46,324 nucleotides of DNA from the IMG/VR virus record IMGVR_UViG_3300025120_000108, positions 1-46,324 of that record; one strand, written 5' to 3'. Every line of letters starts with the position of its first letter. Positions within the stretch are counted from its first letter, which is position 1. Below the pieces are notes generated by a model. That model was not told the DNA's origin, made no database searches, and was given only the letters and a program-made list of their open reading frames with translations. Source of the stretch: a virus. Below are positions 1-46,324 of this stretch, one piece after another. The position numbers and the translations under genes were made by a program.

Positions 1-1505
1 CAGCTATTGGAGATGCTTACTTAGGTAATGCAATATTAAATAGTGGAAGTTGGAATGGAGCAAACTTTGCTGGTAGTAGATATAAAGGATTAACAATAAA
101 TGGTGGAGAACTATCAATACAGCGTGATCATCCAAATAATGGACAAGTATCATTATTAGTAGATGGTGGTTATAGTGCTGGAGAAAACAATGGTTTTTAT
201 AGTTTATATTCAGGCAATAGCTGGAACAATAGAGTAGGATTTTATTCTGATACTGGTGGTTTTATGAAATTTAATTCTACTCATGCTACTGGTGGTTATT
301 ATTTCCAAAATCAAGGTGCTACAAGAATTACAATGACTTATGATGGTCAAATTAAATGGGGTTCAGCAGCTAATTTTGGTACCTTAACTTGGGATACTGG
401 TAAAGCTATATTAACAAGTCAGGGAAGTAATAATTTAGAAATTAGAAGAGTAAATACTTCAGATATGATTTCCTTAGAAGATAATCAAACACGTTTCATA
501 GCTGATGGAACGGAAAGATTTAGAATAAATGGAAATGGTATAGATTTAAGTAATAATACTGCAACTAAAATTGTTCATAACAATGGTGGGTCAAGAGATA
601 AATACAGAGTTTGGAATAGTAGCTACTATGCAATAGGTATGGATGCTACATTTACTTACGGAGGTTTAAGTAGCTATGCTATGACTTTCCAAATGAACAC
701 AGACGCAGGTAGAGGTTGGTGGTGGGGAGATAATGGTCACTCAAACGCACAAGGAGCAATGTCTTTAACTAATGATGGACTATTAACAGTAGCTAATAAA
801 ATTAGAGTAGGATTTGGAGAAGATGATACTACAACACCAGCATCACACGATATAGTAACATCAGGTTCTATTGAGGCTGGAGGTTATTTACAAATAGCAA
901 GTAGTGGAGTTACGTTAAGAAGATATGTAAGTAGTTGGAGTAATGCTACAACACACGATGTTATACACAATGGTTATGGAACTAATCTTGGTGATTATGT
1001 ATATTTAAAAGCAAGTGGTAATACTACCACTACTCACGGAATGTTATTAAATAGTGATAATTATTTATTTTGGGGTAGAGATAATTTAACTACTGGAGCT
1101 GTAGATAATTCAGCAACAGCACCTATGACAGATGTTTGTATGAGAGTAGACGCTAGTGGTAATGCATTATTTGATGGAGATGTAGTAGCATATTCATCTA
1201 CTATTGCATCAGACGAAAGGCTTAAAGAAAATGTAGAAGATTTAAATTATGGATTAAAAGATGTGCTAGATATGAGAGCAGTATCATTTGACTGGATAGA
1301 TAAAAGAAACGGACAACATGATATTGGTGTTATAGCACAAGAGATAGAAAAAATTATACCAGAAGTAGTTGTAGAAGTAGATACATTAAATAGTGAGGAT
1401 ACTCACAAAACAGTAGACTATGCTAAACTTACTTCAGTATTAATAACAGCAATACAAGAACAACAAGTTCAAATAGATGAACTTAAAACTAAACTAGGAG
1501 AATAA
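1..1505 (+). CDS. Tail fibre, C-terminal part with S74 intramolecular chaperone (continues from 45295)
   Basis: The frame is open from base 3 (bases 1-2 complete the codon begun at 46324) to the stop at 1503-1505, with no start of its own; the Met at 264 is internal. The C-terminal ~98 residues (from base 1209) carry the S74 chaperone pattern: SDERLKEN, then IGVIAQE, IPEVV, VDY..L and a final coiled helix with EQQVQIDELK. In this family the domain trimerises the fibre and cuts itself off just before the Ser of SDER. The preceding part is a Gly/Asn/Ser-rich beta fibre. Joined with 45295-46324 it makes 844 residues. It probably binds the host surface. Family assignment is strong; receptor unknown. 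Confidence 0.92.
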   Translation, partial: AIGDAYLGNAILNSGSWNGANFAGSRYKGLTINGGELSIQRDHPNNGQVSLLVDGGYSAGENNGFYSLYSGNSWNNRVGFYSDTGGFMKFNSTHATGGYYFQNQGATRITMTYDGQIKWGSAANFGTLTWDTGKAILTSQGSNNLEIRRVNTSDMISLEDNQTRFIADGTERFRINGNGIDLSNNTATKIVHNNGGSRDKYRVWNSSYYAIGMDATFTYGGLSSYAMTFQMNTDAGRGWWWGDNGHSNAQGAMSLTNDGLLTVANKIRVGFGEDDTTTPASHDIVTSGSIEAGGYLQIASSGVTLRRYVSSWSNATTHDVIHNGYGTNLGDYVYLKASGNTTTTHGMLLNSDNYLFWGRDNLTTGAVDNSATAPMTDVCMRVDASGNALFDGDVVAYSSTIASDERLKENVEDLNYGLKDVLDMRAVSFDWIDKRNGQHDIGVIAQEIEKIIPEVVVEVDTLNSEDTHKTVDYAKLTSVLITAIQEQQVQIDELKTKLGE

Positions 1506-1506
1506 A

Positions 1507-1755
1507 ATGGCAAAAGTAATAGCAGAAAAAGCAGCAGAAGCAGCAGCTACTATGGGAAAGCAAGTTGAAATTAAACACACCAGAGTAATGCAGAATGCAG
1601 CAGGTAACAATGTTACAGTAGTAGACTATGTTGATGTAAAACCAGTTGATGATGCAATTTCACAAGCAGAATCAGAGTTAACAAAAGCTGAAGCATTAGT
1701 AGTTGAATTAGAAGCAGACATTGTAGCATACAAAGCAATAAGAGACGCTGAGTAA
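1507..1755 (+). CDS. Small Ala/Glu-rich coiled-coil protein behind the tail fibre
   Basis: 82 residues, starting one base after the fibre stop and preceded by the SD site GGAG. The N-terminal helix is Ala/Lys/Glu-rich, a short central stretch (NVTVVDYVDV) looks like beta strand, and the C-terminal half is a heptad-like helix. No family recognised. Its position directly behind an S74 fibre suggests a fibre-associated or fibre-assembly protein; that is inference only. Confidence 0.75.
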   Translation: MAKVIAEKAAEAAATMGKQVEIKHTRVMQNAAGNNVTVVDYVDVKPVDDAISQAESELTKAEALVVELEADIVAYKAIRDAE

Positions 1756-1758
1756 TAA

Positions 1759-2373
1759 ATGGCACTAGCAGCATCAGGGCAAATAAGTATTAATGATATA
1801 CATGTTGAAATTGAAGGAGATAATTCACCTCCTAATACATCTTTAACAGGATTGTCAGATGGAACTGTTGCAACTATAAATACTGAGAATGCATCGGCAA
1901 ACAGACCAGATGGTTCTGCTCCCCATGCAATGTCTGAGTTTTATAGTTATGACCATGACTTAACTAATACTTCTTATGGTACTTGGAGTGCTGGTCAACA
2001 AAGCATTGGGTCTAATCCAGGTGGTACAAACTATTATAATAGAAGTATTACATTTACAGGGTTTACTAATGATGCAATAGACATATATTATACAACAAAT
2101 AGTGGAGTAGTAAGAGGTGGATTAACTGTAGCAACATCTACCTCAGGATTTCCAAATAATAGTGCTACATATAGACTTGTTACTGGTAGTACTGGGCAAT
2201 TTGCTAATGTTACCATTAACGGTAGCGGTACTCTATATTGTAGGTTTAAATACGTACAACATAGCTCGTTACATGAAACAAGTAATAGAACAATTAAAAT
2301 AGTCGCAGACGGAGAAACAACACCAGGGTTAGTTCAAAATAATTTTGATGACAGTGGTGGAGGTTTTCCATAA
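1759..2373 (+). CDS. Putative tail or receptor-binding structural protein
   Basis: 204 residues. The N-terminus (ASGQISINDIHVEIEG) resembles the start shared by many small virion proteins of marine phages ('SGxISxxDI'). The rest is rich in Ser, Thr, Gly and Asn, with repeated Tyr-containing strands, as in beta-sandwich adhesins. It lies three bases after the previous gene, in the tail-fibre cluster. No catalytic motif. The role as a tail decoration or receptor-binding protein is inferred from composition and neighbours. Confidence 0.72.
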   Translation: MALAASGQISINDIHVEIEGDNSPPNTSLTGLSDGTVATINTENASANRPDGSAPHAMSEFYSYDHDLTNTSYGTWSAGQQSIGSNPGGTNYYNRSITFTGFTNDAIDIYYTTNSGVVRGGLTVATSTSGFPNNSATYRLVTGSTGQFANVTINGSGTLYCRFKYVQHSSLHETSNRTIKIVADGETTPGLVQNNFDDSGGGFP

Positions 2374-2389
2374 AACATAGGGGGATAAA

Positions 2390-2689
2390 GTGGCAGAGTT
2401 GAGTAAAGATAGTAAATTTACATTAAGTTTGGAAACTGCTGTTAGTATAGCAGTAACTATAGCTTTAGTAGTTGGTATGTGGTACACCTTACAAGCAGAT
2501 ATAGAGCTTGCTAAGAAGCTACCAGAACCAGAAGTATCACGTATGGAGTATGATCTTAAGGATCAAATGGTTCGTGATTCAATTATGAATACAGAAGAAA
2601 AAGTAGAGAAACTTGAAGAGAAAGTAGATTCTGTTAAAGAAGATACAAGAAGTATTAATGAAACTCTTCTTAACATGAACAATAAATAA
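2390..2689 (+). CDS. Single-span membrane protein with coiled coil (holin- or spanin-like)
   Basis: 99 residues, GTG start at 2390 preceded by GGGGG. Residues ~13-33 form one hydrophobic segment (VSIAVTIALVVGMWYTL). The remainder is charged and predicted helical, with heptads (EEKVEKLEEKVDSVKED). One N-terminal span plus a long soluble coiled coil suits an inner-membrane spanin subunit or a class III holin. A clear three-span holin lies at 3887, so this is more likely an accessory lysis protein. No sequence family recognised. Confidence 0.7.
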   Translation: MAELSKDSKFTLSLETAVSIAVTIALVVGMWYTLQADIELAKKLPEPEVSRMEYDLKDQMVRDSIMNTEEKVEKLEEKVDSVKEDTRSINETLLNMNNK

Positions 2690-2701
2690 AGGTGTTTAAT
2701 T

Positions 2702-3091
2702 ATGAAGAAATACTACAAATTACTTTGTGGCTTATTTGGTGCAGTATTATTACTATCGCCATTGCATTCACAGTCAGTTAGTTTAGATACTTTTGAAGAA
2801 ATACAATTAGTTAAATTACAAGAATGTGCAGTTGTACAAGTAAATGCATCTTGGAATTATGCTAATAGAGTTGGAGTAGAAAAATTAGCACAACTTTGTT
2901 ATATAGGTGAAATAGATTTAGGTAATAAAACTATTGGAGCTGTTATACAAAAAGAATGGAATATAAAAGTAGTACCTACTATAATTATATTTAAAAATGG
3001 AACAGAAGTAATGAGATACGAACCAGGTATTAGCATGAGATTTAATGAAACAGAAGTTTTTAATAAAATTAAAAAAGAGATTAAACAATAA
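2702..3091 (+). CDS. Exported thioredoxin-fold protein lacking the CxxC active site
   Basis: 129 residues. Residues 1-24 are a signal peptide (basic KKYYK, hydrophobic core, cleavage near HSQ). The rest follows the thioredoxin layout: strand VVQVNASW, helix, an IDLG segment, then WNIKVVPTIIIFKNG with the conserved cis-Pro at 92, and a final helix. Where thioredoxins have WCxxC this protein has W51-N-Y-A-N, so it cannot do ordinary disulfide exchange; the two mature Cys (42, 66) lie elsewhere. Preceded by AAAGGTG. The stop codon overlaps the first TAACGTTA palindrome. Likely periplasmic or envelope-acting during infection; function unknown. Confidence 0.8.
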   Translation: MKKYYKLLCGLFGAVLLLSPLHSQSVSLDTFEEIQLVKLQECAVVQVNASWNYANRVGVEKLAQLCYIGEIDLGNKTIGAVIQKEWNIKVVPTIIIFKNGTEVMRYEPGISMRFNETEVFNKIKKEIKQ

Positions 3092-3144
3092 CGTTAATTA
3101 TTTAGCTTGTAATATTATATATATATAACTATATTAACGTTAAT
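3089..3144 (+). promoter_or_regulatory. Pair of TAACGTTA palindromes flanking an AT-rich spacer
   Basis: TAACGTTA occurs at 3089-3096, and the full 12-bp palindrome ATTAACGTTAAT at 3133-3144, with an almost pure A/T spacer between them. The second copy overlaps the ATG of the next gene (3143), which lacks an SD site. A similar arrangement recurs at 33072-33147, suggesting a shared operator or promoter element. Confidence 0.5.
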
Positions 3145-3280
3145 GAAAAAAGTTTTTAATAGTCAAGTAAAATTTAAAAAAACTTGTAAAAAAACAAGAC
3201 AAGGTATGTCAAACAACACAAAATATGGTACTAAAATAAGCAATAAGTACTATAAAAAACGATCCCGAGGACAGGGATAA
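3143..3280 (+). CDS. Very basic 45-residue phage protein
   Basis: Short frame from ATG 3143 to TAA 3278-3280. The product is mostly Lys, Arg, Asn and Gln and ends in YYKKRSRGQG; tiny basic proteins with a similar 'KTRQG...TKYG...RGQG' pattern are, from memory, common in the virion regions of marine phages. It sits directly upstream of another basic gene, whose SD overlaps its end. There is no SD in front of it; the ATG lies inside a palindrome, so it may be translated from a leaderless transcript. DNA binding or packing is a guess from charge. Confidence 0.62.
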   Translation: MKKVFNSQVKFKKTCKKTRQGMSNNTKYGTKISNKYYKKRSRGQG

Positions 3281-3290
3281 GGAGAGCGTA

Positions 3291-3689
3291 ATGCCAGCAA
3301 GAAAACCAGGTGGTTTGATTAAAAAGTTAGTAAAAAAAGTCAAAGACCGTAGATCAGTAACAGGCAAAAAGGGAACTAGGATTAAAAGCGTAGTTAAAAC
3401 TAAGGGTGGAAACTATCCAGTGCATGCAAAAAAATCTAAATCTGCTAAAAGTTTTAGAAAAACATATGCAGCAGCTAGAGCAGCAGCTATGAAAGGTGGA
3501 AAACAAAGTTTTACTTGGAATGGTAGAAAATATAACACAGATAAAAAGATGACTACTAAACGTGGTGCTTCGTACAGCAATAAAGCAGGTAAAGGTTTAA
3601 AAACTAAGTTGACTAATGCTGGTAGAAGAATGAAAGCTAACGCAGCTGCTAGACGTAAAAAACGTACAGCAAGTAAAAAGAAATATTAA
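3291..3689 (+). CDS. Basic virion-associated protein
   Basis: 132 residues, extremely rich in Lys/Arg/Ala, with a good GGAGAG SD. The middle segment SFRKTYAAARAAAMKGG followed by SFTWNGRKYNT resembles a recurring module in small podovirus structural proteins. The C-terminus is a Lys/Arg tail (RRKKRTASKKKY). It is one of several basic small proteins in the virion region, consistent with a DNA-binding or internal head protein. No enzymatic motif. Confidence 0.75.
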   Translation: MPARKPGGLIKKLVKKVKDRRSVTGKKGTRIKSVVKTKGGNYPVHAKKSKSAKSFRKTYAAARAAAMKGGKQSFTWNGRKYNTDKKMTTKRGASYSNKAGKGLKTKLTNAGRRMKANAAARRKKRTASKKKY

Positions 3690-3711
3690 TAACCAAAATA
3701 GGAGAGCCCAC

Positions 3712-3912
3712 ATGGCTAAAGAAAAAAAAGTAGATCTAAAAGAAGTTGCTATGAAAGAAATGGAAACATTAGTAGAGCAACATAATGAGTTGGTAAAATC
3801 AATTCAGGAACAACAAGGTCGCTTAAATGAAGTAAAAACAATGCTAACAGAAAAAACAGGATACTTACAAGCCCTGGAAGACTGTGATGCACAATGTGAT
3901 AAAGATGCCTAG
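3712..3912 (+). CDS. Small coiled-coil protein
   Basis: 66 residues with the SD GGAGAG at good spacing. Predicted almost entirely helical with heptads (LVEQHNELVKSIQEQQGRL) and ending in a Cys/Asp-rich tail (EDCDAQCDKDA). It overlaps the downstream holin gene, implying translational coupling. Function unknown; it may regulate the holin or form part of the tail. Confidence 0.72.
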   Translation: MAKEKKVDLKEVAMKEMETLVEQHNELVKSIQEQQGRLNEVKTMLTEKTGYLQALEDCDAQCDKDA

Positions 3913-4276
3913 TTTAAATTTAATAGGTACACTTATCGACAAAGTGTCAAGCAATGTTGATAAATTCACTTTAGACAAACAAGAGAAAGCTGAATTAATT
4001 GCAGAAATTAATAAAGCTCAACTTGAAGTTAACAAAGTAGAAGCGGGTCATACATCAATATTTGTAGCAGGCTGGAGGCCATTTACTGGCTGGGTTTGCT
4101 CAATAGCATTGGCGTATCACTTTATTCTACAACCATTACTTACTTTCGTGCTATATGCTCGTGGTGTTGAAATAGTGTTGCCTGTGTTTGACATGGGCAC
4201 ACTAACAACAGTACTTCTTGGGATGCTAGGTCTCGGGGGAATGCGTTCGTTTGAAAAAGTAAAAAAATCAAACTAG
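3887..4276 (+). CDS. Holin of the three-span GTA type
   Basis: 129 residues from ATG 3887, which has GGAAG six bases upstream; an alternative start is the later ATG at 3905 (MPSLNLIG). After an amphipathic helical N-terminus comes the family signature FVAGWRPFTGWVCS, then hydrophobic spans, a short LPVFD loop, a last span (LTTVLLGMLGLGGMRSFEK) and a Lys-rich end. This matches the holin family named for gene-transfer-agent release (Holin_3TM). It would permeabilise the inner membrane so the lysozyme at 8467 can reach the cell wall. Confidence 0.85.
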   Translation: MHNVIKMPSLNLIGTLIDKVSSNVDKFTLDKQEKAELIAEINKAQLEVNKVEAGHTSIFVAGWRPFTGWVCSIALAYHFILQPLLTFVLYARGVEIVLPVFDMGTLTTVLLGMLGLGGMRSFEKVKKSN

Positions 4277-4285
4277 GAGAAACTT

Positions 4286-5053
4286 GTGGAAATAAAGAAA
4301 CGTGGTATTATTATACCCGACCAGCACTATCCTTTAGAGGATAAGGCTGCAGTTAATTGCGTTATTAAAGCAGTAAAAAAGATTAAACCTGATGTGTTTG
4401 TAAATTTAGGTGATGTTGGAGAGTGGGAATCAGTATCTGCATGGAAATATAAAGATAAAAAATTACCACCTTTAGAGTATGTATTACCAATAGTAGATGA
4501 AGATATAAGATTAGTTAATGAAGGATTAGATGTTTGGGATGAAGTGCTTGAAGAAGTTGGATGTAAAGAAAAACATTTATTACAAGGTAACCACGATCTC
4601 TGGTTGGATAATTTTGTTGCTAAGTATCCCTATCTTGTTGACTATTCGTTTTTTAAGGCGTGTAAAATAAAAGAAAGAGGATATAGTTATAGTGAATATA
4701 ATTTACCTATACAAATTGATAATCTCACTTTCTTTCATGGTGCCTTTGCTACTACGTATCATGCTAAAAAACATCTTGAAACTTATGGAGAGAATGTAAT
4801 GTATGGACACGTACATGACGTACAAAGACATACATTAACAAAATTAAATGGAACTATTGGAGCATGGTCTATTGGATGTTTAAAAGATATGTCTCACGAA
4901 AGTAATAAATGGTTAAAAGGTAGATTACATAACTGGGCACATGCTTTTGCAATAGTTGATTGGTTTGACAATGGGGAATTTAAAATAGAAATAGTAGAAA
5001 TTAAAGACGGCGTAACATCCTTATGGGGAGAGGTAATAGACGGTAATGAGTAA
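4286..5053 (+). CDS. Calcineurin-like metallophosphoesterase
   Basis: 255 residues, GTG start with AGGAG upstream. The two-metal motifs appear in order: DQH (D12, H14), NLGD, QGNHD, a His in FFHGAF, and GHVH near residue 175. This is the full metal-binding set of the calcineurin-like phosphoesterase superfamily, so it should be active as a phosphomonoesterase, phosphodiesterase or nuclease. Substrate unknown. Placed between the holin and a tail protein gene, it is transcribed with late genes, which is unusual for a DNA-metabolism enzyme and hints at a virion-associated or late role. Confidence 0.88.
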   Translation: MEIKKRGIIIPDQHYPLEDKAAVNCVIKAVKKIKPDVFVNLGDVGEWESVSAWKYKDKKLPPLEYVLPIVDEDIRLVNEGLDVWDEVLEEVGCKEKHLLQGNHDLWLDNFVAKYPYLVDYSFFKACKIKERGYSYSEYNLPIQIDNLTFFHGAFATTYHAKKHLETYGENVMYGHVHDVQRHTLTKLNGTIGAWSIGCLKDMSHESNKWLKGRLHNWAHAFAIVDWFDNGEFKIEIVEIKDGVTSLWGEVIDGNE

Positions 5054-5183
5054 AATAATGACAACTGACAAGTTAAAAGGCAATCCATGGAATGGTTCTG
5101 ATATGAACAATGATAGAAGGCTAAAAAACACTAAGACAACAAAAGGAAGAAACAGTGCCAAAAGAAATTCTAAACGTAAATAA
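5046..5183 (+). CDS. Small basic hypothetical protein
   Basis: 45-residue frame overlapping the end of the phosphoesterase gene and the start of the tail gene at 5155. The product is Asn/Lys/Arg-rich (ending SAKRNSKRK). A GGAGAGG lies about 12 bases before the ATG, farther than ideal. Its basic composition matches neighbouring small phage proteins and it bridges two genes that would otherwise have a ~100-base gap. Still, it may be a chance frame. Confidence 0.45.
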   Translation: MSKIMTTDKLKGNPWNGSDMNNDRRLKNTKTTKGRNSAKRNSKRK

Positions 5184-7608
5184 TTTTAGTGGAGGATTAA
5201 ATAATAATACTAATCCAAGAGATTTAGATGATTTTGAATTTCAATCATTGAAAGGGTTTAGTATAGAAACTCCAGGTAAATTAAAAATATCTGGTGCTGT
5301 TGTTGATTTGCCACACGTACAATCAGCTAATGAAGAAAAGTTTACGACAACACTAAATCATGGTAATGGGTTGTTTCATTTTAATAGTGATAGAGATCCA
5401 AATGATGGAGCTTTATCTAATACAGAGCTTTTATTAATTAATGATGTTACTAATCATAAAGTAAAAGTATTTGACAAAACAGATGGTGCATATGAATCTG
5501 GCTCTGAAATAGATTATGGAACAGCTTCTTCTAAAGTAAATTACTATGCTGTAAATGGTAATGTAAGAGTTTCTCCTCATAGTTATACTGTAGCTAGTAC
5601 TCCACAAAACCAACCTAAATGGTATGGATATTTAAAGTATACAAAAAATTATGGAGATGCAGATGCTAATGCTCATATAGTAAAATCTGTAGATGGTTTT
5701 AAAGTAGCAAATTCTTTTATAGCACCAATTAAAGTTACTCCATCTTTAGGTTCTGGTGGTCCAGATGGATATGGTAATCCACATGAAACATTAGTTCCAA
5801 TTGTAGCAGCACCAGCTTTTCAATCAGAGTTTTTATTTAATCGAAATATTGCTTCTTACACTATAAATGATGCAAGTATTACACCAGATGGAACTACAGC
5901 AGAAAGATTAGGAAATTTTGTAACTGGTTTGAGTGGTAGTTATTCTGATTGGAGTAGTGGTTATGGACCTATGGCTTTATATATGTGGTGTAATCCGAGC
6001 ACTAGTGCTGCTGATGATACTGAAGGTATTACAATATATGATATAGCTGATGGTAAAAAATACTCTATGTGGGTATCTTTAATTTATGATAATCAAGAAT
6101 CTAATCTTTATCATGTTGGAGATATAGCTCAACCGTCATTAAGTGCAATTACTGGAGATAGAAAAAGAAAATTATACTATGCTTTAACTGGAAGATTTCC
6201 TAATAACGATAGATTAACTGGCTATAAAATATATTGGGCTTTAGAAGACGATGGATCAGTAGGAATAAAATATTTATTTATGGAAATAGATATAAAAAAA
6301 GGATATAGATTGGCTGGTAAGGATGGATTCAAGCCTTTAAGTGCTAGTGGAAGTTTTCAAGTTGTACAAAACGATGGTAATAACGCAGCTAATGCACAAC
6401 AATTTTATACACAAGCATCTTTTGTAGCTGGAGGAGATGCAACTCAAAGAGTATTAGGTCATTTACAAGACAATCTTGATACGACAGAGCCGTTTGGAGA
6501 AGCTAAAGGTATTAATCCTATAGGTAGACCTGGTACTAGCTACAAAACATCTACTATATTAAACAGAAGAGCTTACGTAGGTAATATAACTTACTACGAT
6601 GCAGATAACAATTTAATTACAGCAGATGATACTGTGTTAAAATCCGAAGTAAACAAATTTGATACATTTGATTTTAATAAAAGGTTAGATGTAGAAATAA
6701 ATGACGGAGATGAAATTATAAGATTAGAGTCTGTTGGTAATAAATTATTGCAATTTAAAAAAAATAGTTTGTTCATTATTAATTGTAGTAGAGATATAGA
6801 ACAATTAGAAGCTAGTTTAAAATATAAAGGATGTGAACAAGAAAATCACGTAGTAAAAGCAGAAGGATTTGTAGCTTGGTTTAATAAATACGGAGCTTTT
6901 TTGTATGATGGAGAACAACTAAGAGACTTGTTAATAGGTTCAAATGGACAAAAAAGATTTAAAGATTGGAGTACTCAGTATTATAGTAATGATGCACAAA
7001 TTGGATACATACCAAACAAACAAACACTGATTATTACAAATCCAGCTTTAAACGGCTTTAATAGCAATCCTAGTGGTGGAATACTAGAAATTGATTTAAA
7101 GACGTTAGGATGGGCATATAGCCACTTAAAAGGCGGTGATGGGAATGTATCTAACCTTATTAATACTAATGATGGAAAATTAGTGTGGTTTCAGAAATAT
7201 GGCAATGATATAGAATTAAAATATTGGAATCCAGAACCTTCTTTAAAAGATGGAAATAATACTTCCGTATTGTTAAAAACTAAAGCGTTTGATTTTGGAG
7301 ATCCTAGTAGAGATAAAACTATTACTACAGTATATATTAATTATAAAAACGGTGAAGATATAACCGTAAAAGGATTTACAGATGTAGCAGTAAACAACGA
7401 TGGCTCTGCATTTAATAGTGTTACATTAGGTACATTATCAGGAAATAATGATACTACTAATAGAGTTGCTAAGTTTAAAATAAGAAGTATTACTAGCTCT
7501 TTTAAAAAAGTAAAAACTTTTGGATTAGAATTAAGTGGTTCTACAGATCAAGAAGATTTTGAAGTAAATGATATGCAAATAATACATAGAGTAAAGACAA
7601 TAAAATAA
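5155..7608 (+). CDS. Tail nozzle / DNA-stabilisation-type tail protein
   Basis: 817 residues, GTG start with GGAAG upstream. The N-terminus (NVNNFSGGLNNNTNPRDL) matches the opening typical of podovirus tail-hub or nozzle proteins ('F.GGLN....DL...E'), including P22 gp10-like stabilisation proteins and T7-type tubular protein B. The remainder is beta-rich with no enzyme motif, as expected for a beta-propeller nozzle. It would close the portal channel and hold packaged DNA. Family placement rests on N-terminal pattern, length and position. Confidence 0.68.
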   Translation: MPKEILNVNNFSGGLNNNTNPRDLDDFEFQSLKGFSIETPGKLKISGAVVDLPHVQSANEEKFTTTLNHGNGLFHFNSDRDPNDGALSNTELLLINDVTNHKVKVFDKTDGAYESGSEIDYGTASSKVNYYAVNGNVRVSPHSYTVASTPQNQPKWYGYLKYTKNYGDADANAHIVKSVDGFKVANSFIAPIKVTPSLGSGGPDGYGNPHETLVPIVAAPAFQSEFLFNRNIASYTINDASITPDGTTAERLGNFVTGLSGSYSDWSSGYGPMALYMWCNPSTSAADDTEGITIYDIADGKKYSMWVSLIYDNQESNLYHVGDIAQPSLSAITGDRKRKLYYALTGRFPNNDRLTGYKIYWALEDDGSVGIKYLFMEIDIKKGYRLAGKDGFKPLSASGSFQVVQNDGNNAANAQQFYTQASFVAGGDATQRVLGHLQDNLDTTEPFGEAKGINPIGRPGTSYKTSTILNRRAYVGNITYYDADNNLITADDTVLKSEVNKFDTFDFNKRLDVEINDGDEIIRLESVGNKLLQFKKNSLFIINCSRDIEQLEASLKYKGCEQENHVVKAEGFVAWFNKYGAFLYDGEQLRDLLIGSNGQKRFKDWSTQYYSNDAQIGYIPNKQTLIITNPALNGFNSNPSGGILEIDLKTLGWAYSHLKGGDGNVSNLINTNDGKLVWFQKYGNDIELKYWNPEPSLKDGNNTSVLLKTKAFDFGDPSRDKTITTVYINYKNGEDITVKGFTDVAVNNDGSAFNSVTLGTLSGNNDTTNRVAKFKIRSITSSFKKVKTFGLELSGSTDQEDFEVNDMQIIHRVKTIK

Positions 7609-7898
7609 TGGCAAAAGCATTACCAGGTAATAAAAAAAAGTTTAGTGATAACTTATATTCTGAATCATATAGTGGTCAAAATAGAAAAACAGGTGCAGGT
7701 GCATTACAAACACCTACTACAAAAATAAACGATTTAGATAATAAAGCTAATACACAAACAGAATTAGCACTAGAAAAACCTAAAGCTATAGACGGAGTAA
7801 CTGGTGATAAAAAATTAGTAAAAGAAGCTGATGGTAAAAAATATTTATATTACAAAATAGAATCAGAATGGTTTAAAACCGAATTGGAGAAAGCGTAA
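7608..7898 (+). CDS. Hypothetical small virion-region protein
   Basis: 96 residues, overlapping the previous stop as TAATG and the next start likewise. The N-terminal half is low complexity and basic (LPGNKKKFSDN); the C-terminal half holds strands with KKYLYYKIESEWFKTEL. No family recognised. It is translationally coupled in the tail/ejection cluster, so a structural or chaperone role is plausible. Confidence 0.68.
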   Translation: MAKALPGNKKKFSDNLYSESYSGQNRKTGAGALQTPTTKINDLDNKANTQTELALEKPKAIDGVTGDKKLVKEADGKKYLYYKIESEWFKTELEKA

Positions 7899-8467
7899 TG
7901 GCAAAAATGATAGATGTTATAATGGCACAATATGATAGAAATGTGTCTGTAGAGGAAAGAGAAACTCAAAAAAGATTGGAAAACGATAGTACTTTACGTG
8001 CTATTAATGATATTGGAGCAATGGCAACTGGTGCTACCACGGGATATCAAATAGGTACAGGTATAGATGAAGCTAGGCAAATGTTTAAAAATAGGAGTGC
8101 GGGTAAAGCTGGTTATATGGCAGATTACACAACCAAAAATCCTGGTTCTACTATGAAAGATGCTAAAAAAGCTTGGAGAAAAAGTGGGAGAAAAGAATTT
8201 AAAGAGTTTATGAGAAGTACATCTCCATTAGAAATAGAAAATATGGATAGAGCTAAACTGGTAAGTACTTATTTAGAAGGGGTAAATTTAGCCGAAGTAA
8301 CTACTGATGGAAAAAATGTAGTGATTACAGATAATAAATCAAAAGGTAAACAAAATTGGTTAAATGTTAGTTCTTGGTTTGGTGATTTTCAAACTAACAA
8401 ATTTGGTACTGGAGAAAATCTATTAAATTTTGCTAAATCATTTAAAACAGAAGAGAGCACAAATTAA
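7898..8467 (+). CDS. Hypothetical virion-region protein
   Basis: 189 residues with the SD GGAGAAAGCGTA. A central Gly/Ala-rich stretch (GAMATGATTGYQIGTGID) could insert in a membrane, as in podovirus internal virion proteins; the flanks are basic helical. It directly precedes the lysozyme and overlaps it by one base. The stretch plus location suggests an ejection or internal protein, but no family is recognised. Confidence 0.65.
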   Translation: MAKMIDVIMAQYDRNVSVEERETQKRLENDSTLRAINDIGAMATGATTGYQIGTGIDEARQMFKNRSAGKAGYMADYTTKNPGSTMKDAKKAWRKSGRKEFKEFMRSTSPLEIENMDRAKLVSTYLEGVNLAEVTTDGKNVVITDNKSKGKQNWLNVSSWFGDFQTNKFGTGENLLNFAKSFKTEESTN

Positions 8468-8997
8468 TGTGGGGCTTAATACCAGATAGATTAAAAAGTT
8501 TAGGTAAAAAGAAATTTAAAGAAAAACTATTTGAACACTTAAAAGATCGTGAAGGATTTAAACAAAGTGTTTATCTAGATACTTTGGGGAAAGCTACTTG
8601 TGGAATTGGACATCTTTTAACTAAAGAAGAAAAAGAAAAATACCCTGTTAAATGTTTAGTACCAAATAATGTTATTACTAAATGGTTTGAAGAAGATGTA
8701 GCTACAGCATTAAAAGCTGGAAGAAGAGATGCTAAAGTATTTTCTACTGACAATGATGATGTTATAATAGGTTTAGTATCTGTTAATTATCAATTAGGTG
8801 CTAGTTGGAGCAGAAAGTTTCCTAAAACATGGAAGCATTTAGCACATAGAGAATACGACGAAGCTATACAAGAGGTATTGTATAAAAATCCACCAGATAA
8901 AGAACCTTCTAGTTGGATAGAGCAAACTCCTGTTAGAGTAAAAGATTTTATAAAAACTATTGAATTATTAAAGGAGATTAATAATGGCTCAAGATAA
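8467..8997 (+). CDS. Endolysin, T4-type lysozyme (GH24)
   Basis: 176 residues. The catalytic triad fits T4 lysozyme with exact spacing: E29 (REGFKQ), D38 (YLDTLG) and T44 (KATCGIGH), i.e. +9 and +6 as in E11/D20/T26. The C-terminal half has the usual helical bundle with the ASWSRKFPKTWKHL segment. It cleaves peptidoglycan between MurNAc and GlcNAc. No signal peptide, so export depends on the holin. Placed among ejection genes, it could instead act in the virion during entry. Confidence 0.93.
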   Translation: MWGLIPDRLKSLGKKKFKEKLFEHLKDREGFKQSVYLDTLGKATCGIGHLLTKEEKEKYPVKCLVPNNVITKWFEEDVATALKAGRRDAKVFSTDNDDVIIGLVSVNYQLGASWSRKFPKTWKHLAHREYDEAIQEVLYKNPPDKEPSSWIEQTPVRVKDFIKTIELLKEINNGSR

Positions 8998-9370
8998 AAA
9001 GAAAAAAGGAAAAGATTTAATGCTACCAACACCTGAAATGTCAGGTGATCCAATGTTAGCAGGAACAGGTCAACCAGGAGAATTAGCTAACACTCCTACA
9101 ACAGTTGACTCTACATTTGCACAGGAAAAAGCTATGGAAGAACAGGGAATAGAACAAGACCCTATGCTAAAAGGTACTGGTCAACCAGGTGAATTATATG
9201 GAGCACCAAAGAAACCTAGTGTAGTAGATGAAGCTAAGAAAGAAGCAGAGTTAATAACAGGTATGAATTTAAAAGGAATGACATGGTTAAGAGCTATTAA
9301 TTCAGGATTTGAAGTAAACCCTTACAGTCCTTCTATTATAGCTAGAAAAATAATGGAGGAAAAAGTATGA
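8984..9370 (+). CDS. Hypothetical protein with duplicated GTGQPGEL motif
   Basis: 128 residues, overlapping the lysozyme end; its SD GGAG lies inside the lysozyme gene. After a Lys-rich start it carries two near-identical 13-residue repeats, DPMLAGTGQPGEL (22-34) and DPMLKGTGQPGEL (59-71), spaced 37 residues apart. The middle is disordered and Pro/Thr-rich; the end is helical. No known family. The duplicate motif may be a peptide ligand for a virion protein. Confidence 0.7.
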   Translation: MAQDKKKKGKDLMLPTPEMSGDPMLAGTGQPGELANTPTTVDSTFAQEKAMEEQGIEQDPMLKGTGQPGELYGAPKKPSVVDEAKKEAELITGMNLKGMTWLRAINSGFEVNPYSPSIIARKIMEEKV

Positions 9371-9891
9371 GTTATCAAATTGCAATGGCAGTGGGTGGTG
9401 CTATTTTAGGTAAAATAGGAATGGATAAAAAAAGATCTGAAATGCAAAAACAAAGAGCTAGAGAAAAAAAACATGCGTTAACAGCACAAACTTCTTTAAT
9501 TAATAGTGTAAGTGGAATAAGACAAGAATACAGAGAAAGAGCTGGAATGGCTAGAAATCAATTTGCTTTAGGACAATCTAGTTCTATTTTAGGATATCAA
9601 CAACAAAGAAACGAAATGGATAATATAGTAGGTTCAACTAACATGTCTTATTCTGGTGGTGCAGAATCTCAAAGTAATATGTTGTCACAATCTTTTTCTA
9701 ATGAAATGCAACAGAATAGAGCAGGAGCAGATAGATCATTTTATAATTTAAATCAACAATACACGGATGAATTAAAAGACGTACAAGTTGGTTTATTAAA
9801 TTTAGAAAGAAATGCTGCGAATAGAGGGTATAGCATACCTAGTATGGGTGCACAATTTAACAATAGTGGTAGCGTAGGAGGAGCAGTATAA
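9367..9891 (+). CDS. Internal virion / ejection-type protein
   Basis: 174 residues, SD GGAGG. It begins with a small hydrophobic glycine segment (IAMAVGGAILGKIG), then Gln/Arg-rich helices and a Gly/Ser end. An N-terminal glycine-rich membrane-active helix followed by long Gln-rich helices is typical of podovirus internal core proteins released into the host envelope with the genome. Tight coupling with the next two genes supports an ejection cluster. Specific family not recognised. Confidence 0.62.
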   Translation: MSYQIAMAVGGAILGKIGMDKKRSEMQKQRAREKKHALTAQTSLINSVSGIRQEYRERAGMARNQFALGQSSSILGYQQQRNEMDNIVGSTNMSYSGGAESQSNMLSQSFSNEMQQNRAGADRSFYNLNQQYTDELKDVQVGLLNLERNAANRGYSIPSMGAQFNNSGSVGGAV

Positions 9892-11003
9892 TGGCTAATA
9901 CATATAGTGAAACTTTTTTAGATTCTTTAAGTAGAGCAAGTGATTCAGTAGGTGGTTTAATATCAGTAATGAGACAACCTAATTGGAAGCAAGAGTTAAT
10001 GATGCAAAGTGATTTAAGAATCAAAGAACTTAAAGAAGCACAAAAAGGCGATGAATCAAAAATAACATTGAGTGGGGACATAGAATCTAGACAGATTGGT
10101 GAAAGAGGAGATGTAGAATCTAATTTAATTACCGAAAGAGGAGATGTTCAATCAGATTTAATACAGCAAGAAGGAACTATTAAAAAAGATATGCAAGGAA
10201 CTCAAATTCAAGCTGATAAAGATATGCAAGAAACTGGGATAGATTCCCAAAAAGATATGCAAAAAACAGCATTTAAATATGATTTGGAAAAAATAAAAGC
10301 AAGTGGTAAAATGGATCAAGAATTATCTATATTAGAACATCAAAATAACTTGTTAAAAATGCAAGAAGGAACTAAAGATGATATGGAAAAAATGATTCTT
10401 GGTAGTGACTTGAATAAAGATGAATTAGAATTCCAGAAGGGTATTAATCAAGACATGGCATACATGACACATTATTTGCAAATGGATGCTATGGATAAAT
10501 CTTTTGACCAAACAAAAGAATTAAAAGGAATGGACTATACAAATGAATCTGATATGGCAGCAGTAAGACACGTATTCCAACAGCAAATACTTACACAACA
10601 AGCAGAGATAGCTTATGGGCAAATGCAACAACAAGCCATGTTAGATATGGAAAAAGCTGGATATAGCTCTTTAATTGGTCTAAGTGATTTAGAGTTTGAA
10701 GAAACAAGTATGCCTCAGACTAGAATATTCGGAGGAGAAAGACCTTCTGCTACTGCAGCAAGAGAACAATTTGCTGGATTACTAGCTATGTATCATTTAC
10801 AAGTACCAGGTGCTTTACAAGATAAGGCTGTAAATCCTAACTCGTTTACTGCACAAGAAGCTATTAGCGATGCAGATTCTGCTATAGAAGTAGCTGCTAG
10901 TTTAATGGATTTTGCTGAATCAGAAGGATTTGAAGACGATGCAGATTATTATGGTGCAGTTATTAGAAATTTACAAGCTACACGTAATAGGTTAGCAGAG
11001 TAA
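9891..11003 (+). CDS. Ejection-type protein with six tandem 11-residue repeats
   Basis: 370 residues with a strong GGAGGAG SD. Residues 62-127 consist of six consecutive 11-residue units, beginning GDIESRQIGER, GDVESNLITER and GDVQSDLIQQE, without gaps. An 11-residue (hendecad) period gives a straight or slightly right-handed coiled coil. The next ~110 residues are Met/Gln-rich helix. Lying between a small internal-protein-like gene and the giant protein gene, it probably forms part of the internal core or the ejection conduit. Confidence 0.68.
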   Translation: MANTYSETFLDSLSRASDSVGGLISVMRQPNWKQELMMQSDLRIKELKEAQKGDESKITLSGDIESRQIGERGDVESNLITERGDVQSDLIQQEGTIKKDMQGTQIQADKDMQETGIDSQKDMQKTAFKYDLEKIKASGKMDQELSILEHQNNLLKMQEGTKDDMEKMILGSDLNKDELEFQKGINQDMAYMTHYLQMDAMDKSFDQTKELKGMDYTNESDMAAVRHVFQQQILTQQAEIAYGQMQQQAMLDMEKAGYSSLIGLSDLEFEETSMPQTRIFGGERPSATAAREQFAGLLAMYHLQVPGALQDKAVNPNSFTAQEAISDADSAIEVAASLMDFAESEGFEDDADYYGAVIRNLQATRNRLAE

Positions 11004-11004
11004 T

Positions 11005-14000
11005 ATGATTACAAATCCTTTAATAAACCAGCTTAATACTAAGTTGCAAGAAGGTGCTATAAATCAGTCTTCTTATGCACTACAATTAAAACGTATATAC
11101 GATAGATCTCATTCGGGTTTATCTGTAGACGATGTTAAATATTTAGAGCAAAGATTAACAGATTTAAATGTACCGTTTGCAAAAGAAGAGGCCTCTGATG
11201 GTCTTATTAAGCAAACTATATCTGGATTTATAGAAGGATTTACTACGTTTGGATTTGCTGATGAACCTGATACAGGTACAGAAAAAATATTTAATAATGT
11301 AGCACACCTTGTAGGATTAGCTCCTGGAGTTGTTATGGGTGGTATAGGTATGTTAAGTGGTGCGTCTAAAGTAGTATCTGCAAACTTAAAAGCTCAAGCT
11401 AAAAAAACTGGAGACAAACAACTTAGAAAGTTAGCAGATAATCTTAATGAAGTATCTAAGTCTGCTAGTAAAAAACAATCTAAAGTTCAAGAATACCTAA
11501 GTAAAATAGCTGAAAAAACTACGAGAGTAGATAGTGAAGGTAAAGTGTTATTTAGTTTAGGTAAACAAACAGGGTTTAACCCCTTAACACAAAAACCTAT
11601 ATATGATTTAAAATCTATACCTGGTAGACTTGCAGATAAAACTCAAGAATTAGGGTTAAGTTTCTTAGGTAAAAACCAAGAAGATTTAATGCAGTTTTTT
11701 ACTAAAGGAGTATTAAGAAATAGATTTAGTAGAGAAAAAGTAGGTAACATAATTAATGAATCTGTACATGTTGGCTTGTTAATGGCTTACTCGCAACATC
11801 CTTTTGCTACAAGAAACACAGAAGGTTTTCATCAAACAATGATGGCAGGTATGCATGGTGGATTAGCTGGTGGTATATTCGGTAGTATTGGTCAGTATGC
11901 AAACATATCTACCTTACTTAACAGTGGTAGTAAATCTGTTCGTGCTATAGGAGAAGGTATGGTTAGAAGCACAGCTAGAAACTTATCTTACTCTACTACA
12001 TTAGAAAGAGAAGCCGTAGTAAACACTATGTTAAAGTCTACATCTGGTGCTGGATATGGTTTAGGAACATCTATAATGAATGATTTACCACCAGAAGAGG
12101 TTATATATGAAACACTAATGGGTATATTCTTTTCCGTAAACGGTAAACCTGGCTTTGAAAATAGAGCTAATAAAGATATTTTAGATAGATCTCGAGCTAT
12201 ACCAAGAAGCAAACAAACAGAAAAAAGTATGAAAGGTTGGTTGTATCGTCAAGAGTGGTATCAAAATGAAACAGAAAGCTATAAAGCGTATATGCGTAGA
12301 CATGTTGATGCTATATACAAAGAACAAGAAAAAATTATAGGAACATTCCCTTTAGCTAAGTTAGAGTTTCAAAAAGTATTGAGTAAAGCATTACAAGATG
12401 GCGTAGTAAATGAAAAACAAGTAAGAGACATAATGGATAATACCAAAGTAGAAGAAGGTATGTTTGCTGTTATGGAAAAAGTAAATGAAGCTTACAATAG
12501 AAAGTTAGATGTAGATTATACGCCTCCCCCAGAAACTGACGCTTATAGTAAAACAAAGTTTATTAATCTAGTAAAACTTACAGATCAATTAGCATTACGT
12601 GCTGAAATTACTGCAACCAATGAAGTAGATTTTCCTGTAGACAGACTATCTTTTTTTACTAAAAGAATATATAAAACTTTAAAAAGAAAAAAAGCAAGAG
12701 ACTATTCTATTGATAACATACAAAAAGGTGTTGATACTATATGGAAAGATTCTTTAAAGAGAAACCCTGGGAATGAAAAAAAACAAGTAGATGATTTTGT
12801 TAAAAGTTTTCAAGATTTAGTAGCATCAGATTCAAATATCGCTAAAAGAGTCATTCCTAAGGATGCAGAATTAAAAAAAATAAGACAGCTTGCACATACT
12901 TTAAGAGAGTTTTCTGCGAAGAAAAACGTATCTATACTTAGACTTATAGACAAGGACGGTAAAGTATCTAAGTCGTTACCTATACTAGATGATTTGCCTG
13001 CTGAGAATCCAAGCGGTGCACCAATAAATATACAAACAAGTGGAAATAGATTACAAAAGAATTTAAATGAAGTATTTAAAAAAGGTTTTAAAAATATACC
13101 TGATTTTGAAATGTCTAGCATAGATTATTTAGAAGTTATGCAGACTAAAAATATTGTAAATCAAAAAGGTGAAAAGAAACCAGTTGTAAAAAGAGTTTTT
13201 ATTAGTCCTTTAAGTAAAGACCCTTTTACTGGGGAAGTAAAAATTAATGCAGAAAAATTTCAATTAATAGAAACCGATTTAAATACAGATAGTAAATTTA
13301 TATTTGGTGGTATATCAGATACTGGTAAATTAGATATTAGAAGTTTTCCATGGGCAAGAACTAAATTTACCTATGACAAAGGAACAAGAAAACGTACAGA
13401 AAATCCAAACTTTTTATCTAAACAAGACAGATTGCAAATAGCAGAATTTGTTAGTACAAAAGATAAGAAAGGAAAATTAATTGATCCTACAAAAATTAAA
13501 TTACAAGCAGATAATATTGTAGGTACTTATATTTACAGACTAATTTCTTTGAACATGATTAAAAATCCTAATCAAATTACTAAAGAATATTTACTTAATA
13601 GAAGTACAGTAATAAATTATGTAAACGCTGAAATTAACAATGGTACTGTAGGTGTTAATAAATTACAAAAATATTTAAATCAAGTTGACAAAACTGAAAT
13701 ACCATTTATAGAGGATGTTGCTGGTGAAAAATATAGAGGGATTATAGTAAAAGATCCTAAATCTTCTATAAAGGGAGAAGCTGATTCAGGGGTAGATGGT
13801 GTAGTTGTTATAAGTAATAAACGTTTTGATTTTCAAGCTAAAAATATGGGGATAGATAAATTAGCAAGTCAAGCAAAAGGAACTTTATTTTCTGGTGCAG
13901 ACGGAATACATGGAGATATTACTGGTAAATTTGCTTACAAAAGAGCTGACAATATTGATCAAGCTTATTTAGAAAAAAACAATTTAGATTTTTATATATA

Positions 14001-17000
14001 TTCTACATCAGCTAAAACAAATGGTGGCGTACCTGTAAGTAATAATGCTGTAGGTAAACTACCTTCAGGTAGAAAAACTAAAAATTACGACTATTCTTTA
14101 AACACTTTTGAAGTAGGTACTAAAGATTTTCATATGAATTTAAATATATACGAATCATTACCTACTGACGTACATAGAAGACTTAATAGGGGAGCTGATG
14201 GAGAAAGAACATCTTTAAATCCAGAGGACCACACTGTTAATCTTATGCAAGAAGTATTTTTAAATAGCAATACTATACAGTTTAACCCTAAAGATGGTGG
14301 TGTTGGTGAAGCTTATCATAAAGGATGGAGAAATTTAATAAGAAAAAATGCAGGTGGAGATAAAAAAGAAAACGATTATATAGAAAAACAATTAAAAAAT
14401 AATGAACCTTTAAGAGATGATGTATCATTAGATCAAATTGACGTTAGAATATTAGATAGAATATTGAGCAGTTCTAGTATTAAAACTAAAACAGCAGAAA
14501 GTATTATAGAAAAATTATTATTTAGAAATGACGATAGTTCTTTAGTAAGAGATTACGAACAAGATGTTAATAGCAATTTTATGAGTACTATGATAAAAGA
14601 CGTATTTGCAGATAATAATTTCAGTCATGTTGCATTAGCACAAAAGGGTAATAGTGAGTGGGTTCAGAAAACATTTAGACAGTACGTAATGGGTAGGCTC
14701 ACAAAACCAAAAATAAAATATACATATAAATCTATTTTAGGTCCATACGATTATAAAATTACTGGTAAAAAACAAAAGTATTCATCTGCTAAAAAAGGTT
14801 TAGCTAAAGATGAATTTATGTTAACTGAAGGTGCAGAAAACTTATTTTATGTTAAAGTACAAGGTAAGGAATATAGTTTAGGAGAATGGTGGGCTGATTA
14901 CAGAGGTTTAATAGATAGTCCTAGTAATTATAGAAGCTGGACTAATGCAAAAAAGAAAGCATGGAAAGATGCACAGTATGCATTGATTAATCGTTCTCCA
15001 GTTATGACATCTGGTAATGTAAGAGCTTTAAAATTTGTAGGGTTTGTAAGGGGGCAAGGTGTAAAAACTAAAAGAGGTACATCTTTAATTACAGCAGAAA
15101 ATAACGACAGATATATGGGTGGTGCTGATAAAGATATTGACTCTGCACACGTATCTTTTGGTATGCCTAAAAATATAGTAGAAGGATATAAACAAGAGCA
15201 CGTACGTAGTGAAATGCAAGTAGGGCAAAAAGATTCAGGCAAACCATTAGACCTTAAAGATCAGAAAATAAATGAAAGAGAAGCTGGTGCTAAATATGAT
15301 GCTGATAATAAAAGTGATACAAAAAAAGTATTAGAACATTTAGATTTAAATACTAGATTAGAAGCAGCTGGTAATATGGCTTTTGGTAAAGATACTATAG
15401 GTATAATACACAATATGCATGCACATGCTAAAACTATAATAGATTTATTAGCACAAAAAAATCCTAAATACCAAACTAAGGAAGGTAGAAAATCTATAAC
15501 GGAGTTTTTTCAAAACTTTTTAATAAGAAATGCTTCAGTATCTAACGCCTATATAGATGCAGCAGATGCTAGATATTTATGGCCAGCAAAACAAACAGAG
15601 ACTAAAATATATAAAGACTTAGATGCCTTCTTTGGGGAATCAAGTAAAGATGTATTAAGTACTATACGTGAATACCATACTGCTTCTATGAAAGGTATAC
15701 TTCCAGAAAACAAAAGTTATGCAGATGTATCAAAAGAAATGTTAGATTTATATGGAGATGCTACTAGTTATAAAAAAATTACAGCTGAATTTTTAAAAGA
15801 TATGAAATTAGAAATAGATCCATTTGCTGGATATGACAAAGAAAACATATTTAATTTGAATCAAAAAGCTATAAAAGCTATAATGGACGATCCTATAGGA
15901 CAGTTTTTTGGCATAAGAGATACAGTAGATATGTTTAATGCAAATAGATTATTAACTGCAGCAGAAAAAGAAAACATATACAATCATCCACACTTTCTTT
16001 ACAATAAATTGAATGTAGTAGGTGTGTTAAAATCTATACTTAAAACAAATGAATTTGTATCTAATCATACTGCTAATAACTTAGGTCTAAATGCTAAAGA
16101 TTTAAAATTGTTTGCAAGAGAAATAGCACATATAGCTTATGCACAAAAACAAGGGTTTATACATAAAACTAAAATAGCTAAAAATTACAATATTGATAGT
16201 GAAAGAATGAGTTACAATGAACAAGTTCTTTTATCAAAAGAATATTTAAAACAAGAAGTTTCTCTATTTTTTAAAAACAAATCTGGTAACTTAGATAAAA
16301 GTTTATTGAATAAATTATCAAAAGATATAGAAAATTTATATGACTATTGGCACATTGCTTTCCCTTATTTAGATTTAAATTATTCTGGTATGGATGTAGC
16401 TAAAAGTTATTCTGGAAAGAAAAAAGATCTTAAAGTAAGTGTACATAATAGATATGTTGCTTATGTAAGACAGGGAGAAAAAGTACGACAAGCTTTAGAT
16501 AAAAGAGATAAGAACGGTAATTTTAAAAACGGTAAAGATAAACAAAATTATGAAAAACAAAAAGAAATTTTAGGTTCAATGGAATGGGCTGCAGAGGGAT
16601 TAGTAAATAGAGGTGCTAACAATATGCAACGTTCTTCATCTATATCTAAAGAAGTAAGGGTTGAGATGAATGAATTTTACCAAAAATATCTTGAACTTAC
16701 TAATGCTAAAGATTCTACAATACAAGAAATGGAATTAAATAATTTAGTAGAACCTTATATGAGAGTAGGCTTAGAAAAAGATACTGCACCAGGTGAAGTA
16801 GTATCGAGTCATATTGAACAAACTGGTAGATTTATTAAAGAAAGTTTAATAGACTGGGAAACAATAGAAAATATTACAGTAAACTTACCTAAATCTATTA
16901 AAAATTTAGAAAAAGAAGTTAAAAAATTAAACATAACAAATGAAGACGTAATATTTGAAGCAAATAGATTCGGTGAAAATGTTAACAAAATATTGTCTCG

Positions 17001-20000
17001 AGGTCATAATGAATTAGCATTGCAAATTACTGAAATGTATACTGGTGTTATGCAAAGATTAGATATAGTTGCAAAACAATCCTTAGAAGATGCGGACTAC
17101 GATAGAATAAAAATACTTAATAATATAATAGAGAACAGATATATAGGTACTCATAAAGAATGGTCGCAAAGAATAGCTTCACATAGAAAGTTGTTAAAAG
17201 AGTGGAAAGATAAGGGGTTAGATCCAGACAATAATGTATTACCACCAGATATGATGACTGACATGATGTTTCCTACTGAGTTAAATAAGTTTTGGAGTAA
17301 GTATGAAAAAGTATTTAAAGTAGAAAGAGTACAAATTGTAGACAAAGATTCGGGCAAGTTTAAAGAGTATGGAGCTAGAGTACCTTCTAGTACTATAGAA
17401 TTTTTAGGTGAAACAGTAGGAAAAATGAATGATGCTGGTAATGCACTAAAAAAAGCTTATGATAATTATTGGAATGGTTTATTAGATACGATTAGGCCTA
17501 CAGATGAAGCATTATTTGTTAAACATAAAGAAAAACTATTTGGTCTTGCAGCTATGGAACGTCAATTAGGTATTGATTCTACTGGTAAATATGACGGTAA
17601 AACTACACCTAGAGATGTAGAACATGAAGTAACTAAAAAAGAGTTATTAGATAGATTGGAAATAGCACAATCTGAATTTAATGAAATACCAGATGGTGGT
17701 ATATTTATTATAAAACCAAGGTCGGGCAAAGATACAAGAAAAATGACTAAGCGTGATATGGTAGAAACTATTAAAGAAGAGTTATACAAACCTTTATTTA
17801 CTAAAGCATTAAATGATATAATACGTAGTAATTATCAAAATTTATCAGAAGTATTAAATCAAAATTTAATTAAATCTAATTTAGATTATGAAGCATTTTT
17901 TGGTGGAGGAGAAAATATAGTACAAAAAATTATATCAGGAGCACAATCAGGTGCAGATGTTGGTGGATTAGAAGCAGCTAGACAATTGGGTATAGAGTTT
18001 AATGGATTAGCACCTAAGCCTAAAAAAGGAAAAAGTGGTATATTTAGATCTGAGTTAGCAGATGGTATAACAGATGCTCAACAGTCGGCTTTAGTTAGAA
18101 AATATAACATACAAATAGATAGTAACTCCAGTTATCAATCTAGAACAAAAAAGAATATTAGAAGATCGGATGCTACTATTGCATTTAGATTGCAAGATAG
18201 TCCTGGAACAGATAAAACTATAGGATTTGCACAAACTGGAGCTTGGAAAGCGGGGGATACAACACCAGGTATATACAATGCTAATCCTAAAATTGCTAAT
18301 AGTAAACCTTTATTGGTATTAAATAATGCTAAATTAAATAAAGAAAACATATCTTTAATACGTCAATTCATATTAAAGAACCCTGGTACTTTAAACGTTG
18401 CTGGACATAGAGAGAGTAGCAATATGGGATTACAAAATCAAGTGCGTTCTTTATTGTTTAAATCTATTAAAGGTTTAAAACAACCACATCCTTGGAGTGA
18501 TAAGTCTCACCCTAAACATTTTGAATATAAGTTAAGTCAATTATTTTTAGACAGTCACGGTTTAGTGGATATAAATAAAATACGTATTGTTCATGAATAT
18601 AATATGCGTACAAAAGAATTGCAAACAGGTGAACGTGTTATAGAAAGACAATTTCATGAAGATGATTTAACGTTTATGCATAGACAGTTAGATATATATG
18701 AAAGAGTAATATCGTTTTTAAAAGAAAAAGAAATACCTGGAAAAGAACAGTTTATTGTAAGTAAAGGAAATAATTTTGAAATAGATTGGAATGCTTTAAG
18801 TAAAAGTAAAAAACTATTTAAAGCTAGCAAAAATGACGCTAAAGGTTTAGAAGAATCAATTAGAAGTATGAATCAACAATATATAAATCAAATAGCAACT
18901 GGTATGATCGGTACTAGAGAAATTAACGGTGAACTATTTTCTAATAGATATTGGTCTCTTATGGGTCAACAAGACACTAAAGCTGGTACTAGATATGTAA
19001 AAGAGGTGCATATACCTAATGAAATTAAACGTATAAATAAATTAGTAACTAAAGATTTTCAAGGTGAAGATAGATATTTGCATCAAAGACTTGAAGACAA
19101 ACTCATAACTTTAAAAGATGCTAGAATGGAATTGATTACTAATATGGTTCAAAAATTAATAAAAAATCCAGGTGCAGATACAGAAGTTTATCACGAACAA
19201 GTACAAGAAGCTTTGTCTAGTTTATCTACAAGACAATTAGGCTTAGATAAACCTGGTGCTTATAAACCTACGTTTACAAGAAGAAGACCAACCATTCCAG
19301 TTGGTAACTATGTTATAAATGATACAGTACCTTTGAGATACTTATCGAATTTATCTTCGGGTGTAACTCAAGGTATAGCTGCATTACAAACAAGAGTAAA
19401 TTTATTAAGTTTTAGAGAGAATACTAGGTTTAATAAACAAATTGGTAAAGCTGAAGCTGAAGCTTGGCATTTAAAAATGATAGATATAGTTCGTGGATAT
19501 ATGGGATACCCTACTACTCGTAATATAGACTTACATGGTATAACTAAAAAGGATCAAAGCTTGTTAGTTAAGTGGGCTCAAACAGGATTTGATAATTCAT
19601 TTTACCAAAAAGCTAGACCTAATCCAGTAGAACGAAAACTTATGAAAGATTTTATACAGCAGACTACATTACGTAGAGAAGAGGTAGCTTCTATAGAAAA
19701 AGAAGTTAAAAAGAAATATGACAGAGCATTAAAAGAGAGATTAAAAACATTAGCTAAAGACATTCCTGTACAAACAGATAAGATTACAGATGATGAAAAG
19801 AAAGAAGCTAAAAATTATGTATTAAGAACTAAACAATCTTTTACAAATAAAATGAAAAAAGAAATAAAAGAAAGAATAGAAGACGCAGAAACTGATATAC
19901 GTATTGAAGCATTAAAAGATAAAAACGTAGATAAAACAAATATTAAAAATTCTTTTAGATCTTTTTATAGTGATGAAACTGTTGGTAACTTAGGATTAAA

Positions 20001-21417
20001 ATTAGATAAAACTGTAAATGATTTATTTGGTACTGATGTCAATAATAAAATACCATTCTTAGAAAAAATGCCAGACATAGATAAGGACCCACAAGGTAGG
20101 CATAGAGCGTGGGTTAGAAGAGCACATTGGTTCTCCGATCTTGAAGGTAAATTTGAAATGATGGCATTGTTGGCACACCCTAAATCAGCTGTAGCTAATG
20201 CTTATGGTGGTACTACTAATACCATAACTGATGTTGGTTTTAAACATTTCTTTGAATCTATGAAAGGTGAAAAACTTGTTAATGATCATTTCAGAGGTAT
20301 AAAATATGAACGATTTAATGCTAAAACAAAACAATGGGAACCTCATAGTATTGAAAACAAAGGTGATGTTTACGAATATTTTGAGTTAAGAGGTTTTGTA
20401 GAAAACAATATTAGAGATGAGCTAATTATGTTTAAACCTCCTGGTGATACACAATGGAGAAATTTTTCTAATCACGTTGCTAAGAAAATATATAATTTTA
20501 ATATACGTAATTCAGTACACACTGCTGATCCTAATATTAATAAAAATAATAGATTAGCTAGAAAAGAATTTAGAGAACTAACTTTGGCTGAAGCTTCTAA
20601 GAGTTTTAATATAAATAAAAAAGTTGTAGAAGCAGGTTCGTTTTTTATGAAACATTCTGAATATTATCTACGTATGCAATCTGCTATTGCACATTATTTA
20701 AAAGCTAAAGAATTGTTTACAGACACTAATGGTAATACAGAAGTATCAGAAGCATTTTTATTAGAATATGCTAAAAAAGGTGTATCTGCATCACAATTTA
20801 TATATCACGCTACCAATAGACCTAACTTTGCTAACACTGCTGTTGGTAGAATTATGACAAGATTCCATCCGTATTCATGGAATAGCATAAGAAGACGTGC
20901 AGATGTTATAAGAGAAGCACAATTAGTAGATGGTAATAAAGAGTTTGAAGCTAGTAAAAGATTTGAAAGACAGTTAAGTGCTGATCTGTTTGCTTCTGTT
21001 ATGGCTACAACATTTGCTGCAAGTATATTTGAATACGCTTTATCACCTCCTATGAATTGGAGTATGGATTTTGCACAATTAATGTACGGTGATTCAAAAG
21101 AAAGAGAACGTGCGTTTTACAATACTTATGGTCACCCTTTATTAAATCCTTTACAAATAATTTCACCACCAGTATCCAGGTTTGTAGTTCCAATAGTTGT
21201 TGGTTCTATAAATGGAGACTTTGAAAACTTTGCAAAATATACTTCATGGACTTGGGCACCTTTTGGAAGAGTAACAAGAGATCTATTGCGTACTGCAGAA
21301 ACACCTGAAATGGTAGGTGAGTGGATGTTTGGTGTTCCATTGCATAAATTTGGACAATATGCTAGAAGAAATGAAAAAATTAGTGATGAAAACATAGAAA
21401 GTGCAGATGAGGAGTAA
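11005..21417 (+). CDS. Giant 3470-residue internal/polyvalent virion protein with embedded SLOG (YspA-like) domain
   Basis: 10.4 kb, 22% of the genome, without a frame break. Residues ~99-120 are hydrophobic (LVGLAPGVVMGGIGMLSG), like pore-forming segments of internal virion proteins. Residues ~2308-2485 form a distinct domain: KIISGAQSGADVGG, a 'Rxxxx-N-xxxSDAT' segment near 2380-2395, a Lys-Pro-Leu-Leu-Val strand, and NVAGHRES at 2464-2471. This is the pattern of the YspA/'putative molybdenum carrier' branch of SLOG nucleotide-binding proteins. The C-terminal ~200 residues (RIMTRFHPYSWNSIRRR near 3281) resemble domains shared by large phage polyvalent proteins. Probably ejected with the DNA; other regions unassigned. 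Confidence 0.72.
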   Translation: MITNPLINQLNTKLQEGAINQSSYALQLKRIYDRSHSGLSVDDVKYLEQRLTDLNVPFAKEEASDGLIKQTISGFIEGFTTFGFADEPDTGTEKIFNNVAHLVGLAPGVVMGGIGMLSGASKVVSANLKAQAKKTGDKQLRKLADNLNEVSKSASKKQSKVQEYLSKIAEKTTRVDSEGKVLFSLGKQTGFNPLTQKPIYDLKSIPGRLADKTQELGLSFLGKNQEDLMQFFTKGVLRNRFSREKVGNIINESVHVGLLMAYSQHPFATRNTEGFHQTMMAGMHGGLAGGIFGSIGQYANISTLLNSGSKSVRAIGEGMVRSTARNLSYSTTLEREAVVNTMLKSTSGAGYGLGTSIMNDLPPEEVIYETLMGIFFSVNGKPGFENRANKDILDRSRAIPRSKQTEKSMKGWLYRQEWYQNETESYKAYMRRHVDAIYKEQEKIIGTFPLAKLEFQKVLSKALQDGVVNEKQVRDIMDNTKVEEGMFAVMEKVNEAYNRKLDVDYTPPPETDAYSKTKFINLVKLTDQLALRAEITATNEVDFPVDRLSFFTKRIYKTLKRKKARDYSIDNIQKGVDTIWKDSLKRNPGNEKKQVDDFVKSFQDLVASDSNIAKRVIPKDAELKKIRQLAHTLREFSAKKNVSILRLIDKDGKVSKSLPILDDLPAENPSGAPINIQTSGNRLQKNLNEVFKKGFKNIPDFEMSSIDYLEVMQTKNIVNQKGEKKPVVKRVFISPLSKDPFTGEVKINAEKFQLIETDLNTDSKFIFGGISDTGKLDIRSFPWARTKFTYDKGTRKRTENPNFLSKQDRLQIAEFVSTKDKKGKLIDPTKIKLQADNIVGTYIYRLISLNMIKNPNQITKEYLLNRSTVINYVNAEINNGTVGVNKLQKYLNQVDKTEIPFIEDVAGEKYRGIIVKDPKSSIKGEADSGVDGVVVISNKRFDFQAKNMGIDKLASQAKGTLFSGADGIHGDITGKFAYKRADNIDQAYLEKNNLDFYIYSTSAKTNGGVPVSNNAVGKLPSGRKTKNYDYSLNTFEVGTKDFHMNLNIYESLPTDVHRRLNRGADGERTSLNPEDHTVNLMQEVFLNSNTIQFNPKDGGVGEAYHKGWRNLIRKNAGGDKKENDYIEKQLKNNEPLRDDVSLDQIDVRILDRILSSSSIKTKTAESIIEKLLFRNDDSSLVRDYEQDVNSNFMSTMIKDVFADNNFSHVALAQKGNSEWVQKTFRQYVMGRLTKPKIKYTYKSILGPYDYKITGKKQKYSSAKKGLAKDEFMLTEGAENLFYVKVQGKEYSLGEWWADYRGLIDSPSNYRSWTNAKKKAWKDAQYALINRSPVMTSGNVRALKFVGFVRGQGVKTKRGTSLITAENNDRYMGGADKDIDSAHVSFGMPKNIVEGYKQEHVRSEMQVGQKDSGKPLDLKDQKINEREAGAKYDADNKSDTKKVLEHLDLNTRLEAAGNMAFGKDTIGIIHNMHAHAKTIIDLLAQKNPKYQTKEGRKSITEFFQNFLIRNASVSNAYIDAADARYLWPAKQTETKIYKDLDAFFGESSKDVLSTIREYHTASMKGILPENKSYADVSKEMLDLYGDATSYKKITAEFLKDMKLEIDPFAGYDKENIFNLNQKAIKAIMDDPIGQFFGIRDTVDMFNANRLLTAAEKENIYNHPHFLYNKLNVVGVLKSILKTNEFVSNHTANNLGLNAKDLKLFAREIAHIAYAQKQGFIHKTKIAKNYNIDSERMSYNEQVLLSKEYLKQEVSLFFKNKSGNLDKSLLNKLSKDIENLYDYWHIAFPYLDLNYSGMDVAKSYSGKKKDLKVSVHNRYVAYVRQGEKVRQALDKRDKNGNFKNGKDKQNYEKQKEILGSMEWAAEGLVNRGANNMQRSSSISKEVRVEMNEFYQKYLELTNAKDSTIQEMELNNLVEPYMRVGLEKDTAPGEVVSSHIEQTGRFIKESLIDWETIENITVNLPKSIKNLEKEVKKLNITNEDVIFEANRFGENVNKILSRGHNELALQITEMYTGVMQRLDIVAKQSLEDADYDRIKILNNIIENRYIGTHKEWSQRIASHRKLLKEWKDKGLDPDNNVLPPDMMTDMMFPTELNKFWSKYEKVFKVERVQIVDKDSGKFKEYGARVPSSTIEFLGETVGKMNDAGNALKKAYDNYWNGLLDTIRPTDEALFVKHKEKLFGLAAMERQLGIDSTGKYDGKTTPRDVEHEVTKKELLDRLEIAQSEFNEIPDGGIFIIKPRSGKDTRKMTKRDMVETIKEELYKPLFTKALNDIIRSNYQNLSEVLNQNLIKSNLDYEAFFGGGENIVQKIISGAQSGADVGGLEAARQLGIEFNGLAPKPKKGKSGIFRSELADGITDAQQSALVRKYNIQIDSNSSYQSRTKKNIRRSDATIAFRLQDSPGTDKTIGFAQTGAWKAGDTTPGIYNANPKIANSKPLLVLNNAKLNKENISLIRQFILKNPGTLNVAGHRESSNMGLQNQVRSLLFKSIKGLKQPHPWSDKSHPKHFEYKLSQLFLDSHGLVDINKIRIVHEYNMRTKELQTGERVIERQFHEDDLTFMHRQLDIYERVISFLKEKEIPGKEQFIVSKGNNFEIDWNALSKSKKLFKASKNDAKGLEESIRSMNQQYINQIATGMIGTREINGELFSNRYWSLMGQQDTKAGTRYVKEVHIPNEIKRINKLVTKDFQGEDRYLHQRLEDKLITLKDARMELITNMVQKLIKNPGADTEVYHEQVQEALSSLSTRQLGLDKPGAYKPTFTRRRPTIPVGNYVINDTVPLRYLSNLSSGVTQGIAALQTRVNLLSFRENTRFNKQIGKAEAEAWHLKMIDIVRGYMGYPTTRNIDLHGITKKDQSLLVKWAQTGFDNSFYQKARPNPVERKLMKDFIQQTTLRREEVASIEKEVKKKYDRALKERLKTLAKDIPVQTDKITDDEKKEAKNYVLRTKQSFTNKMKKEIKERIEDAETDIRIEALKDKNVDKTNIKNSFRSFYSDETVGNLGLKLDKTVNDLFGTDVNNKIPFLEKMPDIDKDPQGRHRAWVRRAHWFSDLEGKFEMMALLAHPKSAVANAYGGTTNTITDVGFKHFFESMKGEKLVNDHFRGIKYERFNAKTKQWEPHSIENKGDVYEYFELRGFVENNIRDELIMFKPPGDTQWRNFSNHVAKKIYNFNIRNSVHTADPNINKNNRLARKEFRELTLAEASKSFNINKKVVEAGSFFMKHSEYYLRMQSAIAHYLKAKELFTDTNGNTEVSEAFLLEYAKKGVSASQFIYHATNRPNFANTAVGRIMTRFHPYSWNSIRRRADVIREAQLVDGNKEFEASKRFERQLSADLFASVMATTFAASIFEYALSPPMNWSMDFAQLMYGDSKERERAFYNTYGHPLLNPLQIISPPVSRFVVPIVVGSINGDFENFAKYTSWTWAPFGRVTRDLLRTAETPEMVGEWMFGVPLHKFGQYARRNEKISDENIESADEE

Positions 21418-21477
21418 TATGATGTCTGTGTGCGTGTTAAGCTGTTTTATGGTGTATTAGTATCTAAAAATTTTTTT

Positions 21478-21547
21478 ATAGCCATATAAGGCTATTATAA
21501 TGCAATGTTTTGCGAAAGGCTGCACAGGAAACTACATACAGCCTTTC
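21478..21547. terminator. Two hairpins between convergent operons
   Basis: The plus operon ends at 21417 and the minus operon at 21556. The 138-base gap holds an ATAGCC/GGCTAT hairpin (21478-21495, six-base loop) next to an A5T7 tract, and a perfect 9-bp hairpin GAAAGGCTG/CAGCCTTTC (21514-21547, 16-base loop). Neither is followed by a clean T run, so termination is inferred from position between converging genes. Nothing else is visible in the gap. Confidence 0.45.
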
Positions 21548-21555
21548 TAATGAAC

Positions 21556-21702
21556 TTATTTAGATTCTTCTTCGATTTCTTCTTCACTTTCAAACTCTCC
21601 CCAATCTTTACATCCAGTGCATAAAGCAATGTAATGTCCTGGATCACCTGTCTCTATCGGTTCAGATGCTGGTACTCCATTAGTACAAATTGTACATTTC
21701 AT
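21556..21702 (-). CDS. Small zinc-ribbon-like protein
   Basis: 48 residues from ATG 21702 with GGAG at good spacing. Two CxxC pairs (MKCTICTNG and LCTGCKDW) separated by ~30 residues would bind one zinc; the tail is very acidic (SEEEIEEES). It is the last gene of the minus operon. Tiny zinc ribbons with acidic tails often act as adaptors to host transcription or translation proteins, but there is no direct evidence here. Confidence 0.7.
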   Translation of the reverse strand: MKCTICTNGVPASEPIETGDPGHYIALCTGCKDWGEFESEEEIEEESK

Positions 21703-21714
21703 ATTTCTCCTTTA

Positions 21715-21838
21715 TTATCCCCCCTTTTGTTAATATATCATATACATCAGTGCCAACCAAGTGTATTTGCTTTTAAGGGTTAGGTGGATTTTCACCACTT
21801 GCTTCCTTTTAAAGCATGTTGATTTATAGGGGGGATAA
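21715..21838 (-). ncRNA. Structured element closed by a perfect 10-bp G/C-rich stem
   Basis: TTATCCCCCC (21715-21724) pairs perfectly with GGGGGGATAA (21829-21838), six G-C pairs in a row in an AT-rich genome. Inside are further stems: GGTG/CACC around 21784-21797, a flanking GCTTTT...AAAGC pairing (about 21770-21815), and ATACA/TGTAT near 21745-21765. The block lies between two minus-strand genes and has no reading frame. It could be a small RNA, a processing site or a 3' protective structure. Strand is presumed from the operon. Confidence 0.45.
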
Positions 21839-21842
21839 TTAT

Positions 21843-22001
21843 CTAATTATCTTGATTAATTCTTTTAAGTATTTCTTCAATCATTTCTTTTTCTGTTTCA
21901 CCAACAAAAGGTGCTTTTCTATAATTAAGTAATGCAGCTTTAACAATCATTAATTCTGCTGGATTATAGAAATCTAAATAATTGTCTTTCTTCTTAGCCA
22001 T
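21843..22001 (-). CDS. Small helical hypothetical protein
   Basis: 52 residues from ATG 22001, which overlaps the upstream gene's stop region; AAGGAG precedes it at good spacing. Sequence features: basic start MAKKKDNYLDFY, a helix with ELMIVKAALLNYRK, and a C-terminal charged helix. No family. Its coupled start and SD support a real gene. Confidence 0.65.
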   Translation of the reverse strand: MAKKKDNYLDFYNPAELMIVKAALLNYRKAPFVGETEKEMIEEILKRINQDN

Positions 22002-22191
22002 AACTATCTCCTTGATCTTCCGATCTTCTTAACACTTTATCATGATTTGCATCATTAGTCATATTATCTAATGCATAATCTTTATCTTGATCTCTTTTGT
22101 TTTCATCTCTTTCATCAAGTGCAATTATAATTTTCTTTGATATAGAGACTAATAATTCTACTTCTTTTGAACTAAGGTTTATGTTTACCAT
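21994..22191 (-). CDS. Small hypothetical protein
   Basis: 65 residues, overlapping both neighbours by a few codons, with AAAAGGAA as SD. The N-terminal half is a Val/Ile/Leu-rich helix (SSKEVELLVSISKKIIIAL); the C-terminal half is Asp/Asn/Arg-rich and probably disordered. Part of the replication operon by position; function unknown. Confidence 0.62.
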   Translation of the reverse strand: MVNINLSSKEVELLVSISKKIIIALDERDENKRDQDKDYALDNMTNDANHDKVLRRSEDQGDSYG

Positions 22192-22519
22192 TTTTCATTT
22201 CCTTTTCTATTTTAATTAATCTTATCCATTCTGTATATGGTATTACTGCTAACGCTTCTTTGCGATCCATACGTGTAACTACTAAGTCTACATCATCTGC
22301 ATGATGCTTAGGATATAACCATTGTGCAATCTTCTTTTTCATTTTAGCTTGGACTGCGTATCCTTCTACTAAACAATCAACTTGTTCAGACTTACCTAAT
22401 GCTTTACCATTGGAGGCGTAGGCCCTCTCAGCAGAGAGCCCTTCCTCTTTAGCAATGTTAACACATTCTCTTTCAAGATTGTTACCACGTATTTTATTTC
22501 TATGCGTCAACTTTTTCAC
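22172..22519 (-). CDS. PD-(D/E)xK nuclease, probable Holliday-junction resolvase type
   Basis: 115 residues with GTG start at 22519; a TTG three codons on has a better-spaced AGGTGA and could be the true start. The pattern fits small archaeal-Hjc-like nucleases: GNNLERE (E16), a Ser-Glu-Gln-Val-Asp strand (D48), and VQAK (Q57, K59) as the (D/E/Q)xK element. Such enzymes cut branched DNA, here probably recombination or replication intermediates before headful packaging. It is coupled to the primase-helicase and annealing protein genes. Fold confidence good; exact substrate inferred. Confidence 0.68.
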   Translation of the reverse strand: MKKLTHRNKIRGNNLERECVNIAKEEGLSAERAYASNGKALGKSEQVDCLVEGYAVQAKMKKKIAQWLYPKHHADDVDLVVTRMDRKEALAVIPYTEWIRLIKIEKEMKNGKHKP

Positions 22520-22721
22520 CTGTTGACCACAAGATTGATTTTCTATCTTTAAACCATGCCATAGTAAATTGTAAAGATAACTTACCTATATCAAAGTAAA
22601 GTGTGATAGAGTTAGCAATAAACCAAGAAACGCCTATTGTTACTTTAAATAACCACAACAAAGTTATAGAATACATTGTTCTTTCTAGCTCTTTGTTATA
22701 GCGTCTATTAAATTTAATCAT
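22500..22721 (-). CDS. Small membrane protein
   Basis: 73 residues; its ATG overlaps the primase-helicase stop as ATGA. Residues ~17-47 are hydrophobic (ITLLWLFKVTIGVSWFIANS), long enough for one span with possible re-entry, preceded by a basic N-terminus and followed by a Lys/Trp-rich soluble tail. Placement inside a replication operon suggests membrane anchoring of replication proteins, or an unrelated early host-takeover function. No family recognised. Confidence 0.62.
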   Translation of the reverse strand: MIKFNRRYNKELERTMYSITLLWLFKVTIGVSWFIANSITLYFDIGKLSLQFTMAWFKDRKSILWSTGEKVDA

Positions 22722-24529
22722 ATTAAACTACTTTCATTTAATTGCTGAAAAGTAAAGTCATCTGTGTTAAAGAATACAGTCATTTCAAACCTATCTTCGT
22801 CTCTTGATTTCTCAGAAACGACTTGTCTTACTTTCTCTGATCTTTCACCTTTAATAACTAACACTTTGTCAGCTTTCTGTACTAGATTAGACGAACCTTT
22901 TAATGAATGCAATGCAACTACATTACTAGCTGCACTAGCTTTATTTAAATGTGATATAGCAATAATGATTATATTGTTTTTCTGTGCTATTTGTTTTAGC
23001 CCATCAATAACCATATTTTGTTTTTCTATTTCACCTCTATTAAAGTCTACTTGCACTTCATCAGCAGTATCTACTACTAATACATTTGGTTGATATTCTG
23101 CAACGATTTTCTTTACTGAATCTATTCTTGGTGCTATAGTCATTAGTTTAACGTGCCCTAATTTGTCTTTAAGTGTAAAGTCTGGATTAGTTTTATATTC
23201 ATTATTAATCCAATCTTGACTTTTACCTATAGCCATTTGACCAAAGCGTCTGAAAGTTAATTCTTCTTTCATTTCTAAAGATAGATACAGTACTTCTTTC
23301 AATGCCTTTGTTACTAAGTATTGTACAAATGCTGATTTACCCATACCTGTGTCGCCAGAGAAAACAATTAGTTCACCTGGTTTAAATGTATATTTGTGTG
23401 TATTAAACAAAGCACCTACATCTATTGAACGTTTAGTTAAATCTTCACTTATATATTCACGAAGATTCTTTTCTAATTCATCAATACTATTAATTTCTAA
23501 TACATAGTCTTTATTTTTAAAGTAGATACACTTAGGATCACAGTACTCAGCCATAATATGATCTTTGCAACTGTATACATAATTTCCTTCATATGTATTG
23601 TTTACAGATCTTATGACTTCATTTTCTGGTAATGTTCCGTCACTCCACGTTAGTAAGCCGTTTAAAGCTACTAAATATGGAACACCAGAACGTTTGTACG
23701 AGCTTGCCATACGCATTAACTTCATATTACGAGAACCTTTTATTGGCCCTTCATTAAATATGTGTTGCATACACGATACTACATTAGATACATCACCTTT
23801 TCTACTATCACCATTAGTGACAGCAGCTATTGTTGGTGAAGCAACTACCATTGATTGTAAATATGGATCAAACTGTATATCTTCAGGTTTAAACATGTTA
23901 TCATAAAACCCTGGATACTTCTTTGACCATTTAGTGTATGCTGTTTTACTGTTAGCAAACTTTTTAATATCACTATATGAATAATCTTGCAATAAATTAA
24001 TAGGAATAAAAACTTTATATAAACCTGTTTTGGTATTTAAAGCCCATTCACTACGTATTATTCTTGTTTTATCATATATAGAATCACCAAAACTAAAATG
24101 TTTTTCTAATGTAAATTTTAATTTTGTATGTAATTCTTTACTTGGTTGCAAACCAAATACATTTTTTATTTTGATATGATAACCACTACCACTAAACCAT
24201 ATGTTAATATCTTCTGCCATAACTCCTTTATCTAATATTTCAGATAAACAATTCATAACATAAGGATTAAATGATTTGTCGTCTATGTCACCTTTATCAA
24301 TGTCTAAATGTATGTAATTTAAATAAACTAATCCGTTAAATCCTTTTACAGACTTTTCTTTATCTACGTGCTCGGTAAATGATTCATCAAAATGGTAATA
24401 AGAACGATACATTTCTTTCTTAAATGCATTTTTTTGCACCATATCATTGTAGATATTTATGTTACCAGTAAAATTTCTATTACTGATAGAACCTTCTACT
24501 ATTTCTACGATAGCTTCTCTATTTTCCAT
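22718..24529 (-). CDS. AEP-type primase fused to DnaB-like helicase
   Basis: 603 residues. The N-terminal domain has archaeo-eukaryotic primase motifs: LDIDKGD (75-81, D76 and D78) and SGSGYH (113-118). A middle PriCT-like region has Cys 253, 321, 330 and 334 (SCMQHI, SCKDHIMAEYCDPKC), which could hold zinc or an Fe-S cluster. The C-terminal RecA-like helicase has Walker A GDTGMGKS (392-399) and Walker B VLVVDTADE. It would unwind DNA and lay primers in one polypeptide. No phage polymerase was found, so a host polymerase probably extends the primers. Confidence 0.88.
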   Translation of the reverse strand: MENREAIVEIVEGSISNRNFTGNINIYNDMVQKNAFKKEMYRSYYHFDESFTEHVDKEKSVKGFNGLVYLNYIHLDIDKGDIDDKSFNPYVMNCLSEILDKGVMAEDINIWFSGSGYHIKIKNVFGLQPSKELHTKLKFTLEKHFSFGDSIYDKTRIIRSEWALNTKTGLYKVFIPINLLQDYSYSDIKKFANSKTAYTKWSKKYPGFYDNMFKPEDIQFDPYLQSMVVASPTIAAVTNGDSRKGDVSNVVSCMQHIFNEGPIKGSRNMKLMRMASSYKRSGVPYLVALNGLLTWSDGTLPENEVIRSVNNTYEGNYVYSCKDHIMAEYCDPKCIYFKNKDYVLEINSIDELEKNLREYISEDLTKRSIDVGALFNTHKYTFKPGELIVFSGDTGMGKSAFVQYLVTKALKEVLYLSLEMKEELTFRRFGQMAIGKSQDWINNEYKTNPDFTLKDKLGHVKLMTIAPRIDSVKKIVAEYQPNVLVVDTADEVQVDFNRGEIEKQNMVIDGLKQIAQKNNIIIIAISHLNKASAASNVVALHSLKGSSNLVQKADKVLVIKGERSEKVRQVVSEKSRDEDRFEMTVFFNTDDFTFQQLNESSLI

Positions 24530-24768
24530 CCCTTTGCTTTTCCTTTCACGTCTTTAATTTCTATTAGTTTAATTCCCATCCTAGCTAAATCGTTACTTGA
24601 ACGGATTGTTCTAAATGCTCTAGAATATGTACTTGGCGTATGTACTTTCTGATGAGCAAGTCTTCCATAATTACCTATTTGTGTTTCAAAATCGTAACTA
24701 TAGAAGACTTTAGATCTGTTCTTCATTTGGTTTTGTATCCAATAAAGAACTATTTTTTTAGCTGTCAT
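24505..24768 (-). CDS. Small putative winged-helix protein of the replication operon
   Basis: 87 residues; start overlaps the upstream stop as TAATG. Basic helices (STYSRAFRTIRSSNDLARMG) followed by short strands (IKLIEIKD, GWKIEKL) resemble a winged-helix DNA-binding domain, with the wing at the C-terminus. Sandwiched between SSB-like and primase-helicase genes, it may load the helicase or mark an origin. Family not recognised; the fold is inferred. Confidence 0.62.
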   Translation of the reverse strand: MTAKKIVLYWIQNQMKNRSKVFYSYDFETQIGNYGRLAHQKVHTPSTYSRAFRTIRSSNDLARMGIKLIEIKDVKGKAKGWKIEKLS

Positions 24769-25277
24769 TAAAACGGTAAGTCTTCAACAGCTACTGATTT
24801 ACCGCCAACTTGTACAGTATCTTTTTTGTAGTTTTTAGGATAACCTTTTTCTACTTGTGCTTTAAACTTAGATTCTAAGTCCTCTACATTATCCCAACTT
24901 GACATAGTACTCCAGATTGCTCTTTTGTATTTACCAGTAGATTCATAGCTTAAACATGCAACTTGTGCATCATTTAAAGCATCTACATTAATTTCACCTA
25001 CATCAGATACATTCAGATCTTTACCAGCTGCTAAATACAATGTATTTACATCATCTGGAAATTTCAGATCTGTTACAATACCATTTACATCTTTTTCAAA
25101 GTTTTGATTGATAAAACATGTATAGCTGTAGCCATTTCTTTCATCAGTCAATGTTACTTTTAAAGTAGTATCATTGTATTGTGAGTCTTGTTGTGTTACT
25201 TCACTAATTTTACATTTATTAATGAAATAGTTTTTATCATTGCTAGAATTAGCAACTTTTGTTCCCGTAATCGCCAT
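24768..25277 (-). CDS. Single-stranded DNA-binding protein, SSB-like
   Basis: 169 residues, GGAG SD. It is strand-rich, as an OB-fold would be, and ends in VEDLPF, matching the acidic C-terminal tip of bacterial SSB (DDDIPF) that docks partner proteins. It lies between the annealing protein and the primase-helicase with one-base overlaps, a typical SSB position. The OB domain is not obviously homologous to E. coli SSB by eye, so the call rests on the tip, size and context. Confidence 0.7.
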   Translation of the reverse strand: MAITGTKVANSSNDKNYFINKCKISEVTQQDSQYNDTTLKVTLTDERNGYSYTCFINQNFEKDVNGIVTDLKFPDDVNTLYLAAGKDLNVSDVGEINVDALNDAQVACLSYESTGKYKRAIWSTMSSWDNVEDLESKFKAQVEKGYPKNYKKDTVQVGGKSVAVEDLPF

Positions 25278-25885
25278 TATTTTTTCTCCTTTTTTACAGT
25301 TTTAGGTTTATTTTTGGCTTTTTGTGCAATTTCTTGCTCAATTTTAATTACACCCATAAAATGTTCCATTGCTTTAGACCATTTTATTTTAGTATCGTAA
25401 TAATCAGCACCACGTCTTTCAATATGTGTGCTTATATGATCATCTGGCATATGTATTTTAGCTAAATTGAACATTCTATCTAAAACACTCAGCAAATCTA
25501 CTGTTACTGCTGATGTTTTTTGATTTAATTGTGCATTAACTACTTCTTCTGCACTTGCAAACGCCATATCACCACCAAATCCTGCAAATGCTAATGCACG
25601 ACCTACTGCTGATGTTTCACAATTTTCCATTGCTGAAGTTTTGTTAATGAAAGTACCATTGTCTCGTTCTGCTGCTAATCCAGTAAAACAAATCTCTGGT
25701 TCTTGTAATGGATTTGGTGTTATTGTAGCTTGTATTACATACTCATTACACATATCACCTGTTTTTGAATCTACGATATTACTCACAGATATTAATTCAG
25801 TCTTTATTGAACATCCTTCAAATGTATTTCTATATTCTACTAGACGATCTTTGACGAATGTATATTTTGATACATCGAATCCCAT
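25277..25885 (-). CDS. Single-strand annealing protein (Rad52/Erf-like)
   Basis: 202 residues, SD GGAGAAATTAAA. The hallmark is MENCETSAVGRALAFAGFGG followed by ASAEEV (residues ~86-114), the conserved core of a phage annealing-protein/Sak-like group. The C-terminus is a Lys-rich tail (KNKPKTVKKEKK), suited to DNA binding. It would anneal complementary single strands during recombination-dependent replication, together with the SSB-like protein next door and the resolvase-like nuclease. Which annealing superfamily it belongs to needs a profile search. Confidence 0.7.
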   Translation of the reverse strand: MGFDVSKYTFVKDRLVEYRNTFEGCSIKTELISVSNIVDSKTGDMCNEYVIQATITPNPLQEPEICFTGLAAERDNGTFINKTSAMENCETSAVGRALAFAGFGGDMAFASAEEVVNAQLNQKTSAVTVDLLSVLDRMFNLAKIHMPDDHISTHIERRGADYYDTKIKWSKAMEHFMGVIKIEQEIAQKAKNKPKTVKKEKK

Positions 25886-25922
25886 TTTAATTTCTCCTAT
25901 TTAAGTTAATATTTAATTTTAA

Positions 25923-25950
25923 AGCCCATTAATATAACTACTAACGGGCT
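25923..25950 (-). terminator. Hairpin after the E1-like gene
   Basis: On the minus-strand RNA, AGCCCGTTA pairs with TAATGGGCT over nine pairs (one G-U) around a ten-base loop, followed by TTTAAAATT. It sits 17 bases after the E1-like stop and before the annealing-protein gene. This would separate the Ub-like cassette from the replication operon. The T run is weak, so it may attenuate only. Confidence 0.5.
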
Positions 25951-25966
25951 CTAAATCAAGAACTAA

Positions 25967-26608
25967 TTACTTAGTCTCTAGCATCATTGTAGGAAAATGA
26001 AACGACAATTCCTTGTTGTACGGCTGTTCTGTAATCAATTTCCTTATGGAATTTGCTATAAAACTACCACTCATATTACTACAATATGATGTTGCTTTTG
26101 CATTACATGGTTCACTACTTCCATCTTCATCCGAATACCATGTTTTTAGGTATTGTCCTAGTGTTGGATTAGTAAACACATACTGTTGATAATGTTCTGC
26201 ACCCATTCTACCATCTATAAGATACAATGGTTTCTGTTGCTTCATTATATTCTTGACTGCATCAAGTCTTGACTCCATAGAATCAAAACCTAAGATTATA
26301 ATGTCATTACCGTGTGGTATGTAATGCTCAAATAAACCATCTACGCATCCAATGGTTATATCTGCACTTATTGTCTGGCATATTGTTCTTAGGGCTTTTG
26401 TTTTAGATTGTTCTAAATCAGAAATCCTAAATTGCGACACACCAAGATTTTCTTCACTTACTCTATCCATATCATATAAATATAAGTTATTGCCACCCAT
26501 TCTAACTATTTGAGTAGCTGCGGCACTACCTATAGCACCGCAACCTAGTATGTGATATGTATATTCGTTGAAGTTACTCACTATTGAACTATAACGTTGT
26601 TCCAACAT
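25967..26608 (-). CDS. ThiF/E1-like adenylyltransferase (Ub-activating type)
   Basis: 213 residues from ATG 26608, chosen because GGAGG lies eight bases upstream; longer starts are in the JAMM gene and lack a site. It has the Rossmann nucleotide loop GCGAIG (22-27), the acidic strand end YDMDRV (D46, D48), N54 in the ENLG segment, and FDSMESR (D109, R114). C168 (SSEPCNA) and C176 (SYCSN) are candidates for the thioester or metal Cys. E1-like enzymes adenylate the C-terminal Gly of a ubiquitin-like protein. No other sulfur-carrier enzyme is present, so the 29444 Ubl is the natural substrate. Confidence 0.88.
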   Translation of the reverse strand: MLEQRYSSIVSNFNEYTYHILGCGAIGSAAATQIVRMGGNNLYLYDMDRVSEENLGVSQFRISDLEQSKTKALRTICQTISADITIGCVDGLFEHYIPHGNDIIILGFDSMESRLDAVKNIMKQQKPLYLIDGRMGAEHYQQYVFTNPTLGQYLKTWYSDEDGSSEPCNAKATSYCSNMSGSFIANSIRKLITEQPYNKELSFHFPTMMLETK

Positions 26609-27512
26609 TGTCGTATCCTCCATATATTGGTTCTGTATCTTCACTATCTATATCATTTTCTATGCATTTATCTTCAAAAGACCATTTAGTCCCTTTTCTG
26701 TAAATCCAATCGTCTGAATGAAATTGAGCCATAGCACCAAACAAGAACTTTTCATGTTCTGGATCTTTAACTAAACCACATCTTAATTCACTTTTACGTT
26801 GTTTTAATTCGTAATTGAGTTTATTAACTGACATTTGATATTCTTGATAATCTAGATTTGTTAAGTAATCCATCAATATATTATCTACTTTAGACTCAAC
26901 TTGCACCATTTCTAAATCTAATGGTGCTTGATTTTGCCACACACTTAACTGTTTGTGAGTATGTTTAGATAAATTTACTTGCTTTGGATAAACAAACTGT
27001 GAAGGTTTATCACACAAATTATCTACATTATCTCTAATTGACTTAGGTACTACTTTAGCTTTAGGCTTATTAATAATATCCATTTCTACATCTTCATGCA
27101 TTTTGTAAGGATGCCACAAATTAACTCTTAACTTGTATTCTTGTTTTAAGTTAATAACTAAAGATATAGACATTGGACCACTACTAAATTCGTCTATTGC
27201 TGTTAAGTCTGTTCCAGACCAAAACACTTCCATTGTGTGATGGCTATGCCACCATACAAACTGAAATGGTTTATCTTTCATTTTCATAGCAGTTTTAACA
27301 TAATATTCAGCTAATGCACTTTTATCTAACACAGTATTACCACCACTTATTTCTTGTTTTAGTATTACTGGTTTATGCATTTTCCATTTATTATCTTTAT
27401 CTTGTTCTGCTATAAGGAATCCACCAATTTCTGAAGTATGCTCATCATAAGCATATCTTGCGTAATTTTGTAATGTATTCCAGTCTTTATTACTCATGTA
27501 GAAATTAGCCAT
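26589..27512 (-). CDS. JAMM/MPN metalloprotease (deubiquitinase-like)
   Basis: 307 residues. The N-terminal JAB domain has the complete motif: E28 in SEIGGFL, then WWHSHH with H89 and H91, and S99 and D102, giving HxH-x7-S-x2-D exactly. This zinc site cleaves isopeptide or peptide bonds after a ubiquitin-like C-terminus. Residues ~155-307 are an extra charged helical extension. The gene overlaps the E2-like gene by eight bases and the E1 gene by 20. It could mature the Ubl or remove it from targets; since the Ubl already ends in GG, removal is more likely. Confidence 0.92.
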   Translation of the reverse strand: MANFYMSNKDWNTLQNYARYAYDEHTSEIGGFLIAEQDKDNKWKMHKPVILKQEISGGNTVLDKSALAEYYVKTAMKMKDKPFQFVWWHSHHTMEVFWSGTDLTAIDEFSSGPMSISLVINLKQEYKLRVNLWHPYKMHEDVEMDIINKPKAKVVPKSIRDNVDNLCDKPSQFVYPKQVNLSKHTHKQLSVWQNQAPLDLEMVQVESKVDNILMDYLTNLDYQEYQMSVNKLNYELKQRKSELRCGLVKDPEHEKFLFGAMAQFHSDDWIYRKGTKWSFEDKCIENDIDSEDTEPIYGGYDNVGTTL

Positions 27513-29328
27513 TATTATTCCTCCTTGTATTAGCTTGTACCCACATTGCCATTTCTCGTTCCAATTGACTTTGATTATCTTCTATGATGCTGTCAATTAC
27601 TTCTTCTACTTCATCTGTACTTATTGCTGTATCACTGTCATTTAAGTTATCAAAATTAACTTCATCATTATGCCATCCGTTACCAAATGTAGGTAATTCA
27701 TCTGCATCATCTGCATCAACATAATCTAATGTTTCTTTTGTGCTTATCCATTCTATAAAAGCCATAGTATCAGCTTCTTTTGCAACATTATTGTATTCTA
27801 AACAGTTATACGAACTAGAATGTGTCATCATTGCAAACCTAGCATTAATTAGATGTTCTGCTAAAAATTGTTCATACCAATCAACTGCACCAACATCATA
27901 CATATCTAACCACATAGAAGTATATTCTTCATCATATATATTACGATATTTATTTTCTAAGTATTGCACTATTTTATCTTCTAAATTATCCATACCAATT
28001 AAACTTAGATAATTATCTTTTATTGTTAAATCCACATCCCAATAACCTAAGTAACATTGATACATAATAGATAACCTTCTATGTGCATCATTACTATTGA
28101 AGCCTATTTGTTCCCATACTTTGGCCATTTCTGGTCGTTTTTCTAAAAACATATAGTTAATGCCTTGCAATGGATTAGATCTTGTTGTGTGCCAAACATT
28201 CCACGCATTAAACAATGACAATACACCGTATACATCCATTTGTAGAAAAGATGTATTAAATTCACTAGTTATGTCACCGTGACAAACATTTCTCCAATGT
28301 TTTTCTTCAAAATCAACATATCTACCAACAGCACTAGGCATTACATATTCTCTTATTCCAATATAAGGATATGCTTTAATAGTGTAACTACTACTATAAC
28401 CTGATTGTATGCCTAATGGATCGCTATGAGCTTCATGTATACCTTCATAACCTGCACCAGCACCCCATATACTACAACTTCGTAGTCCAGCTCTGTGACT
28501 GAGGCTATTTTGATATCTGTTATGAACATTACTACTACTACTTAAGTTTGAAGATGTTACTTTTTTGATATCGTTGTTGCAATATATCATTTTGTTAATA
28601 ACTTCAGAAACTTTAAAGTAGAATGTCATGTGTATTGGTTCTGGTATTTCATAGTTGTATACTATTTCATCATTACGATCAACAAAACTCATTACTGGTT
28701 TATTCCATGTGTATTTTTGATAAACATAAGTTTGTTCGTATTTGATACAATCTATTTCAGCTGGTGTTAGATCTCTACCATTTATTCGTAATTCATCAAT
28801 ATGATCTTGAGGTATTCTGTACATATCAATTTCTATACTAATATCACCATAACTAGACACTGTTTCGGCTATATTTTTTTGTGTGTCTAAATGTTTTAAG
28901 AAGCTTTGATATGCATCTTTAAACACATCTTCATTGCTATCAAATCCTATGTTATTAGCTCTCAATCTTTTGAGCTTTTCATCTAGATCTAATACTTTTT
29001 CTGTGAATTGCTTTTTATACCATTCAGCATTGTTAGCTCTACTAAATAGTGTTTGTATACTACCAGTAGGTTTATTGTATTGATGAAATCTAGTATCTAT
29101 ACAATCTAATATTTTTTGTTTGTAACCAGAACCCCATCTAAATGTCTTAGTAACATGCAATGGTTCTAATGGTTTTAACTCTGATCTGTTGCCGTAACAC
29201 CAATTAGTAACCATCCACCTATTATTGATTACATCTAAGTCATCAAGTATTTCTTTTTGAGGCCCTAATCGTATTGTGTCTGATACTTCCTTGTAATTAG
29301 GTTCTCTATTTTCTATTTCTATTTTCAT
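27505..29328 (-). CDS. Large protein with candidate E2-like (Ub-conjugating) segment
   Basis: 607 residues, SD GAAGGA. The middle contains YPYIGIREY (320-328), then HWRNVCHGDI (344-353) with C349, then a helix ending in SNPL (384-387). The order 'hPhi... -C-x-G-(D) - helix - NPL' recalls prokaryotic E2 families found beside ThiF and JAB genes, where the Cys carries the Ubl thioester. The N-terminal ~300 and C-terminal ~200 residues match nothing I know; the tail is very acidic. Its place between Ubl and JAMM genes supports the E2 reading, but sequence support is moderate. Confidence 0.55.
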   Translation of the reverse strand: MKIEIENREPNYKEVSDTIRLGPQKEILDDLDVINNRWMVTNWCYGNRSELKPLEPLHVTKTFRWGSGYKQKILDCIDTRFHQYNKPTGSIQTLFSRANNAEWYKKQFTEKVLDLDEKLKRLRANNIGFDSNEDVFKDAYQSFLKHLDTQKNIAETVSSYGDISIEIDMYRIPQDHIDELRINGRDLTPAEIDCIKYEQTYVYQKYTWNKPVMSFVDRNDEIVYNYEIPEPIHMTFYFKVSEVINKMIYCNNDIKKVTSSNLSSSSNVHNRYQNSLSHRAGLRSCSIWGAGAGYEGIHEAHSDPLGIQSGYSSSYTIKAYPYIGIREYVMPSAVGRYVDFEEKHWRNVCHGDITSEFNTSFLQMDVYGVLSLFNAWNVWHTTRSNPLQGINYMFLEKRPEMAKVWEQIGFNSNDAHRRLSIMYQCYLGYWDVDLTIKDNYLSLIGMDNLEDKIVQYLENKYRNIYDEEYTSMWLDMYDVGAVDWYEQFLAEHLINARFAMMTHSSSYNCLEYNNVAKEADTMAFIEWISTKETLDYVDADDADELPTFGNGWHNDEVNFDNLNDSDTAISTDEVEEVIDSIIEDNQSQLEREMAMWVQANTRRNNNG

Positions 29329-29331
29329 TAT

Positions 29332-29426
29332 CTTTCCTTCAGTTGAGAATGAAGGGTAACTATCGATCTACAGTGAGCTATCTATTATTACTTATGAATA
29401 ATGTAGAGATTTGTTGTTACCCTTCA
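29332..29426 (-). promoter_or_regulatory. Candidate RNA switch before the E2-like gene
   Basis: The Ubl and E2-like genes are separated by 115 bases. In the minus-strand RNA, TGAAGGGTAAC (29426-29416) pairs perfectly with GTTACCCTTCA (29360-29350). The same CCTTCA can instead pair with TGAAGG at about 29342-29337, which contains the SD of the E2-like gene (loop of eight bases). The two pairings exclude each other, so one hides and the other frees the SD. The loop also holds an ATCT-ATTATT / AATAAT...AGAT stem. Confidence 0.55.
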
Positions 29427-29443
29427 AGGTTTAAGTTAACTGA

Positions 29444-29677
29444 TTATCCACCAGTTTTATTTCTTGCTACAATAGCAAGTGTAGCACCGTCTTCTAAGAC
29501 TTTGCTCTCGTCTAACCATTCTACACCATTGTAATTCATTGTTGCAGTTGTTGGCACATTACCTAAATGTTCTCTAAGATGTGCAATGGTAGTAACATTA
29601 GATGGTAATGATGTATCTACAAAAGCAGATGTATTCCACATTAATCTAATTGTTGTTGTTGTATCCGTGTTACTCAT
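29444..29677 (-). CDS. Ubiquitin-like beta-grasp protein ending in Gly-Gly
   Basis: 77 residues with strong SD GAGGAGG; start overlaps the upstream stop as ATGA. The layout fits the beta-grasp fold: strand IRLMWN, turn, VTTIAHLREHLG helix, strand ATMNYNGVE, then VLEDGATLAIVARN and the end Lys-Thr-Gly-Gly-stop. 'DG-hydrophobic-strand-...-GG' at the very C-terminus is the mark of ThiS/MoaD/ubiquitin-like modifiers that E1 enzymes adenylate. It resembles short prokaryotic Ub proteins found with ThiF, E2-like and JAB genes, all of which follow here. Sulfur-carrier activity is the alternative. Confidence 0.8.
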   Translation of the reverse strand: MSNTDTTTTIRLMWNTSAFVDTSLPSNVTTIAHLREHLGNVPTTATMNYNGVEWLDESKVLEDGATLAIVARNKTGG

Positions 29678-30138
29678 GTTGTTTCCTCCTCGGAAATTGT
29701 ATTATTAATATTAATATGATCTTTTATCGATTCTGCTTTCTTTAACAAGAAATAAGAATACTGTAAGTAATTGATCGCACTTGTTATGTTAAGAGTATAT
29801 TCATTAACATAATTTTCTTTGACACTATTATTTTTAGCATAATGTCGTAATTCTGATGTCTGTATTTTAAGTGCTGTGCAATATACTAAACTATCTTGTA
29901 TTTCTTCTATTGCTTCACTTAAATTATTTCTATCTAAGTTATCTGCTTTAAATATAGGAACTTGTTCACCATATTTCTTTGCACCAACTTTTAGTCTTTT
30001 TTCTATTTGATTTAGCATTTTAGTCATATAAGAACCTATATCACTCCATGTAACTATCTTATCTGCTTCTAACGCTTCACCACTCATGTACATACTGTTT
30101 TTAATCTCATTTAATATGTAGTTATTGTTACTGATCAT
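29674..30138 (-). CDS. MazG-like nucleotide pyrophosphohydrolase or related helical protein
   Basis: 154 residues from ATG 30138 (AGAAGG upstream). All-helical. The segment VGAKKYGEQVP then NNLSEAIEEIQDSLVY has the E-x2-E-E-x2-D pattern and 'KYG' lead-in of phage MazG-like or dATP/dGTP diphosphohydrolase-like proteins, which bind magnesium and cleave NTPs or ppGpp. Only this half of the usual motif set is clear. It is translationally coupled (ATGA) to the Ubl gene, so it may belong to the same pathway or simply be a neighbouring early gene. Confidence 0.5.
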   Translation of the reverse strand: MISNNNYILNEIKNSMYMSGEALEADKIVTWSDIGSYMTKMLNQIEKRLKVGAKKYGEQVPIFKADNLDRNNLSEAIEEIQDSLVYCTALKIQTSELRHYAKNNSVKENYVNEYTLNITSAINYLQYSYFLLKKAESIKDHININNTISEEETT

Positions 30139-30334
30139 GTAATGTAACCTTCTTTCTGAATTGTTCAATCCATGTTTTTTTACTATTTTTTAACGGAACT
30201 CCTTGAAATATCCACCATGCACCATATTTTTCTTTAAACTCTATTGCCATAGCTTTACGCCATGCATCATTATGCACTATTTTAGTTTCAGGGACTAATT
30301 TAGGGTTGTTATTTTTATCATATTTAATAATCAT
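30128..30334 (-). CDS. Small hypothetical early protein
   Basis: 68 residues from ATG 30334, which overlaps the upstream stop as ATGA and has GAGG nine bases before it. Contains a Lys/Asn-rich start, a helix around WRKAMAIEFKEKYGAWW, and a basic end. No family. Coupled into the same operon. Confidence 0.62.
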   Translation of the reverse strand: MIIKYDKNNNPKLVPETKIVHNDAWRKAMAIEFKEKYGAWWIFQGVPLKNSKKTWIEQFRKKVTLHDQ

Positions 30335-30534
30335 GTTTTCCATCCTCTTTTCCATCCATTAGCTACTGATGTTTCAGTAACTTGATTTCTTTTAAAATGC
30401 CTATTAGACATGTAATCATAGAATGTAGGTTTATCTTTGCTTTCTACGTCTATGTATTGTATTTGTGCTAAGTTATTAAGTCTTAAATATAATATCATTG
30501 AATTAATATCTTTATCACTGTATTCATCGTCCAT
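30331..30534 (-). CDS. Small hypothetical early protein
   Basis: 67 residues, strong SD GGAGGTG. Acidic start (MDDEYSDKDI), a central helical part, and a basic Trp-containing tail (NGWKRGWKT). Coupled to the next gene through ATGA. No family recognised. Confidence 0.65.
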   Translation of the reverse strand: MDDEYSDKDINSMILYLRLNNLAQIQYIDVESKDKPTFYDYMSNRHFKRNQVTETSVANGWKRGWKT

Positions 30535-30676
30535 TGTTCTTCACCTCCAAGTATATTTTTTTAATTAATCTTTTAACTATTTCATATAGTATTATTACTA
30601 TTACTAATAAACATAGCAATTCCAAATGCGTTAAGCAAGCATAATAAACTATATCCTGATCTATATCATAAAACAT
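30524..30676 (-). CDS. Small single-span membrane protein
   Basis: 50 residues from ATG 30676 with GGAG upstream. Residues ~18-32 are strongly hydrophobic (LELLCLLVIVIILY), preceded by an acidic N-terminus and followed by a basic helix (KRLIKKIYLEVKNN), so a type III-like single-span topology is likely. Its end overlaps the next gene. An early phage membrane peptide could alter host envelope functions; no family known. Confidence 0.62.
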   Translation of the reverse strand: MFYDIDQDIVYYACLTHLELLCLLVIVIILYEIVKRLIKKIYLEVKNNGR

Positions 30677-30698
30677 ATGTTTCTCCAGTTATAAGCAA

Positions 30699-30750
30699 GG
30701 CATACACGACGATTGTATGCCCTACTCTTGTTATCAAAGGAAGATAACAA
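30699..30750 (-). repeat. Two adjacent perfect hairpins in the early transcript
   Basis: GGCATAC/GTATGCC (30699-30721, nine-base loop) and TTGTTATC/GATAACAA (30728-30750, seven-base loop) stand side by side in the 74-base gap between two small genes. Both stems are perfect. There is no T run, so they look like RNase III processing or stability structures rather than terminators. Confidence 0.55.
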
Positions 30751-30909
30751 CTAACGATGTGAAGACAATTGATCGCAATAATCGTCTATTGCTTTGTCTT
30801 CAAGTCTTTTGTTTTTCCTCTTTTTTTGTAACCTTATAAGTCGTTTAGCATCATCAGTAGCCAAGTTACGACTACGGCGACTGAGACGAATATTACTATT
30901 GTCATCCAT
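30751..30909 (-). CDS. Small basic hypothetical protein
   Basis: 52 residues, ATG 30909 with GGAGGG upstream. Very Arg/Lys-rich (RLSRRSRNL, RLIRLQKKRKNKR), predicted helical, with an acidic C-terminal portion. Could bind nucleic acid. The stop abuts the hairpin pair at 30699-30750. Confidence 0.62.
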   Translation of the reverse strand: MDDNSNIRLSRRSRNLATDDAKRLIRLQKKRKNKRLEDKAIDDYCDQLSSHR

Positions 30910-31257
30910 TTACTTTCCCTCCAAATAGGCATAAAAGTATCTCTTACTCTTTTTAAGTATAAGAGACTGGTTCTTTTTCTTCCTATTTATTATTTTTATC
31001 AACTCATCGCTATGTATTCTTGTGTAATCGTTATAACAAGTATACACATCATTAAAGCTTAAGAATAACGCTTCTTGTTTATATCCATATGTTGATCCTC
31101 TGAATGGATATACTTTAATTATGTTTTTGATAGGCACTATAGCATTATATTTACTTGCTTGTTCAGATGTAATAGTCCATGGATACAAATAATCATGTCT
31201 ATTATCCCAATTATCTTGGAAATGATCTGTGTCATGCATTATATCGTGTAAATTCAT
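30910..31257 (-). CDS. Hypothetical early protein
   Basis: 115 residues. ATG 31257 is chosen because it overlaps the upstream gene's stop as ATGA; an ATG 13 codons earlier lies within that upstream gene. Acidic, His-rich start (MNLHDIMHDTDHF), Tyr-rich beta-like centre, and a Lys-rich end (KKKNQSLILKKSKRYF). No family recognised. Confidence 0.65.
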   Translation of the reverse strand: MNLHDIMHDTDHFQDNWDNRHDYLYPWTITSEQASKYNAIVPIKNIIKVYPFRGSTYGYKQEALFLSFNDVYTCYNDYTRIHSDELIKIINRKKKNQSLILKKSKRYFYAYLEGK

Positions 31258-31421
31258 GATTTTTTCTTCTTTTTGTTCGTAGTGCCACCATTCCATACGC
31301 CTGTTTTTACTTCTTGCTCTATTATCTTTGGTATTGCACGCTTATCTGTTATTCTTTTGCGTCTGCAACCAAATATCATGTCTGCATAATCATCAAAACC
31401 CCATCTTTTCTTTCTAGCCAT
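31254..31421 (-). CDS. Small basic hypothetical protein
   Basis: 55 residues, SD GGAGTG before ATG 31421. Basic ends (MARKKRW; NKKKKKS), one Cys (FGCRRKR), and a middle helix. Both ends overlap neighbouring genes by a few bases, which supports the frame. Function unknown. Confidence 0.6.
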   Translation of the reverse strand: MARKKRWGFDDYADMIFGCRRKRITDKRAIPKIIEQEVKTGVWNGGTTNKKKKKS

Positions 31422-31722
31422 TTTTACACTCCAGTTGTTTCTTGTTATAAAACAATTTTCTTTTAGGACTTAACCCTCTTGCTCCTAATATATCTTCTTT
31501 GCTGTAAAATTGTAATTCAAGCATAAACATTGGATTTTTTATCTTTGCAGAATATCCACCAATCGTATTTGGATATAGACAACATAAGAAATCAAAAGGC
31601 ATTTGTGGTGTTATTGCGTATGTTATTTCTTTACATGACATACAAGTCCATGGATGAACTTCTTTCTTTTTAGTTACTGTAACAGTTCTTTTAACATAAT
31701 ATTTACTGTTATATTTATACAT
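31414..31722 (-). CDS. Hypothetical protein with zinc-binding-like cysteines
   Basis: 102 residues, SD GGGAG. A CxxC pair (WTCMSCKE) followed ~20 residues later by FLCC could bind zinc; the remainder is Lys/Tyr-rich with a few strands. Located in the early operon behind a candidate -10 box at 31755-31760. May bind nucleic acid; no family recognised. Confidence 0.62.
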   Translation of the reverse strand: MYKYNSKYYVKRTVTVTKKKEVHPWTCMSCKEITYAITPQMPFDFLCCLYPNTIGGYSAKIKNPMFMLELQFYSKEDILGARGLSPKRKLFYNKKQLECKNG

Positions 31723-31754
31723 TTGTACTCTCCCTTTTTTACTGTGTTAGTTGT

Positions 31755-31797
31755 ATTATAAAACCTTTGTGACGATTAGGTGAGGTATTACCTAACC
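31755..31797 (-). promoter_or_regulatory. Hairpin and candidate -10 box between early genes
   Basis: The 91-base gap 31723-31813 holds a minus-strand hairpin, GGTTAGGT pairing ACCTAATC (31774-31797, one G-U), followed downstream by TATAAT (31760-31755). No convincing -35 was found. The G-U pair would be an A-C mismatch on the other strand, so the stem is built for minus-strand RNA. It may end one transcript and start another. Confidence 0.42.
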
Positions 31798-31813
31798 GCC
31801 ACTGACAACATTG

Positions 31814-32038
31814 CTATGATCTAATTGATATTCTAATACACTTTCTTTCGAAGCGTGTATCTACTAATATTACAACGTCGTCTTTATTATTTGATATATC
31901 CTCTTTAGCACATACCTCTGCTGCAAACTCTACTAGTTCTTTAATTGCTAAAGGGTTGTCCTTATTTAACTCTACTAGGTATTTCAAATATTCCTTAGGG
32001 TCTTGCCCTATTCCTTCGTCAATCATAAATTTACTCAT
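31814..32038 (-). CDS. Small hypothetical early protein
   Basis: 74 residues, SD GAGG, start overlapping the upstream stop as ATGA. Acidic helices (PKEYLKYLVELNKD, ELVEFAAEVCAKED) then a strand (DVVILVDTR) and a basic tail. No family recognised. Confidence 0.62.
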   Translation of the reverse strand: MSKFMIDEGIGQDPKEYLKYLVELNKDNPLAIKELVEFAAEVCAKEDISNNKDDVVILVDTRFERKCIRISIRS

Positions 32039-32223
32039 GTTTTCCTCTTTTCTGTTAGTGTTATATAACCGTTACGATAACCGCTTATAAAGTTGATCCT
32101 TGATGTTTTACTACTGTATTGCTGTAACACTTGTGCTATAGTTTTAGTATAGCCGTTGTTATTAAAAATATTTACTATCATTTGAGCTTGTTCGTCACGA
32201 TAGCGTGGTATATAGTATGCCAT
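32035..32223 (-). CDS. Small hypothetical early protein
   Basis: 62 residues, SD GAGG. Basic, with a helix (DEQAQMIVNIFNNNGY) and a possible helix-turn-helix-like continuation (TIAQVLQQYSSKTSRI) before a basic end. The second helix pair might contact DNA, but this is weak. Coupled to the next gene. Confidence 0.6.
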   Translation of the reverse strand: MAYYIPRYRDEQAQMIVNIFNNNGYTKTIAQVLQQYSSKTSRINFISGYRNGYITLTEKRKT

Positions 32224-32281
32224 GTTTAACCTCTTTCGTTGTTGTTACACTTTTTTATTGTATGGTATTAATATAAGTAAA

Positions 32282-32308
32282 TCCTAACCGACATATAGCC
32301 GATTAGGA
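32282..32308 (-). repeat. Eleven-pair hairpin between early genes
   Basis: In the 115-base gap 32224-32338, the minus-strand RNA TCCTAATCGGC pairs with GTCGGTTAGGA over 11 pairs, two of them G-U, around a five-base loop. It shares CCTAACCG and CGATTAGG with the hairpin at 31774-31797, in swapped order. A weak -10-like TACAAT follows. Nothing else is visible in the gap. Confidence 0.5.
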
Positions 32309-32338
32309 CTTACCTACTACAAGTCCCTTAAATGCATA

Positions 32339-32620
32339 TTAACTAGATAGTGCACATAGTGTAATTCTATGAAAGGTGCGTCCTTTCTCTGTGACACCAC
32401 TACTCTTAGACTTCATACCAAATCTAGTTAATATCTGGGTAAATTCAGTCAAGGCGTCCTCATTTGCGTCCTCATAGATAAATATTACGTCCAAAGGTTG
32501 CAACAAAGTGCTATTATCGACACGGACGCTCAATTTATTGTCCCCGCCAAGGCGTTTATACCACATATCCTGTCCTTGCATTTCAGGGACATTCTTAATC
32601 ATTTGCATTAATTTATTCAT
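32339..32620 (-). CDS. First gene of the early operon, hypothetical
   Basis: 93 residues from ATG 32620, which has AAGGA seven bases upstream; an ATG ten codons earlier contains that site in its own coding part. Strands with LSVRVDNSTLLQPLDVIFIY and a C-terminal GRTFHRITL. It is the gene nearest the divergent control region, so likely the earliest expressed. No family recognised. Confidence 0.65.
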   Translation of the reverse strand: MNKLMQMIKNVPEMQGQDMWYKRLGGDNKLSVRVDNSTLLQPLDVIFIYEDANEDALTEFTQILTRFGMKSKSSGVTEKGRTFHRITLCALSS

Positions 32621-32659
32621 TTTAGTTTCCTTTTTATTATTTAACTTCATTTATGGTAA

Positions 32660-32780
32660 CAACCGAAGGTTGCACCAAAGAGTTGCACCTACCTACCTCA
32701 TTATTCAGTCAAGTCAACGAATTTCGTAAATTTGTTTTCAACGAAATTCCGTTGATTGAATGAATAATAGAGGTGGGTAG
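32660..32780. repeat. Large inverted repeat and iterons at the divergent junction
   Basis: Between the leftward (from 32620) and rightward (from 32846) genes. The arms 32689-32727 and 32741-32780 match at about 35 of 41 aligned positions around a 13-base spacer. Next to them are GTTGCACC direct repeats (32669-32676, 32682-32689) and the small palindrome CAACC-GAA-GGTTG (32660-32672). The arms also contain TCAACGAA as a direct repeat. This layout suits a replication origin or a bidirectional operator; which one is inference. Confidence 0.6.
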
Positions 32781-32811
32781 TGTGTATATATATCTCTTAC
32801 GCACATTCTAC

Positions 32812-32840
32812 TTGCATTTTTTAAATATCGACCCTAAATT
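32812..32840 (+). promoter_or_regulatory. Weak candidate promoter before the rightward operon
   Basis: TTGCAT (32812-32817), 17 bases, then TAAATT (32835-32840). It lies just ahead of ATG 32846, which has no SD, so the transcript would be nearly leaderless. The boxes are imperfect. Confidence 0.3.
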
Positions 32841-32845
32841 ATACC

Positions 32846-33061
32846 ATGACTAAGTTACCTAAAGATATTTTAAAAAAAATTGCAGAAGCTGAGTATCTGG
32901 AAAAGTGGAACGGATCAGAATGGGAGAAGGTTCCAGTAGATGCTAAGTCTCCTGCAGTACAGAAATTAAAAGAAATGATGATTGCTGAGATAGAGATTAA
33001 CGTTACGAAAGAAGCGTTAGAGCTTGATATTTTAAAAGAAGATGATAGGGATTTAGATTAG
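32846..33061 (+). CDS. Small acidic hypothetical protein
   Basis: 71 residues. No SD precedes ATG 32846. Helical and charged (LPKDILKKIAEAEYLEKW; KEMMIAEIEINVTKEALEL), ending in Asp-rich DDRDLD. A TAACGTTA palindrome lies inside its coding sequence (32996-33005). First gene of the packaging strand. No family recognised. Confidence 0.58.
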   Translation: MTKLPKDILKKIAEAEYLEKWNGSEWEKVPVDAKSPAVQKLKEMMIAEIEINVTKEALELDILKEDDRDLD

Positions 33062-33071
33062 AGTGTATGGT

Positions 33072-33147
33072 ATTAACGTTAATAGTAACGTTAGTATAAT
33101 ACATTAATTATTTAAGATAATTAATTACGTAAAGGATTAACGTTAAT
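33072..33147 (+). promoter_or_regulatory. Cluster of TAACGTTA palindromes before 33146
   Basis: ATTAACGTTAAT at 33072-33083, TAACGTTA at 33086-33093, and ATTAACGTTAAT again at 33136-33147, overlapping the next ATG, with AT-rich sequence in between. This is the same arrangement as at 3089-3144. Probably binding sites for one regulator. Confidence 0.5.
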
Positions 33148-33490
33148 GCAGAGTTTAAAAGAAAATATTTTATTTGATAAAATTCAGGGAAAGTACAGAG
33201 TAGTAATAACTAAAGACAAATATAATTTAATTGTATGTGCTAAGAATAAAACTACTAAAGATGGTAAGCCTACTACGTTAAATAGCTTACTAACTATGAA
33301 ACAAAAAGATTATTTTACATCAGTAGAAGGTTTATTGACTGGAGTATACAGAAAGAGGCTTAGGCTTACTATTAACAAGATAGACCTTGCACATATGCAA
33401 AAGATAGTCAATGATGCCTATATAGACGTATTAGAGATAGCTAAAGGTATATCAGAGCAAAATACATTAATAACACGTAACGAGGATTAA
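33146..33490 (+). CDS. Hypothetical protein upstream of terminase genes
   Basis: 114 residues, ATG inside a palindrome and AAAGGA nine bases upstream. Strands (KYRVVITKDKYNLIVCAKN), then helices with KDYFTSVEGLLTGVYRKRLRL. No family recognised. Its position and palindromic leader suggest it may be a regulator, but no DNA-binding motif is evident. Confidence 0.62.
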   Translation: MQSLKENILFDKIQGKYRVVITKDKYNLIVCAKNKTTKDGKPTTLNSLLTMKQKDYFTSVEGLLTGVYRKRLRLTINKIDLAHMQKIVNDAYIDVLEIAKGISEQNTLITRNED

Positions 33491-33491
33491 T

Positions 33492-33719
33492 ATGGCAATA
33501 CCAAAGAAAAAGAAACCTACCCTAAAGCATGTTCTTAGAGATGTAGGGAACCTTATGTTTCAGCTAGAACAGCTGAGGATGCATGTTTTCAACGGCGATA
33601 GGGCCCTAGATGAATATGTTAAGATGAAAGGTGACAAAGAAGATTTTGTAAAATTTTTAGAAAAAAATTATAAAGAACCAGAAGATGATAAAGATAACGA
33701 AGAAACTAAAGAAAAATGA
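33492..33719 (+). CDS. Small coiled-coil protein before terminase small subunit
   Basis: 75 residues, SD GAGG. Basic start (MAIPKKKKP), a helix LRDVGNLMFQLEQLRMHV, and a Glu/Asp/Lys tail. Overlaps the next gene by 35 bases. Possibly an accessory to terminase; unrecognised. Confidence 0.62.
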   Translation: MAIPKKKKPTLKHVLRDVGNLMFQLEQLRMHVFNGDRALDEYVKMKGDKEDFVKFLEKNYKEPEDDKDNEETKEK

Positions 33720-34452
33720 CTACATTCCTAAGGATTATCTTGTATATACAGATATAGAAGCCGATGAATTGGGTATATTATATAAATATTGGCAAGAATG
33801 TAATCCTGGGGAGTTTGGCATTAGTGATGATAACTATGTTTCTGAGTGTGTTGGCCGTAATGACTACGCTACTAATACTGAAATGGTGTATCCATATGGC
33901 CGTCAGTGGCTTGGTGCTAAAAGAAAATTAGAATTTGAGCCACATTACAAGTCAAATAACTTCTCATCAGTGTCTACGAAGTCATATAATGAATTAGAAG
34001 CTAGAACTGGTAGGGCACAGCTTGCAGTAGATATGTATTTAACGTACAAAATGGCAGGTATAAGCCCCGATCTTGATAAAATAGGGTCAATATACAGGCC
34101 TGACCAAAAAAACCCTGCTATAGCTGCAAAAAGATTACTGAAAACTAAAGAGGCAAAAAAGATGATTGAAGAAAAATTACAAGAAATACTTACAGAAAAA
34201 GGAATCGACGAAGGTTTTGTGTTAGATACTATGAAAAATGCTATAGAAGTAGCTATGACAAAAGAAAACAGTGCTGATATGATACGTGCTGCTAAAGAAT
34301 TGTCTGTGTTTTTAGATATGGCACCAAAAACAAAACAAGTTACAGATACCTTAGAAATTGATATGACGCATCAAATACAGGATAATTATGAAAAACAACG
34401 TAAAAAGCTTAAAGCTACAAAAATACAAGAAATAGATGAAGAAGCAAGTTGA
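33685..34452 (+). CDS. Terminase small subunit (probable)
   Basis: 255 residues; ATG 33685 lies inside the previous gene with only a weak AGAAG upstream. The central helical block (RAQLAVDMYLTYKMAGI... PAIAAKRLLKTKEAKKMIEE) then EKGIDEGFVLDTMKNAI and a helix with DMIRAAKELSVFLDM resemble the DNA-recognition and oligomerisation region of phage small terminases. It immediately precedes the clear large terminase. The subunit would select the packaging site. Family call from pattern and position. Confidence 0.68.
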   Translation: MIKITKKLKKNDYIPKDYLVYTDIEADELGILYKYWQECNPGEFGISDDNYVSECVGRNDYATNTEMVYPYGRQWLGAKRKLEFEPHYKSNNFSSVSTKSYNELEARTGRAQLAVDMYLTYKMAGISPDLDKIGSIYRPDQKNPAIAAKRLLKTKEAKKMIEEKLQEILTEKGIDEGFVLDTMKNAIEVAMTKENSADMIRAAKELSVFLDMAPKTKQVTDTLEIDMTHQIQDNYEKQRKKLKATKIQEIDEEAS

Positions 34453-34552
34453 AATAAAATCTCTAGATAAGGATGCTTTAGCTATATTCATAGAAACTAT
34501 GAAAGAAGTAGCTAAAGATATGAAAATCAAAGTAAAGGTAATACGTGGATAA
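34436..34552 (+). CDS. Tiny bridging hypothetical protein
   Basis: 38-residue frame overlapping both terminase genes. Helical with basic end (KEVAKDMKIKVKVIRG). There is no clear SD; the frame fills the small gap between the two terminase subunits. May be real and coupled, or a chance frame. Confidence 0.38.
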   Translation: MKKQVEIKSLDKDALAIFIETMKEVAKDMKIKVKVIRG

Positions 34553-36032
34553 AAACAAGCTATTACTTAAGATGCAACAAGATATGTTGTTATTTGGGCG
34601 TATGGTAATGCCCAACATGTTTAGTTCTCAGTCTCCAAGGTTTCATTACGATATAACTAACAAGTTATTAGATCCAGATGTGACACAATTGAATATCATC
34701 GCACCTCGTGGACACGCCAAGTCTTCTATTGTGGCTGGCGTGTACCCCTTGTTTCATTTAATGTTTGACAAAGGTCCTAAGGTAATAGTACTTGTATCTA
34801 GAACACAGGGACACGCTACTAAGTTACTAGGTACAATTAAAGATGTATTAGATTATTCTCAGGAGTTTAGACACTTTTTTGGTTATTGGGGTATGCAATC
34901 TGCACGTAAGTGGTCGAATGCAGAGATAGAGCTAAAAGACGGTTCCGTTATTATATGTAAGGGTACAGGACAACAGATACGTGGTATCAAGCACGGAAAT
35001 CAACGACCTACCCTCATTATATTAGATGACCCAGAAGATGAGGTAAATACTAAAACAGCAGAGGCAATGGAGCAAAATCTCCGTTGGTTGCTACAATCTG
35101 GTGTTCCCTCGTTAGATCCTTTAAAAGGTAGAATATGTGTTATTGGTACTCCTCAACATGAACGGTGTCTCGTTGAGACATTGAAAGATATGACAGGATG
35201 GACTAACCTTACATTTTCTCCTAACATAGAAGAAGGTATATCCTTGTGGCCAGATGTATGGCCTATAGAAAAACTGGTACAAAAGAAAAAAGAATTAGAG
35301 AGTATTAACCGTATATCCGTATTCTATAGAGAGTATTTATGTCAAATTGTAGGTGATGAAGAAAATTTATTTAGAGCAGAACATATAAAATACTATGACG
35401 GATATATAGAAACGGATGAACAAGGGTTGTCGAATCTCATCCTGACGAACCTTAATGGTGAGGAAGTAGAAGAGATTAGACCTGTAAACATATTTACAGG
35501 AGTCGACCCTGCATCTAGTACCAAGAGAGGAGCAGACTTTAGTGTTATATTTAATTTAGCTATTGACTATGATGGTAATAGGTTTGTTATTCCTTACTAT
35601 AGAAAAAGAGCAACACCATTAGACTTAGCAGAGTCTATTATAGATAACTTTGTTAGATATAGAAGTGCTAAGACACGTATTGAGTCTGTAGGATACCAGG
35701 AAATGTTACGTCAATACATTAAAGAACGATCAGCAGATGAAGGATTGTTTATACCTGGTCTTGAAATAAAAGAAAACCCTAGAACATCTAAGTCTTATAG
35801 ATTAGAAAGTTTACAACCATTGTTTGCACAAGGATTTGTTTATATAAGAAAATCTATGCAACCTCTTTTAGATGAATTGCTTTTATATCCACGTGGAAAA
35901 CATGACGATTTACTTGATGGATTCTTCTATGCTAACAAAAATTGTTATAAACCTACGCACGAAGGTGCCGATATGGACCTAGATTATGAAGATCATTATG
36001 AAATAAAACCCAGAAACTGGAAAATAGGGTAA
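34545..36032 (+). CDS. Terminase large subunit
   Basis: 495 residues, GTG start at 34545 with AAAGG upstream. The N-terminal ATPase has Walker A APRGHAKSS (53-61, Ala/Arg variant used by many phages) and Walker B LIILDDPEDE (D161/D162). The C-terminal RNase H-like nuclease has GVDPASST with D321, a Glu in the RIESVGYQE strand, and KHDDLLDGF near the end. It pumps DNA into the head and cuts the concatemer. The variant and the circular map suggest headful packaging. Confidence 0.95.
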   Translation: MDKNKLLLKMQQDMLLFGRMVMPNMFSSQSPRFHYDITNKLLDPDVTQLNIIAPRGHAKSSIVAGVYPLFHLMFDKGPKVIVLVSRTQGHATKLLGTIKDVLDYSQEFRHFFGYWGMQSARKWSNAEIELKDGSVIICKGTGQQIRGIKHGNQRPTLIILDDPEDEVNTKTAEAMEQNLRWLLQSGVPSLDPLKGRICVIGTPQHERCLVETLKDMTGWTNLTFSPNIEEGISLWPDVWPIEKLVQKKKELESINRISVFYREYLCQIVGDEENLFRAEHIKYYDGYIETDEQGLSNLILTNLNGEEVEEIRPVNIFTGVDPASSTKRGADFSVIFNLAIDYDGNRFVIPYYRKRATPLDLAESIIDNFVRYRSAKTRIESVGYQEMLRQYIKERSADEGLFIPGLEIKENPRTSKSYRLESLQPLFAQGFVYIRKSMQPLLDELLLYPRGKHDDLLDGFFYANKNCYKPTHEGADMDLDYEDHYEIKPRNWKIG

Positions 36033-36039
36033 ATAATGC

Positions 36040-36069
36040 TTGACATTGTCAAATAAATTTACGTAATTT
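36040..36069 (+). promoter_or_regulatory. Candidate sigma70 promoter with palindromic -35
   Basis: TTGACA (36040-36045) is a consensus -35; an 18-base spacer leads to TAATTT (36064-36069). The -35 is half of a perfect palindrome TTGACA-T-TGTCAA (36040-36052), so a repressor bound there would block RNA polymerase. It lies just after the large terminase stop and upstream of the portal gene. The -10 is weak. Confidence 0.45.
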
Positions 36070-36084
36070 CGGGATAGTATTTGT

Positions 36085-36240
36085 ATGCAAATAGATTTAG
36101 TTAAATATATGATGTCCTTAGGTAATTTTAAAAAGGAATTATCTGATTTATTAAACACTAAAATACCAGAAGGGTATGTAGAACTTAATGCCAAAAAATA
36201 TACAGAACAAGAAAAAAAAGTCAAGAAGTCAAAATTATAA
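36085..36240 (+). CDS. Possible small protein overlapping the portal start
   Basis: 51-residue frame between the terminase and portal genes that overlaps the portal start by 53 bases in another frame. Helical (VKYMMSLGNFKKELSDLL) with a Lys-rich end. No strong SD, but it explains an otherwise empty 150-base gap and might couple portal translation. Confidence 0.38.
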   Translation: MQIDLVKYMMSLGNFKKELSDLLNTKIPEGYVELNAKKYTEQEKKVKKSKL

Positions 36241-38506
36241 TGACCTTATAGATGTTTATGGTTACAACCCTGGTAGCGTACAAAAAAATGACGGATCTAT
36301 TCACGAAGAAGTAGAACTGTCTCAAGAATTACTTAGAGAATATTCATCATCACGTGAACTTTGGGCAGTTAAGTTTCAAGAAGCAATAGAGTTTAGAGCT
36401 GGTGCTCAGTGGACTAACGAAGAAAAAGATGTTTTAGAGTCTCGTGGTCAAGCACCTATAGTAGTAAATCGTATTCACCCTATCGTAGAAACAGCAAAGT
36501 CTTTACTTACATACAACTCACCTCAATTTAGGTCTACTGCTAGAGAAGACTCGGATAATAAAACAGCTAAAGTATTTTCTGATTTGTTTTCTTGGATATG
36601 GGAGCAATCTACTGGTAACGAAGAATTAAAAAAATGTATTGATGACTATTATGTTGGAGGTATGGGAGTAATTAATTGTTATCAAGATCCTCAAGCAGAT
36701 ATGGGTAAAGGTGAAGTTTATATGAAATCTATAAATCCTTTAGATGTTTATATTGACCCTAATTCAAAAGATATTTACGCAAGAGACGCTGCACATATAA
36801 TGGTTGCAAAACATTTAACTGATGAACAAGCAATGACATTATACCCTGATTTTATGGATATTATACAAGATTCATCATCCCATCAATCAGATAACGAAGA
36901 TTATCCTACTACTGATTTAGCAGCAACAGAAGGACAAATATTTAAAGGTGATGACGACAATGTATATCATACGAAAAGAAAGTTTATTGAAAGATATACA
37001 AAAGAAATGCATATGTACTACAATGTATTTGAACCTTTTTCTTTTGAAGAGTTTTTATTTTCAGAAAATGAATACGAACAATATATTAATAAGTATTACA
37101 TAAGATTGCGTAAAATTACTGGTGAAGAAGTTATTATATCAGACGATACTGCTGTACAAGAAATGTTTAATACTTTAAAATCTATTGGACCTACTTTTCA
37201 TTTTGAATTACCAGAACCAGACATACAAGAAGATGGAACTGTTGTTCCTCAAGATCCTCTTATGGTACCTGGAATGGAAGACGAAGATTCAATACCAGGT
37301 AGTACCACTACAATAATTCCTACAACCGTAGAAGAATTAATAGGATTGGAAAAAATTAACTCTAATAAAATAGAAAAATGTTGTGTAGCTATGCATGTAT
37401 CTGTAGGAGATAATCTTTTATATGAGCGTGTGCTGCCAACTGAAGAGTATCCAATTATACCATTAATGAATATACATCACAGAAATCCATATCCAGAGTC
37501 AGATGTACGTTTATTTAGACCTTTACAAGAATATATTAATAAAATTAGATCATTAATTATCGCACATGCTTCTACTAGTACTAATGTAAAACTGTTGATA
37601 CCTAGAGGTTCAGCAGATATTCGTATGATAGAAGAAGAATGGGGAAGAGCAGGGACCAGTGTTATTGAGTTTGATGCCGAATTAGGTGCACCTATTGTGG
37701 CAGGTCCAGTACCTCTTCCCAACGAATTATATAAAAACGAAGCTGATGCTAAGTATGACTTAGAATATGGCTTTGGTATTTTTGAGTTAATGCAAGGAAG
37801 TACTGCAAATGCACCATCTACATATAGAGGAACATTAGTTGTTGACGAATTTGGTCAAAGACGTATTAAAGCAAGAAGAGATGATGTAGAAAACTTTTTA
37901 AATCAAGTAGCAAAAGTTGCAATACCTTTAATACAACAACTTTATACTGAAGAAAAAGTAATTAGATTAGTTCAACCTAATGGACTAGAAAAAGAAGAAA
38001 GATTTAATTTTTACAAAGAAATGGATAATGGTTCTGTAGTTAAATTTAATGACATAGGTGTAGGTAAATACGATATAAGAGTTATTGCTGGGTCTACATT
38101 ACCTACAAATAGAATGGCGTTATTAGCTACTTACCAAGAAATGTACCAAGCAGGATTAATTGATCAAGTTGAAGTATTGAAGAAGTCAGAACTAGTAGAC
38201 GTAGAAGGTGTATTAGAACGTGCTGGTCAAATGAAACAAATGCAACAACAAATGATGGCTATGGAAGAAGAATTAAAGAAGGTCAAAGGAGACCTACAAA
38301 CTGCTTCACGTGAAGAAATTCATGCTAAGAAACGTTTAGAAGTAGAAAAGTTTAGCTCTGGATTAGACAAAGTGCGAAACAGAGCTGATGCGGCAACTAC
38401 AATGTATCAAAATAGACTTGCCGACGTTGAAAACAATCTAATAAACTCTGCTGAGGAGGCTAAGGCTATGCAAATGCGAGCTGAAACCCCCGAGGAAGAG
38501 AGTTAG
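36188..38506 (+). CDS. Portal protein, P22-like
   Basis: 772 residues. The pattern near residues 50-105 (ELWAVKFQEAIEFRAGAQW, then RGQAPIVVNRIHPIV) is the N-terminal signature of large P22-type portals, whose size (~725) also fits. A long alpha/beta body follows, and the C-terminus is a Gln/Met-rich coiled coil (QMKQMQQQMMAMEEELKK), like the P22 barrel. It forms the dodecameric DNA channel at one head vertex and binds the terminase. The start at 36188 lacks a close SD. Confidence 0.88.
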   Translation: MPKNIQNKKKKSRSQNYNDLIDVYGYNPGSVQKNDGSIHEEVELSQELLREYSSSRELWAVKFQEAIEFRAGAQWTNEEKDVLESRGQAPIVVNRIHPIVETAKSLLTYNSPQFRSTAREDSDNKTAKVFSDLFSWIWEQSTGNEELKKCIDDYYVGGMGVINCYQDPQADMGKGEVYMKSINPLDVYIDPNSKDIYARDAAHIMVAKHLTDEQAMTLYPDFMDIIQDSSSHQSDNEDYPTTDLAATEGQIFKGDDDNVYHTKRKFIERYTKEMHMYYNVFEPFSFEEFLFSENEYEQYINKYYIRLRKITGEEVIISDDTAVQEMFNTLKSIGPTFHFELPEPDIQEDGTVVPQDPLMVPGMEDEDSIPGSTTTIIPTTVEELIGLEKINSNKIEKCCVAMHVSVGDNLLYERVLPTEEYPIIPLMNIHHRNPYPESDVRLFRPLQEYINKIRSLIIAHASTSTNVKLLIPRGSADIRMIEEEWGRAGTSVIEFDAELGAPIVAGPVPLPNELYKNEADAKYDLEYGFGIFELMQGSTANAPSTYRGTLVVDEFGQRRIKARRDDVENFLNQVAKVAIPLIQQLYTEEKVIRLVQPNGLEKEERFNFYKEMDNGSVVKFNDIGVGKYDIRVIAGSTLPTNRMALLATYQEMYQAGLIDQVEVLKKSELVDVEGVLERAGQMKQMQQQMMAMEEELKKVKGDLQTASREEIHAKKRLEVEKFSSGLDKVRNRADAATTMYQNRLADVENNLINSAEEAKAMQMRAETPEEES

Positions 38507-38521
38507 GAATAGGAGATTAAA

Positions 38522-39421
38522 ATGAGTGAAGATACACAGACAACAAATGTTGAACAACCACAGGTAGAAGAGGTTATGACTGCAACACCTGAGATACCAG
38601 AAGAAGATATTTTCAATGAAATATTTGGAGACAACTCATCAGAGTTTGCTTTTAAAAGTGAACAACCTGATGTTCCAGTAGAAAATAAACCTTTAGAAGA
38701 ACAACGATCTGTTGATCCAAAAGAAGACAATAGCCAGTTTCAATACTGGCAAAGCCAAACAGATAAAAAACAAGCAGAGATAGATGAATTGAAAGGGCAA
38801 GTTTCAGATTTGATTCAAGCCGTTAAATCACCAGTATCTGCTGAAGCCAACACAGTTGGAGCTAAAGAGGAAACAGTTGTCGCAAGACCTGTTAAACCTG
38901 TAAGGCCTGTTGAGTTTAGTCATTCTGAGGCATTAGCCGACCCAGATAGTAGTAGTGCTAAATACTTAGCAACACAAAGTGAATATATGGAAAATATGGC
39001 AGAATATACTACGTCATTAGAAGAACAGCGTATATCATCTTTACGTACAATGGAAGCACAGACAAAAAAACAAGCTCAAGAAGCTCAGTTAGTGTCTGAC
39101 CTACAACGTAATTATGGATACGATCAAGATTCAGCTAATGACTTCTTAGTAAAAATGACATCACCTGAATCAATGTCTTTAGACAACTTGGTTAAATTAC
39201 ATAAAATAAATACTCAACCTGAAAGTGGTAATCAAACAATTACTCACATTAATGATGAGGCTATTCGTAAGCAATCAAGCATGATGCAGCAACAGTCAAA
39301 ACTGTCTATTCCTAAACCTATAGGGGTAAAGGCTGGAGTCAATGTGCAGTCATCTAAAACATCAGAAAACAAAATGATGGATTCTATGTTAAGTAACTTT
39401 AAAAAGAAGAATCCATTTTAA
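38522..39421 (+). CDS. Scaffolding protein
   Basis: 299 residues, SD GGAG. Acidic, low-complexity N-terminal third (VEQPQVEEVMTATPEIPEED), a long helix with Gln/Glu/Lys (KKQAEIDELKGQVSDLIQ) and a basic tail (SMLSNFKKKNPF). Position between portal and capsid plus the acidic-then-basic, helical make-up is typical of a scaffold that is removed on maturation. Identity from context and composition. Confidence 0.8.
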   Translation: MSEDTQTTNVEQPQVEEVMTATPEIPEEDIFNEIFGDNSSEFAFKSEQPDVPVENKPLEEQRSVDPKEDNSQFQYWQSQTDKKQAEIDELKGQVSDLIQAVKSPVSAEANTVGAKEETVVARPVKPVRPVEFSHSEALADPDSSSAKYLATQSEYMENMAEYTTSLEEQRISSLRTMEAQTKKQAQEAQLVSDLQRNYGYDQDSANDFLVKMTSPESMSLDNLVKLHKINTQPESGNQTITHINDEAIRKQSSMMQQQSKLSIPKPIGVKAGVNVQSSKTSENKMMDSMLSNFKKKNPF

Positions 39422-39441
39422 ACTAGGAGAAGTGAAATAAG

Positions 39442-40890
39442 ATGGCTAACATATATAGTGTAAACCCAGGAGAAGCTGTTAACGGTACCTCCATCGACGT
39501 GGATAGACGAATATTCAACTTCGGTGAGAGAGTAGCGGAATTAGCTCCTCAACAATCACCTTTCTTCACCTATTTATCAAACGTTGCTAAAAAACCTACA
39601 GACGATCCTGTCTTTAAGTTTTTAGAGCAAAGACATCAATGGCAAAGACGTAATTTCCAATTACAAGCAGCAAAAGAAGTAGGAGCTTATAGCTCTGACG
39701 CTTATGCTATTATAAATGCAGATGACTTTTTTGTAGATTGCGAATATGATAAATTCGGTAGAGAGGTAGCAGTAAATGTTGCACCAGAATTCTTACTTTC
39801 TGGGCAAATTGTTGCAATAGAATGTGAATACGACGCTGACGGATCAGACGGAAGTGACGTACCAGCAATCGCATATTACAAGATCGACACAGCTGACGCA
39901 GTAGATGCTGCTAAAGCTAAAATTACAGCAGCTACTTTCCTTAAGCTAAAACTTAAGGCAACTAGAACTGCAGACGGAGCAGATGCAGCAACATCAGGTT
40001 TTCAAACACCTGCTGCTAATTCTAAGCTACGTTTCGATGACAACGTTAAAGGTCAAGTTGTAGGTTCAGCATTTGCTGAAGGTGGAACTGACCCAGATGG
40101 TTGGAGTGACGAGTTCTATAACAGAGAAGGATACTGTCAAATCTTTAAGACATCAGTACCTCTATTCTCTGGTACAGCTCTAGCTACTAGATATCGTGGA
40201 ATTTCTAACGAATACATGCGTGTATATCAAGAAAAACTTATGGAACATAAGATGGATCTTGAACATGCAATGCTATTTGGTATAGGAACAGATTCGAATG
40301 TCAGTGGAGCAACTGGTCCAATACGTAGAACATGGGGTATCGTACCTTACACTGAAGCTTATGGTAAAATTAAAACATTTGCTTACGCTTCAGCAACATA
40401 CGATCACTTTATTGATTCTATGGAAGACGTATTCTCACCTGAATCTGGAAACAGTGGTGAGAAACTAGTATTAGCTTCAAGAAAAGTACTATCATGGTTG
40501 AATAAACTTGGTGGTTCTTCATTCTTAGGTAATACAATGGCCTTAGGTCATACAGCTACTACATCAGGTGGTTCTAACCCTTACGGATTAGACGTACAAA
40601 ATGTTCAAGGTAGCTTTGGTCATGCTGTAACAAGAGTATCAACTATTTACGGTAACCTTAACTTTGTTATGGAACCGCTATTTAGAGGTATTCACGAAAA
40701 TACAGCGATCATGATTGATTTGAATAACGTAGCATACCGTCCTTTAATGGGTAACGGTGTATCACGTGATACTCAAATCATTACTAATGTACAAAACAGA
40801 AACGTTGACGGAAGAAAAGACATGGTTCTTACAGAAGCAGGTCTAGAAATTTCTTTACCAGAAACACATACTGTATTGCAATTTAGTTAA
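39442..40890 (+). CDS. Major capsid protein
   Basis: 482 residues. It follows the scaffold gene and has a strong-expression context: upstream GGAG and a downstream hairpin. The start (MANIYSVNPGEAVNG... RRIFNFGERVAELAPQQSPF) and Gly/Ala-rich middle resemble HK97-fold capsid proteins of podoviruses. Gene content and codon use are more G/C-rich than in neighbours, which fits high expression. The HK97 fold is inferred, not visible as a motif. Confidence 0.82.
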   Translation: MANIYSVNPGEAVNGTSIDVDRRIFNFGERVAELAPQQSPFFTYLSNVAKKPTDDPVFKFLEQRHQWQRRNFQLQAAKEVGAYSSDAYAIINADDFFVDCEYDKFGREVAVNVAPEFLLSGQIVAIECEYDADGSDGSDVPAIAYYKIDTADAVDAAKAKITAATFLKLKLKATRTADGADAATSGFQTPAANSKLRFDDNVKGQVVGSAFAEGGTDPDGWSDEFYNREGYCQIFKTSVPLFSGTALATRYRGISNEYMRVYQEKLMEHKMDLEHAMLFGIGTDSNVSGATGPIRRTWGIVPYTEAYGKIKTFAYASATYDHFIDSMEDVFSPESGNSGEKLVLASRKVLSWLNKLGGSSFLGNTMALGHTATTSGGSNPYGLDVQNVQGSFGHAVTRVSTIYGNLNFVMEPLFRGIHENTAIMIDLNNVAYRPLMGNGVSRDTQIITNVQNRNVDGRKDMVLTEAGLEISLPETHTVLQFS

Positions 40891-40897
40891 GTTAATC

Positions 40898-40921
40898 GGG
40901 GGAGTTGAAATATACTCCCCC
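40898..40921 (+). terminator. Hairpin after the capsid gene
   Basis: GGGGGAGT (40898-40905) and ACTCCCCC (40914-40921) form a perfect 8-bp stem with an eight-base loop, followed by ATTTA. It begins seven bases after the capsid stop. The T run is short, so it probably reduces read-through or protects the capsid mRNA 3' end, raising capsid yield over downstream genes. Confidence 0.65.
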
Positions 40922-40940
40922 ATTTAAGAAGGAGAATATT

Positions 40941-41234
40941 ATGGGATTACCAATAGCAGCATTTTTAGCAACAGCAGCAAGAGCTGGTAAAATAGCTAAA
41001 GATGTTTATACTGCATCAAAGCCAGCAAGAACTGCAGCTACAGCAGCATTTAAAAAAGCAATGAAAACTAAAGGACGTAAAGATACTGACAAACTTTTAA
41101 CTGGAAGTATTGATAAAATCGGTACAACTATTAAAAACAATCCTATCAAAACTACTGTTGGTGGAGGATTTATTGTTAATAGAATATCTAAGCGTAGAGG
41201 TAAAAGAGCACAAAGAAAAGCAGATAGAAGATAA
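40941..41234 (+). CDS. Small basic virion-region protein
   Basis: 97 residues from ATG 40941 (GGAG upstream); an ATG further up lies in the capsid hairpin and is unlikely. Ala-rich N-terminal helix (AAFLATAARAGKIAKDVYTA), then basic segments ending ISKRRGKRAQRKADRR. A glycine-rich strand (TTVGGGFIVNR) sits in the middle. May coat DNA or bind the inner shell; no family recognised. Confidence 0.68.
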   Translation: MGLPIAAFLATAARAGKIAKDVYTASKPARTAATAAFKKAMKTKGRKDTDKLLTGSIDKIGTTIKNNPIKTTVGGGFIVNRISKRRGKRAQRKADRR

Positions 41235-42301
41235 TGGCTTTTAAAACACAGATAGAAGCAATAGTTGGTGATATAGATAGTCCAATTAGTTACACATCTC
41301 AAGCTCCTTTGTATTTAGCAGAAGGAGTTAAATTTGTAACTAAGTATGTTATGATAAATGAAGATATGGCTGATAGACTTACAACAGCAACTACTTTAGA
41401 CTCTAATCCTACTACATTACCACTCGATTCTGTATTAAAGGTAGTTAATGTAACTAGATCAGATGCAACTCGTCATAGAGAAGCATTACAAGTATCATTA
41501 GCTAAGGTGCCTGATTATACAGATGTAAATAGTTTATACTATACAAGTAAGCTAGACCCTAAATGGTATGTAAGTAATAATACTTTAAATGTTATACCTA
41601 CTCCATCTGACGCACAACCTGCTATAGTTTATAATATAATATCAGATACTTCAGTAGGACTTGATGATACATCCATTACAAATTTTCCAGATGAATTAGA
41701 AAGAGGTGTTATACTTTATGCATCAAGAGAATTATTAAGATTAATGATAGCTAATGTATCTTTACCCGTTATACCAACACCAGTAACATTAAATGATACT
41801 ACATTGGCTGATTTAACTACAGCACCAAGTTACAATAAACCTACTATAACTACAAATTATGGTACATTATCTGCAACTGACACAACATCTGGAACAGAAA
41901 CAGATTTTGGTGTAGATGATTTTATAGCAGACGAAGATCCAGAAATGGCACAAGTAGCACTAGGGAAACAACAACAGTTGTTACAACAATATGCAGCAGA
42001 TATAGAAAACGAATTAAATGAATACAATAAAGAATTGTCTATATACACTACAGATTTAACTCAAAAAATTGAAGCAGCTAGAACAGTAAGTGAAAGTGAA
42101 GCACAAGAAATACAAGATTACATGGGAAGAGTGGAGTCTTATGGTATTCAAGTAAATGCACAAATGACTGATTACCAATGGTATTTAGAGCAATATAAAA
42201 AAGTAGATCAAGAATTAGGTTCTTTTTTAAGTTTATATATAATGCAACCGCAAACAGAAGGGAAAGATTATGAAACTCCAGCAGATGATAGAGTTAGTTA
42301 G
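41234..42301 (+). CDS. Head-tail region structural protein
   Basis: 355 residues, start overlapping the upstream stop as TAATG. First ~190 residues look like an adaptor-type alpha/beta domain (SQAPLYLAEGVKFVTKYVMI; TLPLDSVLKVVNVTRSD); the C-terminal third is Gln/Glu helical (EMAQVALGKQQQLLQQYAAD). Set after the capsid and before a P22 gp4-like adaptor, so a connector or tail-adaptor role is likely. Family not named. Confidence 0.68.
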   Translation: MAFKTQIEAIVGDIDSPISYTSQAPLYLAEGVKFVTKYVMINEDMADRLTTATTLDSNPTTLPLDSVLKVVNVTRSDATRHREALQVSLAKVPDYTDVNSLYYTSKLDPKWYVSNNTLNVIPTPSDAQPAIVYNIISDTSVGLDDTSITNFPDELERGVILYASRELLRLMIANVSLPVIPTPVTLNDTTLADLTTAPSYNKPTITTNYGTLSATDTTSGTETDFGVDDFIADEDPEMAQVALGKQQQLLQQYAADIENELNEYNKELSIYTTDLTQKIEAARTVSESEAQEIQDYMGRVESYGIQVNAQMTDYQWYLEQYKKVDQELGSFLSLYIMQPQTEGKDYETPADDRVS

Positions 42302-42548
42302 AAAACATCATCCAGATTTAGGAAGTAATGAAATTGTTCATTTACTTAACCAGGCTTCTGATGAGTTTTGTTCAAGAACTTTATTACTAGATGAAGCAAC
42401 ACAGTTTAGTACTGTTGCAGATCAAAGATATTATGGGTTAAAAGAGAGTATTTTAGAAATTAAAAGCGTAGATATTGTAGACGACGATGGTAATACATTA
42501 AGTATAAACAGGTTGATGGGCAGACCAGAATATAGGGACTTAACATAA
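42270..42548 (+). CDS. Head-tail adaptor, P22 gp4-like
   Basis: 92 residues, SD AAGGG, overlapping the preceding gene by 32 bases. The start MKLQQMIELVRKHHPDLG then EIVHLLNQASDEFC matches the helical beginning of podovirus adaptor proteins ('Ivr.hhPd...e...LLN.a..eFc'). A short strand pair follows (KSVDIVDDDG). It would sit beneath the portal and connect to the nozzle. Confidence 0.75.
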   Translation: MKLQQMIELVRKHHPDLGSNEIVHLLNQASDEFCSRTLLLDEATQFSTVADQRYYGLKESILEIKSVDIVDDDGNTLSINRLMGRPEYRDLT

Positions 42549-42679
42549 TGGCTAAAGTAAGTTGGATGTGGGGAGGTAAACGTTATAGTGGAACTTTAAT
42601 TAGAGAAACTAAGAAACATAAATTTGCTAGAACTCATAATGGAAAAATTAAAAAGATTGTAAAGAAAGGTAAAAAATAA
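42548..42679 (+). CDS. Tiny basic protein
   Basis: 43-residue frame whose start and end overlap both neighbours as TAATG. Basic (KVSWMWGGKRYSGTLIRETKKHK) with a Lys tail ending KKGKK. Tight overlap on both sides is strong support despite its size. Likely a nucleic-acid or shell-binding peptide. Confidence 0.65.
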   Translation: MAKVSWMWGGKRYSGTLIRETKKHKFARTHNGKIKKIVKKGKK

Positions 42680-42927
42680 TGGCTAAGTCAGCAGCGTGGC
42701 AAAGAAAAGAAGGTAAGAGCCCTAGTGGAGGATTAAACCAAAAAGGTAGAGATTCTTATAATAAAAAAACTGGGGGAAATTTAAAAGCTCCTCAACCAGA
42801 AGGTGGAAAAAGAAAGAATTCTTTCTGTGCACGTATGAGAGGTATGAAGAAAAAACTTACTGGAGCTAAAAAACAAAATGATCCTAATTCAAGAATTAAT
42901 AAATCTTTAAGAAAGTGGAAGTGTTGA
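42679..42927 (+). CDS. Small basic phage protein (AAW-x-R-K-E-GKS-PSGGL family)
   Basis: 82 residues. The opening SAAWQRKEGKSPSGGLNQKG and the end DPNSRINKSLRKWKC match a small protein family I remember from many marine phages, with SFCARMRGMKKKLT in between. Function not established; its charge suggests nucleic-acid binding. One-base coupled to the previous gene. Confidence 0.75.
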   Translation: MAKSAAWQRKEGKSPSGGLNQKGRDSYNKKTGGNLKAPQPEGGKRKNSFCARMRGMKKKLTGAKKQNDPNSRINKSLRKWKC

Positions 42928-42928
42928 T

Positions 42929-43339
42929 ATGCCAAATTATAATACAATATACGACAGAACTACAAAACAATGGGTATGGTGGATAGAAAGAGATTCTATT
43001 GGTATTTCTTTGCACGACCCTATGAATGAAGTAAAAAATCATTTTGCATCTCCATCTGATGCTAGAGTGGTTACTTTGTTTTATCATAAGAAAGCAGATC
43101 ATTTTAATACTTTAGATGCAGGTGCTAGTGCAATGACAGAACAAAGTGAATTGCCTACACAGTTTCATCAATATTTAGTAGACAAAGCTATTCAGCTAGG
43201 CTACGAGCAAACTCAAGACGGTTTAGGTCAAGCTATGTATTTTGAAAATAAATTTGAAAGAGGAATTAAAGAAGCAAAAACATTTAAAAGTAGAGGCAGA
43301 GTTTCTGGAGCTACTACAATCAAACAGCATAGTTTCTAA
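42929..43339 (+). CDS. Small tail-region protein
   Basis: 136 residues, GGAAG upstream. Trp/Tyr-rich strands (YDRTTKQWVWWIERDSIGI) then helices (FHQYLVDKAIQLGYEQ) and a basic end. Located between adaptor and fibre genes; likely a head-tail or tail component. No specific family. Confidence 0.65.
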   Translation: MPNYNTIYDRTTKQWVWWIERDSIGISLHDPMNEVKNHFASPSDARVVTLFYHKKADHFNTLDAGASAMTEQSELPTQFHQYLVDKAIQLGYEQTQDGLGQAMYFENKFERGIKEAKTFKSRGRVSGATTIKQHSF

Positions 43340-43349
43340 GGAGGACGAT

Positions 43350-43502
43350 ATGCCAATAGTACAAGGAGTAAAATACCCTTATACCAAAGAGGGGAAAAAA
43401 GCAGCTAAGAAGGCAAAAAAACAAAGCATGTTTATGCCAGATAGAACTAACGTAAAAAATAAATCTATAACTATGAACATAGATCTATCAAAAATTAAAT
43501 AA
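43350..43502 (+). CDS. Small basic protein of the tail region
   Basis: 50 residues from ATG 43350 with GGAGGACGAT upstream; earlier in-frame ATGs lie within the preceding gene. Basic centre (KKAAKKAKKQSMF) and a strand-like end (ITMNIDLSKIK). One-base overlap with the next gene. Function unknown. Confidence 0.65.
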   Translation: MPIVQGVKYPYTKEGKKAAKKAKKQSMFMPDRTNVKNKSITMNIDLSKIK

Positions 43503-43798
43503 TGGCTAATACTTGGAAAAAAGGAAACTTTGGTTTAGCTGCATTAAGTGATATTAATGTATCGTTTAGTTCTTTAATACAACACTTTAATGATAACACT
43601 GATGGTAATTTTGCAGATGTAAATATACCAGTAGATGTTTCATTATCTAATGTTGCAATACCTACAGATAGAACTTTTACTAACATATCAGTTAGTTCAG
43701 CTACTTTTTCCAATATATCAGTACCATCTGATGCTAGTTATAGTGATGTAGGAGTAGTAAGTGAACCAACATATAATGATATAGGAGTGACAACATAA
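43502..43798 (+). CDS. Repeat-containing tail-region protein
   Basis: 98 residues. After a short helical start, the second half is a series of ~13-residue units of the type 'FsNISVpsdasYsDVGV' (several copies), alternating polar and hydrophobic, typical of a beta-fibre. Its start overlaps the preceding stop. Likely a short tail appendage or fibre collar. Confidence 0.65.
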   Translation: MANTWKKGNFGLAALSDINVSFSSLIQHFNDNTDGNFADVNIPVDVSLSNVAIPTDRTFTNISVSSATFSNISVPSDASYSDVGVVSEPTYNDIGVTT

Positions 43799-44049
43799 TG
43801 GGTGGAACATTAACAGGACCAAATAAGATTAAAGATGTATATAAAAAATTAGTTTTTTATGATGACAATAAACTAAAAATAGACAATGGAAGTGCTGATG
43901 TTACTATAACAAACGCAGATAATTTTTCATCAGATATTGTAGCAGGAACAGGAATTTCTACATCTGAATCTGGTGGACAAACAACAATAAGTGTAAAAGA
44001 CGCAGATATTCTTTTGCAAAACGAAGACATTAACGGGGGACAGTTTTAA
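43798..44049 (+). CDS. Small tail-fibre-associated protein
   Basis: 83 residues, one-base overlap on each side. Strands such as LVFYDDNKLKIDNGSADVTI and a Gly/Ser/Thr-rich middle suggest a short beta protein. It lies directly upstream of two fibre genes; it could be their adaptor. No family recognised. Confidence 0.63.
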   Translation: MGGTLTGPNKIKDVYKKLVFYDDNKLKIDNGSADVTITNADNFSSDIVAGTGISTSESGGQTTISVKDADILLQNEDINGGQF

Positions 44050-45287
44050 TGGCAAATAAAATACAAATCAAAAGGTCTAATGTAGCAAGCAGAGTTCCAG
44101 GAGCAGGGGGTATAGCAGCTATAGTATCTGGAGAATTAGCAATTAATTTTGCAGATAACAGATTATACTATGGTAATAATTCTGGAAACACAACTGACAT
44201 TATGACGGTAATCCATGGGGTTACAAACGCACAATTAGCAGGTAGTATTTCTGATGGTAAATTAAATAAAATTACAGCACCTAATAAAATAGAAATTCAA
44301 TCATTGGATATAGATAACGCACAAGATATAGGAGCTGGGTTAGTTGCAACAGATACAATTATAGTAGATGATGGAGCTGCTGGTACTAATAGAAAATCTG
44401 CAATTAGCAGATTAGCTACACTTATGGGTGGTTCTGGATTAGGAGTTTCTGGTGCTACATTGTCTGTAGGAGTAGACGATTCTACTATAGAAATTAATAG
44501 CGATGCTTTAAGGGTAAAAGCAGGTGGTGTTGATAGTAATCAAATAGCTGGAGATGCTATTGACGGAACAAAAATAGCTGATAATGCTGTAGATAGTGAA
44601 CATATTGCAGCGGGAGCTTTAGATACCGAGCATTTTGGAATACAACAAATAGTTGCTGGTAATTTACAGAGCTCAAGTAGTAGTAGTACTGGTGCGGTAA
44701 CTACGGATAAAATTAGACCAGGTGCAGTTACTACGGCAAAAATAGCAGCTAACGCTATTACTGCTGATTTAATTGGAGATGATGTAATTAATAGCGAACA
44801 CTACGCACACGGTTCTATTGACACAATACATATTGGAGACAATCAAATTAATGGAGATAAATTAGCTGATAGTATTACCGTTGCAGCAGATTTAACAGTA
44901 AATGGTAATCTTGTTGTAGAAGGAGCTACTACTACATTAAATGTAGCAACTTTAGAAGTAGAAGATACTTTTATCGAATTAAATAAAGCAGCAGATGGTA
45001 ACGCATCTATAGAAGATACAAGAGATGTTGGTATATATACTTCTTACGATACAGATTCTAACTCTGGTGTTGATGAATTTAGATATACTGGATTATTTAG
45101 AGATGCAAGTAAAGATAAATGGATATTTTTTGGTGGATTAGGAACTGAACCTTCAGCAACTCCTGGAGCTATTACTGCAGGAGCAAATGTTGGTTCAACA
45201 GCAAAATTGCAGGCTAATTTAGAAGGTGTAAGCAGTAGTGCTTTAAATACTATTACAAATTACGCAATAGATTGCGGTACTTTTTAG
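44049..45287 (+). CDS. Tail fibre protein (first of a paired set)
   Basis: 412 residues. It opens MANKIQIKRSN, almost the same as the next fibre (MANKIQIKRGT), implying a shared attachment domain. The centre has repeats of the type 'I-A/G-D-x-A-I-D-x-x-H-I' (e.g. GDAIDGTKIADNAVDSEHI), as in trimeric beta fibres, and a strand block (ITVAADLTVNGNLVVEG). No S74 domain here. One of two fibres likely mounted at the same site, giving alternative or stacked attachment. Confidence 0.82.
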   Translation: MANKIQIKRSNVASRVPGAGGIAAIVSGELAINFADNRLYYGNNSGNTTDIMTVIHGVTNAQLAGSISDGKLNKITAPNKIEIQSLDIDNAQDIGAGLVATDTIIVDDGAAGTNRKSAISRLATLMGGSGLGVSGATLSVGVDDSTIEINSDALRVKAGGVDSNQIAGDAIDGTKIADNAVDSEHIAAGALDTEHFGIQQIVAGNLQSSSSSSTGAVTTDKIRPGAVTTAKIAANAITADLIGDDVINSEHYAHGSIDTIHIGDNQINGDKLADSITVAADLTVNGNLVVEGATTTLNVATLEVEDTFIELNKAADGNASIEDTRDVGIYTSYDTDSNSGVDEFRYTGLFRDASKDKWIFFGGLGTEPSATPGAITAGANVGSTAKLQANLEGVSSSALNTITNYAIDCGTF

Positions 45288-45294
45288 GAAATAA

Positions 45295-46324
45295 ATGGCT
45301 AATAAAATTCAAATAAAAAGAGGTACCAACCTCTCTAATGCAGGTACACCTGCAGCAGGTGAATTAATTTTTGATTCTGGCAACAATAAATTGTATGTTG
45401 GTGATGGTTCTACTGCAGCTACTAGTTTAACTGCTATTGGTGGTGGTACGATCACAAGCGTTTCTGGAATGACCAATAACAACGTGCTAACTGCAAGTGG
45501 TAGCACAACTATTAGCGGTGAATCAGAATTAACTTATAGTGCTGGACAATTCAAAATTTCAAGATCTTCAGGTAATGCAGTACTTAGAATACAATCTGAC
45601 GATTCTAATCCAAGAATATATTTTAATGAAGGAAGTACAACAAGAGCAAATCTTGGTTATAGTATTTCTAATAATAGATTTGAACTTTATGCAGATGGTA
45701 ATACACCATTTAGTATTGAAGACGGAGCAGGTAGCAATACTTTAGTAGTAGATAGTAATTCACGAGTGGGTATAGGAACTGCATCACCTGGTAGAACTTT
45801 GCAAGTCAATGGAGATGGTGTTGTTAGATTAGTAAATGATAGTGGAGATGCAGGTATAGATTTTAATTCTTCTGATATGCAATTAAGATATAGAAGTGCA
45901 TCTGATAAATTACAATTCTACTCTTATGGAACTTCTACCAATGTAATGACTATACAAAAATCTAATGGTTTTGTCGGTATAGGAACTGAATCACCAAGTG
46001 CAAAGTTGGAAGTAGAAGGTAATGTATTAATAGCATCAGGAAATCAATTAAACTTTAATAATTCATCTGATGCAAATTATGGAAGAATAACTGCTGACTC
46101 AGAAGGACTAAACATTGATACTGTTGCTAATAGGCACACAATATTTAAAAAGCAAGGTGTCGAAGTTATGAGAATAAATACCTTGGGTACTTTACAGATG
46201 GGAAGTTCAGCAACTCAAAGTAATGCAAAGATAAGTGCAATTAGCAATGGTAATAATATTACTTTTGGTCATGTCAATTCAGCTGGATATAGAAGTCATC
46301 TTGGTTGTAGTGTTAATAATGGTT
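45295..46324 (+). CDS. Tail fibre, N-terminal part (runs off the end, continues at base 1)
   Basis: Starts at ATG 45295, eight bases after the previous stop, with AGGAAATAA upstream. No stop before the end of the window; the last base begins a codon completed by bases 1-2 (TCA, Ser). The N-terminus (MANKIQIKRGT) is shared with the 44049 fibre. Two copies of 'VGIGT-x-SP-x(3)-L-x-V-x-G' (near 45768 and 45974) are typical of S74-ended fibres. With 1-1505 the total is 2535 bases, 844 residues. Confidence 0.92.
   Translation, partial: MANKIQIKRGTNLSNAGTPAAGELIFDSGNNKLYVGDGSTAATSLTAIGGGTITSVSGMTNNNVLTASGSTTISGESELTYSAGQFKISRSSGNAVLRIQSDDSNPRIYFNEGSTTRANLGYSISNNRFELYADGNTPFSIEDGAGSNTLVVDSNSRVGIGTASPGRTLQVNGDGVVRLVNDSGDAGIDFNSSDMQLRYRSASDKLQFYSYGTSTNVMTIQKSNGFVGIGTESPSAKLEVEGNVLIASGNQLNFNNSSDANYGRITADSEGLNIDTVANRHTIFKKQGVEVMRINTLGTLQMGSSATQSNAKISAISNGNNITFGHVNSAGYRSHLGCSVNNG

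Follow-up and report, generated by a model that had tools for sequence, protein, structure and literature searches.

A single gene module for likely reversible ubiquitin-like conjugation in an uncultured bacteriophage

An uncultured bacteriophage likely encodes a reversible ubiquitin-like (Ubl) conjugation system as one accessory module in its early/replication region. The DNA analysed here, hereafter the window, is the whole of an IMG/VR record (46,324 nt). Four adjacent minus-strand open reading frames had been predicted at 25967-29677; all are present and form one unit, encoding a Ubl, a candidate E2-like conjugating enzyme, a JAMM metalloprotease and an E1-like adenylyltransferase (Table 1). 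Three of the genes keep their predicted coordinates. The exception is the start of E1, since its relatives begin at ATG 26623 (218 aa) and GTG 26644 is the less likely choice; E1 residue numbers given below nonetheless count from that GTG. A phage-borne set of this kind is well supported for its Ubl, E1 and JAMM parts, and less so for the 607-aa member as an E2. To our knowledge, the bacterial Ubl systems belong to hosts or mobile elements, and several act against phages. If phages carry a complete set, some bacterial viruses tag proteins in this way too, with reversible machinery that they themselves deliver to the cell.

Table 1. Positions of the cassette and its neighbouring genes in the window.
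Feature	Position	Strand	Remarks
Possible MazG-like protein	29674..30168	-	4-nt overlap with Ubl start; GAKKYGE...EAIEEIQD segment
Ubl	29444..29677	-	77 aa; C terminus ...NKTGG
Ubl/E2-like spacer	29329..29443	-	contains hairpin, arms 29350-29369 / 29407-29426
E2-like conjugating enzyme candidate	27505..29328	-	607 aa; invariant Cys349; function putative
JAMM metalloprotease	26589..27512	-	307 aa
E1-like adenylyltransferase	25967..26623	-	218 aa; open reading frame extends to GTG at 26644
Possible single-strand annealing protein	25277..25885	-	PHROG 11717, function unknown
Possible SSB	24768..25277	-	acidic ...VEDLPF end and position
DnaB-like replicative helicase/primase	22718..24529	-	PHROG 19, 6e-26; Pfam DnaB_C, 1.4e-11

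All four genes are under purifying selection, E1 most strongly (dN/dS 0.03-0.07 for E1, 0.17-0.20 for JAMM, 0.32-0.38 for the E2-like gene and 0.19-0.66 for the Ubl). Their order recurs unchanged in contigs whose E1 identity is merely 54-69%. Because selection, recurring gene order and invariant catalytic positions coincide, the cassette goes beyond a chance assembly of open reading frames. The stretch separating the Ubl gene from the E2-like gene holds an inverted repeat with a predicted RNA fold of -22.7 kcal/mol (z -2.36) and, judged by eye across three relatives, is more similar than the flanking coding DNA.

The first gene product is well supported, by modelling and profile matches, as a beta-grasp modifier with a C-terminal Gly-Gly, in agreement with the original prediction of a 77-residue beta-grasp-like protein ending in Thr-Gly-Gly. 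An AlphaFold2 model built with 22 relatives (mean pLDDT 81.5) has the element order b-b-a-b-b-b. Its fold matches in the PDB comprise MoaD, Caldiarchaeum ubiquitin, NEDD8, SUMO and Urm1, every one with E > 0.001 and a probability near 1; MoaD, archaeal ubiquitin and NEDD8 are the nearest. Profile searches, which could have placed the protein outside this fold, instead matched 8 of the 22 relatives to Pfam ThiS (best 1.9e-4), and profile matches to WD-40 repeats in the PDB were discarded as short repeat artefacts. The motif K-[T/V]-G-G is present in all 54 distinct Ubl sequences. Residues follow the Gly-Gly in 29 of these, so that a protease must expose it; the window Ubl is already mature, its K-T-G-G being the C terminus.

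The E1-like enzyme carries the predicted GCGAIG motif and matches Pfam ThiF above the cut-off (1.8e-17), with further profile matches to UBA5 (4e-14, the best in the PDB), MccB, UBA6 and ThiF. G34xG36xI38G39, D58xD60, K81, D121 and C180 are invariant among the E1s, those of crAss-like phages included, which makes Cys180 the candidate catalytic cysteine. The predicted JAMM signature was likewise found intact (E28; H89-S90-H91-x7-S99-x2-D102), and E28, H89, S90, H91, S99 and D102 are the same in 47 of 47 aligned relatives. Its profile is closest to Caldiarchaeum Rpn11 (2.8e-6), followed by eukaryotic Rpn11 (~1e-4); the protein also matches the PADLOC JAB model (4.8e-5) and, under that model's cut-off, Pfam Prok-JAB (1.1e-3). 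UBA5 (the E1 for UFM1) and Rpn11 (the proteasomal JAMM) are thus the nearest solved sequence relatives of the two enzymes, and they are eukaryotic or archaeal proteins, whereas the window versions are small and phage-borne.

Relatives of the E1 were identified on 315 IMG/VR contigs. Wherever the contig was long enough, JAMM lay beside E1 (70/70 distinct loci), the E2-like gene and JAMM accompanied E1 (50/50) and the complete four-gene set was present in 35 of 38 distinct loci. Two of the three incomplete loci (L082, L083 and L120) share a contig with another locus, L083 with L208 and L120 with L169. Both L208 and L169 have at the Ubl position a diverged small protein ending in K-G-G plus a tail or in K-R-G-G; the apparent absence of a Ubl from some cassettes was an artefact of the Ubl profile, which had missed a diverged Ubl. 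Related phages retain the flanking replication genes without all four cassette genes en bloc, and the set is therefore best described as an accessory module. This en-bloc absence, as read from the genomes, speaks for an accessory role and against a function indispensable for replication.

The cassette had also been placed beside replication genes, which is borne out for the DnaB-like helicase by PHROG and Pfam matches, while the SSB and the annealing protein are possible assignments; the SSB candidate has no Pfam match, and the MazG-like protein has weak matches to unnamed PHROGs. E1 is followed downstream by an SSB-like gene at 54 of the 81 distinct loci. The helicase/primase is found downstream on the cassette strand in all 60 distinct loci whose contig continues for 4.5 kb or more on that side, and the crAss-like and Flavobacterium phage versions of the cassette lie near primase and uracil-DNA glycosylase genes. 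Such proximity would suit a conjugation system that regulates replication by tagging phage replication proteins (the SSB-like protein, the helicase) instead of host or defence proteins, a proposal that differs in purpose and not in mechanism. We regard it as rather unlikely, since replication does not require the cassette: the four genes are jointly absent from related phages in which the SSB-like and helicase genes are the same. No lysogeny marker was found among the window proteins searched (a subset of the open reading frames), and neither an E3 nor a protease partner could be identified.

The 607-aa protein is a probable E2 candidate, as suggested by its position, the invariant Cys349, the motif of its relatives and its constant co-occurrence with the other genes. 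A Cys-His-Gly-Asp segment in an E2-like setting had been proposed, and it is present in the window copy as C349-H350-G351-D352. Its cysteine is invariant in 68/68 distinct full-length relatives, whereas the histidine is clade-specific, with L, F, T, M, Y and others at that position. The only invariant residues in alignment A1 of the family are C349, W376, P386 and C509. An HP[YF]I-type...C-x-[GSDN] motif is found in 62 of the 68 relatives, some of which carry an E2-like HPYI...G[ST]VCLD around the invariant cysteine; the family has Tyr or Phe where the eukaryotic HPN motif has Asn. In addition, a C-x4-C-x5-C-type cluster occurs in 39 of the 68 and is not retained in the window copy. The family also has shorter members, one of them 427 aa long.

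The E2 assignment stands on this motif and on co-occurrence, and neither sequence profiles nor a low-confidence model returned an E2 fold. No Pfam, PDB-sequence or PDB-fold match rose above chance, and the AlphaFold2 model (mean pLDDT 60.6) falls below 50 at residues 284-351 and is unreliable around Cys349. BFVD gave six strong matches (E down to 2.8e-16), all to unnamed viral proteins and of no help in assigning the fold. Profile comparison with four eukaryotic E2 sequences, which may be inexact, gave P 0.013 (1 of 200 shuffles scoring higher) for a subclade that was chosen for its motif, which is at the edge of chance; the whole family gave P 0.24 against the same four. These results, together with the large size of the protein and its diverged N- and C-terminal regions, could be accommodated if it were a substrate, adaptor or scaffold, with E1 placing the Ubl on target proteins directly. 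We consider this unlikely given the invariant cysteine in 68/68 relatives, the E2-like motif that surrounds it in relatives and the presence of the gene alongside those of E1 and JAMM at 50/50 loci.

The original prediction had likened the cassette to Bil and PRTRC; the defining features of both were looked for and not found. Bil (BilABCD), a bacterial antiphage conjugation system, comprises a Ubl, an E2, a JAMM that trims the Ubl and an E1 (PMC11354881), the same four kinds of part, yet it is bacterial whereas the window cassette is phage-encoded. BilA has two beta-grasp domains, BilD two adenylation domains and a Cys domain, and BilB a CEHH motif (PMC11354881); the window has a single-domain 77-aa Ubl, a single-domain 218-aa E1 and a 607-aa family in which no such motif is conserved. 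Membership of Bil was rejected on all three features. PRTRC operons, which we take to be class 6d, encode a protein B with an H-A-P...V-C-x-G segment comparable to that of the 607-aa family. The Ub-JAB-E1-E2 operons of this type, borne by plasmids and integrative elements, have the four component kinds seen here (PMC1779556). Membership of this group was rejected as well, with the window E1 scoring 22.3 bits against TIGR03736 (PRTRC ThiF; cut-off 144.75), the JAMM 12.7 bits against TIGR03735 (protein A; cut-off 101.8) and Prok-E2_D (PF14460) without a match in the window record; PRTRC ThiF also falls outside the phage E1 clade in our tree. CBASS Cap2 is an E1-E2 fusion, in contrast to the separate window E1, which matches the PADLOC E1-E2 models in their E1 part exclusively. 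Phage-encoded TAPI (Ub-like) and TAPK (JAB) act in lambdoid and T1 tail assembly (PMC1779556), with no E1 or E2 and in a tail-gene location, whereas the window set lies in the replication region. Beyond this tail pair, no phage or crAss Ubl system was found in the searchable open-licence literature, although others may exist.

Sulfur-carrier modules composed of a Ubl, an E1 and a JAMM have been described in sulfur metabolism (PMC1779556), and ThiF and MoaD/ThiS are among the nearest named matches of the two window proteins, E1 and Ubl. In such a module the E1 would adenylate the small protein, whose thiocarboxylate form would then supply sulfur for a small molecule or a nucleic acid, while JAMM would trim its C terminus and the 607-aa protein would be the sulfur acceptor enzyme; this is very unlikely here, since the E1 reaches 63.8 bits against a ThiF equivalog cut-off of 159 (MoeB being lower still against its own cut-offs, so that ThiF/MoeB membership was rejected), its alignment has no conserved CxxC pairs, UBA5 and Rpn11 are the closest matches of E1 and JAMM, the window proteins searched (a subset of the open reading frames) included no recognisable sulfurtransferase, and the invariant cysteine of the 607-aa family sits in an E2-like motif.

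For reversible Ubl conjugation, the reading we prefer, the parts suggest a simple cycle. In phages with tailed Ubls, the Rpn11-like JAMM would cut after the Gly-Gly, as the invariant K-x-G-G and variable tails imply. The minimal UBA5/ThiF-like E1 would then adenylate this end and hold the Ubl as a thioester on Cys180, from which it would move to Cys349 of the 607-aa protein. The latter would attach it to an amine of the target, perhaps selected through its fast-evolving extra regions, and JAMM would strip the Ubl off again. The modification may act early in infection on host or phage proteins; its purpose is probably host takeover or counter-defence, considering the accessory distribution, the gene context and the higher evolutionary rates of the Ubl and the E2-like protein. 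Host tagging, counter-defence and replication-protein tagging cannot be separated by sequence alone.

Likely versions of the cassette are present in cultured phages. The gene order of the window recurs in crAss001 (gp79-78-77-76), a crAss-like phage of the Steigviridae infecting Bacteroides intestinalis, and in Fpv1 (gp58-57-54-53) of Flavobacterium psychrophilum, so that the role of the cassette becomes directly testable. In a tree with 8 cellular E1-like sequences, the E1s of the window phage group, crAss-like phages and Flavobacterium phages join in one lineage (UFBoot 100), the crAss-like and Flavobacterium E1s being about 28-30% identical to that of the window, and the JAMM motif is retained. 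A TLGELK segment near the N terminus of gp79 resembles the window Ubl, with an hhalign score above all 200 shuffles, and S-G-A or S-G-G precedes a long tail. Profile comparison of gp78 with the 607-aa protein detected no significant similarity. A pattern scan of 84,980 cellular species genomes returned zero relatives of the marine-type E1 and four loci with the crAss-type, one of them a short weak match; the other three lie in metagenome-assembled genomes, on contigs that do not exceed ~12 kb and may be of phage origin. We lean slightly towards a virus-restricted lineage of complete Ubl-conjugation systems, spanning a large uncultured phage family and the crAss-like phages of gut Bacteroides, that would reversibly tag host, and perhaps their own, proteins. 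The crAss001 genes are annotated merely as ThiF, a metalloprotease domain and hypothetical proteins.

The four adjacent minus-strand genes that the original prediction read as a ubiquitin-like (Ubl) conjugation cassette occupy the positions it gave, and their motifs are confirmed: GCGAIG in the E1, E28 with H89-S-H91-x7-S99-x2-D102 in the JAMM protease, Cys349 in the 607-residue E2-like protein, and a K-T-G-G end in the Ubl. The E1 reading frame also stands, but its start is more likely the ATG at 26623, to which relatives point (218 residues). Reversible Ubl conjugation is the most likely activity of the cassette. Gene content, order, conservation and joint loss, the fold of the tag and the families to which E1 and JAMM belong are established from the data, whereas each catalytic step, the E2 role of the 607-residue protein and the purpose of the set are inferred. 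The record itself, an IMG/VR virus of 46,324 bases, is by its terminase, portal and major head protein matches a tailed phage; "marine" is used as a mere label for its family, whose marine origin we assume from the sample numbers of related records.

Coordinates of the cassette and of other features of the window
Feature	Position	Strand
E1	25967-26623	minus
JAMM protease	26589-27512	minus
E2-like protein	27505-29328	minus
Spacer between Ubl and E2-like genes	29329-29443	
Ubl	29444-29677	minus
3,470-residue protein	11005-21417	plus

An E1 profile search found relatives in 315 viral contigs, and a pattern scan of the genome collection followed by tblastn found none. Gene content and order are conserved: among 93 distinct E1 loci, the JAMM gene lies upstream of E1 in all 70 with enough sequence, the E2-like and JAMM genes occur together (50 of 50), and all four genes are present in 35 of 38. 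The loci scored incomplete were L082, L083 and L120 (L numbers denote loci in related viral contigs). L083 shares its contig with L208, and L120 with L169; in both partners the gene immediately preceding the E2-like one encodes a small protein that has K-G-G or K-R-G-G at its end or close to it, as in L158, L159 and L180, which the Ubl profile had missed. The contig of L082 also holds L209, whose coordinates are those of L208.

The same order is found in several crAss-like phages besides crAss001 (gp79-78-77-76), in all of which the set lies near primase and uracil-DNA glycosylase genes; Flavobacterium phage Fpv1 has a similar but interrupted set. In a small tree of short sequences, used solely for this split, the phage E1s group as one clade (UFBoot 100) apart from eight cellular E1-like sequences, and a profile built from marine E1s only gave the phage E1s 81-111 bits and the cellular sequences at most 63. 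The similarity of gp79 to the Ubl is weak and confined to the N-terminal part. No match between gp78 and the 607-residue protein was detected, so these two are paired by their position and by a conserved P-C-x-G-type segment. A crAss-type E1 (44% identity) also lies on a 12-kb Clostridium MAG contig, possibly phage DNA that was binned with the bacterium.

The E1 profile has UBA5 as its top match, followed by MccB, UBA6 and ThiF; Cys180 (counted from the GTG at 26644) and the adenylation residues are invariant, crAss-like E1s included, and by eye Cys180 appears to take the position of the ThiF catalytic cysteine. The tag model has beta-grasp order, and its top matches by fold in the PDB are MoaD, archaeal ubiquitin, NEDD8 and SUMO (each E >0.001, probability about 1). 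The main mechanistic alternative to conjugation is sulfur transfer by the cassette. Tests for membership of the ThiF/MoeB sulfur carriers were negative, and no sulfurtransferase was recognised among the window proteins searched, a subset of its ORFs. Comparison with the defining features of Bil and PRTRC systems placed the cassette in neither. The JAMM profile matches Rpn11 of Caldiarchaeum (2.8e-6) and of eukaryotes. K-T-G-G or K-V-G-G is present in each of the 54 distinct Ubl sequences that the profile recovered; 25 stop at Gly-Gly and 29 run on for 1 to 117 residues, the longest tails perhaps reflecting wrong ORF calls, and such extensions fit a precursor that needs a protease.

The 607-residue protein is provisionally an E2, because its model is unreliable around Cys349 and no fold match was found; a family search likewise found no match. 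Cys349 is invariant in all 68 distinct relatives, and in 62 of them C-x-[GSDN] comes after an HP[YF]I-like segment, a motif that in one subclade reads HPYI...G-T-V-C-L-D, near to the HPNI...G-x-I-C-L-D of eukaryotic E2s. These residues point to a putative E2-type active site. By loose matching, 39 of the 68 (e.g. those of L010, L014 and L021) have C-x4-C-x5-C close to the C-terminal end, a cluster suggesting a metal-binding module; the window copy is without it.

As to purpose, we favour takeover or counter-defence over core replication because the distribution is accessory. A helicase/primase gene lies downstream on the same strand at all 60 distinct loci where the sequence continues for 4.5 kb or more, an SSB-like gene accompanies 54 of 81, and in the window a MazG-like gene is immediately upstream. 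When loci were sampled through the terminase in place of E1, 25 had 9 kb or more on the side concerned, several of them near-duplicates, and E1 is present in 16. L176, L184, L205 and L210 keep the SSB-like and helicase genes, but other small genes occupy the interval and none of the four cassette genes was found; E1, JAMM and E2-like proteins had no match in the whole records, some of them fragments, of these loci and L156. Being jointly absent there, the cassette genes are gained or lost as one set. With dN/dS of 0.03-0.07, E1 is as slow to evolve as the helicase. Change is faster in the Ubl and the E2-like protein, a pattern that contact with variable partners would produce, and recombination may contribute. 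The L176 interval encodes a DUF6915 protein (1.8e-42), and similarly placed genes of L176 (342 residues) and L205 (338 residues) match DUF6878 weakly.

The spacer within the cassette folds into a hairpin and seems, by eye in three relatives, better conserved than flanking coding DNA. Elsewhere in the window, the 3,470-residue protein, from its size and position probably a giant virion-associated protein, has in its residues 2309-2485 a SLOG-type domain, cpYpsA (Pfam PF12694, 5.6e-17), which possibly binds a nucleotide messenger.
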